Below are positions 1 through 64,000 of a stretch of DNA of 64,000 bases, piece after piece (position 1 is the stretch's first letter; each line of letters opens with the position of its first letter). Source of the stretch: Closterium sp. NIES-65 (taxonomy: Eukaryota; Streptophyta; Zygnematophyceae; Desmidiales; Closteriaceae); contig CANXME010002096.1 of NCBI GenBank assembly GCA_948144175.1, positions 1,674,001 through 1,738,000 of the forward strand, written 5' to 3'. The notes below the pieces were generated by a model. It had not been told where the DNA came from and did not search any database. It saw nothing but the letters and a program-made list of their open reading frames with translations. The position numbers and the translations under genes were made by a program.

Positions 1-2366
1 TTGGCCGGGTCTCGTAGCGCAACAGCCACGTGTCCGAGATCGCACAGCTCGCGCCGCCCGCTGCGGCCGCTGGTTACGGAATTGAATCCGCCCGCGACGC
101 CATTCCTTGGGTGGTGTTGGAGCAGGGACGAGCTTAACGGATGCGACTCAAACGAGTCTAGAGGACTCGACGGACCAAACGAACGCGATTCTGGCTTGTG
201 CAAATCTTCCTGGGAAAGCAGATGAGAGGCTTCGTCGGGCACCGCTTCAGCGGGTGCGTCAGCGCACGTCGCAAGGGCGTGGAAGATCGCGAGGCGCTCC
301 TCGAACCGCCGCTGTTGTCGCTCGCGGCGGCTCTCCGTTCTGCGAAATCGCGGGGAAGATTCGCGAAGGCCGGTCGTCGTGAAAGAATACTCTGCAAAAC
401 CCGGAGAACACCCGTAAGATGTAGTCTTTGACATCCTATTCCTCTTACGACATCTCACTGTGGGTACGATCGTGGCTAGCTGGAAGCTGGTGGAAGGCCT
501 GTAGAATCTCTAGAGATTGTCGCTGCTGGGAGCACGCGAGGACTCGTGAAAAGATGTTTGAATGTTCGTATTGAGGAGTCGGGGCGGAGATTACCAACGT
601 TTCACAAGGTTCTACTTTCGAGCTGGGAATTGGAGATCTGTATTCTTCACGAGAAGGCTGCTGATATTTTGAACGTTGTAGGTACGGACGTCTGGTCAGA
701 TTCGCGACACACGCGGTCAGAACACAGGTGTCTAGTTGCCGCCATGGTCCTCGTAAATGCTGAAGAAATTCCGTTGGATGGTCTCGTCGTCTCGAAGGCC
801 CTGTTCGATAGCAGGGGTACCTCACCAGCAACGGGTGAAAGAGGGCACACAACGCAACGCAACGCAAGTGAGGCCGCGCAACGGGAGTGAGTGAGTGCAA
901 CCCATCCGATCCAATCCAACATCGAGACGAGAATCGAGATTGGAGATTCGGACGGGATGGTGCCTGGGGGATTCCAGCAGAGTCGGGTCGGGGGACTCGG
1001 GACTCGGGACTCGGGAGTCGGGACGGGAGGGGAGCGAAGGATGGAGGGGGAGGGACGAATGGAGGGAGGACGGGAGGACGAGTAGATGGATCCAAATCAT
1101 CCCATCCAATCCTACGACATACCGTCCAATCCATTTTCATCCCATTCCATCCCAGGTCACCCAGCCCATCCCCATCCCATCTCATCATTCCTTCCCCAAC
1201 CCCATGATCTGACGATGATCCATCCATCCCATCCGACCACCACCACCCACCCTACGTGCGACAATTGCCCCTTCATCCAGTGGCACAAGAAAACGTGCTT
1301 TTTGACACGCCAGCAAGGCACGCCACGCCACGCCATGCCTTAATTTGAGTAGAAAGAGACAAGCAATCCAGAATTGTAGGTGAGGGGACAGCTGGAAGTC
1401 TAGGCAATGGCAGCATTGTCCTCCGCTGCGCGAATGAGAATGGAGATTACATTTTGAAATGCGCTAAACTGTAACGCGGTTAGGAACTTCGGATGGTGCG
1501 AAAATTCATCAGCTTGAATTATACATTTATCCACAGCTAAATAACCAGCTGAGAATATTTTTGCCAATTTTCGTTTACAAGTGATCAAGAAAAAGATGTA
1601 CAGAATGCGCACTCCGTGACAATTTCATTTGTGGCCACTACCCATTTTTTGTGGCTGTCCTTTGCTACAATCCCGTGTAAATATCTACTGTTATGAGAAA
1701 GGCCCTCAAGTCGCAAGATCGCGTTCACTGTTTTCCCACTATTTTGTGCTGTTTTTGAATGAGCCCTGTCTGAGCTAAACATAATCAAACTTCGTCGAAA
1801 CAAAGTTTGCTGAACAATCAGTAGCAGGGGGGTGAGCGAGAACACCAGCTTCTAAGTTCTAAGCAATTCTTATGAAACATGACAACTGCCCAGAAAATTT
1901 CGTAATGAGAGAGTGAGGAGTGAGGTGGGGATATGCAGATTTGGCGAGAATGTGATCTAACCGTTGAATCAGCATGACGTAGTCCGCGATGCAAGCGGGC
2001 ATAGCTCATCAGGTTTTTTCACAAGACATGTGGGGTGAAGCTACACTCACAAAACACTTGGCTACTTGGTTACACCAGCAGAAAAGGGTACTTCCTTTCC
2101 CTCTATGCAACCCCATGCCATCTGTTGCTACACACAAAATTATCAAGAGTAACGTATAGAGAAACATAGCAACATACCGAAGGCAGACTGGGTGGTCTAC
2201 CAAAAGGACACTCCAATACTGGGTCTTGGTTTGAAACCCCTTCATCCTACTTCCTCATTCATAAGCAATAACTAACATCTGGTAGACACCATTATACACA
2301 TACCTTACATCATAGACTCATGACCAGCACAACAACCTTCCAAGAGTGTGAGGGATGAAATGGTTT
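1..2366. other. Left host flank without a convincing gene
   Basis: No reading frame here has recognisable domains or codon bias that stands out from its opposite strand. The first 450 bp are GC-rich and could be the end of a gene that starts outside the window, but no frame is clearly coding. 1340-2366 is AT-richer, with short frames only. This DNA was contiguous with position 38367 onward before copia E inserted, because the TCAGT duplication occurs at 2367-2371 and 38362-38366. Confidence 0.5.
940..1245. repeat. Low-complexity GGGACTC and CCATC-type repeats
   Basis: Around 985-1030 the sequence iterates GGGACTC/GGGAGTC with GA-rich spacers. Around 1090-1240 it becomes a degenerate CCATC/CATCCCAT array. 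Open frames across this tract on both strands follow from the repeats and are not genes. Confidence 0.6.
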
Positions 2367-2371
2367 TCAGT

Positions 2372-3244
2372 TGTTGGAAACAATCGGTCTTAAGCGCCTC
2401 TGTCGTGTCAAAACACTAAGGCACAAACGAAGCGAAACATATCGAGGCACCGGCGAGTCAACCCTCGGAGGTTGAAGCAACCGTTGGAGGTTATGCGAAA
2501 GTCAAAGGTCAGCGACCTTTGACCTGACAAGTACAGCGCGACAGCAAGGACGCACAACTGACTCGCTACAGAGCAGTTGCCCGAGTCGTCACTGTAACAG
2601 CAACAGTTAAAATAGTTGAACCGCAACAGCAACAGTTAAAATAGTTGCAACCGTATCTCTTCGTATTCCTTGTACTCTTAATATAATCTTGTATCTCCTT
2701 TCTTTAATCAACTCACTTTGCCCTTGTTGGGCTGAGAATTTCAGCCTTAGGATCTTTGCAGAGAATAGGCTAGTAGGTGCTAGAGTAGCACAGTGGAAGT
2801 CTTGAGTGAATGTACTTGTGCTGGTATGTGAGAACAAGTAATTGATTAAAGCAAATGGCATACAGGAATATATAGAAAGGATAGATTACAAGAAGCGGTT
2901 ATGTTTATCGAGACGCGTAACGCTTCGACTATCGAGGTGGTTACTGTTCACTGAAGCGTCGCTTGCTGTTACGTAACCTCCAGGCGGTTACAGCTCGCAA
3001 CCTCCAGTTGCGGTTTGATGTGGTACGCGCCTTTTCGACTTCGTACTCCTTTTGTTGTGCTTCAGTATCGGGTGAGGTTCGATACTACAGAAACGCACTA
3101 AGTCATGCGTTCATTTTCCCAACAGCCCTCACATACTAGCGCAAGGTGGTTCAAACACTCTTTATTAAAACGCTTCCGCTACTACACCAATTCTACTCGG
3201 AGTTCACCCCTGCAAAGATCCTAAGGGGCCTTTTCAGCCCAACA
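2372..3244 (+). repeat. 5' LTR of copia E (interrupted)
   Basis: It matches 35446-35886 from its first bases (TGTTGGAAACAATC) to its end CCCAACA, which is followed directly by the primer site. About 405 bp of the length is a later insertion (2725-3124 plus duplicated GCCCT). Without it the LTR is about 468 bp. Confidence 0.88.
2725..3124. mobile_element. Solo LTR or short non-autonomous element inside the E LTR
   Basis: This 400-bp segment starts TGTTGGG and ends CCCAACA, giving the TG...CA ends and short inverted terminus of an LTR. It is flanked by exact GCCCT copies at 2720-2724 and 3125-3129. The other E LTR copies (35446-35886, 36122-36335, 38141-38361) lack it, which proves the insertion and its boundaries. 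It has no coding capacity. A solo LTR is the simplest reading; its parent element is not in the window. Confidence 0.8.
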
Positions 3245-3299
3245 TGGTATGAGAGCTATCAGGGGGAATTCAACTTCTATACCAACAGTTTCAATCAGC

Positions 3300-4922
3300 A
3301 TGGCTACACAAAAGTGAAGGAGCAACTCCAACGTCTCCCAGGGCACTACTCCTACTCCACCTACTGCCTCTGGCCTAGAGACAGAGGAGGGCACGGCAAC
3401 AAGACCCAGAGCAACATCTACTGAGACTCCCGCGAATCAACCTGCAGACTTCGACCAGAGCATGATGGAGAAGTTTTTCTCCTTCATGTCCTTCTACGAG
3501 CAACACCAGCAATCGGCATCTGCGCAGTCACAGAACAGCAACAACAGTCAAAATATGGTTACATATTTTATATAATAGTTTGCAGTTGTAGTGTAGACAT
3601 AGCATCATGTTTGGTGGTGCACCTCCTTGTGTTGCTGTTTGCCTATATGTACTTGCCATTCTAGTGAAACATCATTCCTCTCGATATTTCTCCTAACTAA
3701 ACTCACTCGAACCTCAACCACCAAGGCCCCTAAGCCCTGGCTCCTAAGCCCACCTCTTCCTAGTATTTTGACAACAACAACGGAGCAACACCCACGAGTC
3801 TCGACGGCTCATCGTATGCACGAGGAAATCAACAATAGCAACCTACCTTTGCTCCATACGAGCACGGGTCCATCAGCTTTATGCCACACCCACAGCCCTC
3901 ACCTGGACAAGAAAAACCACTGGACGCATTACAAGCTCAGTCGCAGTTCGCACACGTTCTGAAGATGCAAACGTCAAAACCCTTTGATGGAAAGGACTTC
4001 TTCACCTGGTCGTTCGAGTTTGAGCTGATGATGGAAGGCGCGCAGATACTCGGGTTCTTTGACGGGTCTCTGCCATATCCAACAAACGGCACACAGTACA
4101 AGAAATAGCAGTACACCTATCAGTCAATGATGGCGTACACGATCCTGCTAAGGAACATCATCCCGACTCAACAGCAGAACATAAGGACTTACCGAGGATA
4201 CGGCAACTCCGCGGAGCTCGCGTAGAACCACCTCAAGAGCCCGTATCAAAAAACAGACATTGTAAGTCAAAGTCTGTTAATGGCGCAACTGACAACGGTT
4301 GAAATGAAACCAGGGGAGAAAGGAATGGCGTACATCAAACGATGTCGCGAGTTGCGCGACAAGCTTTTCGATGCAGAGGGTCGATTTCTGAAGACGCCTT
4401 CGTGACAGTCATCATCAGCAGCCTCGGTCCTCAATGGCGTGCCACAAAGGCCATCCTCCGAGCTCACGGAAGAATCTCCGAAGCAGCGCTCTGCGCCGAA
4501 ATCCACGCCGAGCAGCAAGACATGGACCTGCAAGAAGAACAACACAGAAAGAAGACATCAGCACCGGGATTCGCGTTCCATACCCAGCGACGCTACAACA
4601 ACAACAACAATCGACCAAAAATCGTACCTCCGTTCTGCCACCTCTGCAAGACTTCAGGGCATCCTCGTACGCACTGCCCGAATCGACAACAGTCAACGTA
4701 GCCTCAACGCCAACTTCGCCCTTCAAGCAGTCAAGTCGCCTCAACGCAAGCAAAACCGACAACTTCAGTACAAGTCTCAACAACATTGACCGGACAACCT
4801 GCACAAGGAGCAAGAAACATCATCAGCTGCATGGCAAAGCTGAGTGACTCCTACATCACCGAGTCACCACCACACTACTCACCGGAAGACCAACTCGACG
4901 AAACCACACCCCGCCGCGAGTC
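3300..4922 (+). pseudogene. Copia E gag (decayed 5' part)
   Basis: Gag begins at the ATG at 3300, 56 bp past the primer site. The start is supported by alignment with sister copies at 35948 and 36397. The reading continues through a conserved FDGKDFFTWSFEFEL block near 3990. A zinc-knuckle CxxC...H...C segment lies near 4640-4675. Breaks relative to the sister copy include TGA in the sixth codon, a 226-bp insertion (3547-3772), TAG at about 4106 where the sister has CAG, TAG at about 4222 where the sister has TAC, and frame changes. Copia gag packages the RNA into virus-like particles; this copy cannot. Confidence 0.8.
3547..3772. mobile_element. Short MITE-like insertion in E gag
   Basis: Compared with the sister gag at 36.6 kb, E carries about 226 extra AT-rich bases here. 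They start GTCAAAATA and end TATTTTGAC, a 9-bp inverted terminus. Both sides are CAA repeats, so the target duplication cannot be placed. Family unknown. Confidence 0.45.
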
Positions 4923-4927
4923 ACTTC

Positions 4928-5059
4928 TGTTGGAATGAACGAACAGGAATGATTGAACTAACAGTGAAATCAGTACAAGTACCTAACACTAGAATTGTGT
5001 ACCCCCTATAGGCTAACCCATTGTAGTCTAAACAAGCACAACATATATAATGTTTGACA
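4928..5059 (-). repeat. 3' LTR of copia D
   Basis: 132 bp; matches 12224-12355 with about six substitutions. It starts TGTTGGAATG and ends GTTTGACA on the plus strand. Confidence 0.9.
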
Positions 5060-5287
5060 CACCCCCATAGGCGAAGTGGGGGAGAACTAGGGGTCACAAG
5101 ACCAGTCAAGGCAAAGTAAGGCAAAACAAGCTCAGGGTGGATCTCAAGGATACCACACAAATTCCGAGCACAAGCAAGTGGTCACAAGACCAATTCACAT
5201 GCAGGTCTATAATAGAACAAGAGGTACAAAGATATCAACCTAGCAAGAGTAAACATGCAGGTATATATATATAGATCACAGTACAAA

Positions 5288-8200
5288 CAGACTCAAGAAG
5301 TAAGCAAGTGAGGTCCAGTAGGCACAAGGCCTAGAAGAGTGCAAAAGCGCTGATGGTCACAAGGCTGAAGCCCCTTGATGAACACATCAGCAGTGTTGCC
5401 CTCAGAGGCCACGTAACGAAGATCAAGCTGACCACGCTGCTACAGCTCTTGAGCAAGGAAGTAGCGCAGAGCAATGTGCTTCGTTCTGTGCTCCAGCCTG
5501 TGCTCCTGACACAAGGCAATGGCTGCCTTGTTGTCGACGTACAGCACTGGAGGAGAACGAGGCCGCTCTCCAAGGTCGGTCAGCAAGTAGGTGAGCCAGC
5601 GAAGCTCCTGGGCCGCCATGACTGTGGCGTAGATCTCAGCCTCACAACTGGAGCTGAGAACAGAAGAAGAGCGAGTAGAACGCCAAGAAACAGAACCAGA
5701 GCCAAGACTGAAGGAGTAACCCTGAGACGACCGCTGAGTAGCCTGGTCGTCTGCCCAAGAAGCGTCTGAGTGCCCAGTGAGAACAACTGGGACTCGCCCT
5801 CCAAGCCCTAGCCCCATGCCCGACTTACTGCACAAGTAGCGCAACACCCTCTTAGCTGCATCCATCTGCTCCTTCCGGTGACGGCCGGGAGTGACATAGC
5901 GTGCAAGAATGCTAAGAGGGTATGCAAGGTCAGGTCGAGTGCAGGTCATCAGGTACATGAGGCAACCCACAAGCTCTGGATACGGGCCACTCGGCTCTAC
6001 GGACTCATCCAAAGGCAGAGCTGAGAGCGAGTGACCGGTAGGCAGAGGAGTGGGCTGAGGCAAGGAGTACGTGAAGCCGAAGCGCAGAAGGACCTGCTGC
6101 ACCATCTGTGACTGAGTCAAGGTGATGGTGCGGCGTGCTCTGTCCCGGGTGATCCGCTAGCCAAGATAGCTTGTAAGTTCACCCAGGTCTGTGCACGTGT
6201 GTCTCTTCTGCAGCTCCGACTTCACGTGGGCGAGTGCCGGAGTGTCAGCAGAGGCAAAGACCAAGTCGTCGACGTACACGAGGATGTAGAACGGCGGCAG
6301 TGAGGTGTCAGTGCGTAGAAACAGCGACGGGTCAGCAGTAGAAGGCGCGAACCCAAGAGCCGCAAGTGTAGTCCTCAGTGTGTCGTGCCACTCACGTGGC
6401 GCTTGGCGGAGACCGTAGACCGGCCATCGGAGGCTCCACTGGGTACCAGGAGGGACCGACCCAGTAAAGCCAGGTGAGCGGCGCAGCCAGATCTCCTCGT
6501 GCAGGCTACCCTGTAGGAAAGCAGTGCTGAAGTGAAGAGTGTGGAGCTCGTAGTCACGCTGAGCGGCGACGTGTAGCGGAATCCGAAGAGTGGTCATCTT
6601 CGGTGGGGGAAGGTCTGGAAGAAGTCAACTCCCTCTCGCTGACTGAAGCCTCGTGCAACGTAACGCGCCTTGAAGACAAGGGGAGAGCCCGGCGGCCGCT
6701 TCACCCTGAAAATCCACATGCCACTGACGATGTTCGCCCCATGCGGGGGAACCTCGTCGACGTAGGTGCCTGTGGACTTCCAGGAAGCCATCTCTGTGTC
6801 CATGGCTGTGTGCCACTGAGAGGAGTAGGGACCGGCTATCTCCTCTGCGTAAAAGTGTGGGGTCGGGATGTGTGGTGCATGCGGGTCTCCCTCAGGGGAA
6901 ACAAGCATGGTCACGAGATTGGGGCAAAGCGGCAGCAAAGCACTCAAACTCCTCGTGCCTGTCCTCAAGGATGTCAGTGCCAAGAGCACACTCACCCCCG
7001 ACGGACGGAGGACAGACAGACGCAGACTCAGCAACTAGGCTAGCGGCGTAGTCTAGACGACAGGTGGCAGCAAAGTCGACAAGCTCAGCAACTAAGGCAG
7101 ACGGAGCAGCGGACTCAAAGGAAGGGTCAGTGACAACAGTAGCCAGGAGACGCGTGACAGTAGGACTGGCAGCACGAAGGGAGTCTGACTCCGGGTCAGC
7201 AAGATCAGGAAGAGAGGACGCAGGAGGAGATGGCAGTGGGACACGCTGTGGAGCAGTGGAAGGACGAAGCGCCATCCGGTGAGTGCATGGGGCAGCATGA
7301 AGACGCTGACGCGGGACACGACTACCAGTGAGAGCAACACGAACAGGCGACGCAGGACGTGACTCATGCGACGCAGGACGAGACCCAGGCTCACGACGCT
7401 TAGTAAGACCTCGAGTCGGACCAGTGTAAGGAGCAGGACCAGGGAGAGAGGAGGCAGACGGTAGCTGCGACTGCAGCTGGACAGACGGAGGACACCCTAA
7501 GGAGGGAGGAGGACAAGGAGGAGGGAGCTGACCAATAACCTGCTGAAGGAGCGGAACGAAGTACGGCCGCGGCCGTGTAGCGACTTCAGAACCAGCAGAG
7601 ACACTGACGCCAGGGTCCTCAGCACCAGCAGCAGCTCCAACTCCTGGGTCCTCAGCATCCGTAGCAGCTCCAACGCCCGACTCCACAGCACCTGCAGCAG
7701 CACCAGCGCCACGGTCCTCAGCACCAGCAGCAGCTCCAACGCCCGGGTCCGCAGCACCAGCAGGAGCTCCAACGCCCGGGTCCTCAGCACCAGCAGCAGT
7801 TCCAACGCCCGGGTCCTCAGCACCAGCAGCAGCTCCAACGCCCGGGTCCTCAGCACCAGCAGTAGCTCCAACGCTCGAGTCCTCAGCACCAGCAGCATCA
7901 CCAGCACGCGGGTCCTCAGCACCAGCCGTAGCTCCAACGCCCGGGTCAAGAGCACAAGAAGCAGCTCCAACCTCTGGGGCCGCAGCACCAGCAGCACCAG
8001 TAGAGTCTCCAGCACCAGCAGCAGCAGCGGGGTCCGCGGCACCACGCGCGCCACTCCGAAGAGTGCAGCGCCGCTCGTACCACTCACGAATCCGCTCACG
8101 GGAGGGGAGCTCCCGAGTAGGAGGAGAAGCACTAGCACCAGTCCCAATAGTACGCCTGGCTCCATAGGTACCTCTCCTGAGGCTGCAGTACTGTAAGTAC

Positions 8201-10382
8201 CACTCACGCAGCTGCTCCGAGGAGAGGGCTCCTCCAGGTGTAGGACTCCCAGGCTCAGCACCTCCAGACTAAGAACCCCCAGACTCTGGACTCTACGGCT
8301 CAGCACCCCCAGGCTCAGCACCCCCAGGCTCAGTACCCCCAGGCTCAGCACCCCCAGGCTCCGCACCCCCAGGCTCCGCACCCCCAGGCTCAGCACCCCC
8401 AGGCTCCGCACCCCCAGGCTCCGCACCCCTAAGCTCCGCACCCGCAGCAGGACCGGAGTTGACAGCTACCTCAACAGGCTCAACCGGGTCTACCTGAGAC
8501 ACACCTGAGGGAGCAGCACCCTGAGGGGGGAGGGGGTCTACGACAGCAGCACATGGCGCGAGGAAGAGAGGCGGGGGGGGGGAGCGAGGCAGTGCGGTAG
8601 GGGAAGAGGCGGTAGTAGGGGACGGACTCGTCAAAAGTGACGTCCTGAGAGGGCAAGACTCGGCGCGAGGTGGCGTGGTAAAACTGCCAACCAAGCGCGT
8701 TTGGGAAAAAGCCGAGGAAGACGCAGGGAACAGCACGGGAGGAGAGCTTGTCCGCAAACGTATCGCGGACAAAAGCTGAAGATCCCCAGACCCGGAAACG
8801 CGACGCATCGTTAACCTCCCCCGTCCACAAGTGTGGGCGAGTTCTCCGGCAAGGAGACACGGGGCCAGAGGTTGAGCTGATGCGCAGCGTACCGGACTGC
8901 AAACGGCCACAGAAAGTGGGGGGCAGTCGCATGGATCAAGGAGGTACGGGCGTCCTCCATGACCAGGCCATTGCGGCGCTCCGCGATCCCATTCTGCTAT
9001 GGAGAGGCCGGAAGTGTGAACGACTGCTCAATGCCGTGCTCAGCACAGTAGGCTGCCAAGAGGTCGGAGGAGAACTCACCACCTCTGTCAGAGTGCAAGC
9101 GCAGGACAGGAAAGTCCGAGTGGAAACGCTCGCTGAGCTGGAGACGGGCTCTGCGGATCCAAGGGATCAAGACATCAGTGACCTCACCCTTGGTGCGCAA
9201 GGGGAAGACCGTGGTGTAGCGCGAGTAGTCGTCAACAACTATCAGGAAGTACCTCTCCTGACCCTGACCATGGACGGGGGCTGGGCCCCACACGTCCATG
9301 TGGAGCGTCTGCAAGGGAGCAGTCATCGGGGGAAACGAGGAGGAGTGAGGAGAGGCGCGCTGCCGCCCCTCAACACAGGGAAGACAGGGAGGGGCAGGTG
9401 AGGGAGGGAGGGGAGAAAGGACCCTGGGCAGGCCAAAGACAAGGTACCGGGAGTGCATGGCACGAAGCCGCTGCACAGACGGGTGGCCAAGGCGTTGGTG
9501 CCAGAGGACAGTCTCGTGTGCCAGAGAGCGACACGAGCAGGGGGCCGACAGCTGACCTGACGCGGACGCAGACGTAGACGCAGCAACCTGAGGGAACTCA
9601 GTGGTCAGTGTGTACAGGTCCGACCCCGGCTGCCGAGTGAAGGTAGCCAAGTGACGGCCCGTACGAGCACACGTGCAGTGTGTGACTCGCTCGTAGGCAG
9701 GGGTGAACTGGTGAACACCCCCGTCCTGGAGCGCACATCCTGCCACTAGGTTCGTAGAGAATGAGGGGAGGTGGAGACCTGACAGTGTGCCCGACGGGAC
9801 CACAAGACAAGGGAGGACAGTGGAGGAGGTCGCAATGACCGGACCCCCAGAGGGGTCAGCGAGGGAGACAGCAACTGGCCGAGCAAGCGGCTCAAGGGCA
9901 GTGCGGTCACGAAAGAAGCAGCGAGAAGCACCTGAGTCCAGTGTGAAGGTGTGTAGTGCTGCAGTCGACTCAGTACCAGGGGGGGCAGACGCACAAGCAC
10001 CTAGAGCAGCAGCCTCACCAGCACCTGGGGTAGCAGACACGCGAATACCTGGAGCGGCAGATGCACTAGTCCTAATGCCCGGGTCGGGCGGCACACACAG
10101 GTACTCAGCACCCTCTCCACTAGTAGACATCACATACATAGCAGTGAGAATAGCATCAAAGTCTAGAACATAGATATCAATCCCCTTCTTCAAGAGATCA
10201 ACCCAGCGGGGCAGCTCAGTGGCCTGAGGGAACTGAACATGCCAAGCGTCGTTGAGACGAGCGAAGCAACGCTGTGTGGCGTGCGGTCCCCCACACGGGT
10301 GACCAGTGCGGTCACCAGTGCGAATGACGTACGTGCAGCTAAAGCCACCCCCTCCCCCCCCCCCTCGTGCTGAGAGTACCAC
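5288..10382 (-). pseudogene. Copia D pol (protease, integrase, RT, RNase H), decayed
   Basis: Read on the minus strand from 10382: a linker, the retropepsin motif DSGAS, the GAG-pre-integrase block WHQRLGHPS with a downstream CxxC, and the integrase core (DVWG, HSDRGGEFSS). A long Pro/Gly/Ala repeat linker (8455-7590) follows. The RT comes next (ANIVSGMWIFRVKR, VYGLRQAPREWHD, YVDD near 6270), then RNase H (HSDASWADDQ, SCEAEIYA, YVDNKAAIAL), ending at a TGA near 5290. Breaks: frame changes near 9000, 8930 and 6890-6900, a frame loss near 6600, and TAG codons at 5440-5442 and near 6160. The first TAG is CAG in both sister copies. Not functional. Confidence 0.85.
7590..8455 (-). repeat. Coding minisatellites in the D integrase-RT linker
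   Basis: Two arrays lie side by side. Near 8290-8455 a 15-bp unit encodes Pro-Gly-Gly-Ala-Glu about eleven times. Near 7590-7990 a roughly 36-bp unit encodes GAEDPGVGAAA-type repeats about nine times. The same linker in A (23600-23830) and C (26480-26710) has the 15-bp unit in different numbers. Confidence 0.8.
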
Positions 10383-10399
10383 TCACGGACCTCCTGGGG

Positions 10400-11500
10400 C
10401 GACGGAGTGTGCTGCTGGCCCTGGCCACCGCCAGCGCCTCCACGACCACCACCGCCGCCGCCACCTCCTCGACCACCCCAGCCTCTGCAGGCGCCGCGTC
10501 CACCGCCACCTCCACCACCGCCTCCGCCCCTGCCACCTCCCCCGCCGCTGCCGCCACCACCCCCACCGCTGCCACTAGCCCCTCCAGTCGCGCCACCACC
10601 CCCACCGCCGCCACCGCCCCCACCACCGCCTCCCCCGCCGTCACCGCCACCGCCCTTGCCCCCTTTGCCCTTGCTGCTGCGGCGCCCGCTCGGAGCAGAC
10701 GCAGTCCCGACCTTCTCAGCACCAAGGAGGTCGACAGCAGCAGCAGAGGCGACAGAGGGAAGAAGGGGGGAAAGAGATCACCCCTCAAAGAACGGGGTAC
10801 GGGGGTCGCCACGAGAGGCACCTACAGCGACTATGCTAGCCTCAGCTGCAAGGAGTTCCTTCTCGAGGAGGGCAATGGTGAGCTCAGTGGGGCAGCGAGC
10901 TAGGAAGTGGTCCCTGACTGAGCGCAGAGTGTCACGGAGGCGGGTGACTAGGTGGTAGAGAGTGAGCCAGAGCGGGGGTGAGGTCTTGGCAAGGAACTCA
11001 TCAGGCATAGCGGCGCGGAAGCGAGCCTCACTAGTGCGGAGGTGCGTAATGAGGTCAGCGACTTTGTGGTAAGAGGCTAAGTCGGGGAACAGGTAGGGAA
11101 GAGAGAGACGACCTAGTGCGGCAGAGGCCGTTGAGGAGTAGCGGGCAACGACAGCAGTGTACAGTGCATGTGCAGTCTTGTGCTGCCGAAAGTGCTCGCG
11201 CTCATCTATCGGCAGGGAATTGCGAATAGCAAAGCGAGCGTGGGCGTCACGAGTCTGCCACTGTGAGCGAGCAGTGCTATGAGCAGTAGCAGCAGGGGCA
11301 GTGACATGGCCTAGGGCGTGGTCGTACAGTGAGATGTCGTCCTTTGCAGTGAGCTGTAGATAGAGGTGCAGGTCATCTAGCCAAGTGTCAAACTTCAGTA
11401 GGCGGCCCTCAGCATCGAAAGCTAGCACAGGTGGGCTAGCGATAGGAGCAGTAGGAGCAGCAGTAGGAGTAGGAGGGTGAGACAGGTAGGGCGGCTCGGA
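10400..11500 (-). pseudogene. Copia D gag with Gly-rich tail
   Basis: The minus-strand frame from about 11500 carries the family gag signature: FDAEGR, LDDLHLYLQL, RYSS, LPYLFPDLA, DLITHLRTS, VRDHFLARCP and VGASRGDPRTPFFEG (11428-10778). It is homologous to A gag at 13856. It continues into a Gly-rich, low-complexity tail (10660-10340) whose GGT/GGC repeats create long proline frames on the other strand. The frame changes inside the Gly tract. Confidence 0.8.
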
Positions 11501-11599
11501 CAGTACGCGCGGCGCGGTTCAGTTCAGGTAGGGCGACGCGGCTCGGGTAGGGCGGCGCGGTTCTGTTCAGGTCGCGCGGCTCGGCTCGGACTGGGCGGC

Positions 11600-12135
11600 T
11601 TGGTACGGGTCGCGCGGCTCGGCTCGGTCATGGAGGGGCTGTGGCGGTCACGGGCCGTTCGGGGCCTCCCAGGGCGAGCGCGGGGCCGTTCGGGGCCTCT
11701 AGGGGCGAGCGCGGGGCCGTAAGGGCCCGTTAAGGGCGAGCGCGGGGCCGTTCGGGGCCTGTAGGGGCGAGCGCGGGGCCGTAAGGGGCCGCTAGGGGCG
11801 AGCGTGGGGGCCGTTAGGGGCCTCTAGGGGCGAGCGCGGGGCCGTAAAGGGCCTCCAGAGGCAATCACGGGGCCGTTTGGGGCCTCTAGGGGCGAGCGCG
11901 TGGCCGTAAGGTGCCTCTAGGGGCGAGTGCGGGGCCGACGGGGGCCTCTAGGGAGGTGAGCGCGGGGCCGACGGGGCCGTTAGGGGCGATCGCGGGGCCG
12001 ACGAGGTCGCTAAGGGGCGAGTGCGGGGCCGTAAGGGGCAAGCGCGTGGGCCGACGGGGCCTTAAGGGGCGGCGCGCAGGTCGCTAAGAGGCGGGTCGCG
12101 GGTCGCGGGGCCTTAGGGGGCCGTGAAGAACGAGG
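11600..12135 (-). repeat. GC-rich minisatellite in the D leader
   Basis: Between the primer site and gag of D lies an array of a roughly 28-32 bp unit built around GGGGCCTCTAGGGGCGAGCG and CGGGGCCGTAAG, with substitutions and indels between units. In the sense RNA (minus strand) it is C-rich. A and C have comparable leader arrays. Confidence 0.75.
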
Positions 12136-12223
12136 CGCCCTAGGACGCAGTTAGGTAGGTAGGTAGGTAGGTAGTGGTGGGCCCTAAAAAAAACGGTCTT
12201 AGCGAAGGACCTGCTCTATACCA

Positions 12224-12355
12224 TGTTGGTATGAACGAACAGGAATGATTGAACTTACAGTGAAATCAGTACAAGTACCTAACACTTCAATTGTGTACCC
12301 CCTATAGGCTAACCCATTGTAGCCTAAACAAGCACAACATATATATTGTTTGACA
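12224..12355 (-). repeat. 5' LTR of copia D
   Basis: 132 bp, TGTTGGTATG to GTTTGACA on the plus strand. On the minus strand it is followed by the primer site TGGTATAGAGCAGG, which fixes the orientation. Confidence 0.9.
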
Positions 12356-12360
12356 ACTTC

Positions 12361-12553
12361 AGCCGAACATGACATACGCTGCCATCGCCCAAAGCGAACC
12401 ATCCGTAAGGGACACATAGTTCTTGGACAGTTGCTGCGGACAGCACATGTGCTCCTCGTGACACTTCGTTCAGCGAGAACACCAACTTCGACGCAAAGTT
12501 GTAATCACAGTCGCCAACAATCAAAACCTGCGAACACGACGACAAGAAGTAGT
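12361..12553 (+). pseudogene. Copia E protease fragment between D and A
   Basis: With D and A spliced out, this stretch joins 4922 to 31549 in frame. It reads as a damaged protease segment (LDS...GQHMCSS) followed by VVITVANNQNLRT, which runs across the A insertion into a GAG-pre-integrase block. The usual DSG catalytic triplet reads DSC. A TAG stands where W is expected and a TGA where R is expected. Confidence 0.7.
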
Positions 12554-12558
12554 TCAAC

Positions 12559-12679
12559 TGTCAAATTATAATATTGTGTAGGCTATAGTGGGGTAGCCTA
12601 TATGGGGTACACATTTCTAGGGTTGCATATTTGTATCACATCCATTCCTTAGTCAATCATTCTCGTTCTACTTTCCTCA
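12559..12679 (+). repeat. 5' LTR of copia A
   Basis: TGTCAAATTA to TTTCCTCA, 121 bp, two differences from 31423-31543. Confidence 0.92.
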
Positions 12680-12799
12680 TGGTATCGAGCAGGTTCCCCC
12701 GTGGGAAGTGTGCCTAGGGCCCACCACATCGATCTTTTTTTTTTTCCTGCCCGAAGCGCGCTCAGCCCGAGTCGCGCTCCGGGCTCTCACCTCTTCGAG

Positions 12800-13690
12800 C
12801 CGCCCTTCTCAGCGGCCCCGCCGCCCTTCTCAGCGGCCCCGCCGCCCTTCGCTGCGGCCCCGCCGCCCCACATTGCGGCCCCGCCGCCCTTCTTCGCGGC
12901 CCTGCCGCCCTTCGCTGCGGCCGCGCCGCCCCTCGCTGCGGCCCCGCCGCCGTTCGCTGCGGCCCCGCCGCCCGTCTCAGCGGCCCCGCCGCCCTTCTTC
13001 GCGGCCTCCCCGCCCTTCGCTGCGGCCCCGCTGCCTCACGTTGCGGCCCCGTCGCCCTTCGCTGCGGCCACGCCGCCCGTCTCAGCGGCCCCGCCGCCCG
13101 TCTCAGCGGCCCCGCCGCCCGTCTCAGCGGCCCCGCCGCCCGTCTCAGCGGCCCCGCCGCCTCTCTTGCTGCGGCCCCGCCGCCCTACTCAGCGGCCCCG
13201 CCGCCCTTCACTGCGGCCCCGCCGCCTCTCTCGCTGCGGCCCCGCCGCCCTACTCAGCGGCCCCGCCGCCCTTCACTGCGGCCCCGCCGCCTCTCTCGCT
13301 GCGGCCCCGCCGCCCTACTCAGCGGCCCCGCAGCCCTTCTACTGCGGCCCCGCCGCCTCTCTCGCTGCGGCCCCGCCGCCCTACTCAGCGGCCCCGCCGC
13401 CCCTCACTACGGCCCCGCCGCCCTACTCAGCGGCCCCGCCGCCCTTCTACAGCGGCCTCGCCGCCCCTTTCACCAGCGGCCCTGCCGCCCTACACTGCTC
13501 GCGCCGCCCGAGCCGCCCGAACCGCCCGAGCTGCCCGAGCCGCCCGAGCCGCCCGAGCCGCCCGACTCTCCCGAGCCGCCCGAGCCGCCCGAGCCGCCCA
13601 AGCCGCCCGACCAGCCCGAGCCACCCGAGCCGCCCGAGCCGCCCGAGCCACCCGAGCCGCCTGAGCCGCCCGAGCCGCCTGAGGAGCCGA
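12800..13690 (+). repeat. GC-rich minisatellites in the A leader
   Basis: 12800-13500 is a tandem array of 21-27 bp units sharing the core GCGGCCCCGCCGCCC. 13500-13690 is a 9-bp CCGAGCCGC array. The proline/arginine-rich open frames across it (up to 354 codons) follow from the repeat. The array lies between the primer site and the gag ATG. Confidence 0.8.
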
Positions 13691-13855
13691 GCCGCTGGTG
13701 CCACGGAACCGCAGTTGCTGCTGTGCCGTCCGAGCAGCCGTGTTGCCGTGCTGCTGTACTGCTGAGCTGCCCGACCCGCCCTGTCTGGTGAGAGCAGCGC
13801 TTCTGTCACTGCACTGCCCCTGCCCTACAGTTGGTACTGCTAGTCTACTGCTGTC

Positions 13856-15003
13856 ATGGCTACCCCCAGTGTTCTCACTTTTGACGCTGAGGGTCGAGCC
13901 ATTGACTTTGAGGTTTGGGTAGATGATCTGCAGCTTTTCCTACAGTGCGATAGGGCAGACGGTCTCTCCCTCTTTGACCTCACCTCTGGCTCCTCTCCTG
14001 CCCCTACTGCTGATGCTGACCCCACTGTTTGCTCCCAGTGGGCCACGCGCGATGCTGCTGCACGTCTTGCTGTGCGTCGCCACCTGCCTACCACTGAGCG
14101 CGCGCACTTTAGTCAGTACAAGAGTGCTCAGACCTTGTACGACGCTGTAGTTGCGCGCTACTCTTCCCCTGCCACTGCTGCACTGAGCCGCCTCATGCTA
14201 CCGTACCTCTTTCCTGACCTTGCTGCCTTTCCCACAGTCGCTGACCTCATCACGCACCTCCGCACTTCTGACACTCGCTACCGCGCCGCGCTTCCTGCTG
14301 AGTTCTGCGCCAAGAACCCCCCCCCCCCCATGTACATCACTCTCTATTATATAGTCACCCGCCTCCCTGACTCCCTTCGCGTAGTCAGGGACCACTTCCT
14401 CTCAGTCTGTCCCACCACTCTTACTGTTGACCTCCTAGAGAAGGCCCTCCTAGCAGCGGGGAAGAGCATAGTCGCTGTAGGAGCCTCTCGTGGTGACCCT
14501 CGCACCCCCATCTTTGAGGGGTGTTCCCCTTCCCCCCTATTGCCCTCTGTCGCCTCTGCTGCTGCGGCCAACCTCGTTGGTCTTGAGTCGGTCGGTGCGG
14601 CGTCTGCCTCTAGCGTGAGACGCCGCTCTGGCAAGGGCAAGGGGGGCAAGGGCGCGGGTGGAGCTAGCGGGGGTGGTGGAGGTGGCGGTGGAGGCGGCGG
14701 AGGGAGTGGGGGTGGCGGTGGGAGTGGTGGCGGGGGTGGAGGTGTCGGTGGCAGCAGCGGAGGCGGAGGCGACTGAGGCGGTAGCGGTGGGAGCGGAGGC
14801 GGCGGTGGTGGCGGAGGTGGAGGCGGCGGTGGTGGAGGAGGTGGAGCTGGTCGGGGTGGTGCTTCGCAGCGGAGCGGCTCCGGTGGTGGTCAGCGCCAGC
14901 AGCAGCAGCAGCAGCAGCATTCTCGGGACATCCCTCCTCCTCAGCAGCTCCGTGAGTGGTACACGCAGCGTCAGCGTGGCGGGGGTTTTGGCCCGGCACC
15001 TAC
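13856..15003 (+). pseudogene. Copia A gag
   Basis: The ATG at 13856 opens the family gag: TFDAEGR, WVDDLQLFLQ, SQWATRDAAARLAVRRHLP, YLFPDLAAFPTVADLI, VRDHFLSVCP and VGASRGDPRTPIFEG. The first 240 codons are intact. A C13 run at 14316-14328 encodes four prolines in frame. A Gly-rich tail begins at 14650. A TGA at 14774-14776 interrupts the Gly tract, where a GGN codon is expected. The frame resumes (SGQRQQQQQQQ, LREWYTQRQRGG) up to the insertion of B at 15003 and continues at 21702. Confidence 0.85.
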
Positions 15004-16106
<1,103 letters not shown>

Positions 16107-16186
16107 AACTCCCCCTCTGGCTGCCAACCATCATCTTACATGCCATAACTCATTCCCGCAAGCTTCATGCCCTTCCTATGCTCAGG

Positions 16187-19100
16187 TTATGCCAGGCGCT
16201 TGGTGAGAATGTCAGCCGCCTGCTGCTGGGTTTTCACAATCTCCAGCCACACCTCCTTGTCCAAGAGCCTCCTTGTCCAATGCCACTTTGGCCTGATGTG
16301 CTTTGTCAAGCCCTGAAGACAGGCATTCTTCGCAAGCTTCACCGCCGACTCATTGTCACAGAAAATCACAGTCGGCTCCCTCTGACACACTCCGATTTCC
16401 TCCAACAAACGCCTCAGCCACACCACCTCCTTTGCCCCATGATGAAGGGCCATGTACTCTGTCTCACACGAGGACAACCCCACCTCGTTCTACTTCTTGC
16501 TGCGCCAGCTCACTGCACCACCTCCAAAGAGGCACACATAGCCTCCAATGCTGGTGCCATCCGTCTTTACTGAGTTGAAGCTAGCGTCGGTGTAGCAAGT
16601 CAAGCGCATCTACCCCTTGCTTAAATCAGCTGCACCCCTCTGTAGCCTCTGTCGCACAGCACTGTACTCCAAGCCCACTGATGCTGTGGCGCTCACATAG
16701 CGGACCAACCTCTTGGCCGCTTCCAGCTGCTCATGACTTGGGCATGAAACCACACTCGCAAGCCTGGATGTAGCAAAGGCAATGTTAGGCCGCGTGTGGT
16801 TAGCCGCATAGTTGAGTGCCCCCACCATGGAGTGAAACAACTTCCTGTCACTCTCCCCCACCACCTCCTCATCAGCACAAGGCTCCACAGTGAACCTCGA
16901 AGGCAGCGGGGTGGCTGGCTTTCCTGCATCTTGCAGCCCATACTTCTCAGCCAGCCCCTCACAATACTTCCTCTGGTGCAACCTCAACACTCCCTTGTCA
17001 AGGTCCCTCTCCACGTGCATCCCAAGGTAGTACTTCACATCTCCCATCTTGGAGCACTTGAACTGCATTTCGAGCATCTCCTCCACACGTTCAATCATCG
17101 CAGATGACTCAGAGAAGAGCAGGATGTCGTCCACGTACACCAGGAGCATGAGGAACTGCTCCTTCTCTTGCAGCAGGAACAGGCTGTGATCATACTCGCT
17201 CTTCTTGAACCCCCCGGCCAGCAGTGTCTCCTCCAGCTTGTGGTACCATGCGCGAGGAGCCTGCTTCAGGCCATAGATGGCCTTCTTGAGCCTGCACACC
17301 CTGCCGCTCCCATCATCCAACCCCTCAAGCTGCAGCATGTACAGCTTCTCCAGAATGATTCCATTGAGGAAGGCAGTGATGATGTCCATTTGCTTGATCT
17401 TCCAGCCACGGTTTGCAGCCATTGCCAACATCGTCCTCAGTGTAGTGCCTTTCCCCACAGGAGCAAAGATATCATCAAAATCCTTCCCCTTTGTCTGTTG
17501 GAACCACTAAGCCACAAGCCTTGTCTTGTAGCGGGTCAGCTCCCCATCAGGTCCGTACTTGTGCCTGAAAATCAGCTTGGAAGAAATGGCCTTCTTCCCT
17601 AGAGGCAGCTCACACAGCTCCCACGTCTTGTTCTCCAGCAGAGAGTCATACTCCTCCTTCACACTCTGCTTCCACTTCTCAGCATCGGGCCCACTCAAGG
17701 CCTCTGTAAGTGTCTTGGGCTCAGAGACGGCTGCCCAGTAACAGTGCGCTATCTCCTCCTCATCACACTGCTCAGCCACACTCCCAGCCCTTACCACACT
17801 TGGCTTCCCAAAGCTCGGATAGGTCAGCCGGTTAGGAGGGCGCACATCCCTCCTTAGACGGTTAGCCGGACGTACGGCACCTTGTGGAGCATCTGGCTGC
17901 TGTTGCGGCTGCTGCTGCTGCTGCTGCTGCTGCTCCTCCACCTCAGGTTCTCCCCCATCCTCAGTCACCCCAGAAATCTCCTCCTCTGAGACAGTGACCT
18001 GCACTTGCCTCGAAGGCCGCTGCATCTCATCAGCCTCAATGATCAGCGGTGTAGTGGGAAGCTTCTGCTGCTGCTGCTTCCACTCCTTGTAGTACAAGGA
18101 CTCAAGGAACTTCACATCCCTCGACACAGTCAGCTGCTGGCTGGTCAAGTCCCAAATCAGCCAGCCCTTGTGATCCTTAGCAAGCCCCAAGTGCACACCC
18201 CATCTCCCAGAAGCTTCCAGTTTTCCCCTCTTCTCCTTAAGCACATGAAACACCACCATGCAGCAGTAGGCTCTCAGCATGTTGACTGCTGGTGCACTCC
18301 CATAACACTTGGTGTAGGGGACCCATTGCTTGTCCCCCACTGTCGCCAGCACCCTGTTCTTCACAACAGCGACCTGCCGCAGTGCTGTTACCCAAAACGG
18401 ATCCGGCAGCCCTGCACGCCCAAGGAGAGTGCGAGCACCTTTCTGCAGGGTTCGGTTGAACCGCTCAGCCACGCCGTTCTGCTGAGGGTTGTAGGGCACC
18501 GTGAGCTGATGCTGGATCCCCTTCTTCTTCAGCACCGCCTCAAAATCAGCGCCAATAAACTCTCCCCCATTGTCGGTGCGGATCACCTTGACCTTGTGTC
18601 CGCTCTCCCTTTGTGCTCTCGGCATCCACTCCTTAAGAACAGCCGTTGCCACCTCCCCTTTAGTCTTGAGAGGGTAGACCCACACCGCACGAGTGTGGTC
18701 GTCCACAATGGTCAAGAAGTAGCGGCTGCCCGAGAGAGAAAGGGCCCTTGTGGGGCCCACCACATCCATGTGCACAAGCGCGAGTGGAACCTTGGCTGGT
18801 CCCGTGCTGCTGTTGAAAGGGAACTTGGTGAACTTTGTCTCAAGGCATGTAGGGCAGCTCCCAATCTCCTTTGCTGCCCTCTTCACCTCCAATCCCTTCA
18901 AGCTCCCATCCTTCACCAACTTCTGCAGTATAGGAATGTTGATGTGGCACAGCCTCTCATGCCACGTCTCCCAATCGGCCTCACCACTCCCAGACGAAGC
19001 CTTTGCCCATGCAACCGTTGCATCCACACCAGCAAGCACCTCACCATGTGATTGCTGTGGCTGCTGCACCTTCTTGACTGCATCCAGGGCCCCAGCAGTT

Positions 19101-19637
19101 GGTGCAGTCTCCTCTCCTCCCGCAGTTGCCTTAGCCGATGCCGCTGCCTTTGCCGTTGCTGGAGGTTTCCCATTCCAAGGGATGATCGGCAGCTGCCACA
19201 GGTCCTTGATGCAGCTTCTCTTCTCCTTCAAATCCCACACCAGCAACTTCCCAAGCTTTGCACGGCAGCTGGTTGGGCCGAACGTGACTTTGGCCTTGCT
19301 TTTGTGCAGCCGGCGCACAGAGAGGAGGTTAGCGGATAAACCTTCAACCAACAGCACATTTCCCAGCCCCACAAGCCCCCCATTAGCTCCCATAACCTTG
19401 GAATTCCCAACACCAATTACAGGGAGCAAGGCACCTGAAGCGACAGCCACAAACTTTATCTTCCCAGGGGGCTTCACTTCATCAAGCAAATCTGCCCGTG
19501 GAGTCATGTGACTCGTGCAACCTGAATCGATCACCCAATGAGTGAGGGGGTGCATCACAACCTTCCCAGATGAACCCACATCACCCCCACTCCCTTGCAC
19601 ATCCTCAACCATGAGGAACATCCCAGGGTCGGCTTTA
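16187..19637 (-). pseudogene. Copia B pol, nearly intact
   Basis: A minus-strand frame continuous with gag. It carries protease VIDSGCTSHM, the GAG-pre-integrase block WHERLCHINI with CPTC, and integrase core residues in HMDVVGP, RTDNGGEF and NGVAERFNRT. A glutamine run follows near 17920. RT carries AIYGLKQAPRAW and YVDD near 17130. RNase H ends in CETEYMALHH, FCDNESAVKL and AADILTKRLA. In-frame stops lie at 17507-17509 (TAG between RLVA and WFQQ, where a residue is expected), 16610-16612 (TAG) and 16490-16492 (TAG after SKK, usually Gln in this family). The terminal codon is TAA. Otherwise the frame is open. Confidence 0.88.
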
Positions 19638-20518
19638 CCTTATGCACCATCACCTTGTGCACCTGAACCTTGCACAGCACCACCTCGTGCACGTTCACCA
19701 CTTGGCGGCTTCATGCCTGGAGGTGCCCATCCTTCAGGCCGGCTGAAACACCTGAACCACGGGTGTCCAGCCTTCTTGCAGTACCAGCACGCACCCTCCA
19801 TTCGGGTGCTCCCCCTGCCACCAGAGCTCTCATGCCCCTCGTTGTAGTCACCTCGGCCTCTTCCTCTGCCAAAGCCTCTCCCACGGCCTCGGCCTCTCCC
19901 TCCCCCTCTCCCCCTGCTGCCTCCTGCAGCTCCATACCCCTCAGCAGTTTTGTTGGCGGCACCACCTCCCGTGTGGCGCCTGCGGAAGTCCTCCTGCAAG
20001 ATCTGCTGCCGTAGCCACTCAGGCGTCCACTTGTTCTGCTGAGCGTTGAGGGTGGGGATAAGGTTGTCCCACGAGTTGTCGAGCACCGAGATGATTTTGG
20101 TGCACTGTTGCATTTCCGACACCTTGCTGCCCGCCGCTGCCATCCTCGCATAGGTGTCCTTGATCTTGTCAAGGGCCGGCTTCACATCATCTCCCGGCCG
20201 CATGGAGAGGGCAGCCAACTCCTTCTCCAATACGATCACCATCGGCAGCGTGTTGGGTTGAACCACGTCGCGTAGCAGCTTCCACGCCTTCGGTCCCGAG
20301 TCATCGAGCTCCACCAAATCCTTGATGTGCTGGAACATGTCGTTGTTGACCGACTGTAGAATCAAATCGTACAGCACCGCGCTCCGCTCAATCCACCGAT
20401 CGCGGGCATCTCCTTCCTCTGGCATCTTCTCCTCTCCCATAGCCAATTTCAGCAGCTTGTAGCGCTTGAAGGCGCTCCTCATCCGCCCACTCCATTCTTC
20501 ATAGTTGGAGCCATCCAA
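19638..20518 (-). pseudogene. Copia B gag
   Basis: The 292-codon frame starts MDGSNYEEW at 20518 and shows the UBN2/retrotran_gag-type helical region (LQSVNNDMFQHIKDL, NTLPMVIVLEKELAAL). An Arg-Gly-rich segment and one zinc knuckle, CWYCKKAGHPWFRC, follow. It ends at a TAA (19638-19640) that is in frame with pol, without overlap or shift. Canonical copia elements have a continuous gag-pol frame, so this TAA is either decay (CAA to TAA) or a readthrough stop. I call it disrupted only in that sense. Confidence 0.8.
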
Positions 20519-20821
20519 TGCCTCAATCTTGGATGGTGGCGGCTCACTCTTCTTCTCAGCTCATTCTCCACTCCCTTGACTCATCTCCTCTGCTCCCAAT
20601 CAGAGGTTTCAGCTCCCCCCCTTTGCTGGTCACAATGTAGATCCACACAATCTTCACAAGTGTCGGCGCCAACGAAATTTCGCCAAAGTTTCCCCTTAGC
20701 GCAAGTCACGTGCAACCTCTAGAACTTCACTTAGGCACGCCCACAGGCCATGGTGGGTCTAGGAGGGTCTTCACACTTCAGTAGACTCTCCACAAAGTCC
20801 TTAACCCGCTCTGATACCACT

Positions 20822-21696
20822 TGTTAGAGACTAAGGACGGAGTCTATGAAGATTAGTCCAAATTTCTCAAAATCGTTGGTCTCAATTTCTGGACAGAAAC
20901 GTCGACTTCACAAGAAACGTTGTCGACGAAACGTCCACTGTTAGAATCCAACGAAATTCAAATATGTTGTACCCCTAAACCGTCGCTACATTTCACAATT
21001 TGAATCGTATCAAAATATGAAGCATATCTCGAGTTATGCTTTTCGGCGCACTAGGGGGTATGCTGCCACAGAAATTTAACTCAATCACAATTAACTCACA
21101 AGTCCCACAAAAGAACATTAGAGAAGCACTAAACCTGGTAGGAGGGGAAGAGGAGGACGAAAGGGAAGGTCCCAAGAGAGAGTCCCCAACCAAGGAAACC
21201 CCATGCCACACAATTCCCTTCCCCATAGGAAACAAACTTTGACCTTTGTCACTTTCCAACCCATGCCATCCACCTCACCACAACTTGGCCACACTTACCA
21301 ACCTGGTTTGGCTTCACCCAACCTCTTGGCAGCATCTACAGTGATGGGTTCGAATTTCCCAACCCCCACAAGTCTGTACCCCATATTGAGTCAATGCCAC
21401 AACTTCCCAAAGTAGCTGCAACCAAAATATATAAGCATACGAACTCCAATGTTCGTAACTTTCTTGGTTGTGCTCCGATCGCGACGATTCTTGGTTCGTC
21501 GGAAAGCTCTTGAGTAGAGGAATCACTTCAGATATCTGCTCAAGCCAAATAACACACACACACACACATACACACACAGAAAATCCAAACCACACAAGAC
21601 ACAAATTTCTTGCACACGCTCACATCACGCATGCAACACACAAACACATGATGGGAGGCAAACAGACGTGAATGCATATGGTTGCATCACACAACA
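20822..21696 (-). repeat. 5' LTR of copia B
   Basis: 875 bp, TGTTAGAGAC to CACACAACA on the plus strand, with only 25 bp of (CA)n at 21552-21576. The tRNA-iMet primer site (minus strand) adjoins it at about 20821. Confidence 0.92.
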
Positions 21697-21701
21697 CCTA
21701 C

Positions 21702-24700
21702 GTCCTTTGCTCCGGCGACCGCGCGGGTGAGCAGTGTGGGGGTGCCCACCCCACCCAGCGCTGCTTTGGCCGCCTGACGGACGCTTGGCGTCAGCAGTTC
21801 CCGGAGGCTAGTGAGATCCCCCGCTGGGGAGAGCTGTCTAGGGCAGGTGTCGCTATCTATGATCTTGACTTTAATGCTATCCTTGCTGCCATGTATGCTG
21901 TGACTAATTGTGATGAGGGTGTCTGTTACCGGTGTTTCCCGCCCGACCCGGGCATTGGTACTGCTGCGCTAGGTGCTAGTGAGGCTCCTGCTCTAGGTGC
22001 CAGCGCGTCTGCGCCCTCAGGTACTGGTGAGGCTGCGCTCTCAGGTACCGCGCCGGCTTCGGCCTCCCTCACCTTCACACTTGACTCGGGGGCTTCTCGC
22101 TCCTTCTTTCGAGACCGCACCACACTCACACCGCTTGGTCGGCCGGTTGTAGTCTCCCTGGCAGACCCCTCTGGGGGTCCTGTCCTCTCTCACTTCTCCA
22201 CTGTCCTCCCGTGTCCGGCTGCCCCCTCTGGCACCTTGTCTGGTCTTTACCTCCCCTCGTTCTCTACAAACTTGGTGAGTGGTGCTGACCTGCAGGATAC
22301 GGGGGTTCACTAGTTTACTCCTGCGAGTCAACGGGTGACCCACTGCTCGGACGCTCGCACAGGCCGGCACCTGGCCACGTTTACGCGTCGGCCGGGGTCG
22401 AGCCTCTACACCCTGACCACTAGGTCTCCTCCTGTCCCTGCATCTAGCCAGGTAGCTGCGTCGGGTCAGGTGTTTGCTGCAGCGTCCAGGTCTGGTCCTG
22501 AGTCTGCCCCCTGCTCGTGTCGCCTCCTGTCTCACGCGACTCTCCAGTGGCACCACCGTCTTGGTCACTTCTCCCTGCCTCATCTCGGAGGCATGGCTTC
22601 CTGTGTCCTTGTCTCTGGACTCCCCCGGTCCCTCCCTCCCCTTCCTCTAGGGCCTGGTCCTTCCTGTGTTCCCTGTGTCGAGGGGCGGCTCCGGGCTGCC
22701 CCTCACTCCTCTCAGTTTCCCACGACAAAGACCCCGCTGTAGACGCTTTACATGGACGTGTGGGGCCCGGCCCGCGTCCGTGGACAAGGTCACGAGCGCT
22801 ACTTCGTGCTGGTGGTTGACGAGTACTCGCGTTACACCTCAGTCTTCCCCATGCGCAGCAAGGGTGATGTCACTGAGGTGTTGATCGACTGGATCCACGC
22901 AGCTCGTCTCCAGCTCAGGAGGAGCTTCGGCTCGGACTTTCCTGTTCTGCGACTGCACTCTGACCGAGGCGGAGAGTTCTCCTCTGGCCTTCTGCGAGAA
23001 TACTGTCGTGCGCGAGGCATCCGCCAGACCTTTACGCATCCAGACTCTCCACAGAAAAATGGGATTGCTGAGCGCCGCATTCGCATGGTCATGGACGCCG
23101 CTCGTACGTCCATGATGCATGCGGCCGCCACCCATTTTTTGTGGCCGTTTGCGGTTCGGTACGCGGCGCATCAGATCAACCTCCACCCCAGGGTCTCCAG
23201 GCCGGAGACCTCCCCAGCCTTACTGTGGACGGGGAAGGTCGGCGATGCGTCTGCGTTCCGTGTCTGGGGATCTCGGGCGTTTGTCCGCGACTTGTCTGCG
23301 TACAAGCTGTCCCCTCGTACTGCTCCCTGTGTCTTCCTTGGCTTCCCCCCTCACGCCCCTGGGTGGGTGTTCTACCACCCCACCTCTCATCGTGTTCTGT
23401 CCTCCCAAGACGTCACGTTTGACGAGTCAGTCCCCTACTACCGCCTCTTCCCCTACCGCACTCCTTCCCTCCCCCCGCCACCGCACTTCCTTGTGCCAGG
23501 TCCCCCCCCGGTAGACCCCCTTCCCCCTCAGGGTCCTGCCCCTTTAGGTGTGTCCTAGGTAGACGCAGTCGAGCTGCTTGAGGTTGCTGGTGACTCTGGT
23601 ACTGCTGCGGGTGCTGAGCCTGGGGGTGCTGACTCTGGGGGTGCTGCGCGCGTGGGTGCTGAGCCTGGGGGTGCTGAGTCTGGGGGTGCTGCGACTGGGG
23701 GTGCTGAGCCTGGGGGTGCTACGACTCGGGGTGCTGAGCTTCGGGGTACTGCGACTGGGGGTGCTGAGCCCCGGGGTGCTACGTTAGGAGCTGCTGAGCC
23801 TGGGGGTGCTGCGTCTGGAGCTACTAAGCCTGGTGGTGCGGAGGCGTACTGCTGGAGCTGGAGCTTCTTCGGCCGCTGAGGGTGCTGGTGCCGCCGGTCC
23901 CGAAGGTGCTCGTCCTGGGAGTGCTGGAGCTGCTGGGCCTGCGGGTACGACTAGAGCTGGAGCTGTTGAGGGTGTTGGCGCTGAGGCTACAGCTGTCAAT
24001 CCTGGCGGTGGTCCTGCTGCTGGTACTACTAGAGGTCCTGCAGCTCGAGGTGCTGTTGGTGCTAGTGCTGCCGCTGAGGGTGCTGGTGCTGTCCGTGCTG
24101 TGTCTGGAGTTGCCGCGCGGCCTTGGCCGTACTTCGTTCCGCTCCTTCAGCAAGTTCTTGGTCCTTCTCCTCCTGTAGAGTGTCCAGCGCCTGTCCACTC
24201 ACAGTCACACTTACCGCCCGCCTCCCCACTGCCTGCTCCCTCTCCTTACAATGGTCCTACTGGAGGTCTTGCTGAGCGTCAAGAGCCTGCGTCTCGTCCC
24301 GCGTCGCCTGTTCGTGCTGCTCGCGCTAGTGGTCGCGGTTCGCGTCAGCGTCCTCCTCCTGTCCCTGGCACGCACCTGATGTCTCTGCGTCCGTCCACTG
24401 CTCCTCTACGTGTCCCTTTGCCTTCTCCTCTTGAGTCCTCTCTTCCAGCGCTCGCCGAACCGGAGTCGGACTCTCTTCGTGCTGCCACTCCTACCGTCAC
24501 GCGTCTTCTTGCTACTGTCGTAACTAACCCCTCTTTTGAGTCCACTGCTGCGTCTGCTCTTGTTGCTGAGCTCGTCGACTTTGCTGCTCGCTGTCGTCTA
24601 GACTACGCTGCTAGTCTTGTTGCAGAGTCTGCGTCTGTCTATCCTCCGTCCGTCGGGAATGAGTGTGCTCTTGGCACGGACGTCCTTAAGGACAGGCAGG

Positions 24701-25430
24701 AGGAGTTTCAGTGTCTGGCTGCTGCTTCACCTCATCTCGCGTCTGTACTGCTTGCCCCTGAGGGAGACCCGGATGCACTAGACATCCCGACTCCGCGCTC
24801 TTACGCGGAGGCTGTAGAGGGTCCCTACTCCTCTCAGTGGCAGGCAGCTATGGATGCAGAGATGGCTTCCTGGAAGTCCACAGGCACCTACGTTGACGCG
24901 GTTCCCCCTCCCGGGGCGAACATCGTCAGTGGCATGTGGATCTTCAGGGTGAAGCGGCCGCCGGGCTCTCCACCTGTCTTCAAGGCGCGGTACGTGGCTC
25001 GTGGCTTCACTCAGCGGCAGGGAGTTGATTACTTTCAAACCTTCTCTCCCACCCCGAAGATGACCACTCTTCGGGTGCTGCTACACAAAGCCGCTCAGCG
25101 TGACTACGAGCTTCACTCCCTTGACTTCAGCACTGCTTTCCTGCAGGGTAGCCTGCACGAGGAGATCTGGCTGCGCCCTCCACCTGGCTTCACTGGGACT
25201 TTCCCTCCTGGCACCTAGTGGAGCCTCCGACGGCCAGTCTACGGTCTCCGCCAGGCACCGCGCGAGTGGCACGACACACTGAGGACTACGCTTGCGGATC
25301 TTGGGTTTGCTCCCTCTACTGCTAACCCGTCGTTGTTTCTGCGCACCGACACCTCTCTGCCGCCGTTCTACATCCTCGTGTACGTCAACGACTTGGTCTT
25401 TGCCACAGCTGACACTGCTGGACTCGCCCA
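21702..25430 (+). pseudogene. Copia A pol, 5' part (protease to RT)
   Basis: Continues A gag after B. The CxxxHxxxxC-like CGGAHPTQRCF segment comes first, then protease LDSGASRSFFRD, GAG-pre-integrase WHHRLGHFS, and integrase (YMDVWGPAR, HSDRGGEFSS, NGIAERRIRM). A Gly/Ala/Glu repeat linker (23600-24100) and RT (ANIVSGMWIFRVKR, STAFLQGSLHEEIW) follow, up to the C insertion. TAG codons at 22311, 22740, 23556 and 25216 interrupt the frame, each where D and, where it covers the site, C have glutamine. A frame change lies in the repeat linker near 23560-23800. The active-site box reads YVND rather than YVDD (near 25381), so the RT is also catalytically damaged. Confidence 0.87.
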
Positions 25431-25618
25431 CAAGGGGTCACAAGACCAGTCAAGCAAGGCAAAGCAAAGCAAGCTCAGGGTGGATCACAACGTCACACAC
25501 AGTCTGAGCACAAGGTCAAGGCCACAAGGCCAGTTCACATGCAGGAGTACACATATATATATATATAAGTCTAAACAAGCAAGAGCAGGTATATATATAT
25601 GCAAGAGTACAAGTAAGA

Positions 25619-26800
25619 TCAAGAGGTGAGCAAGTGAGGCAAGACTGGGACAAGTCCCAGCTGAGTGCAGAAACGCTGATGATCACAAGGCGGAAGTGCC
25701 TTGGTGAAAACATCAGCAGTGTTGGCCTCAGAGGCCACGTACACAAGTCGCAACTGACCCCGCTGCTGCAGCTCACGAGCAAGAAAGTAGCGGAGAGCAA
25801 TGTGCTTCGTTCTGTGCTTTAGTCGCTGCTCTCGACACAAGGCCAGCATGGCCTTGTTGTCTACGTACAGCACTGGAGGAGAACGAGGCGGCTCTCCAAG
25901 GTCAGTCAGCAGGTAGGTGAGCCAGCAAAGCTCCTGTACAGCCATGGCCTCGGCGTAGATCTCAGCCTCACAACTGGAGCCGAGAACAGAAGACGAGAGA
26001 GTAGCTCGCCATGAAACAGAGCCGGAACCAAGACTGAAGGTGTAACCCTGCGACGACCGCTGACTAGCCTGGTCGTCAGCCCAAGAAGCGGCACGAGACA
26101 CAGCAGGGACAGCACCAGCACCCTCAGCACCTTCGACAGCACCAGCGCCAACAGCACCTCCAGCGGCAGGACCTCCAGTAGCACCAGCAGCACCCGCAGC
26201 ACGACCACCACCAGGACTGATAGTAGTAGTCTCAGAACCAGTACCCTCAGCAGCTCCAGCTCCAGATGGACCCGCAGGCCCAGCAGCTCCGGGACCGGCG
26301 GCACCAGCACCCTCAGCGGTCGAAGAAGCGCCAGCTCCAGCAGTACGCCTCAAGCGGCGAGCAAACCACTCACACAGCTCCTGTGGAGAGAGTGGCTCCG
26401 CCGAGACAAAACACCCGGAGAACCTCCAGGCCCAGCACCGCCAGACGCCACAAGGGGAGGTCCAGTGGCCGCAGGCTCCACACCTCCAGGCTCAGCAGCT
26501 CCAGACGCAACACCCCCAGGCTCAACACCCTCGCGCGCAGCACCCTCAGAGGGAGCACCCCCAGGCTCAGAACCCCCAGAGGCAGCACCCTCAGGCTCAG
26601 CACCCCCAGGCTCAGCACCCCCAGACTCAGCACCCCCACAGTCAGCACCCCCAGGCTCAGCACCCCCAGGCTCAGCACCCCCAGACTCAGCATCCCCAGC
26701 ACTACCTGAGTCACCAGCAACCTCGACCGGCTCAACTACATCGACCTGGGACACACCTGAAGGGGCAGGACCCTGAGGGGGAAGGGGGTCTACCGGGGGG
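25619..26800 (-). pseudogene. Copia C repeat linker fused to RNase H (RT deleted)
   Basis: On the minus strand the PGGAEPGGAE linker and an Ala/Gly-rich segment run directly into ASWADDQASQRSSQGY, the RNase H domain. SCEAEIYAEA, YVDNKAMLAL and a TGA end after PHLLTS follow. In D and A these are separated by about 1.5 kb of RT, so C has lost the reverse transcriptase in one internal deletion. The fused frame (25619-26353) is open. Confidence 0.82.
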
Positions 26801-26934
26801 GGACCTGGCACAAGGAAGTGCGGTGGCGTGGGGAGGGAAGGAGTGCGGTAGGGGAAAAGGCGGTAGAAGGGGACGGACTCGTCGAACGTGACGTCTTGGG
26901 AGGACAGAACACGACGAGAGGAGGGGTGGTAGAA

Positions 26935-28615
26935 CTACCACCCTAGGGCGTCAGGGTGGAAGCCTAGGAAGACACAGGGAGCAGCACGAGGGGAAAGCTT
27001 GTCCGCAGACAAGTCGCGGACAAACGCCCAAGATCCCCAGACACGGAACGCAGACGCATCGCCAACCTTCCCCGTCCACAGCAGAGCTGGGGAGGTCTCC
27101 GGCCGGGAGACCCTGGGGTGAAGGTTGAGCTGATGTGCCGCGTACTGAACCGCAAACGGCCACAGAAAATGGGGGGCAGCCGCATGCATCATGGACGTAC
27201 GAGCGACGTCCATGACCATGCCAATGCGGCGCTCAGCAATCCCATTCTGCTGTGGAGAGTCCGGAAGCGTGAAGGTCTGGCGGATGCCTCGTGCACGACA
27301 GTAGGCTCGCAGAAGGCCAGAGGAGAACTCTCCGCCTCGGTCAGAGTGCAGACGCAGAACAGGAAAATCCTAGCCGAAGCTCCTCCTGAGCTGGAGACGA
27401 GCTGCGCGGATCCAGTCGATCAACACCTCAGTGACATCACCCTTGCTGCGCAAGGGGAAGACCGTGGTGTAACGCGAGTAGTCGTCAACCACCAGCAGGA
27501 AGTAGCTCTCGTGACCCTGTCCACGGACGCGGGCCGGGCCCCACACGTCCATGTGAAGCGTCTGCAGAGGAGCCTCTGTCGGGGGAAACTGGGAGGAGTG
27601 AGGGGCAGCCCGGAGCCGCCCCTCGACACAGGGGACACAGGAAGGTCCAGGCCCCGAAGGAAGGGGAGGGAGAGACCGGGGGAGACCAGAGACAAGGACA
27701 CGGGAAGCCATGCCCCGAAGACGAGGCAAGGAGGGGTGGCCAAGACGGTGGTGCCACAAGAGAGTCTCGTTAGAAAGGAGGCGACACGAGCAGGGGGCAG
27801 ACTCAGGACCAGACCTGGACGCAGCAGCAAACACCTGACCCGACGCAGCTACCTGGCCAGACGCAGGGATTCGAGGAGACTCAATGGTCAGGGTGTAAAG
27901 ACTCGACCCGGGCCGACGCGAAAACGTGGCTAGGTGTCGGCCTGTGCGGGCGTCCGAGCAGTGGGTCCCCCGCTGACTCGCATGAGTAAACTGGTGAACC
28001 CCCGCATCCTGTAGGTCAACACCACTCACCAAGTTCGTCGAGAACGAGGGGAGGTACAGACCCGACAGGGTGCCCGAGGGTGCAGCCGGACACGGGAGGA
28101 CAGTGGAGAAGTGAGCGAGGACAGGACCCCCAGAGGGGTCAGCCAGGGAGACTGCAACCGGCCGACCAAGAGGCGTGAGTGTGGTGCGGTCTCGAAAGAA
28201 GGAGCGAGAAGCCCCTGAGTCAAGTGTGAAGGTGAGGGAGGCCGAAGCCGACGCAGTACCTGAGAGCGCAGCCTCACAAGTACCTGAGAGTGCAGACGCA
28301 CTGGCACCTAGAGCAGTAGCCTCACAAGCACCTAGCGCAGCAGTACCAATGCCCGGGTCGGGCGGGAAACACCGGTAACAGTCACCCTAATACATGGCAG
28401 CAAGGATAGCATCAACGTCAAGATCAAAGATCGCTATGCCAGCCCTAGACAGCTCTCCCCCGCGGGGAATCCCACTAGCCTCGGGGAACTGCTAACGCCA
28501 AGCGTCCGTCAGGCGGCCAAAGCAGCGCTGGGTGGAGTGGGCACCCCCACACTGCTCACCCGCGCGGTCGCCGGAACGAAAAACGTAGGTGCACGGGCCA
28601 AGACCCCCACCACGC
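26935..28615 (-). pseudogene. Copia C protease-integrase region
   Basis: On the minus strand: GEQCGGAHSTQRCFGRLTDAW, protease LDSGASRSFFRD, GAG-pre-integrase WHHRLGHPSLPRL, and integrase DVWGPARV and VDDYSRYTTVF. After a TAG at 27370 (Ser in A and D), the C-terminal integrase VMDVARTSMMHA follows. TAG stops at 28615 and 28492 fall where A has CAG; the one at 26935 falls where D has CAG and A has a valine codon. A further TAG lies near 28388. Confidence 0.82.
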
Positions 28616-28739
28616 TAACGCTGTGTGTACCACTCACGGAGCTGCTGAGGCGAGGGGATGTCCCGAGAACGCTGCTGCTGCTGCTGGCGCGGACCACCAC
28701 CAGAGCCGCTCCGCTGCGGGGCACTACCCCGACCGGCTC

Positions 28740-29640
28740 CACCTCCTCCGCCACCGCCGCCTCCACCTCCGCCACCACCGCCGCCTCCGCTCCCACCGCC
28801 GCCGCCGCCACCGCCACCGCCACCGCCTCCAATGCCGCCATCACCACCACCACCCCCACCACCACTCCCACCGCCACCCCCACTCCCTTTGCCACCGCCA
28901 CTGCCACCTCCACCGCCCCCGCTAGCTGCACCCGCGCCCTTGCCCCCCTTGCCCTTGCCAGGGCGGCGTCTCCCGCTAGGGGCAGACGCCGCGCCGACCG
29001 ACTCAAGACCAAGCAGGTCGGCAGCAGCAGCAGAGGCAACAGAGGGCAGCAAGGGGGAAGGAGAGCACCCCTCAAAGATGGGGGTGCGCGGGTCACCACG
29101 AGAGGCTCCTACAGCGACTATGCTCTTCTCCGCCGCTAGGAGGGCCTTCTCGAGGAGGTCGACAGTGAGGGTGGTGGGACAGACTGAGAGGAAGTGGTCC
29201 CTGACTACGCGAAGGGAGTCAGGGAGGCGAGTGACTATGTAATAGAGAGCGATGTACATGGGGGGGGGGGTTCTTGGCGCAGAACTCAGCAGGAAGTGCG
29301 GGGCGGTAGCGAGTGTCAGAAGTGCGGAGGTGCGTGATGAGGTCAGCGACTGTGGGAAAGGCAGCAAGGTCAGGAAAGAGGTACGGTAGCATGACGCGGC
29401 TCAGTGCAGCAGTGGTAGGGGAAGAGTAGCGCGCAACTACAGCGTCGTACAAGGTCTGAGCACTCTTGTACTGACTAAAGTGCGCGCACTCAGTGGTAGG
29501 CAGGTGGCGACGCACAGCAAGACGTGCAGCAGCATCGCGGGTGGCCCACTGAGAGCGAACAGTGGGGTCAGCATCAGCAGCAGGAGCAGGGGAGGCGCCA
29601 GAGGTGAGGTCAAAGAGAGAAAGACCGGTACTGGGCGGCG
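28740..29640 (-). pseudogene. Copia C gag, N-terminus missing
   Basis: Frame 29640-28620 on the minus strand. Homology to A gag begins at SLFDLTSG; the first 35-40 residues, including the initiator, are replaced by leader sequence. The poly-C run near 29261-29271 has 11 C against 13 in A, which shifts the frame at KNPPP. Beyond it the frame reads on (MYIALYYIVTRLPDSLR...) into the Gly-rich tail. Confidence 0.8.
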
Positions 29641-29689
29641 TGGCAGGCGGCTGCTCAGGCGGCTCGGCAGGAGGGGAGACCGGCGGGGC

Positions 29690-30240
29690 CGCGAAGGTGA
29701 GGCGGCGGGGCTGCTACGTGAGGGCAGCGGGGCCATGAAGGTGAGACGGCGGGGCCGCTACGTGAGGGCGGCGGGGCCGCGACGTAAGGGCGGCGGGGCC
29801 GCGTAGGTAAGGGCGGCGGGGCCGCGTAGGTAAGGGCGGCGGGGCCGCGTAGGTAAGGGCGGCGGGGCCGCGAAGGTGAGGGCGGCGGGGCCGCGAAGGT
29901 GAGGGCGGCGAGGCCGCGAGGGTGAGGCGGCGGGGCCGCGACGTGAGGGCGGCGGGGCCGCGACGTAAGGGCGGCGGGGCCGCAACGTGAGGGCGGCGGG
30001 GCCGCGACGTGAGGGCGGCGGGGCCGCGACGTGAGGGCGGCGGGGCCGCGACGTGAGGGCGGCGGGGCCGCGACGTGAGGGCGGCGGGGCCGCGATGCGA
30101 GGGCGGCGGGGCCGCGACGTGAGGGCGGCGCGGCTGCGACGTGAGGGGGGCGGGGCCGTGACGTGAGGGCGGCGGGGCCGCGCATAAGGGCGGCTGGGCC
30201 GCGTAGGTAAGGGCGGCGGGGCCGCGTAGGGGCGACACGG
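29690..30240 (-). repeat. GC-rich minisatellite in the C leader
   Basis: About 25 tandem copies of a 21-22 bp unit (GGGCGGCGGGGCCGCGACGTGA and variants on the plus strand). In sense orientation it contains GCGGCCCCGCCGCCC, the core also found in the A leader array. Open frames through it (up to 277 codons) are artefacts of the repeat. Confidence 0.85.
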
Positions 30241-30330
30241 AGGGTCGCTAAAAAAAAGGAACGCGCGCCTCGGGGCGCGCTTCGGTGGGCCCTGGGAACA
30301 GTCCCTAGGAGGGGACCTGCTCTGATTCCA

Positions 30331-30461
30331 TGTGAAAGAGTGAACGCAAATGAGTGAACCATGAATGAAGTGGGTACAAGTACTAACCCTAATTGGGTTG
30401 TACCCCCTATGGGATACCCCACTATACCCTACACAAAAGCATAAGCTATGATGTTCTGACA
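30331..30461 (-). repeat. 5' LTR of copia C
   Basis: 131 bp, TGTGAAAGAG to GTTCTGACA on the plus strand. Its partner at the left end is gone. Confidence 0.85.
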
Positions 30462-31207
30462 CTCGCCACTCGCTCTCAGCTCTGCCTTCGGATGAGTCCG
30501 TAGAGTCGAGTGGCCCGTACCCAGAGCTTGTTGGCTGCCTCATGTACCTGATGACCTGCACACGACCTGACCTTGCATACCCTCTTAGCATTCTTGCACG
30601 CTATGTTGCTCCTGGGAGACACAGACCAGAGCACATGGCTGCAGCGAAGAGGGTGTTGCGCTACTTGTGCAGTACGTCAGGCATGGGGCTAGTGCTTGGA
30701 GGGCGGAGTCCAGTGGTCCTCACTGGGCACGCGGACGCTTCTTGGGCTGACAACCAGGCTACGCAGCGGTCGTCATAGGGTTACACCTTCAGTCTTGGTT
30801 CCGGCTCTGTTTCGTGGCGGGCTACTTGCTCGTCTTCTGTTCTCGGCTCCAGTTGTGAGGCTGAGATCTACGCCGGGGCCATGGCTGCACAGGAGCTTCG
30901 CTGGCTCACCTACCTGGTGACTGACCTCGGAGAGCCGCCTCGTTCTCCTCCAGTGCTGTACGCAGACAACAAGGCCATGCTGGCCTTGTGTTGGGAGCAG
31001 CGCCTGGAGCACAGAACGAAGCACATTGCTCTCCACTACTTTCTTGCTCGTGAGTTGCAGCAGCGTGGTCAGTTGCGACTTGCGTACGTGGCCTCTGAGG
31101 CCAACACTGCTGATGTTTTCACCAAGGCACTTCCGCCTTGTGATCATCAGCGCTTCTGCACTCAGCTGGGTCTTGTGCCTGTCTTGCCTCACTTGCTCAC
31201 CCCTTGA
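30462..31207 (+). pseudogene. Copia A pol, 3' part (RT end and RNase H)
   Basis: Resumes after C at SLSALPSDESVESSGPYPELV. It covers the RT-RNase H connection (TRPDLAYPLSILARY) and RNase H (HADASWADNQ, SCEAEIYAGA, YADNKAMLAL, TKHIALHYF), ending TGA at 31205-31207 as D and C do. TAG at 30776-30778 falls where D and C have CAG (SSQGY). The polypurine tract and 3' LTR follow at 31411-31423. Confidence 0.88.
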
Positions 31208-31422
31208 CCTTGCTTGTACTCTTACATATATATATGCCTGCTCTTGCCTGTTTAGCCTTATATATATGTATATATATGTGTACTCCTGCATGTGAACTGG
31301 CCTTGTGGCCTTGACCTTGTGCTCGGACTGTGTGGTGACGTTGTGATCCACCCTGAGCTTTGTCTGCTTTGCTTGAGTGGTCTTGTGACCCCTTGTTCTC
31401 CCCCACTTTGCCTATGGGGGTG

Positions 31423-31543
31423 TGTCAAATTATAATATTGTGTAGGCTATAGTGGGGTAGCCTATATGGGGTACACATTTCTAGGGTTGCATATTTGTAT
31501 CACTTCCATTCCTTAGTCAATCCTTCTCGTTCTACTTTCCTCA
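31423..31543 (+). repeat. 3' LTR of copia A
   Basis: 121 bp; pairs with 12559-12679 with two substitutions. Confidence 0.92.
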
Positions 31544-31548
31544 TCAAC

Positions 31549-34500
31549 TTCAGTCAAGAGAAACAAACGTTATACTGCAGATGTCAAAAGTACTTATCGC
31601 GGAGGGACTCGGCTACAACTTACTGAGCGTCAGCCAGCTAATGGCGAAGGGGATTCATCTCGAAGCAGACAGCACCACCCAAGAATTCAAGCTGTATCAC
31701 GGGAGAGGAGGTCTCTACATCGGCAAGGCGGTCCTCAAGAACAACGTCTTCGTTCTTTATTTCGTCCTTGACCTTGGCACCGCCGACAGCGACGCCATCG
31801 TTAACTTCACCGACTGGAAACACCCTCCAGACCTTGATCCAGATTTTAGTCCAGAATGCTTCTGGTATTCACACACCATCCCTGAAGCAGAAAGAACAAG
31901 GGCGTTAGCAACAACTCAGACAACATCGGCAGCAGCAGAGACAACATCGGCAGCAGCAGAGACAACATCGGCAGCAGCAGAGACAACATCGGCAGTAGCA
32001 GAACCATCAACGCCAGCAGCAGGAACGTCAGCACCAATCGCTGGTACCTCAACGACACCGCTCCTCGTCGACGACACACCACCAACACCAGCGCAACAAC
32101 TACACCCAGCACCACGAGAAGTTCATCTCAGAATCCCAACCACTAGACCATTGGGATAAAAGGGCTTGTTTCAGTAGCGGGTCAGTGCGCCCACAACCCC
32201 CCAGGCAAACGTGCCTGTAACCCTTCCCTAGGATCGATCGGGGATCACCAGTGGACCTCTGACACCCCCCCGCATTGGGATGCCCGAAGTGCATACACCG
32301 GGATTCGAACCCGAGACCTTCGCTCTGGATACCATCTCAGAATCCCAACCACTAGACCATTGGGATAAAAGGGCTTGTTTCAGTAGCGGGTCAGTGCGCC
32401 CACAACCCCCCAGGCAAACGTGCCTGTAACCCTTCCCTAGGATCGATCGGGGATCACCAGTGGACCTCTGACAGTTCATCGTAGCGCAAACTTCACCGCT
32501 AGCTTCTACTCCAACTCCGACGCGTATCTACACTCACCCGGACACCGCGCCTCCGAAGATATCTGGCACGCACGCATGGGACACCCAAGCAACACTGTTT
32601 TAAACAACACAATAAGAGCAGGAGTCCTTGACAAAGACTCGTTACTACTACACGACGGCTGAGAACTACAACGGGCACGAGGAACATGTCTTACCTGCCC
32701 CGAAGCCGACTTACCACATCGGCCGTTCACTCCTCATCACAACCCGAGCGCACCCGCGTACGCACCACTCAAGAAAGTGTACAGCGACATCCTGTTCAAT
32801 CGGGAACTAGGACAAGTAATATTCAACTACACGATCACCTTCATCGACGCCGCCACCCGTTACGTCTGGCACCTAAACCTCCCTAGCCGTGACATGGCAT
32901 TCGCAGCCTTCGTTGCCTGGCTACCAGTAGCAGAGAGAGAATCGGGCGTACAACTGAAAAGCTTCCAGTCTGACGGAGGCGGAGAGTACACCTCTCAGCG
33001 ATTCAAGAAGTACCTGGCAGAAAGGGGAATCAAGCAGCTCCTCTCTCTTCCCTACGCTCATCAGCAGCAAGGTGTAGCAGAAAGAATGAAAAGGACTTTG
33101 CAAAACAGCATGCGCAAGCTGTTACGTGGCATGCGGCTACCCAACCACCAATGGCCTGCAGCAATGGACCACGCTGTCATGCTGCACAACTTTCTGTCAT
33201 CATCATCGCTTCCAAACAACGCATCACCACATCTGCTGTGGACAGGGAAACAGGGCAGCACAAAAATGTTACGATTTTTCGGATGCATGGTACAGTACCG
33301 ACCCCCAGCAGCATGAGCGTGCCGATTCTCACAACGCGCATAGTAGGGACTACACCTCGGCATCGAAAAGAACTACAACGCGTGGAAAATCTTCGACGTC
33401 CACTCCAAGGAAACAGTAGCAGCACGTGATGTAATTTTCTACGAACGACTCACGCTCCAAACATACCTTGCCAACCTTCAAGAACACAAAGATCCCACAG
33501 GCGGTTTTCGTGGTGACCGAGCCTTCGCCTCCGCAGCAGACGAAGCTGACTGGGACGAGCAGAATGTGGACAACGCATCAGAAGAGGCCGGACCTCTTCC
33601 GTTTTGCTCCGTCGACGTTCCCATGGACGAAGACAACCCTCGCGAAAGTGCCAATGTCGAAACCTTCTACCATTTCGCCGACAACGGTTACGTAACACCT
33701 GCAACAGTCAACACCAACGAAGCCGAATGAGTAGGACCAAATTTCTTACCAGATCCAGAAGCGGGAGATGAAGCAGCTTATCCCGAGGATGCAACTCTTC
33801 CCCGCTACTCACAGACCGAACTGCAGATTCTCGGACTCGTCACCGTAGTCCATGGCACCGCCATTCCTAAAGAGCCTGCGACAGCTCAACAGGCTCTGGG
33901 GGGGGAACATAAAGAAAAATGGCGCGAAGCCATGGACAAGGAGCTGAAGGCACTGGAGGAACGCAACACGTGGAAAGTGGTTCCTATCGGCGTGGCACGG
34001 AACAAGATAGTGCTCACCGGGAAGTGGGTCTTCCGTGTTAAAACAAAAGCCGACGGCACCATTGACAAATTCAAAGCTCGCTGGGTCGTACGCGGCTTTG
34101 ACCAAGAACACGGACGCGACTTCACCGAAACTTTCACTCCGGTTAGCCGCCACACCTCACTACGCATTCTCCTCGCAATCGCCGCCATGAAGAAGAAGAA
34201 GCTGCGACAAATCGACATTGCGAACGCATTTCTCTACGCACCTTTTGATGCTGAATTTTTCGTTGAGCTACCGCACGGCTCCCACGGAGAACCCAACCAA
34301 GTCTGCCAGCTACTCAAGTTACTCTACGGCATCAAGCAGGCCCCGCGACTGTGGCAACAGTACCTGCTCGCTCGCCTCATCCGCATCGGCTTCAAGCAAC
34401 TACCGCACGATCAAGGGATGTACTGGCTTACCAAAAACGCCGACTACATCCTACTAATTGTCTACGTGGACGATCTCCTTTACATCGGCTCAACTGACGG

Positions 34501-35452
34501 CATCACCACCAGGTTCGAAGGGGAGCTGCATCGAGATCTCACGCTCACAGTTTCATCTACCGTCACTCAGTACCTCGGCCTCAACATCCGGGAAGAAGGA
34601 GACGCTATCTACCTCAGCGCCGCGAAATACGCCGACACCATCGCCAAACGTTTCTCACTCACACCGACTATCATCTCCACACCGTACCGTTACACGACAG
34701 CAACCAACAAGGAAGGCTCCGCTCTACTCAAGCCCGCCGGCATACGCGACTACCAGAGAAAGCTGGGCTGCCTTCTCTTCGCAGCTGTCACCTGCCGCCC
34801 AGATCTATCCTACTATGCAAGCCAGCTCGCCACCCACCTCAAGAAGCCTGAAGCGGATCATCTGGCGGAGCTCGACCGCGCTCTCCACTACCTCGTCAGC
34901 ACCCCAACGGTCGGCCTGACCTACCATAAAAACGCAACTACAACGCCTAAGCTAATCGGTTACGTCGACGCAGATCACGCGGGCGACTCCGACAACAGAC
35001 GATCGCGCGCCGGCTACATCTACCGCTTCGAGCCTATCGGACCTATCTCCTGGCAATCGAGCAAGCAGGAACTAATTGCTCTCTCGTCAGCTGAAGCAGA
35101 ATATATTGCACTATGCTCAGCCACCAAAGAAGGGCTCTACCTTCGCGAGCTGCTGGAAGAAGCGAAGTTAGCCGAGTTACCCAACTTTACCCTGTTCTGT
35201 GACAACCAGTCGGCAATTCGCATCGCCAACAAGAACGATTTCGCGAACAGGACGAAACACATCGCCCTGCGATACTTCTTCGTGAAGGACGAGATTGAGA
35301 AGGGAAGGCTCGAGCTGTCATACTGTCCCACGTCCGAGATGGCAGCTGACTACCTGACCAAGAAGCTCGGAAAACAAAAGTTCGAATATTGCATGATGCT
35401 GACTGGACAAAGCCATGTCAGCGACACTCCAGAAGCGAAGGGGAGTGTTTGA
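31549..35452 (+). pseudogene. Copia E pol (pre-integrase, integrase, RT, RNase H)
   Basis: Begins inside the protease-to-pre-integrase region (MSKVLIAEGLGYNLLSVSQL). It carries a 21-bp tandem coding (S/A)AAETT four times near 31920-31995. A SINE interrupts it at 32128-32473. GAG-pre-integrase follows (ARMGHPSNTVL, CLTCPEAD), then integrase (FIDAATRYVW, FQSDGGGEYTS, QQGVAERMKRT). Stops follow near 33314-33345 (TGA, TAG, TAG) and at 33728 (TGA). From 33932 the RT-RNase H part is a single open frame of 506 codons: FKARWVVRGFDQ, LLYGIKQAPRLWQQY, IVYVDDLLYIG, YVDADHAGDSDNRRS, SSAEAEYIAL and FCDNQSAIRI. It ends at a TGA inside the LTR, as is common in copia. Confidence 0.88.
32128..32473 (-). mobile_element. 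tRNA-derived SINE, tandem 207-bp dimer
   Basis: 346 bp inserted in E integrase and flanked by GTTCATC at 32121-32127 and 32474-32480. On the minus strand it contains an A-box-like TGGTCTAGTGGTTGGGATTC, close to tRNA-Glu, and a B box GGTTCGAATCC 45-50 bp downstream, then CGGTGTATGC. A 150-bp segment (TGTCAGAGGTCCACTGG ... GGGATTCTGAG) occurs twice, at 32128-32273 and about 32332-32473, with the B-box part only between them. The element is therefore a head-to-tail dimer with one complete and one truncated unit. Pol III promoter boxes imply transcription by RNA polymerase III; mobilisation would need a LINE not seen here. Confidence 0.75.
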
Positions 35453-35886
35453 AACAATCTGTCTTAAGCGCCTCTGTCGTGTCAAAACACTAAGGCACAA
35501 ACGAAGCGAAGCATATCGAGGCATCAGCGAGTCAACCCTCGGAGGTTGAAGCAACCGTTGGAGGTTACGCGAAAGTCAAAGGTCAGCGACCTTTGATCTG
35601 ACAAGTACAGCGCGACAGCAAGGACACACAACTGACTCGCTACAGAGCAGTTGCCCGAGTTGTCACTGTATCGAACTGCAACAGCAACAACAGTTATAAC
35701 TGTACCCCTTCATATTTCTTGTATTTTTATATATAATCTTGTATCTCTTTGTTTTAATCAATCAACTTTGCCCTCACATACTAGCGCAAGGTGGTTCAAA
35801 TACTTTTCATTAAGCTTCCGCTATTACATCGGTCCTACCCAGAGTTCACCCCTGCAAAGATCCTAAGGGCTTTTCTCATCCCGACA
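35446..35886 (+). repeat. Second full LTR of the E complex
   Basis: 441 bp, TGTTTGAAAC to CCCGACA, preceded by a purine tract (GCGAAGGGGAG). It is followed by a primer site, TGGTATGAGAGC, and a gag start rather than host DNA, so it serves as the 3' LTR of E and the 5' LTR of the next partial copy. Confidence 0.88.
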
Positions 35887-36121
35887 TGGTATGAGAGCTG
35901 TCAGGGGGAATTCAACTTCTATCAAGATACCGACAACATCAACAGGCATGGCTACACAAAAGGAAAGGAGCTCCTCCAACGGCTCCCATGGTACTACTCC
36001 TACTCCACCCCCTGCCTCTGGCCTACAGACAGAGGAAGGCACGGCAGTTAGACTTAGAACAACGTCTACCGAGACTCCCGCGAATCAACCTGTAGACTTC
36101 GACCAGAGCATGTTGGAGAAA
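35887..36121 (+). pseudogene. Truncated gag start of a second E-type internal domain
   Basis: Primer site TGGTATGAGAGC, then MATQKERSSSNGSHG from 35948 with an open frame through VDFDQSMLEKF. At about 36121 it runs without a break into LTR sequence. It corresponds to the first 60 codons of E gag; everything downstream was deleted. Confidence 0.8.
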
Positions 36122-36335
36122 TTCCTTGTACTCTTAAAATAGTTGCAACCGTATCTCTTCGTATTCCTTGTACTCTTAATATAATCTTGTATCTCCGTGC
36201 TTTAATCAACTCACTTTGCCCTCACACACTAGCGCAAGGTGGTTCAGAACCTCTTTATTAACGCTTCCGCTACCACATCACTCTACCCAGAGTTTGAACC
36301 TACAAAAGATCCTAAGGGGCCTTTTCAGCCCAACA
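36122..36335 (+). repeat. Third, 5'-truncated LTR of the E complex
   Basis: Covers only the R/U5-like second half of the LTR (GTTGCAACCGTATCTC to CCCAACA) and is followed again by TGGTATGAGAGC. Confidence 0.85.
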
Positions 36336-36626
36336 TGGTATGAGAGCAGGTTAAGGTTAAATTCATCTCTCCTTAACACCTAAAAGACCAAGAGACATGT
36401 CTACCAGAAAGGAGAGGAGCTCCTCCAACGGCTCTCCTGGTACAACTCCTACTCCACCTCCTGCCTCTGGCCTATAGACAGAGGAAGGCACAACAACAAG
36501 ACAGGCAGCTGGGTCTACTGAAATACCTGCAAACCAAGGCGCGGGCTTCGATCCAAGCATGATGGAGAAGTTCTTCTCCTTCATGTCCTTCTACGAGCAG
36601 CATCAACAAGGAGCACCTGCGCAATC

Positions 36627-36710
<84 letters not shown>

Positions 36711-38140
36711 CGTGACGCCTATGAGTCTTGACGGCTCATCCTACGCACGCGGGAACCAACAACAGTAACCTACCTTCGCTCCGTAGGAGCCCCAGCGCGG
36801 CTCCGTCAGTTTCATGCCACAACCACAACCTGCACCGGGACAAGAGAGAACGCTGGACGCACTACAAGTTCAGTCGCAGTTCGCGCACGTTCTAAAACTG
36901 CAAACGACAAAACCCTTCGACGGGAGGGATTTCTTTACCTGGTCGTTCGAACTCGAGCTGATGATGGAAGGAGCACAAATCCTTGGCTTCTTCGACGGGT
37001 CCCTGTCATACCCAACAAACGGCACACAATATGAGAAGCAGCAGTACACCAATCAATCGATGATGGCGTACACGTAACTACTGAGGAACATCACTCCAAC
37101 TCAACAACAAAACATACGGTCTTACCGAGGCTACGGCAACTCCGCGGAGCTCGCGTACAATCACTTGAAGAGCCTGTATCAAGCAACAGACAGTGTAAAC
37201 CAAAGCCGGTTAATGTCGCGGCTGTTAACAATCGAAATGAAATCAGGCGAGAAGGGAATGGCGTATATCAGTCGCGGTCGCGAGCTGCGCGACAAGCTTC
37301 TTCGATGTGGAGGATCGATTTCAGAGGACGCCTTCGCCACGGTTGTCATCAGCGGCCTTGGTCCTCACTTGCGCTCCACTCGCGGCATACTACGAGCCCA
37401 CAGGAAATTTCTGAAGCAGTACTTTGCGCCGAAATCCACGCTGAGCAACAAGACATGGACCTGCAAGAAGAACGACACAAGAGAAAAGTATCAGTGCCCG
37501 AATTCGCGTTTCACACTCAACGGCGCTACAACAACAACAACAATCGACCGAAAATCGTACCTCCGTTCTACCACCTCTGTAAGACTTCAGGGCATCCTCG
37601 TATGCACTGCCCGAATCGACAGCAGTCAACGTCGCCGCAACGCCAACTTCGCCCTTCAAGTAGTCAAGTCGCCTCAACGCAAGCAAATCCGACAACTTCA
37701 GTACAAGTCTCAACAACATCGACGGGACTACCATAAGAAGGCAACCGCGCTCTCCACTACCTCGTCAGCACCCCGACGGTCGCCCTGACCCACCATAAGA
37801 AGGCAACTACAACGCCTAAGCTAATCGGTTACGTCGACGCAGATCACGCGGGCGACTCCGACAACAGACGATCGCGCACCGGCTACATCTACCGCTTCTA
37901 GCCTAACGGACCTATCTCCTGGCAATCGAGCAAGCAGGACCTAATTGCTCTCTCGCCAGCTGAAGCAGAATATATTGCACTCTACTCAGCCACCAAAGAA
38001 GGGCTCTACCTTCGCGAGCTGCTGGAAGAAGCGAAGTTAGCCGAGCTACCCAACTTTACCCTGTTCTGCGACAACCAGCCGGCAATTCGCATTGCCAACA
38101 AGAACGGTTTCGCGAACAACAACAACACATCGATGTATCG
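36336..38140 (+). pseudogene. Deleted E-type copy: gag joined to RNase H
   Basis: Gag starts at 36397 (MSTRKERSSSNG) and includes a TAG at 36475 where the copy at 35948 has CAG. An asparagine run from (AAC)n at 36631-36712 follows, then FDGRDFFTWSFELEL (36920) and a zinc-knuckle region near 37560-37620. At about 37735 it jumps to RNase H sequence 80-97% like 34880-35250 (YVDADHAGDSDNRRS, SPAEAEYIAL, FCDNQPAIRI) and ends in LTR at 38140. Protease, integrase and RT are missing. Stops and frame changes throughout. Confidence 0.82.
36631..36712. repeat. (AAC)n microsatellite in gag
   Basis: About 27 AAC triplets encoding polyasparagine. The E copy at 3530-3560 has only short CAA/AAC stretches at the same place. 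Confidence 0.95.
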
Positions 38141-38361
38141 AACCGCAACGGCAACAGTTAAAATAGTTGCAACCGTACCTCTTCATATTCCTTGTACTCT
38201 TAATATAATCTTGTATCTCCTTGCTTTAATCAACTCATTTTGCCCTCGCATACTTGCGCAAGGTGGTTCAAACACTCTTTATTAAAACGCTTCCGCTTCT
38301 ACACCATTTCTACTCAGAGTTCACCCCTGCAAAGATCCTAAGGGGCCTTTTCAGCCCAACA
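38141..38361 (+). repeat. Fourth, 5'-truncated LTR closing the E complex
   Basis: Ends CAGCCCAACA at 38361 and is followed by TCAGT, the outer target duplication, then host DNA. Its 5' half is missing. Confidence 0.88.
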
Positions 38362-38599
38362 TCAGTATCCCCCCCTCCCCACAGCACCTCAACATTCCTC
38401 CACCCACAAGTTTGAAAGCAGGATGACTTGGATAGAGGGTGCTTGAATTGCTCTGTTCAGTTCACGCACAGCAGGAACGGTTCTGTTCGCCCGAGCAATG
38501 CACGGACTGGCCACAACAGGGTGATTTGGAGATACCGGCGCTTGCATTACTATACTAATGGAGTCAAACTGCCGCAGCACCCCTGGAAAACCAACAGTA

Positions 38600-40888
38600 T
38601 CATGTCTTCACTGCTCCTGAAGTTGAGGCAATCTGATCCAGCCTCTCAGCTTCAGCCACTGACGCTATGTGCCTTTGAAATGGAGAAACAAATGTTACAG
38701 TAGGCGATGAGCCATGCTCTAAAGCGGACGGAAATGCCCTGCTGCTGCTGCTGCTACTGCTCGCGGAGTGCTGACGTCGATGCCTATGCTCCGCGGACCC
38801 GCCCAAAGCACCACTCAGTGACCCGCCCAGTGCATATGTCGGTTCCAGTTTCCCACTTCTCGCGCCTCGAGTTTCCCTAAGGCAATTCTCATTCGACGAT
38901 CGGGAGATTTCACCACGATCTCGCACCTCGATGCTGCGGCGGCGCGCTTGCTTCGTTTGCGCTGCCCCTTCCACCACCGGATTTAGGGTTGGCGCAAGCG
39001 GGCCCGAGTGCGCCGAAACGTGCGGGCTGGTCCATCCTCTAGGGTTCCGGTTGTGCTGGTAGTGCTGGAATAAGTCAACGCGGTCAACCCCCGCGTGTGG
39101 AGACTCAAGCGGACTCGCATGCGACGCACCGGTGTGGGGGCTCGTGAGCGGACTTGCGAACGACGCGCCGGCGTGGGGGCTCGGGAGCGGACTCGCGTTG
39201 GCTCTGCGCGCGACACGGCCACCTTTTGGCGTTACCGCACACGAGCCCAACCCCTCCCTCGAACCACCACCGTTCAACTCGTCGTCAATCTCACCCGCCC
39301 CGATCCCATCGTAACTGGCCCCGCTTGGGTTCCTCCGGTGTCCTTCCGCCCGTTCCTTAAGTCGCACCTCGCCTTCAAATCCCCCCTCGCGCCCGTCGTA
39401 ACTGGCCCCGCTCGGAATTCTCCGGTGTCCTTCTGCTGGCGGTGTCCTTACGCCGCCCCCAATTTCCCTTCCGCTTGCACTTCCGCGCCGCCTCTGCCCG
39501 CCCGCGCCCCTACTACTGCTGTCGTAGCAAACGCCTGTCGGATCGGCCGTCAAAGGGCTCGTCTGATCCTCGCTCGGCCGCCCCCGAAAAGATCCCTTCC
39601 GATGAGAACCCCCCCGACTAGACTCTCCCCGGAAAAGACTCTCTGGCGTAGACGCTTCCGGGATAGACGCTTCTGCATAAGCCTGTCCGCCGGCCGCTCT
39701 GGTGTCACTCGGGCCAGTTAAATCAGGATCTGATGGTGCACGAAGCTTCGGCTGAGTCAACGAGCGTCGTGGGAGACTGCATCCGCCGATCGCGCTGCTG
39801 CTGCTCCCGCCCAGATCCTGCTGGAAACCCGGGAAATCCGACGGCTGGGAGAACGTCCGACGCGATCGCTGCTTCGGAACCATGTGCATTGTGGCGTTTC
39901 GCGACAGCGGGGAACGCGCAGGCGGCCCACCGGCACCGCCGCCGCCTCCGCCGCCGCCGCGAGAGAAAGCGGCCGGCGACCGGCTCGGCGGCAGCGGTCC
40001 AGACCGAAACGCCACCGCATACAGATCTTCCGGGTACGAAAGATAGTCGTCGCCGTTGGCTCCTTCCCACGCAATCCTTCTGCTGCTTCCGCCGAACCCG
40101 CCGTTTCCGCCGCTAATACTTGCGCGACGACCACTCTTGCTCGAAGCGGGGAGAACCGCGACGCCGTAGAGATCCCCCTCCCCCACCGAATCGTTCTCCT
40201 CGCCGCCGTACTGGTCCGCCATCAAGCGACTCAGTCCCGTGGAAACGGGTGGCGCCGGACGCCCCGCGACAGCCGGGGAGCAAGGCTCCGCCACCGGCGC
40301 AAGCTCGAACGCGCGCTGCGCGGGAGTGGTGGTTTCAGTAACAGTGCCGTCGCCGATCCGCTCGCTCCCCCGCTGGTCTGTGAGCGAGCGACGAGGTCCG
40401 GTTCTTCGGGAATGCGCGGAATGGGTGTCAAGCGGCACGGTTTTGGCGCGACGCGAGCAGAATTCGACATCATCGCCCGTTAACGATCTCTCTGGGCAAG
40501 TTTGCGTTCCGTCAGGCGAGCCGTGCCTGCCCGCAGCTGGCTCGACCGCGGGAGAAGGCTCTGCTGACTCGAGATTGGGCAGGTCGAACGAGGATAGGTC
40601 CGCGGACGAACTGCTGCTTGGGCCAAGCCGGTGGGAGTTACTGGGGGAGGATAACGCCACGTCGGATGCATGTTTGACTGCGTTGACTTCGTCTGCAGCG
40701 ACGGAATCGGAGGCGACGACATCTGGAACGTCAATGGGAGCTTCACGGAAGTATATTTTGGGGAGGCTGTCGGCGCGGAAGCCGCGGGGAGCGCGGAGGT
40801 TAAAGCAGGTAACTTCGTCGCCGCAGCTGCGGTTTGACTGTCTGCGGGACCGACCTAATCCGCCCAACTTGACCCACTTTTTCGCCAT
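38600..40888 (-). CDS. Host gene 1: intrinsically disordered Ser/Arg/Gly-rich protein, unknown function
   Basis: One open frame of about 762 codons ending in TGA. Upstream in-frame ATGs exist at 40903 and 40894. I prefer 40888 because MAKKWVKLGG aligns with MKTWVELGGG of the upstream paralogue. No known domain. Conserved blocks shared with the paralogue: N-terminal CFNLRAPRGFRADSLPKIYF; a central GDLYGVAVLPAS then FRSGPLPP; RRTFSQPSDFPGFQQDLGG; RRSLTQPK; VDLFQHYQHNRNP; and a C-terminal block with PTYALGGSLSGALGGS and HIASVAEAERLD. Internal repeats are EGHRRxPSGASYDG (two copies) and a SPL-SPHAG unit (three to four copies near 39090-39200). RRxS sites suggest phosphorylation by basophilic kinases (inference). 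No signal peptide or membrane segment. The copia cluster begins 240 bp past its stop. Confidence 0.78.
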   Translation of the reverse strand: MAKKWVKLGGLGRSRRQSNRSCGDEVTCFNLRAPRGFRADSLPKIYFREAPIDVPDVVASDSVAADEVNAVKHASDVALSSPSNSHRLGPSSSSSADLSSFDLPNLESAEPSPAVEPAAGRHGSPDGTQTCPERSLTGDDVEFCSRRAKTVPLDTHSAHSRRTGPRRSLTDQRGSERIGDGTVTETTTPAQRAFELAPVAEPCSPAVAGRPAPPVSTGLSRLMADQYGGEENDSVGEGDLYGVAVLPASSKSGRRASISGGNGGFGGSSRRIAWEGANGDDYLSYPEDLYAVAFRSGPLPPSRSPAAFSRGGGGGGGGAGGPPARSPLSRNATMHMVPKQRSRRTFSQPSDFPGFQQDLGGSSSSAIGGCSLPRRSLTQPKLRAPSDPDLTGPSDTRAAGGQAYAEASIPEASTPESLFRGESSRGGSHRKGSFRGRPSEDQTSPLTADPTGVCYDSSSRGAGGQRRRGSASGREIGGGVRTPPAEGHRRIPSGASYDGREGGFEGEVRLKERAEGHRRNPSGASYDGIGAGEIDDELNGGGSREGLGSCAVTPKGGRVARRANASPLPSPHAGASFASPLTSPHTGASHASPLESPHAGVDRVDLFQHYQHNRNPRGWTSPHVSAHSGPLAPTLNPVVEGAAQTKQARRRSIEVRDRGEISRSSNENCLRETRGARSGKLEPTYALGGSLSGALGGSAEHRHRRQHSASSSSSSSRAFPSALEHGSSPTVTFVSPFQRHIASVAEAERLDQIASTSGAVKT

Positions 40889-40924
40889 GTCCATTGGGAT
40901 CAAACGATTGCTAGGCTTCGTCTA

Positions 40925-42689
40925 GCCTCCTTCGCTATACTTCCACGTCAGGGATATGCTGCCTACAGAATCGGCCAAGACACACATCACTCGATATTCA
41001 GAGCTTCGTTAGTATTTGACAAGTTGAGTTGTGACGGGTTAGGGGGCAAGCGATCAGCGTACAGTACGGCGCAGTTGAAGGCGTAATCGAAGTTTTTTCG
41101 GAACATTCATGAATTTGACAAAGACCTAAGTGCATAAGAGAGGTCATGGCGTGAAGCTGTGCTTTGTAGTTGGTCTCCAGCTTTCGCTTCTACACCGCGT
41201 GGCCTCATCGAATGCACAAACAAAAACCCACAGTTGTACAGTTGGTTTCTGTACAGAAACGACCATGGGGGAGTGTCCCTTGGTGGATACTAGAGGGTGC
41301 CCAAAACGAAAAACCGCAAATTTCAATAAGACGAGGCAAATGCAAAAGCTTCTCACAGCTGCTTTGTGCGCTAAATCGTTTCCAGAATCTGCGAGTTCTC
41401 GATCCGTTGGGTGTTTCTTTGTGAAGGACGCCATCCCAACCCTACTGGAAGAGGAATTCGCTTTCGTTCACGATTGTTGAGAAGCGCCAAGGGCAGGCAC
41501 CCACCCACCCAATGCGAACCAACTCGACTTGTTTATTACAGTAGTGTACTTGCACGGTTTATTGCGGTCTGAAGGCAGTTTGTCCTTTGTAGACCGGCTT
41601 GTCTAAATCCTTCAAAAAATACTGGTCGTGACGCTCACTGCATCCATGGGTTGTGGGGAAAGCATGCGCATGATTTCTGGAACTCACCAATGGCTGGTGT
41701 TCAGAGCTGACTTGACACCATTGGTTCGGTGCGACCATCAGGGACCACAGGCTGCTTCAGGGTTTTCTCCCTCTCGACTGGTTCCTGGATGGAGTCGACC
41801 GACCAACGTGTCGTCGTTATCAACGACTGCCAGCCAGGATTACCTGTGGTAACGAAGCGGGCAGTTCTTCTGTTCGACTTGTAGTAAAAGGAAACGACTC
41901 TTCCTTCCAAATTTCAGCAGCAGCAACATTGCATGCAGTGGTTTGCAGCAAACGCTACTTGAATGAGTAGGCCTTTCAGCGGCACCATGCCGAAGGGAGT
42001 GGCTGCTATGAAACCGAACAAACTCCAGCCTTTTGGCACAAATATCCTGCAATGATTCCTCTCGAGTGATGGGCTACCCTTGAAACAGACTGCGTGCGCG
42101 CCATCGTCATTGGCTTTCGCCACGCAAAATCCACGAAGTCACTGCAAGAAATGCGCTGTGACTGTTGAAACACACGGTTTGTTGGACGCCATTTTGCGAC
42201 CCATCAGAATTCCGTTATAGAGCAAGCAGCTGAAGTAGACACCGCGGGAACAAAATTGCTTAGGGGTCTTCAGTTCACAAAGTTGATGGAGGACGATCTG
42301 GATATAATAAGCTAGAATCTTAAGGACAGCAAGCTTACGTAGAATTTACACACCTATCGAGGAGGCTGTTATACAGGGTACATGGGGGACCTGCAACAAC
42401 GGCCTCCACGCTGTCAACCGTCTGGTGCACTGCACTCTCCGCTGTATCGGGCGGGAACAATAGAGATCACAGTTGGATTCGTTTTGTAGAAACGCATCTC
42501 AAGCCAACACCCCACAGACCTCCTTCACACAATCACCTCACATTCATCCCCTCACATCACCGTGATTGTGTTCCTCACTGCCCTTGAGTGATTCTCAGAC
42601 CATGCAGCATGTGCGCGTCTAGCGACCACCAAAGCCAGCAGCAGGTTAGGCGGTGTTGAGGGAGGGAGGTCAACTGTCCACCCGTCTAG
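40925..42689. other. Intergenic stretch between the two paralogues
   Basis: About 1.76 kb with no supported gene, RNA or repeat. It must hold the promoter of gene 1 and the 3' end of gene 2. Short frames at 41130-41480 and elsewhere have no recognisable content. Confidence 0.5.
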
Positions 42690-45633
42690 TCAGCCTGACG
42701 ACAGGATAGCCAGCCGATCTAACCTCTCTGCTTCAGCCACCGACTGTATATGCCTTTCGAACGACGAAACGTAAGTTACATGATGAGACGAGTAGCGCTC
42801 AATCGTGTACGAAAACACTCCGCTGCTGCTGGTGGAATGCTGGCGGCGGTGGTGCACAATCGGAGACCCGCCAAAAGCGCCGCCCAGAGAACCGCCCATC
42901 GCGTACGTCGGCCCGAGCTTTCGAGGTCCCTGAGTTCCCGCGCCGCAATCGCGGCTAATCCTCTCCTTCGGAGCTCGCTCATTCGGCGTCGGCGATCGAC
43001 AGACCTCCGGCCGTTGGTCGTTGGCCGTTGGCGCGGCCCCGCGCCGCAAAATGTGGCGGATTGATCCAAACCGCTTTGCGCCAAGTACGGGCTGCTCCGC
43101 GCGCTAGGGTTCCGGTTGTGCTGGTAGTGCTGGAACAGGTCAAGCCGGTCAACGCGGTCAACGCCGGCATGCGGAGCCACGAGCGGACTCCCTTGCGTCG
43201 CGCGGTCAACTCCGCGGGAGTGGGGACTCCCGCCGTTAATACTCGTCGTCATAGTCGTCGTAGTACCGCCCCTACTTGTAGCGCTTCGAGAAACACCGCG
43301 ACTCGTGTGGTAAGGGCTCGTGCTGCCCGCGGCTAGAGTTAGACCGCGTCTCGGGGGAGTCTCGGATCCGCCGCAGCCGAACAGCTTGCTCGCGTCGCGG
43401 CTGAAGTCGTCGGCCTCCGAAACACTGCGACTTTCTTCGCGGCGCTCGGCGTAGGAGTAAGCGCCGCTCCCGCGGCTCAGGTGTCTCCTGTGCCTCGCGC
43501 CCGACACTCCCGCCGCCGCTGCCACTGTCGCTGGCCCCGCGTGACGCGAATCGCCGTAGCTGCTATCTTCGCTTCCTCCGTGTTCGCTTCCTATTCCGCT
43601 TCCGCGTCCGCTACGGCTTCCGCCTTCGCTTCTTCCGCCTCCACCTCCGCCTCCGCAACCTCCTCCGCCACCGCTTCCGCCTCCGCTTATGTGCTGCCGC
43701 TGCCCGCTGTGCCCTCGGCCAATGCCGCTGCCGCCATCGTGGCAATCGCCTTTCAAAGGCCCTTGGAAAAGCCCGGGGCTCATCTGATGATCCTCGCTCC
43801 GACGATGCTCGTGCAAAGATCCGCCGCCTAGATGACACCTGCTCGAGTGGCACCGCCCCGGGGTAGCCCCCCCCCGGGTACTGATATGTAGTATGCCCGC
43901 AATCCGTCGCGGCGCGGCAGCTCCTGCCGGTTACCAAGCTGGTGCACGGGCCAATAGAAAGCGGCGCGGGCACGCGGGTTTTTGGCTGCGTCATCGACCG
44001 TTTGGACATCCCGCATCCGTCGGCGCCGTTTCCGCCGCTCCCGCCGCCTCTGCCGCCGTTACTATCGCCGCTGCTGTAGGCAGCGGGACGTGATTCTCCT
44101 GGCGAGTTAAACCCTCTGAATGGACTCGCGAAACTGAGTGGGCTCGCGAAGCCATCGTGATCGCTGAACGCAGGCTGCTGCGTGTGGACTCTCAGCGGCG
44201 AGTCGCTGTCCATTCTTTCGACGAACACTACGCGTTTGGTGTTGCCACTCCCGCCGCCGCAGATGGCGCCGACGCCTCCGAGATCCTGCTTGAACCCGGG
44301 GAAATCGGGCGGTTGAGAGAGTGTTCGCCGCGAACGACGCTGCGCAATTTCATGAGAATCAAGAGTGGCGATTCGCGATAGCAGAGACCCCGTGGGATGG
44401 TGACGCGACGACAGCGAAGACCCCGTGAGATGGTGTCGCATCGATTGCGGAGACTGCATGAACTGAGGTCGCGAACGAAACGGAGACTTCGTGAGATGGT
44501 GCCGCGTCGACACCGGGGATTCCGCGAGCGTGGGGTAGTACCCACCATCGGCATGAAGCGATGATTCCGAGGCCGTTTTTACCGGGAAATATCCAGCAAG
44601 TGACCGGCCGCGGCTCGCGGAGGCCGTGGGCGGGAGCGGCCCGGAGCGAAACGTAGTACCGTGCGGCGGATTGTGGTAGTCGGGGGAGAAATCGTCGACG
44701 CTGCCGAGTTTCCCGCGATTCGCGGGCAGAACGACTGGACCGTAAAGGTCTCCTTCCGAGTGGAAGCGCACGTTTCCTCCGCCGTCGCTGTCGCTGCCGT
44801 CATCGCCGCCGTAGAGGTCGTGAATGAGGCGAGTCAATCCCGCAGCAACCGGCGAGCACCCCGCGGCAACTGGGGAGGCGCCGGCTCCGGAGGAAAAAGG
44901 ATGCGCCGAAAGCGCGGAGAACACTACCGCAGGCGGATCGAATTCCTTTGACAAGCTGTTAAGACTACCCGACCCTCCTCTCCATGGCGTGACGTGCCGG
45001 TGACGCGCTCCGGCGACTCGTACCGGCGACGAGCTGATGGGGCAGATCTGAGATACGTCAGGCGACCCGTGCCTGCGCCGCGAAGAAGCAGCTTCTCTGG
45101 TCGCGCCGCGGCGACCGCTGCCAGACTCTGGATCTGGATTCTCCGAGGCTGGAGTTTCCGATGCTTCAGTGTCGCTGTTGGTAGCCGTCGCCGCATGATC
45201 AGGTGGGCATGGGCGGGAGTTTCCGGAGCTGGGATTGCTTTCGGGCTGTAGCTGCACTTGTGAGCTACAGGTCTCCGGTGTGTGGATCACGGTGCCGCGC
45301 CGGTTGGTGGCAGCAGCGGTAACCGCCACCGCGTCATGGTCTTGGTCCGCACAGGTGCAGTTGCTGCTGCGGGAATCATCCGGGGCCGCGAAGCAGGAGG
45401 GGCGCATCCTGTCTGCTTTCCGCAGAAGCGGAATCGTCATGCGCGGGGGAGACGCAGGAGTTGGGGACAGCTGGGTAGGGAGCCTCGCAGAAGAAGATTC
45501 TGGGAATAGTGTCGGAGCGAAAGCCGCGAGGAGCGCTGAGGGAGAAGCAGCCGCCGCTGCTTGCGGCTTTGTTGCAGCTGGCGGGGGATTGCCGGCGCGT
45601 GCGGCCGCCGCCTAGTTCGACCCACGTTTTCAT
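42690..45633 (-). pseudogene. Host gene 2: paralogue of gene 1, split across frames
   Basis: The start MKTWVELGGG at 45633 and the end VAEAERLDRLAILSSG with TGA at 42690 both align with gene 1, but the coding path changes frame three times. Frame i covers 45633 to about 45430 (CFSLSAPRGFRSDTIPRIFF). Frame ii covers about 45440 to 43840 (GDLYGPVVLPAN, FRSGPLPP, RRTLSQPPDFPGFKQDLGG, KRSMTQPK). Frame iii covers about 43830 to 43050 (Ser/Gly-rich, VDRLDLFQHYQHNRNP). Frame iv covers 43049 to 42690 (PTYAMGGSLGGAFGGS). No GT-AG intron explains the first change. The second falls next to a C8 run at 43867-43874. Either a pseudogene or consensus errors in GC-rich DNA; strong block conservation through all frames argues that the decay is recent or only apparent. 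Confidence 0.72.
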
Positions 45634-46297
45634 GGTGGCTGAGATAGCGTAATTTTACCAGGTATCTATCTTACAGAGTGCAAAGTTAGAATCGTGAGAA
45701 CGGTCTTTATGGCTGCTGTCCAAGGTCTAAAGGTGTTTTTTGAGAGGGTGCACTTTCGGTGCTCTGGAGTGGCATGTGTTGCTATTTTTGGGATGCGAGG
45801 TAGTCAAGTCCCTTCTCATAGGGCATCTCGCCATGCCCAACGCAGGTTGACGGTTCGCCCGAACCAAACACATCCGCCCCAGACCGTACTGAACCACATC
45901 GTCATTTTGAAGGATAGATGTACATTGTTTGTGAATTTATGCGGCACATGACATGGGTGGAGAGAAGCGAGAGGCTATGCTTCATGCATGGGAGATCGGA
46001 AATCTGTGGAGATCAGGGAGGTGGCTCACTTCCCCGTGCACCCTGGAATGAAGGCAAGGGCTCACCGGCTGGTTTCGGAAATGTCTCTGACTGCAGCTCG
46101 CAGCTCAAAACCCAGTCCACTTCACCCTTTTAGTACAGCATCTGAATTTGAATTCAACATTCGCTGGCGTTTTTAGTTCTCAACCAGGGCAAATTTTTGG
46201 ATTTGACATACCCTTAAGATCAGTGTACCCCTAGCTCAAAAAACTGATTATCAGTGTGACCCCCTATAGAAAAACTTTCCCATCAGGGTATTCTTAA
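45634..46297. other. Upstream region of host gene 2
   Basis: About 660 bp with no supported gene. Its right end (46205-46297) is AT-rich and contains the iterated ATCAG(T/G)GT motif interrupted by the gypsy insertion. Confidence 0.5.
46205..46297. repeat. ATCAG(T/G)GT motif tract, left part
   Basis: Three copies (ATCAGTGTA, ATCAGTGTG, ATCAGGGTA), one within the palindrome ACTGATTATCAGT. The tract continues on the far side of the gypsy element at 51878. Confidence 0.6.
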
Positions 46298-46302
46298 CTT
46301 TC

Positions 46303-46646
46303 TGTAAGGAAATTCCCTTTTCCTTACTTCGCGTCCCTGCTCAACGCGTACATCACTGTAGCACCTCAGTCAGCACCGTTACCACTCGCGACCATCGCAT
46401 CATTCATCATCCCGCCCTTTTCGCACATCGCATCCCGACCTCACGGCTCGGCTGGTAACCCGCGCTCCGGGCCTACGCTTCGACACTTTCCCAACCTCAG
46501 TCCCAGGCTCGTCGCGCGACAACCACAGTCCATTACCGTTACCACTATTGCTTCGCTATATAATCCTTCGCTCATGCCTTCGCTCATTTTGTACTCCTGC
46601 TTCGATAGTGCAATTCTCGTTCGTTCACTCAATTGCACTCGTAACA
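46303..46646 (+). repeat. 5' LTR of the gypsy chromovirus
   Basis: 344 bp; carries TATATAA at 46557-46563, a plausible TATA box, so the transcript would start near 46585-46595. Confidence 0.95.
46557..46563 (+). promoter_or_regulatory. TATA box in the gypsy LTR
   Basis: TATATAA, about 90 bp before the end of the 344-bp LTR, the usual place for the U3 core promoter. The identical copy in the 3' LTR is at 51776-51782. Confidence 0.6.
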
Positions 46647-46827
46647 CTTGGTATTCAGAGCCTACGATCTCATCTCGGACCGCATCCACACCTTCGCTTC
46701 CCACTATCTCAATTTTTGGGGGGGGTAGACGTCTCTCAGCGATACAGCACCGCCGCTCGTAGTGCTCTCTCGGAAGCACGCACGGCCACGACTGAGGCTC
46801 TCGCTGAGCTTGCCCGACACCCCTGCC

Positions 46828-48006
46828 ATGGCTGATTTCACTATCGCCACGTTGACGCAGGAGCAACTCGATCGTCTCGTGCGACAGCTGGAGGAATCAG
46901 CGCTCGAAATCGCGACGCTCACGGCGGAACGTGACTCCGCCCGTCAACAGTCAACGGTGAACGCTCCGACAACTTCCCAAGCGCCAACCAATGTTTCTGT
47001 CCATTCGGAGGAGCCGATTGTTATCTCATCCGGCACACCAACGCAAAACAACAGCACGGGACAGCGCTCAGGCGCAGCCAGTGACGGCGCAGCCCAACCG
47101 ATGCCCGGCATGGGAGGGAACAGGAATGCATCAAGCCCACGGGAGCCCCGAGAAGCCCGTCGGCACGTGGAGTTTGCGATGACAAGTGGAGGGAACGCCA
47201 CGATGGCCCCAATGCCACTCAAGCCGCAACGCCCGCCCTGCTTCGACCCAAGCCAACGCGGTGGCCCGACAGTTCAATCGTGGGTCTTCACGATGAACGT
47301 GTTTTTCGACGCCAACTACGTCGAGTCGGACGCCGCCAAGATTCGGTATGCAGTTTCACTACTCAGGGGCCCCGCCATGGACTGGTGGCGAGTCATCGTG
47401 ACATCGCCACGCGCCTACGAGCCACCGCCGCACGAGGAAGGGCCCTCGGGTCCAGCTGTCACCTGGAGTTCGTTCTGCGAAACAGCCCAATATAGCACGT
47501 GGGATGCGTGGTGCGCAGGGCTTCGGGCACGTTTTGAGCCGATCGCGGCTTCTATTTCGGCGCGTCAGAAACTGCGCACTTGGCGCCAGCTCGGGTCGGT
47601 CCAAGACTACACCAGCGGTTTTCTCGCACTTTGCGAACAGGTCGGCTACATGCACGAGGCGGAGCGGGTGGACCGTTACGTCGGCAGACTGAAGCCGGAC
47701 ATATCGCACGAGATAATGCTACGCGGGCTATCGAATTTCAACGAAATCCTCGCGCTCGCCGAGAAAATCGATATCCTACGCCGACCGAGACCGGGGTCCT
47801 ATTTCGGACATCGTCCTCGGGGACTGATCGAGCACGCCACCGTACATGCCGTCGCAACGAATGCAGCTGCCACGCCATTTAGAGGGCGCTGCTTTGCTTG
47901 CAACCGGCCGGGCCATCGCAAGAGCGAATGTCCAGAAGAGCTGAGGCGTCGAGGAGCAGAGCAGGGGAGGGAGTCTCAGAGGCAGGGAAACGCCAGCAGT
48001 CAGTAG
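46828..48006 (+). CDS. gag: Gypsy gag polyprotein
   Basis: 392 codons from MADFTIATL. An earlier in-frame ATG exists at 46762, but this start precedes a coiled-coil-like LTQEQLDRLVRQLEE. The retrotransposon gag core is at about residues 130-300 (SWVFTMNVFFDANY, RQKLRTWRQLGSVQDYTSGF, YVGRLKPDISHEI). One CCHC zinc knuckle, CFACNRPGHRKSEC, lies near the end. It forms the virus-like particle and binds the genomic RNA. The stop TAG at 48004 lies inside the hairpin of the frameshift signal. Full length, no damage. Confidence 0.93.
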   Translation: MADFTIATLTQEQLDRLVRQLEESALEIATLTAERDSARQQSTVNAPTTSQAPTNVSVHSEEPIVISSGTPTQNNSTGQRSGAASDGAAQPMPGMGGNRNASSPREPREARRHVEFAMTSGGNATMAPMPLKPQRPPCFDPSQRGGPTVQSWVFTMNVFFDANYVESDAAKIRYAVSLLRGPAMDWWRVIVTSPRAYEPPPHEEGPSGPAVTWSSFCETAQYSTWDAWCAGLRARFEPIAASISARQKLRTWRQLGSVQDYTSGFLALCEQVGYMHEAERVDRYVGRLKPDISHEIMLRGLSNFNEILALAEKIDILRRPRPGSYFGHRPRGLIEHATVHAVATNAAATPFRGRCFACNRPGHRKSECPEELRRRGAEQGRESQRQGNASSQ

Positions 48007-51000
48007 AAATTGGGCCAACTACTGACGAGACTGCCTGCTCGCCCAACCACACCGACCCTCACCGAGTCACAGTACCGATTCACGCCATCGATCGGGCTCG
48101 GATGAATAAGGAGGGTACAGCGACGGATTGCCCAGTACTGATCCACGGGAAAATACAGGGAGCAGCAGTCAAGATTTTCATCGACGGAGGAGCTAGCCAC
48201 AGTTTAGTTAATACCGCAACCGCACGAAAACTTCAACTGACACTTAGCCGATGTTTACCTGAGATTGATGCGCGCTTAGTCGACGGCACGCCGCTGGCCA
48301 TACGGGAGAAGGTGGAGAGAGTAAAAGTTCGCTGCGGGGGGAACTTCGGGTTTACACAGGAAATGCTCGCGACGACACTGGATGGGCACGACATTTTATT
48401 GGGACGTGATTGGTTGCGACGTTACAATCCGAGAATCGACTGGACGACGGGCAGCTGCACTGTGCGAAGTAGTGGTAACTGGGTCGAACTACCACGCTGG
48501 CAGTCGCCTGAGTCATCGACGGTCCACGTCAACGCCATCACAATGAAACGAGCAGTCGCCGCTGGAGCTGACGTGTATGCAGTAGACATCGCAGTGGTAG
48601 AAAAAGATGAGCAGCCGAGTGATTTCCAGAAATTGCTGACAGCGGTACCGCCGGAGCTACAAGAGCTATTGAAACGGTACCCGGGAATTTTCCCCGACGA
48701 CTTACCGGAAGGACTGCCACCTCAGCGGGCGCACGACCATAGGATAGAGTTAGAGCCGGGGGCACAGCCAACTGTACAGCGCCAGTTCAGACTGACACAG
48801 CCGGAGCTCGACGAACTGGGGAAGCAGTTAGATTACCTGTTAGCAAAGCAGTTTATCCGACCGAGCTCGTCGCCGTTCGCCGCACCGATACTATTCACAC
48901 CAAAAAAAGACGGAGGTTTTCGCATGTGCATCGATTACCGAGCGCTCAACAGGGTTACAATAAAGTCACGATACCCCATTCCCCAAGCCGACGAACTGAT
49001 CGACCAACAGCGAACAGCACGGGTGTTCTCGAAAATAGATCTACGGGGAGGTTACCACCAAATTAGAGTCGAACCATCGGACTGCGCCAAGACAGCTTTT
49101 AGAACTAGGTACGGGTCGTTCGAGTACACCGTGATGCCTTTCGGGCTAACCAACGCACCCGCAACATTCCAGATGACCATGAACGAGGCGTTTAGACCAC
49201 TTTTAGATAAGTGCGTGATCGTCTACCTCGACGACATTCTCGTCTACAGCCGCGATAAGCAGCAGCATTTAGCGGACCTGGAAGCAGTGTTTAAAATTCT
49301 CGAGGAGCATCGTTTATTGACTAAGGGGTCTAAGTGCGAGTTTTTTCGGGATAGGTTAGAATTTTTGGGGCACGTTATTTCAGAGGCTGGGGTTGAGATT
49401 GACCCGAAGAAGCTGGATACGGTCAAAGCTTGGCACCCCCCGACAAACATCACGGAGCTGCAGAGTTTTTTGGGTTTCGTTAATTATGTCCGTCGATTCG
49501 TGCCTGACATGGCCCGCTTAACTGCCCCACTGACGGATCTGCTGCGGAAAGGGGTCGCTTTTACGTGGGGGGAGAAAGAGCATGCTGCCTTCTCTACCCT
49601 GAAAACTGTTCTCTGTTCACCACCTGTCCTGCGCATTGCCGACCCACACCGCCCATTCGAAGTCATTACTGACGCAAGCGACATCGCCATCGGAGCCGTA
49701 CTGTTACAGGATTTCGGGAACGGCCTACAGCCCATCGCATACGAATCACGAAAACTGCACCCACCTGAGAAGAATTACCCGATACACGATCGCGAAATGC
49801 TTGCGATCGTGCATGCGTTCAAAGTGTGGCGCTGTTACTTGACCGGCGCAGACGTGACAGTACGGACAGACCACAAATCTCTACAGTACCTCCGCGCACA
49901 GCCTCACCTCAACCCACGACAGATTCGATGGCTCGATTTCCTCGAGTCGAATTTTCACTACACGGTCACCTACAAAAAAGGAGCATCAAATATCGCCGAT
50001 GCACTGACTCGCCCTACTGCCCAGATTCACGCGATACTACTCGCCCAGACCAGCCCACTGCTGACAGGCCTATTTACCCACGGATACCAAACCGACCCGT
50101 TCTTTACAGGAGGCAACTCGCAGCAGTTCGCAGCAGCACGAGGGATCTATTACGTAAAGGTTGGGACCGACCGCATTTGGGTACCCGGGTATACACTACT
50201 ACGGGAATTACTGTTACAAGAGGCACACGACGGAGTTACCTCAGGACATTTCGGGGTAGAAAAAACACGACAGCAGCTGCAGCGGTATTATTACTGGCCA
50301 GAAATGTTGACCGACATCCAACGACACGTAGCATCGTGTCCCACCTGCCAGGTCATGAAATCATCACGGAAGCGGCCGGCAGGACAGTTGCAGCCGATCC
50401 CACCCCCAGAGCGTGCTTGGCAGCAGGTGACGATGGACTTCGTCACGGGGTTACCGGCCGGGGCGAGTGGGAACGACGCGATCTTGGTCGCCGTCGATCG
50501 ACTGACGAAGATGGCACATTTCGCAGCATGCAAGAAATCAATCACAGCCGAAGAAACAGCCCGCCTCTTCATCACCACCGTCGTTCGCCTCCACGGGATA
50601 CCATCGGCAATCATCAGCGACCGCGACACGAAATTCACCAGCAACTTCTGGCGGAACCTGTGGCAGCAGTTCGGCACACGAATTCAATTCAGTTCATCCT
50701 ATCACCCCGAAACCGACGGACAGACGGAACGGACAAACCAAACAATGGAGCAGCTGATTCGAGCCACGTGCGACGATCCGAACACGTGGGAACATCAGCT
50801 GCCGCTCATCGAGTTCGCGTACAACAACGCACCATCAGCCACGACGCAACAGTCACCGTTTTACCTGAACTACGGACAGGACCCAACAGTACCCATGACC
50901 CCACACCCCGACAATCCAGTCCCACGAGCCCAACAGTTCGCCGAGATTTTGCAAGCAGCACGGACCAGGGCAGCAGACGCAATTAAAAAAGCCAACATCA

Positions 51001-51494
51001 TCGCTAAACGAAACGCCGATCGCCACCGTCGACCTGTCACTTACCAGCCAGACGACCTGGTACTACTCGATACCCAGAACCTCCGCCTGCCCATCACTCC
51101 AAAACTTCGCCCCCGATATTGTGGGCCATTTCGCATCAGCCACATGATCACACCCGTCACCGCCCACCTCCTCCTCCCTGCTGACTGGTACGTCAGCCCG
51201 TCATTCCACGTCAGCCTACTTCGCCCTTACATACCATCCACGAGCCAACTGCCACGAAATCGCCCAGCCAGCATGACACGTCCCCCAACCGAACCACTAA
51301 TCACCCCTGAAAAAATCCTCAGCCACCGAGTCCGCAACCCTCGGGGAGCACGACGGATCGAATTCCTAATTCGCTGGAAGGATCGAACGCCCACAGAAGA
51401 CAACTGGGTCCCCCTGGATAAAATTGAGAACCACCCTGTCTTCACCGAGTATCTGCGAAGCCGAAATTTCCGCGACGTCCATGCGCTCTCGTAA
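47883..51494 (+). CDS. pol: Gypsy pol polyprotein with chromodomain
   Basis: Opens at 47883 after a TAG in this frame and overlaps gag by about 120 bp in the -1 frame. Its first ATG is 47928, but it is most likely made only as Gag-Pol. Numbering from 47898: retropepsin IDGGAS (D96); RT with YLDD at 443-446; RNase H ITDAS (D592); integrase zinc finger H..H with C814/C817; integrase catalytic D847, D908 and E944 (D-35-E); C-terminal chromodomain about 1138-1190 (RRIEFLIRWKDRTPTEDNW). Chromodomains of this type direct insertion into marked chromatin (family knowledge). Ends TAA at 51492, 28 bp before the 3' LTR. No internal stops. Confidence 0.95.
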   Translation, partial: RALLCLQPAGPSQERMSRRAEASRSRAGEGVSEAGKRQQSVEIGPTTDETACSPNHTDPHRVTVPIHAIDRARMNKEGTATDCPVLIHGKIQGAAVKIFIDGGASHSLVNTATARKLQLTLSRCLPEIDARLVDGTPLAIREKVERVKVRCGGNFGFTQEMLATTLDGHDILLGRDWLRRYNPRIDWTTGSCTVRSSGNWVELPRWQSPESSTVHVNAITMKRAVAAGADVYAVDIAVVEKDEQPSDFQKLLTAVPPELQELLKRYPGIFPDDLPEGLPPQRAHDHRIELEPGAQPTVQRQFRLTQPELDELGKQLDYLLAKQFIRPSSSPFAAPILFTPKKDGGFRMCIDYRALNRVTIKSRYPIPQADELIDQQRTARVFSKIDLRGGYHQIRVEPSDCAKTAFRTRYGSFEYTVMPFGLTNAPATFQMTMNEAFRPLLDKCVIVYLDDILVYSRDKQQHLADLEAVFKILEEHRLLTKGSKCEFFRDRLEFLGHVISEAGVEIDPKKLDTVKAWHPPTNITELQSFLGFVNYVRRFVPDMARLTAPLTDLLRKGVAFTWGEKEHAAFSTLKTVLCSPPVLRIADPHRPFEVITDASDIAIGAVLLQDFGNGLQPIAYESRKLHPPEKNYPIHDREMLAIVHAFKVWRCYLTGADVTVRTDHKSLQYLRAQPHLNPRQIRWLDFLESNFHYTVTYKKGASNIADALTRPTAQIHAILLAQTSPLLTGLFTHGYQTDPFFTGGNSQQFAAARGIYYVKVGTDRIWVPGYTLLRELLLQEAHDGVTSGHFGVEKTRQQLQRYYYWPEMLTDIQRHVASCPTCQVMKSSRKRPAGQLQPIPPPERAWQQVTMDFVTGLPAGASGNDAILVAVDRLTKMAHFAACKKSITAEETARLFITTVVRLHGIPSAIISDRDTKFTSNFWRNLWQQFGTRIQFSSSYHPETDGQTERTNQTMEQLIRATCDDPNTWEHQLPLIEFAYNNAPSATTQQSPFYLNYGQDPTVPMTPHPDNPVPRAQQFAEILQAARTRAADAIKKANIIAKRNADRHRRPVTYQPDDLVLLDTQNLRLPITPKLRPRYCGPFRISHMITPVTAHLLLPADWYVSPSFHVSLLRPYIPSTSQLPRNRPASMTRPPTEPLITPEKILSHRVRNPRGARRIEFLIRWKDRTPTEDNWVPLDKIENHPVFTEYLRSRNFRDVHALS
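47985..48026 (+). promoter_or_regulatory. Programmed -1 ribosomal frameshift signal
   Basis: Slippery heptamer G GGA AAC at 47985-47991, with GGA and AAC in the gag frame. A 7-nt spacer is followed by a perfect 8-bp stem: GTCAGTAG (47999-48006) with CTACTGAC (48019-48026), around a 12-nt loop. The gag stop lies within the 5' arm. A -1 slip at the heptamer leads straight into the pol frame (GGG AAA CGC CAG). Heptamer, spacing and hairpin match known retroviral-type signals. Confidence 0.85.
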
Positions 51495-51521
51495 GAGGGG
51501 CCTCCTTGGGGAGGGGGGTAG

Positions 51522-51865
51522 TGTAAGGAAATTCCCTTTTCCTTACTTCGCGTCCCTGCTCAACGCGTACATCACTGTAGCACCTCAGTCAGCACCGTTA
51601 CCACTCGCGACCATCGCATCATTCATCATCCCGCCCTTTTCGCACATCGCATCCCGACCTCACGGCTCGGCTGGTAACCCGCGCTCCGGGCCTACGCTTC
51701 GACACTTTCCCAACCTCAGTCCCAGGCTCGTCGCGCGACAACCACAGTCCATTACCGTTACCACTATTGCTTCGCTATATAATCCTTCGCTCATGCCTTC
51801 GCTCATTTTGTACTCCTGCTTCGATAGTGCAATTCTCGTTCGTTCACTCAATTGCACTCGTAACA
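51522..51865 (+). repeat. 3' LTR of the gypsy chromovirus
   Basis: 344 bp, apparently identical to 46303-46646. Confidence 0.95.
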
Positions 51866-51877
51866 CTTTCTAAAATT

Positions 51878-52425
51878 TTACCCTGTCGCATCAGTGTAAG
51901 ATTATTGTAAAGCCTGGTCAGTTTTTTTTAATGCTGCACGCAATACAGATCCTACTCATCATCAGACATGCCCCAAGGCTGTTCATCGTGGTCATTGTTG
52001 CTGCAGTCAGCCAAGTTTCCAGCCAACCTGGCCTTGTTGTCAAGTCTGACAAACATACCAACTAGCGGAGGTGGCGGTGCCAGCAAGGAAACTGTAACCC
52101 TGGCCAATAGTGGCCCTCTGTGTGCCAGCACAGGATTTGTCAAAGCCGAAATTCCGGCTTCAGTGGCCTTGGTGGAATCCCAGGTTACGGGAAAGTGGGG
52201 GTGGGTGAACCGGGGGGAGGGGGGGGGGGGGGGGTAGGTTACGCGTTACAGGGTAAAACTTGATACGGGATCCGTAAACCCTTGGCCATCAGTGTGCCTT
52301 ACAAAAAAAACCTGACTCATCAGGGTAAATCAACCTCCCCAAAAAAAAACCCTAGCCCATCAGTGTGACCATAAAAAACCACCCTGATTATCAGGGTATC
52401 AGGGTGATTTACACTGATAAAATTA
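51878..52425. repeat. ATCAG(T/G)GT motif tract, right part
   Basis: At least seven further copies of ATCAGTGT or ATCAGGGT, in both orientations, spaced about 30-60 bp apart where dense, with A-rich and C-rich spacers. Near 52380-52420 CCCTGATTATCAGGG forms a palindrome followed by ATCAGGGTG and ACACTGAT. A G-run occupies about 52212-52236. No coding frame. Confidence 0.6.
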
Positions 52426-52429
52426 GGCC

Positions 52430-53448
52430 TGTTCTCAACCCGTGTTTTTTTTCAGAAAATTATTTTTCCCACCCAGTCGTCTCCACTTGGACTGTCCTCC
52501 CCCCTACGTATATGTTCATTTGTGCGTAACACTACACTTACATGGAAACGGCTTTTAGCGTTGCTGCTCTAGCACCACCTCCACTGGAATATCTGTGCCA
52601 CACCAGTGGTAGGTATACAGTAACAAGAGTCGACGGTGCTTTGAGCCTAGTGGCGGATCAATCCTTGTTCACTGCCAGTTCACTAAACGCGGTGAAGAAA
52701 AAGTTTCGATCGAGCTTTCAAGTGCGGTTTTATTGTCAACAGTTCTGAATCGCTCATCGGAATTCGGGGTGACGCACCCGTTCTGCCTGGCACGACGCAG
52801 GGGGGTGACGGTCGACCGAGCGTCAGGGCGGCCAACTCCCTCGCGTGAGTCCCCCGCCAGGCTGGCGCGGGGCGGGCCTCTGCCCACGCCCCCCGCCCCG
52901 GCCCCCCACCCCGAATTCCTACAGAACCCCACGTTGCAGCCGAGGGGTGGCAAACTCGCGCGTGAGCGACGAGGGGCCTATTTACCCCTTCACGGAGGTG
53001 GACATTCGCTTCGCGTTGCCCGCGAGGCCCTAGTAACCCTCTCGGGCTGCCCTCGCCGGGCAGGCGGGTTGGTTGCGAAATTCAAAGGGCCCGACCCCAC
53101 CCTCGTCAACATCGCTGGCCCCTCGGGAGGGGACACGTGGCTCGCCCTCGCCACCCCGACCACCCCCACGCACGGCCCACACAAACCACCCACCTCCGCC
53201 CCTCCGAACCCCGCCATCGAGGGCATGCCCGGTACGGGCCGAAGCCGGAGGCTCGCCCTCGGCCACGACTTGCCTCGTCCGCCGAGCTGCATACTAGGCG
53301 ACCGACGGCTCACGCCCATTTCTTGATGGGGGGTCCCACTCCATCCGTCATTTCTCCATTCCAGCTTCGCTTTCCGATTTCCTCTGCCTCCCTGTCAGCT
53401 CTCTGCGCTCCTCCCCAAACCTTCCGTGATACCGACCGTGGTGTTAGC
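52430..53448. other. Left shoulder of the Crypton-like island
   Basis: 52430-52750 is AT-rich; a 68-codon frame at 52542 (METAFSVAALAPPP) has no recognisable content. From about 52790 the DNA turns GC-rich and stays so to about 63060. 53320-53448 is pyrimidine-rich and probably the leader and promoter side of the plus-strand gene. No terminal repeat recognised. Confidence 0.45.
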
Positions 53449-54571
53449 ATGGCGACCAGAAGGAGAGCACTGCCTGCGACTGAATTCCCCCTCCAGGTGC
53501 CAGTGGGCATCGGTGGGTACATGGTGACGCTGGAGATGAAGGACTACGAAGTCCTTCGCGACGAGAAGGCCGAGTTCACAGAACCTTGCTTCGACCTCGG
53601 CCTCGCGTGAGCGCGCATCCCTAGGTTGCGTTGTTAGTTGTTTAGGGTTCTGCACGTTTTCGTCGGCGTCCTTTCTAGGTCGATGTTGGCCTTGTCGTTT
53701 TCCCGCGTGGTCGACGATGTCCGTCCGCGATGGATGTTTTGGCGCTGCGTCGTCTTATAAACTAGTTTGCCTGTCCTCGACCATTGGCCCTACGTCGGTG
53801 ACGTCCGTCATGCTGCCGGCGACATCACCGTCGTGCGAAACCTTCGTCCGAGTCCGCTTGTCTTGCTGTTCGCGCTTTACCCCGGCGCCCGGCATGGATT
53901 GTAGCTCACCGCGCAAGTGTTTCGCTCCCGCCTTTTCGCCCCCGCTAGTCCCAGGTACGAGCTCGATCGTCTAGGAAAAGGCGATAGGATGATCCTGATC
54001 CGCGGTGCGAGTCTTCGCGCTGCCAGGACGGCGTCGAAGGCGGACTATCTGGTTTTCGGGTCGGCCTTCGCCTTCGAAGCCCTCGCCATCCCCCTGTGCA
54101 CCGGGTGAGTGTTCTGCGCCCGCGAGGTTTGATCCACGCCGACCGCGTTGCTTGTTGTTCCCGGACAGAACCCTGAATCTCTCCGTCGTGCTTGTGTTGG
54201 CAGGGGCGGACCTCTTCCTGGCAGGCACTGCAGCGTCCTGCTTGTTGTGCGCCCTGGCGACCTGCTTTTGCCCGACGAGGAGGAGATCGGGACGTTCTAC
54301 CGCCACCTCGACCCCAAGACCTCCTCCAAGCGGCACGAGGAGGAGGCGGCCAACGTTTTGAGGTGGGACAACGTCGACGGCTAGTCGCGCCGCTCCTTAA
54401 CGGCGTTCATGCCGCCTTGTCTGATGGCTCTTTTCCGTCTCGTAGCGCAGGTTTTTCGGCGAGTGCGTGAAGGCGGAGTTGAACCGTGAGGGAAGGCAGT
54501 GGACGGCTGCGCCTCCTTCCGCCGAAGTCCTCTCCGAACGTCTGGAGAGTCTTGCCGCCCCCATCCGTGAT

Positions 54572-54673
54572 GTGAGTTTCCAACGTCCATGTCGCCTTGT
54601 CGCCTGGGCTATCGTCGTCGAGGCGTCGACTCACCCTTTTCGTCGGCGCCATGTGCTTCGGATGTTGATGCAG
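54572..54673 (+). other. Stopless 3n intron in the plus-strand gene
   Basis: GTGAGT...TTGATGCAG, 102 bp, a multiple of three with no in-frame stop. Retention would add 34 residues without breaking the frame. Splicing joins LAAPIRD to KLPDILKEEV. Confidence 0.6.
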
Positions 54674-56249
54674 AAATTGCCCGACATCCTCAAGGAGGAG
54701 GTCACCGGCACGGGGCTGTTGGCGGTCAACGCGTTCGCGTGGTCGTTGGAACATCTGGACGATGTGTATCGCAGCTACGATCCGCTCATCGTCAAGAACC
54801 CGAAGATGGTCGGCTTGAAGGCGCTCCGACTGGAGCTGCTGCACCACGCGGAGAAGGCCGCGTCGAACAAAGGGGAGGCGGCGCCGACCGTGGGCCGTGG
54901 CGTCGGAACCGGCATCGCTCTGGGTGGGGAGGAGGAGCATGAGAGGGAGGACGTTGAGGGGGGCGGGGAGCACGACGGTGGCTCGGAAGAAGAGGAGGAG
55001 GACGTGGAGCGTGAGGAGGACGACGTGGTTGTCACCGGCGAAGAGGAGGCAGTACAGTTCGCCGGTGAGAAGGTTGCGGATAAGAGCGGCGGCAGCGGAC
55101 CCAAGTTGGGCAAGAAGGCCCGGGGCAGCAGTGGCTCGACCCTGACTAGGATGGCGTCAAAGTCGGCTATCGAGCGTCTGAAGGCGGCGGAGAGGGAGAT
55201 CAAGAAGCTGAGGGAGGAGAAGCTGGTGGCGGAAAAGAGGCTGGAGTTCCAGACGGCCCGGAATGACACGATTTACGGCGTGGTCACCTTGGCCGTGAAC
55301 AAGCTCACTACAGTCGCCGAGGGCGTGACCCATCTCGAGCAGACGTCGGGGAGGAGCATCCAAACGGCGATGGACGCTATGAGGGCGGTCGTGCAGGAGG
55401 CGGTGAGTTATCGCGGCTCCACCCTAGAATTCATGAACACGCAGAGGCTGCCCACCGTGCAGGCCCTGCACTTGACGGCTACTGCTGCACAGGGTAGGCG
55501 ACGGGAGGACGACCTCCTGCTGCTTCGAGGTGTGGCAGATGCTCTCGGCCAGAAGATCAAAACAGTCGTGTCTGCCGAGGTGAAGGCCGCCATGGAGGGC
55601 GAGGCGCAGCGGATCGCCGCTGCCGTGACTGCGAAGGCCGTCCAAGAGCTTAGGGACGACCTGGTGAAGGCGGTCACCTCCGCGACCCAACAGGGCATTG
55701 GCACCGCCGGGTTTAGCCTCCTCCCAACTGCTCTCGCGTCGGTGATGCACGGCGGTCGCGCAACCGCCGAGGAGAGTGGGCCGGCCCCAAGGCAGTTGGG
55801 GAAAAGGGTCGCCGACGAAAAATCCCTGACCGGCGACCAGACCAGCGGCGCTAAGCAAAGCAGAGGACCTGCGGTGAAACGCGGTGTGGGCGTGGATCCT
55901 CCTGCCCCTCCGTATGTTCGTATCCCTGGCGTCCACGACTTGCTGAAAGATGGACTTGGCACGCGACCGAGCGAAGATTTTCGACAGGTCGACGTCGCGC
56001 TCCATGATCCCCAGTCGGTGGTCGGGAAGACCGGTGGGCAGCCCGTGGGGGACAAGCAGCCACAGGCCCCGACCGATCCGCCGAGCGCACACGACGCGCC
56101 ACCGAGCTGCGACAAGGTGAGTCTGGCCGACGAGCTCATGGGTCCGGCGACTGCACAAGGCGCTCGACCGAGCGGCGGCACGGTCCAGATGGCAGACGAC
56201 ATGCACGTCGCAGCGGTGGTCGGCCAGGCGCGCGGGGAGCCTGTTGCGG

Positions 56250-56790
56250 TCCAGCATGTTCAACCCTCGACGAGTACGCCGACTGCGCGACCGACCGGCG
56301 TCACAGCGCAGCTGCCCGACGACCTCTTGCGCCCCGCAGCGGTGGTCGGACAGCAGGGCGGGCCGCCCGGTGCGGGCCAGCATCTTCACCCGTCGACGAG
56401 CACGCCAACCGCACAAGACGCGCGTCCGGCTGGCGTCACGGCGCTGGTCGACGAGCTCTTGCGCCCAGCAGCGGTGGTCGGACAGCAGGGCGGGCCGCCA
56501 GGTACGGGCCAGCATACCCCCATCGCGACGAGTCCGGCGACTGCACAGGACGCGCGTCCGGCTGGCGCCACGGCGCTAGTCGACGAGCTCTTGCGCCCAG
56601 CATCCGTGGTCGGACAGCATGTCCAGCAGGCCGCGACGGGCCAGCATCCCCACACCGCGACGAGTCCTGCCACTGCACGTGACGCGCGACCGGGTGGTGT
56701 CACGGCGCTGGTCGACGAGCTCTTGCGCCCAGCAGCGGTGGTCGGACAGCATGTCCAGCAGGCTGCCGGTGCGGGCAGCTTACCCGTTCA
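56250..56790 (+). repeat. 126-bp coding tandem repeat
   Basis: About four and a half units of 42 residues, each built on (A/T)RPxGVTALVDELLRPA and AVVGQ, a Gln/Gly segment and SPATAQDA. Units 2-4 keep the frame and most residues; the first is divergent (AQLPDDLLRPA). Confidence 0.85.
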
Positions 56791-58407
56791 TGGGGCCATG
56801 GTCGCCGCGGAACCGATCCCGATCCCAACGGCTATTGAGTCTCGGGCGGTCGAGGCTCTAATCACTCAAAAGCCATCGTACGACGAGTATCTGAAATGGC
56901 TCGAGGATCAGGGTCAGAAAACCCCAGTAATTCCTCCGACTCACAGCAACCAGGTGGTCGACCAAGGAGCAGAGGCAGGGAACGTCGCGGCGGCGACTGC
57001 AGGGCCGAGTGGCTCAACGGTGGAGGCGGCTGTGTGGAGAGCGGCGGAAGAGGCCGGCGGGGTGGACAAAGAGATCCTCGCCAGCATCGTGATGCCGGAC
57101 CCGGAAATCGAGGTCATGCGGGAAAAACTACAAGCAGCAGCTCCCACCGTGGGAGCGCAACAGGGTGCACCAGCCGCCTCGACTGCTCCTGCGGAGGACC
57201 ATAGCGCGGCTGGCGCCAAATCCCCCCCGGCCACAACCGGTGAGGTCGGCGATGGGAAGTAGAAGCGCAAGGGCAAGGACAAGGCGAAGGGCGGCCCGCC
57301 GAAGGTCGGCTCTTCCAAGGGGACGTCCAAAGCGGCCGCGCAGGGTCGGAAGGGTTCAGGCGTCCGCGTTGACCCTTCAAGTTGGCTGGCCGTCTCGGAG
57401 ATGAAGTTTGGGAAGAAGAGCCGTTACATCTGCCGGTCGATGGACAAGTCCGAGGCCGCCTACTGCATCGATGTCGCCGTTTTGTCTTTCGACGGCTTCG
57501 TCAGCGACGTGGTTCTCGACGAGTTCGGTGGGGTCAAGGAGGAAGTGATGGCGCAGTATAAGGCGGACTGGAATGTGGCGCGATTGATTCCGGGGGGCAT
57601 GTGGATGGTCATGTGGAGCCGAGGGGCGAACGTCTTTCGCGACAGGTAAGCTTGGCGAATGCTCAATTTGGTGCTCGTTTCGGTCGGTACGCGTGGGCCG
57701 GTCGGTGACGGTGGGTATTCCTGGTGTGTTTCGCAGGTTCCAATAGGTGGTCGTGGAATACAACTGGATAACCGGAGCCGACCGCGCAGCTCTCATGTTG
57801 GCTCTTCGCCCGGCGGTGTGGTTCGGCGACCTTCCGGAGTCGACCGAGCCCGAGAAGGCCGCGAAGAACAAGGTGGCGAGCGACATGATCGCACGCGTTT
57901 CGGTGGCCGCGAAAGTGACGCCCATTCCGGGCGTCGGGTCGGAGCGGTTGTCCGAGATCCTTGCCAGTACTGCGGCCGCGGTGTGGTGTTTTTCGGAGAC
58001 CAATGCCACGGCGGAAGTAGCGGCCGGCGAAGGGGGGGGCGGCAGCGACCGTGCGCGGAGCGTCCAACGAGTTCGCGAGTCGGTGTCGGACCGTCATCGA
58101 GGCGGTGCTTCAGCGGGCGGCCTCCCGGGTGGTCGCCGTAGGGGAGGTCGCCGAAACGGTGACGAAGGACTTGCAGGCGGCTGTGGTGAGGTCGCTGCCT
58201 GAGGTCGGAGAGGAGCGCGAGCACGACGAGCTGATCGCCCGTGTCATGATAGAGAACCTCGCCTTCTGGGGGGACTGCAATGTCAGAGGCCCGAAGCTCA
58301 AGGCTCGCGGTGTCGATTTGCCTATCGGCCCCCAGATGAAGATTATCATTCGGGACAGGGGGGCGAGGCGGCAGCAGCACAAAGGGAAGCAGGTCGCCGA
58401 CGCCTAG

Positions 58408-58729
58408 GTCGTCGAAGGCTGGCCCGCCTACTCGTAGCATGGTCGGCGTGGGTGCAAACGCTGCAGGCTTGAAGACCTACAAACGTTGTTTTGTTGTTTT
58501 GTTGTGCCTCTCCGGCTTAGTGATGCTGAACTTGTTCGTCGGTAGTTTTTCAGAAACGTTGTGAAGTAGGTTTTGTGGTGTGGAGTCAGTTTGATGCATG
58601 AACAACAGACAAACTTCTACTAATTTACAAGTCGAAACAAAGTTGGCAGTAAAAGAAAACCGCCCTCAACCCACCCTCAGTCACACCACGCTCAGCCAGC
58701 AGCACAAGTCGGACCCAGACGCAGTACCC
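58408..58729. other. Gap between the convergent genes of the island
   Basis: About 320 bp, T-rich then A-rich, presumably the 3' ends of both transcripts. TTGTTTTGTTGTTTTGTTG near 58485 is a plausible plus-strand 3'-end signal. No gene. Confidence 0.5.
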
Positions 58730-61700
58730 TCAGCCCGCCCTCTTGCGCTTCCCTACGCCGATGGCTTTCGCAGTCGCCTCGGCCTCCAAGCCGGCCTTAT
58801 TGGCCTGCTCATCCCACAAGTCGCCGAAGAGCCTCTTTCCCCAGTCAGCGTCCATGTAGCCCGCCGTGACCATACCCCACGCAGCGGCGAGCTTCCTCGC
58901 CAGCGGCTTGTCCAGACCCTTGATGCCGACCGACTTTCCGTCGGCTGTGGTGGGGACCTTGATGGGCGGGGTTGCACGGAGGACCAAGAGCGCGTCGCTG
59001 AAAGTGGAAAGCCCCGCTCGCCCCAGGTGGTCGAGTAGCTTGATGACGGCGGCGGTGTCAGCGGCGTCGTCGCTCCGCCGCAAGTCGTGCACTGCTTCCA
59101 TGATCCGCCTCATCCGGCGAGTGCATTGCTGCAGCGCATCGTTTTTCCCCGTCTCACCCACCTCGGTCGTGGGACGAGAGCTCTTCGCCGACTTCGCCGA
59201 TGCGGCGGGTTTGTCGCCCTTTTCGACCTTGCAGATCATGCGCGTGTGTCTGACGTGGAATCTGTGCTCGTCGTAACGTTCGCGCAACGGACGCGAGTCG
59301 AAGTTGGACGGGTTGTTCCACCAGCGTCATGCAGCCTCGACTGTCTTGGATGTGCGCCAGGGATGCACGACGTTAACCTCGTACGTCAGGTCATCGTCCT
59401 GTTCCTTCTCGATCTTGACGGACGCTGCCTTCTCGGCGGCGGTCATCGGCCTTGACGGTGTCGGCGCAGTCGGCGTCGGCCGTGCCTCGGCCAGCTTGAG
59501 AGCCTGCATCAACTTCGCGATCTCCGCGTCCTTCTCCTCCAACTTCTTTTGCATCTCAAGCTTCTCGATCGCGGCATCCTCCCTCTGGCGATGCAGCATC
59601 ATGGTGAGCTGGTCGACCTGATATTCGGCGTCGACTCGCGCGCTGAATTTTTGCGATCCAAGGGGGATGGTCGGCAAAAGGTGAGCCAATGTGGCAGGAC
59701 GACTTGTTTTACAGGTCGCCGGAACGCGCACGCCCTACCTCTTGGGGGTTCTCGCTCGGAGTACTGCGCGTCGCGATGGTTTCGACGTCCACCTTGTTGA
59801 CGTCCTTGGCCCATTTCTGGAAGTCGGGGTCGCGGCAGAGCTTGGAACTCTGGATGTACGGGTGCCACGGTTCGCGCATCAGCATGCACACAAGATCCTC
59901 GGCGACGATTCGGCGGCCGAACTCGATGAGCGATTGCAGGAAGTGCACCCCGGCCGTGTTGGGCTCTCTCGCGGATGCGCACCTTACCGCCTGCGAGTCG
60001 AACACAAACACAAACACAATCAGCCGTCGGTATAATGTCGTCGTGGAGATGGTCGGCGGGTTGTCGGCGTTTTTGCCGTCCGAAATGCTCACCTTGGCCA
60101 GTTCCGCTTCAGCCCACGGAAAGATGTGCTGGGCGATGAGGGCCACCACCTTGTCGTCGGGCTTCACCATGCTCCGGCCGAGGTGGTAGTCGCCGCGCTT
60201 GCCCGTGTAGCCGGCCTTTCTCAACACCGCCGCCTTCGGGATGGTCGTGATGTAGCTCTTCGCGAGTTTGTCGAGCGCCCAGTGGCCCAAGTCGGCGATC
60301 TCAAATCGCGGAACGCCGTCGTCGGCCAGCTCCTGGGCCCCACCCGCCCGGGCGGCGTGGGTGTTGCGCGTGATGAAGATCTTGTTCGTCCGCCACATCT
60401 CTTTCATGATCCGAGAATGAGATGAAGCCGGCAGCTCTTTTTGTGCCTTGTCGTTCCGAGCATGAAAGAGGTGCTTGTGATACCAGCTGTACGGAGTTGT
60501 GAAGTCGAGGGGCGGCACACATCGAGAGGTGGGCGAGCGGCTCAGCTGGTCGTACACGAAGTGCAGCCACAACAGTGTGTGACCAACGGCGCATATCTCT
60601 TGCTCCAGGTGTCTCGCCGCATAGCTGTGATGCAGACGAGCATCCTTGTTCGTCTTGGAGTTTCGTGACGCGACGACCATGACAACCGGCCGTCGCGTGG
60701 AGTGCTCGGGCGACGCGCTCCCCATTTTGTACAAAAACAGGTCGGGAAGCTCGATCGCTCGGAGACTGGCTCCGCGGAGAAGGGTGTGGTGACCCAAGAG
60801 GGTCATCGTCTTCATCAGCAGAAACTTCCACAGTGTCTGGGAGGGGGTGGCCGCTTTGGGTTCGTACGCCCGAGCTGCCCAGGTCGGCAAGACCTTGAAC
60901 ATGAGGTGGCGGATCTGGTCGGTGGTGTACGTGTCGCCGAGCATTCCGCGGTGCCGGTCGACGCAATCCCTGCACATCAGTTTCCACGAGGACTGGGTTA
61001 GCTGGGCGAACCGGGAAACAGGCGCGGGACGACTTGCCGACTTACCTGTCGTCCCTGTGCCACTTCTCTCTGACCATCGCGCGCACCTCCGAGCGGAACT
61101 CGGAGATGTCGTACATGATGTGGAGCTCCTTCACCCCGAAGAGCGTCCCCTCGACCTTGCAGGCTGTCTGGAGCGCTTTGATGCGGATGAGCAGCATCAA
61201 AACGGTTGTCGGCTTCAGGGGCTGGACACGGACGTCGGGATTCAGCTTCTCGAGCTCCTTGGCCTTTGCAATACCGTGCTGCCTCGCGATTGACAGAATG
61301 TACGCCCTGATCTACGTGGCGTTGACGCGCGGACCGTGCATCCATTGTAGGTCGCCCTTGGCGGTGTGCCACTGATCACCCATGTCTTCGTCGATGTACC
61401 TCCCTATCTCGTCCTCGTGTTCCAGCACGCCGTCCCCCTTGACTCTGGCGGTTTGCTGTCTTGGAAGGTTCGCGCAGCACCATCTTCTGAAGTCGAGCAG
61501 CGCCCGCAGGTACTGAACCCGGGTCGTTCTCGCCTCCAGCGTGTCCAGATGCCGGAAACCCCACATCATCCTCAGCAATCTGTTCTTCTTGGCGAGCTCT
61601 TTGTTGATGTCAAAGGCGGCTTCCGCAAAATCGTCGCGCGGAATGTTTTGCAGGAAGGCGTCATCTTTCTCGTCGGCTGCCAACAAGTCCTCTACGGTCA

Positions 61701-61977
61701 GATACATGTAGTCGTTTTCTGGAAATGGTCCAATTGGCGGCGGCTGCTCCGTGTCTGAACGCGGCGAGTACCGGTCCGGCTCGGGTTCGGGAGCCCCTTT
61801 CGTCCCTGGCGGTAGGGGGATGGTCGGGTCGACGGGAATTTTTGCCCTAGCGGCGTCTACGCCGACCACCATGTCGGCGGGAATATTTGCCCTAGCGGCG
61901 TCTACATCTTCCTCCATGAAAGGCTCGTTCAGGTCGGGAATCGCGCTGCTCCCCGCCGGCGGCGCGACGCCAGCCAT
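58730..61977 (-). pseudogene. Crypton-like tyrosine recombinase gene, three exons
   Basis: Exon 1 is 61977 to about 61057, exon 2 about 60968-59713 and exon 3 59642-58730. Donors GTAAGT and GTAAAA and acceptors GTGCAG and TTCAG keep phase. Exon 2 holds the catalytic domain. Numbering from the ATG at 60977: R73 in LLRGASLRAIEL, K108 in NSKTNK, H207 and R210 in THAAR, H232 in GHW and nucleophile Y242 in KSY. Arrangement R, K, HxxR, H, Y with KTN and RHLEQEICAVG resembles Crypton/GCR1-C-type recombinases. These cut and rejoin DNA through a phosphotyrosine and need no DDE transposase or RT. Exon 1 has a DLNEP motif and two VDAARA repeats. Exon 3 has a coiled coil and a basic C-terminus (VGKRKRAG). 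Two breaks: TAG at 61312-61314 and TGA at 59325-59327, in otherwise open frame. Confidence 0.72.
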
Positions 61978-63477
61978 CTCGGCGGGTAGAGTTGTTCCTA
62001 TCGGCCTCTAGTTGTTGCCGCGGTCTCGCGGCGGTACGTGCTCGGCCCACCAAAGTCGATACTGCACAATCGCTGCCGTGTATTGCCTTCGCACCGTGGC
62101 CCTAAAGGCCGCCCGTCTTTCGGCCCTCTCAACGTTCTCGGCGATCGTCAACTCCGCGGCAATGTCGGTCAGTTCGGGAATTTCGGGAAGTAAGGGCGGC
62201 GGATTAGTGTTCTGCTGGGTGACTTTCGGTTGTTGTCGACCTAGCTAGTCGTCCTAGTCGGAATGATTCTAAGTCGGAAGCCCGTACAGTTTGCCGACCT
62301 AAACGCACTCTACACCGGCGTGGCTCGTCGTCGACCCTGCACCACGCGTGGTCGGTCGGTCTCCGAGAAGCGTGAAAATGACTGAGGGAAATGTGGCTCA
62401 CCAGAATGAAAATGAATGCAACGCAACAAACAAGTGACGAAATGCCATGGACACTTGGCCGTCAGGGGGTCATAGCATAGAGAGGCACAGTCTCGGTTCG
62501 GGCGGACAGGTGTTGGCGGGCGATCCGTGGGCAGGTCTCCAACCCTGCATGCCAGGCAGAACGGCGGCGCAATGGTCGACGTGGCACGGGACACGCATGT
62601 CTTCTTCGCAGCCGACTGTGTGGTGTTCCCATCACGGTGAACCGTGCTTACACGTCGGCGTGACGCAGTAGTGCTCATCGCGTCGCCCGACGATGGTATC
62701 CCGCGGGCACGTTCCCGACAGCAGGCCGGCGAAGGCTTGATGGCCGCGTGGACAGACGTTCGTCGATCGATGTTCGCCGCGTGGAATGTTGTGTTTCGGA
62801 TGGGCGACGTGTGGCTCTGCGCGCCAGAGCAGTGGTCGGCCAGGAATCGCGATGGGCCTCACGTCGCAGTCCGCGCCGATGGCAAGCTGGACGTCGCGGC
62901 AAGGTGGCCGCGACCGGCGTCGTCGACGTGTCGACCTCGTACGGAGGGTCCGTTGAGAGGTGCCATCGGGGTTTGTCTCATCGGGATTGCCGGGCGACGC
63001 AAGGTGACGCTTGTCGCCCAGGACGTGCACTCAGTTAGCCGGACAGGATGACGCAGGGTGGCGGATCCCTTTCCCGAGCCGCGTCGTTTTTGCACCCGGA
63101 TGTAGTCGGCGCGTTGAGATATACCATGCTGAATCGATACTCACGAATCAGAATAGTGATTCTTGATTAGAAATCGACATGGCCTGACCCGCCCTTCTGC
63201 CAGGCTGGTTTGGAGCGGGGCAGGAGCCACCGTTGCATCAACCAAAACGCACCACACTCCGGATATGTAAGAGACAAAGGCTCCAGCCTGCATGCTGTGA
63301 TACAGTGCAACAGACCCGCCCGAAGGCAGACATTCCCAGAGGTCACCCGAGGCTCGTACCGAAACAAGGCGGGAAAAAGGGGCAACTTCTGAAACGCTTG
63401 TGGCATAATTCATGAAGCTCAAGGGAAGGAACGGTTGCGATTGGCTATAGAAGGCTAGGTCAACGTGTTGTCTTGCA
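61978..63477. other. Right shoulder of the Crypton-like island
   Basis: 61978-62640 would be the upstream region of the recombinase gene. At 62644-63051 a plus-strand frame of 135 codons (MLTRRRDAVVLIASPDD...) ends in TGA and competes with an equally long frame on the other strand; I cannot decide whether it is real. GC richness ends near 63065, a candidate right boundary. 63066-63477 is AT-richer without features. Confidence 0.4.
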
Positions 63478-63486
63478 TTTGTGCTT

Positions 63487-63728
63487 GGGAAATTATACGC
63501 GCAGTCACAATTATGGCCGTATTATCACGTTTGGTCACGGGGTTATCACGGACAGTCACAGTACAGTACTCCGCTATCACGCTTGATACATTATATCATT
63601 TGCTGCTGCAAGCGTGATAGCGCTATGATCATGCGTGATAGCGAAGTACTGTACTGTGACAGTCCGTGATAACCCCGTGACCAAACGTGATAATACGGCC
63701 ATAATTGTGACTGCGCGTATAATTTCCC
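63487..63728. mobile_element. 242-bp foldback MITE, Mutator-type
   Basis: Inverted arms of about 95 bp start GGGAAATTATACGCGCAGTC and match their reverse complement with two mismatches, around a central spacer of about 50 bp. The flanking 9-bp duplication TTTGTGCTT at 63478-63486 and 63729-63737 is exact. A 9-bp duplication with long inverted ends is typical of Mutator-like elements (family knowledge). TATCACG recurs several times per arm. No coding capacity; a transposase must act in trans. Confidence 0.9.
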
Positions 63729-63737
63729 TTTGTGCTT

Positions 63738-64000
63738 CCTTGCGGTTGCATGTCATGTGATGTGAATGACGTCGTGTAGTTGTCGGCGAGGTGTGACACA
63801 CGCACTCATATGTACAGAACTGTATCTTCCGAGGCAGATGTGGGCCATATTGGAAATAAGAAGTCGCTAGAGCGCAGCGAAGTTGGCCAACTCTCGCAAC
63901 CAAAAAAAACACAAAATGGTACACCCTCATTCTCAGTCTTCTCACCGGCGGAAGCAGTGGCTACAGTGTTTGGACGTAGCGGGCTGGTGAGATAACTCGG
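63738..64000. other. Right end of window, no gene seen
   Basis: 260 bp of mixed composition with no supported feature. Confidence 0.5.

Follow-up and report, generated by a model that had tools for sequence, protein, structure and literature searches.

A GC-rich island in the genome of Closterium sp. NIES-65 is, as far as its sequence tells, a degraded copy of a high-copy DNA transposon of the tyrosine recombinase type. The island lies in a stretch of 64,000 nucleotides, here called the window, and carries a second long gene, here called the partner. It is best read as a Crypton-like transposon whose recombinase would circularize the element and insert it at a 3-bp core, with the partner as a needed component; this reading is given a probability of roughly 0.8. 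The first-pass annotation had proposed a large Crypton-like mobile element with an unknown partner gene, and the fixed ends that enclose both genes in dozens of copies bear this out.

The same annotation had described an island with sharp edges at 52790 and 63065, holding two convergent, intron-bearing genes. The island and both genes are present, but its edges have to be moved outwards, as other copies give 52745 and 63131 (Table 1). GC content is 0.627 within the element; the flanks are poorer, at 0.475 over 1,000 bp on the left side and 0.497 over 869 bp on the right.

Table 1. Positions of the element and its parts within the window.
Feature	Position	Strand	Remarks
Whole element	52745..63131		10,387 bp; edges read from other copies and from the GC step
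Left terminus CTGAATCGCTCATCGGAATT	52745..52764	+	First 3 bp are the recombination core
Right terminus CGTTGAGATATACCATGCTG	63112..63131	+	Last 3 bp are the core
Partner gene	53449..58407	+	Proposed exons 53449-53606, 53955-54104, 54204-54362, 54451-54571, 54674-57645, 57737-58407
Partner exon with coiled coil, acidic/proline-rich stretch and basic stretch	54674..57645	+	132-bp repeats at 56209-56761
Partner C-terminal conserved region	57360..58407	+	Start approximate; partly predicted helical
In-frame stop TAG in partner	57260..57262	+	
In-frame stop TAG in partner	57744..57746	+	Just past the last intron
Tyrosine recombinase gene	58730..61977	-	Proposed exons 61977-61046, 60969-60093, 59990-~59713, ~59642-58730
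Catalytic exon	60093..60969	-	R, K, HxxR, H/W, Y and an Ndc10-like tail
In-frame stop TAG in recombinase	61312..61314	-	
In-frame stop TGA in recombinase C-terminal region	59327..59329	-	

The element starts with CTGAATCGCTCA and ends with ACCATGCTG, with few variants, and both ends can be read in 27 of 30 copies. If up to two substitutions are allowed, the first 12 nt of the left terminus are present in all 30 copies, the window included, and the last 11 nt of the right terminus are at the predicted place in 27; the right end is absent from that place in C1886, C741, and C2219b. All 20 nt of the left terminus are the same as the window's in 24 of the 29 other copies.

Flanks are unrelated between copies, with the exception of four pairs that share both flanks (C354/C2399, C874/C1780, C2129/C965, and C35/C2122) and look like duplicated regions of the genome. 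Because of these pairs, the 27 copies represent 23 distinct insertion sites.

The two ends of the element share a 3-bp direct repeat, the core, which is mostly CTG. Among the 27 copies the left core is CTG in 25, TTG in one, and CCG in one, and the right core is CTG in 21, CTA in five, and TTG in one. Single-base differences at one end only would, in our own reading, fit recombination between non-identical cores. Next to the core, G is found at -3 and C at +4, each in 17 of 27 copies (duplicates counted, no statistics applied), a weak preference at most.

The ends do not form a terminal inverted repeat, as they agree at only 25 of 60 positions. A 20-nt inverted pair, 90% complementary, occurs inside the ends at 52773-52792 and 62550-62569, and is judged to be at chance level. 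Other families carry a right terminus related to that of the window's family. For instance, elements of family B begin with CCGAACACC and end with GGTATATCATC-CCG, with variants, and at the right end they are similar to family A.

Evidence that the two genes form one unit comes from a search of the genome assembly (874 Mb, 2,400 contigs) with both sides of the element. The right-side query (61400-62600) gave 63 candidates, of which 40 were scored, with 96-100% identity. The left-side query (52500-53700) gave 118 candidates, of which 40 were also scored; the 39 copies outside the window begin at query positions 237-248, equivalent to 52736-52747.

For 33 of the 40 scored right-side places, the window among them, a left end lies on that contig in the same orientation; this count rests on scored candidates only, and a missing left end elsewhere means little. 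The two ends are 8.6-9.6 kb apart in 22 of the paired copies, 15.8-16.9 kb in nine, and 23-24 kb in two. Nested DNA would fit the 11 longer copies (15.8-23.8 kb). Two of the seven unpaired places were inspected: C995 is complete, reaching 52745 at 97% identity, and C1755 has the partner, with its outermost 640 bp unmatched. The annotation had only inferred that both genes belong to one unit, and had stated that recombinase copies without the partner at a constant distance would refute this. The search does not refute it: most scored copies keep the partner, at a nearly constant spacing.

The minus-strand gene had been called a tyrosine recombinase, and this holds. Its open frame matches the Pfam family NDC10_II at residues 110-425 (E 2.3e-11, 43.8 bits, cut-off 26.3), as do all 16 relatives in alignment A2. 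Its best family match is recombinase-related, and the other refuting outcome named in the annotation, a best match to a non-recombinase family, did not occur. The catalytic set R-K-HxxR-H-Y is kept. The residues first listed as R73, K108, H207xxR210, H232, and Y242 correspond by spacing to alignment columns R381, K416, H515, R518, H540, and Y550; across the 16 relatives R518 is nearly invariant and the rest are invariant.

The 16 recombinases show no match to GCR1_C or DUF3504 at E 0.1, nor to DUF3435 at E 0.1 or better. DUF3504-type recombinases are a feature of CryptonA and CryptonI. The NDC10_II match suggests a link to the Ndc10 lineage, which derives from CryptonF. Past the catalytic part, the protein contains a coiled coil as well as a C-terminal region that its relatives share and that matches no Pfam family. 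The edges of the last intron in the gene model are uncertain.

The plus-strand partner was first described as a protein of more than 1,300 residues that could not be assigned. Both statements stand: full-length relatives have about 1,300-1,430 residues, and none of 40 relatives gave a Pfam match of weight. The best 11 relatives are 80-91% identical across 92-99% of the query. Between families the C-terminal region is the best conserved part, and there is also a conserved N-terminal region. Because searches of Pfam, the PDB, and folds gave no match of weight, any role given to the partner is a guess.

In addition to the stops in Table 1, the reading frame of the partner shifts in a run of G near 58035; the first-pass annotation had not noted this damage to the two genes. 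Two near relatives are without the first TAG and without the G-run lesion, the only two lesions compared. Since both of its genes are damaged, the copy in the window is probably not autonomous.

Relatives of both genes all come from Closterium (NIES-64, NIES-65, Naga37s-1, and Yama58-4, with one each from NIES-53 and NIES-54) among the matches listed, which are the best 120 of 214, 48 of 48, and 76 of 76.

The partner is not confined to the window's family. The genome has 125 places that match NDC10_II, and 20 regions of 10 kb were hand-picked from them for variety. A profile of 40 partner proteins was then compared with 2,441 open frames from these regions and the last 12 kb of the window. 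All 75 matches are on the strand convergent with the recombinase, and none of 554 control frames (window 1-52700) matched.

A partner relative convergent with the recombinase is found in 18 of the 20 sampled loci. The match is strong in 13 and weak in five (L016, L019, L020, L023, and L026, E 1e-12 to 6e-5, with poor alignment accuracy in L016). Some of the loci with a partner have recombinases that are about 60% different. In the other two sampled loci, L018 and L024, the profile finds no partner. The DNA similarity of L018 to L019 ends at 4566, and the frame overlapping this break is one that we take, by eye, to be of Copia type. L024 has a frame of 738 residues at the partner position, with no match to the profile.

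Between families, dN/dS is 0.15-0.35 for the recombinase core and 0.41-0.58 for the C-terminal exon of the partner, the latter in six loci of four families (L009, L011, L013, L014, L017, and L021), a set that omits the window's family and the L019 group. These ratios indicate that purifying selection acts on both genes between families. Within families the ratio runs from 0.35 to 1.72, with few changes. The divergence of the two genes is also correlated, with a Mantel r of 0.88 (p 0.0001) for 18 loci and 0.83 (p 0.0004) for nine representatives. The second figure is fairer because loci of one group do not count as independent.

Partners have nevertheless been exchanged between families. In the mosaic elements L011 and L027, the flanks differ on both sides, and the elements are 98-100% alike across most of their length. 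Compared with L012 of family B, L011 is 97-100% identical at about 7.4-11.8 kb, the recombinase half, and 58-77% at 1.4-7.4 kb. Compared with L014 of family B', it is 94-99% identical at 1.4-7.0 kb and 61-87% beyond. In L011 and L027, then, a recombinase half of family B is joined to the partner half of another family. The breakpoint lies between the convergent genes, and the mosaic is found at two independent insertion sites.

At the left end of L011, the outermost 416 bp are 95-97% identical to three B copies and 90% to B', and this end looks like B again. In L027 the values are 91-92% and 90%, an equivocal affiliation. The recombinase stays with its own right end in the mosaics, and in L011 also with a B-like left end.

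A second case of exchange is likely between L019/L020 and L023/L026, whose recombinase proteins differ by 8-11% and whose partners differ by 57-60%. Their DNA is 83-86% identical over the 4.6-kb recombinase half, and elsewhere similarity is limited to short pieces, mostly of 68-76%. Fast divergence could be an alternative explanation here.

Since partners have been exchanged, a partner is not bound strictly to a single recombinase. Recognition of the ends is more likely to be the work of the recombinase, because the mosaics keep it together with its own right end and, in L011, with a B-like left end. The partner is a constant part of the element and is subject to selection, yet it can be replaced. 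A generic co-factor is the role that would be somewhat favored for it.

Alternatively, the recombinase alone may move the element, and the partner may face the host and counter its defence, in the manner of VANC in VANDAL elements. The rate of evolution is higher in the partner than in the recombinase, and recombined halves are expected for a host-facing rather than an end-facing gene. Against this, purifying selection acts on the partner, which 18 of the 20 loci keep despite their deep divergence. These two observations also argue that it is not loose cargo. A purely anti-silencing or host-facing partner is rather unlikely, though it is the strongest of the competing explanations.

For the preferred reading, further evidence comes from elements stacked head to tail. 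In C1828 a right end abuts a left end with one shared CCG, and the adjoining 396 bp match a known left end at 90% identity. L015 (C83) shows the same junction; at 99.3% identity to L014, it may be a duplicate of that locus. In C1888 the right end of an element of family C (as L021 and L025) is followed by a left end of family A, with a shared CTG. In C1769 units recur every 10.42 kb and are 99.8% identical over 660 compared bases. Such one-core junctions would fit the content expected of a core-joined circle, or of insertion into the end of an existing element. Unequal exchange could be a further route by which junctions spread. Neither a circle nor an excision event was observed, just these junctions.

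From features read in the sequence (the two-gene unit, its ends, core, conservation, mosaics, and stacking) we infer a circle, an order of events, and a role and location for the partner. The minus-strand recombinase would join the two ends into a circle at the 3-bp core, CTG in the window's family. Insertion of the circle at a second CTG-like site would then leave a core on either side of the element. The partner, encoded on the opposite strand and expressed from the far end of the element, would be a component needed for propagation of the element. It may be a nuclear co-factor that associates with itself through its coiled coil and either aids the recombinase or protects the element against the host. 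The complete catalytic residues, fixed ends that lack terminal inverted repeats, minimal core, and head-to-tail junctions would fit circular excision and re-insertion, a route by which tyrosine recombinases have been proposed to move Cryptons (PMC3212892).

Retroelements of the DIRS/Ngaro type also use tyrosine recombinases, and those of the DIRS1 class can have a Gag gene (PMC3537659). The partner, with its coiled coil and disordered basic stretch, might then be a Gag, and the reverse transcriptase lost or hidden. This is improbable. No reverse transcriptase, RNase H, or Gag was found in the 10 frames scanned in the element, which in lacking a reverse transcriptase is like Cryptons, or in the 40 partner relatives, and RT-RNase H is also absent among the 16 recombinases. 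Moreover, the genes have several exons and lie on opposite strands, there is no terminal inverted repeat, and the two genes take up about 8.2 of the 10.4 kb.

Equally improbable is a relationship to Starships, in which a captain recombinase carries variable cargo. Starships of the Pezizomycotina are likewise DNA elements driven by a tyrosine recombinase and larger than Cryptons, and swapping of captain or cargo modules has been suggested for them (PMC12134995). The Closterium element also exceeds the Crypton size of 2-5 kb cited in the first-pass annotation. It differs from Starships in the missing DUF3435 match and in having about 10 kb of constant two-gene content rather than variable cargo. 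Finally, chance nesting of two independent repeats side by side, conceivable in a transposon-rich genome where some copies reach 16-24 kb as if nested, is practically negligible given that both outer ends and both genes recur at fixed spacing in dozens of copies and that the divergence of the two genes is correlated.

The Closterium element is closest to CryptonF and CryptonS, with which it shares a tyrosine recombinase, the lack of terminal inverted repeats, direct repeats at the ends that are short (though shorter here), and, in some members, a second gene. In oomycetes, the second gene of some CryptonF and CryptonS elements encodes a C48 peptidase, and described Cryptons have terminal direct repeats of 4-6 bp and no terminal inverted repeats (PMC3212892). 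The majority of CryptonS elements have TATGG termini and some have the peptidase, neither being obligatory (PMC3212892).

The Closterium element differs from these in several respects. Its relatives lack the GCR1_C match of CryptonF, and its core has 3 bp instead of 4-6 bp, with a sequence other than CTG at six of 27 right and two of 27 left ends. Its ends are CTG (CCG-like in family B) instead of TATGG. The partner is a large coiled-coil protein not recognisable as a C48 peptidase, and no peptidase is among the families matched by its 40 relatives. The element has 10.4 kb and lives in a streptophyte alga, in contrast to the fungi and stramenopiles that harbor CryptonF and CryptonS.

An enzyme gene combined with a second conserved gene is also found in PIF/Harbinger, En/Spm, and VANDAL elements. 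The enzymes are unrelated, being DDE transposases in those elements and a tyrosine recombinase here.

A 9-10 kb unit with a second long gene would, according to the first-pass annotation, be undescribed. Having two genes is already known from Cryptons (PMC3212892); what appears to be new is the identity of the partner, its conservation and exchange, and the host lineage. Table 1 of the 2011 survey lists no green-plant Crypton (PMC3212892), and the available text of a paper on Closterium genome size gives repeats in total only (PMC10407611). No published Crypton from Closterium or other streptophyte algae was found in a search that mostly did not reach preprints and closed journals.

A bolder proposal, tentative and short of even odds, is that these elements form a separate class of eukaryotic recombinase transposons whose machinery is completed by an obligatory second protein, interchangeable between families. 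If this is true, families that trade the partner module and stack on each other's ends would be natural experiments that separate the part setting the target from the generic part.

To our knowledge, the movement of Cryptons is largely inferred, since young, abundant elements with sharp boundaries are rare. In Closterium, which belongs to a sister lineage of land plants, dozens of near-identical copies with exact ends, together with tandem junctions and mosaics, allow direct tests of the circle model and of whether a second protein is needed. Since databases list the products of both genes as unnamed proteins, counts of gene families in Closterium may include them.

Mosaic arrangements can be found among relatives of the Crypton-like element. 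At two independent sites in the same genome, L011 and L027, a recombinase half from one family is joined to a partner half, the convergent second gene, from another. Recombinase genes also occur in an array on contig C1769, where three of the four matches are spaced every 10.42 kb and are near-identical over the parts compared.

Among the protein relatives of the partner, P0212 from strain Yama58-4 has the precomputed domains PF03130 and PF13646, which we take to be HEAT-type repeats. These domains may reflect either a gene-model fusion or a capture.

Other repeats are present in the window, in and around the element (see table). A Gypsy-type retrotransposon ends about 1.25 kb to its left, and the pieces described as Copia-type are assigned on matches to RVT_2, integrase and gag_pre-integrs. 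Of the two inverted repeats, the longer lies about 355 bp beyond the right end, outside the element, and looks like a foldback element. The shorter pair is internal, near the element ends, and could be due to chance or form a putative binding site.

Repeats and mobile elements in the window, and the array on C1769
Feature	Position	Description
Copia-type pieces	9000-10382, 16613-19639, 22743-23555, 33731-35449	
GC-rich tandem arrays	11652-13695	densely packed; units include 31, 21 and 9 bp
(AC) repeat	15734-15988	~127 copies, 98% matches
Gypsy-type retrotransposon	46729-51491	long open frame; Gag, RT, RNase H, integrase, chromodomain
20-nt inverted pair	52773-52792 / 62550-62569	90% complementary
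101-nt inverted repeat	63487-63728	97% complementary, 40-nt loop
Recombinase array	C1769, ~2622935-2650531	four matches
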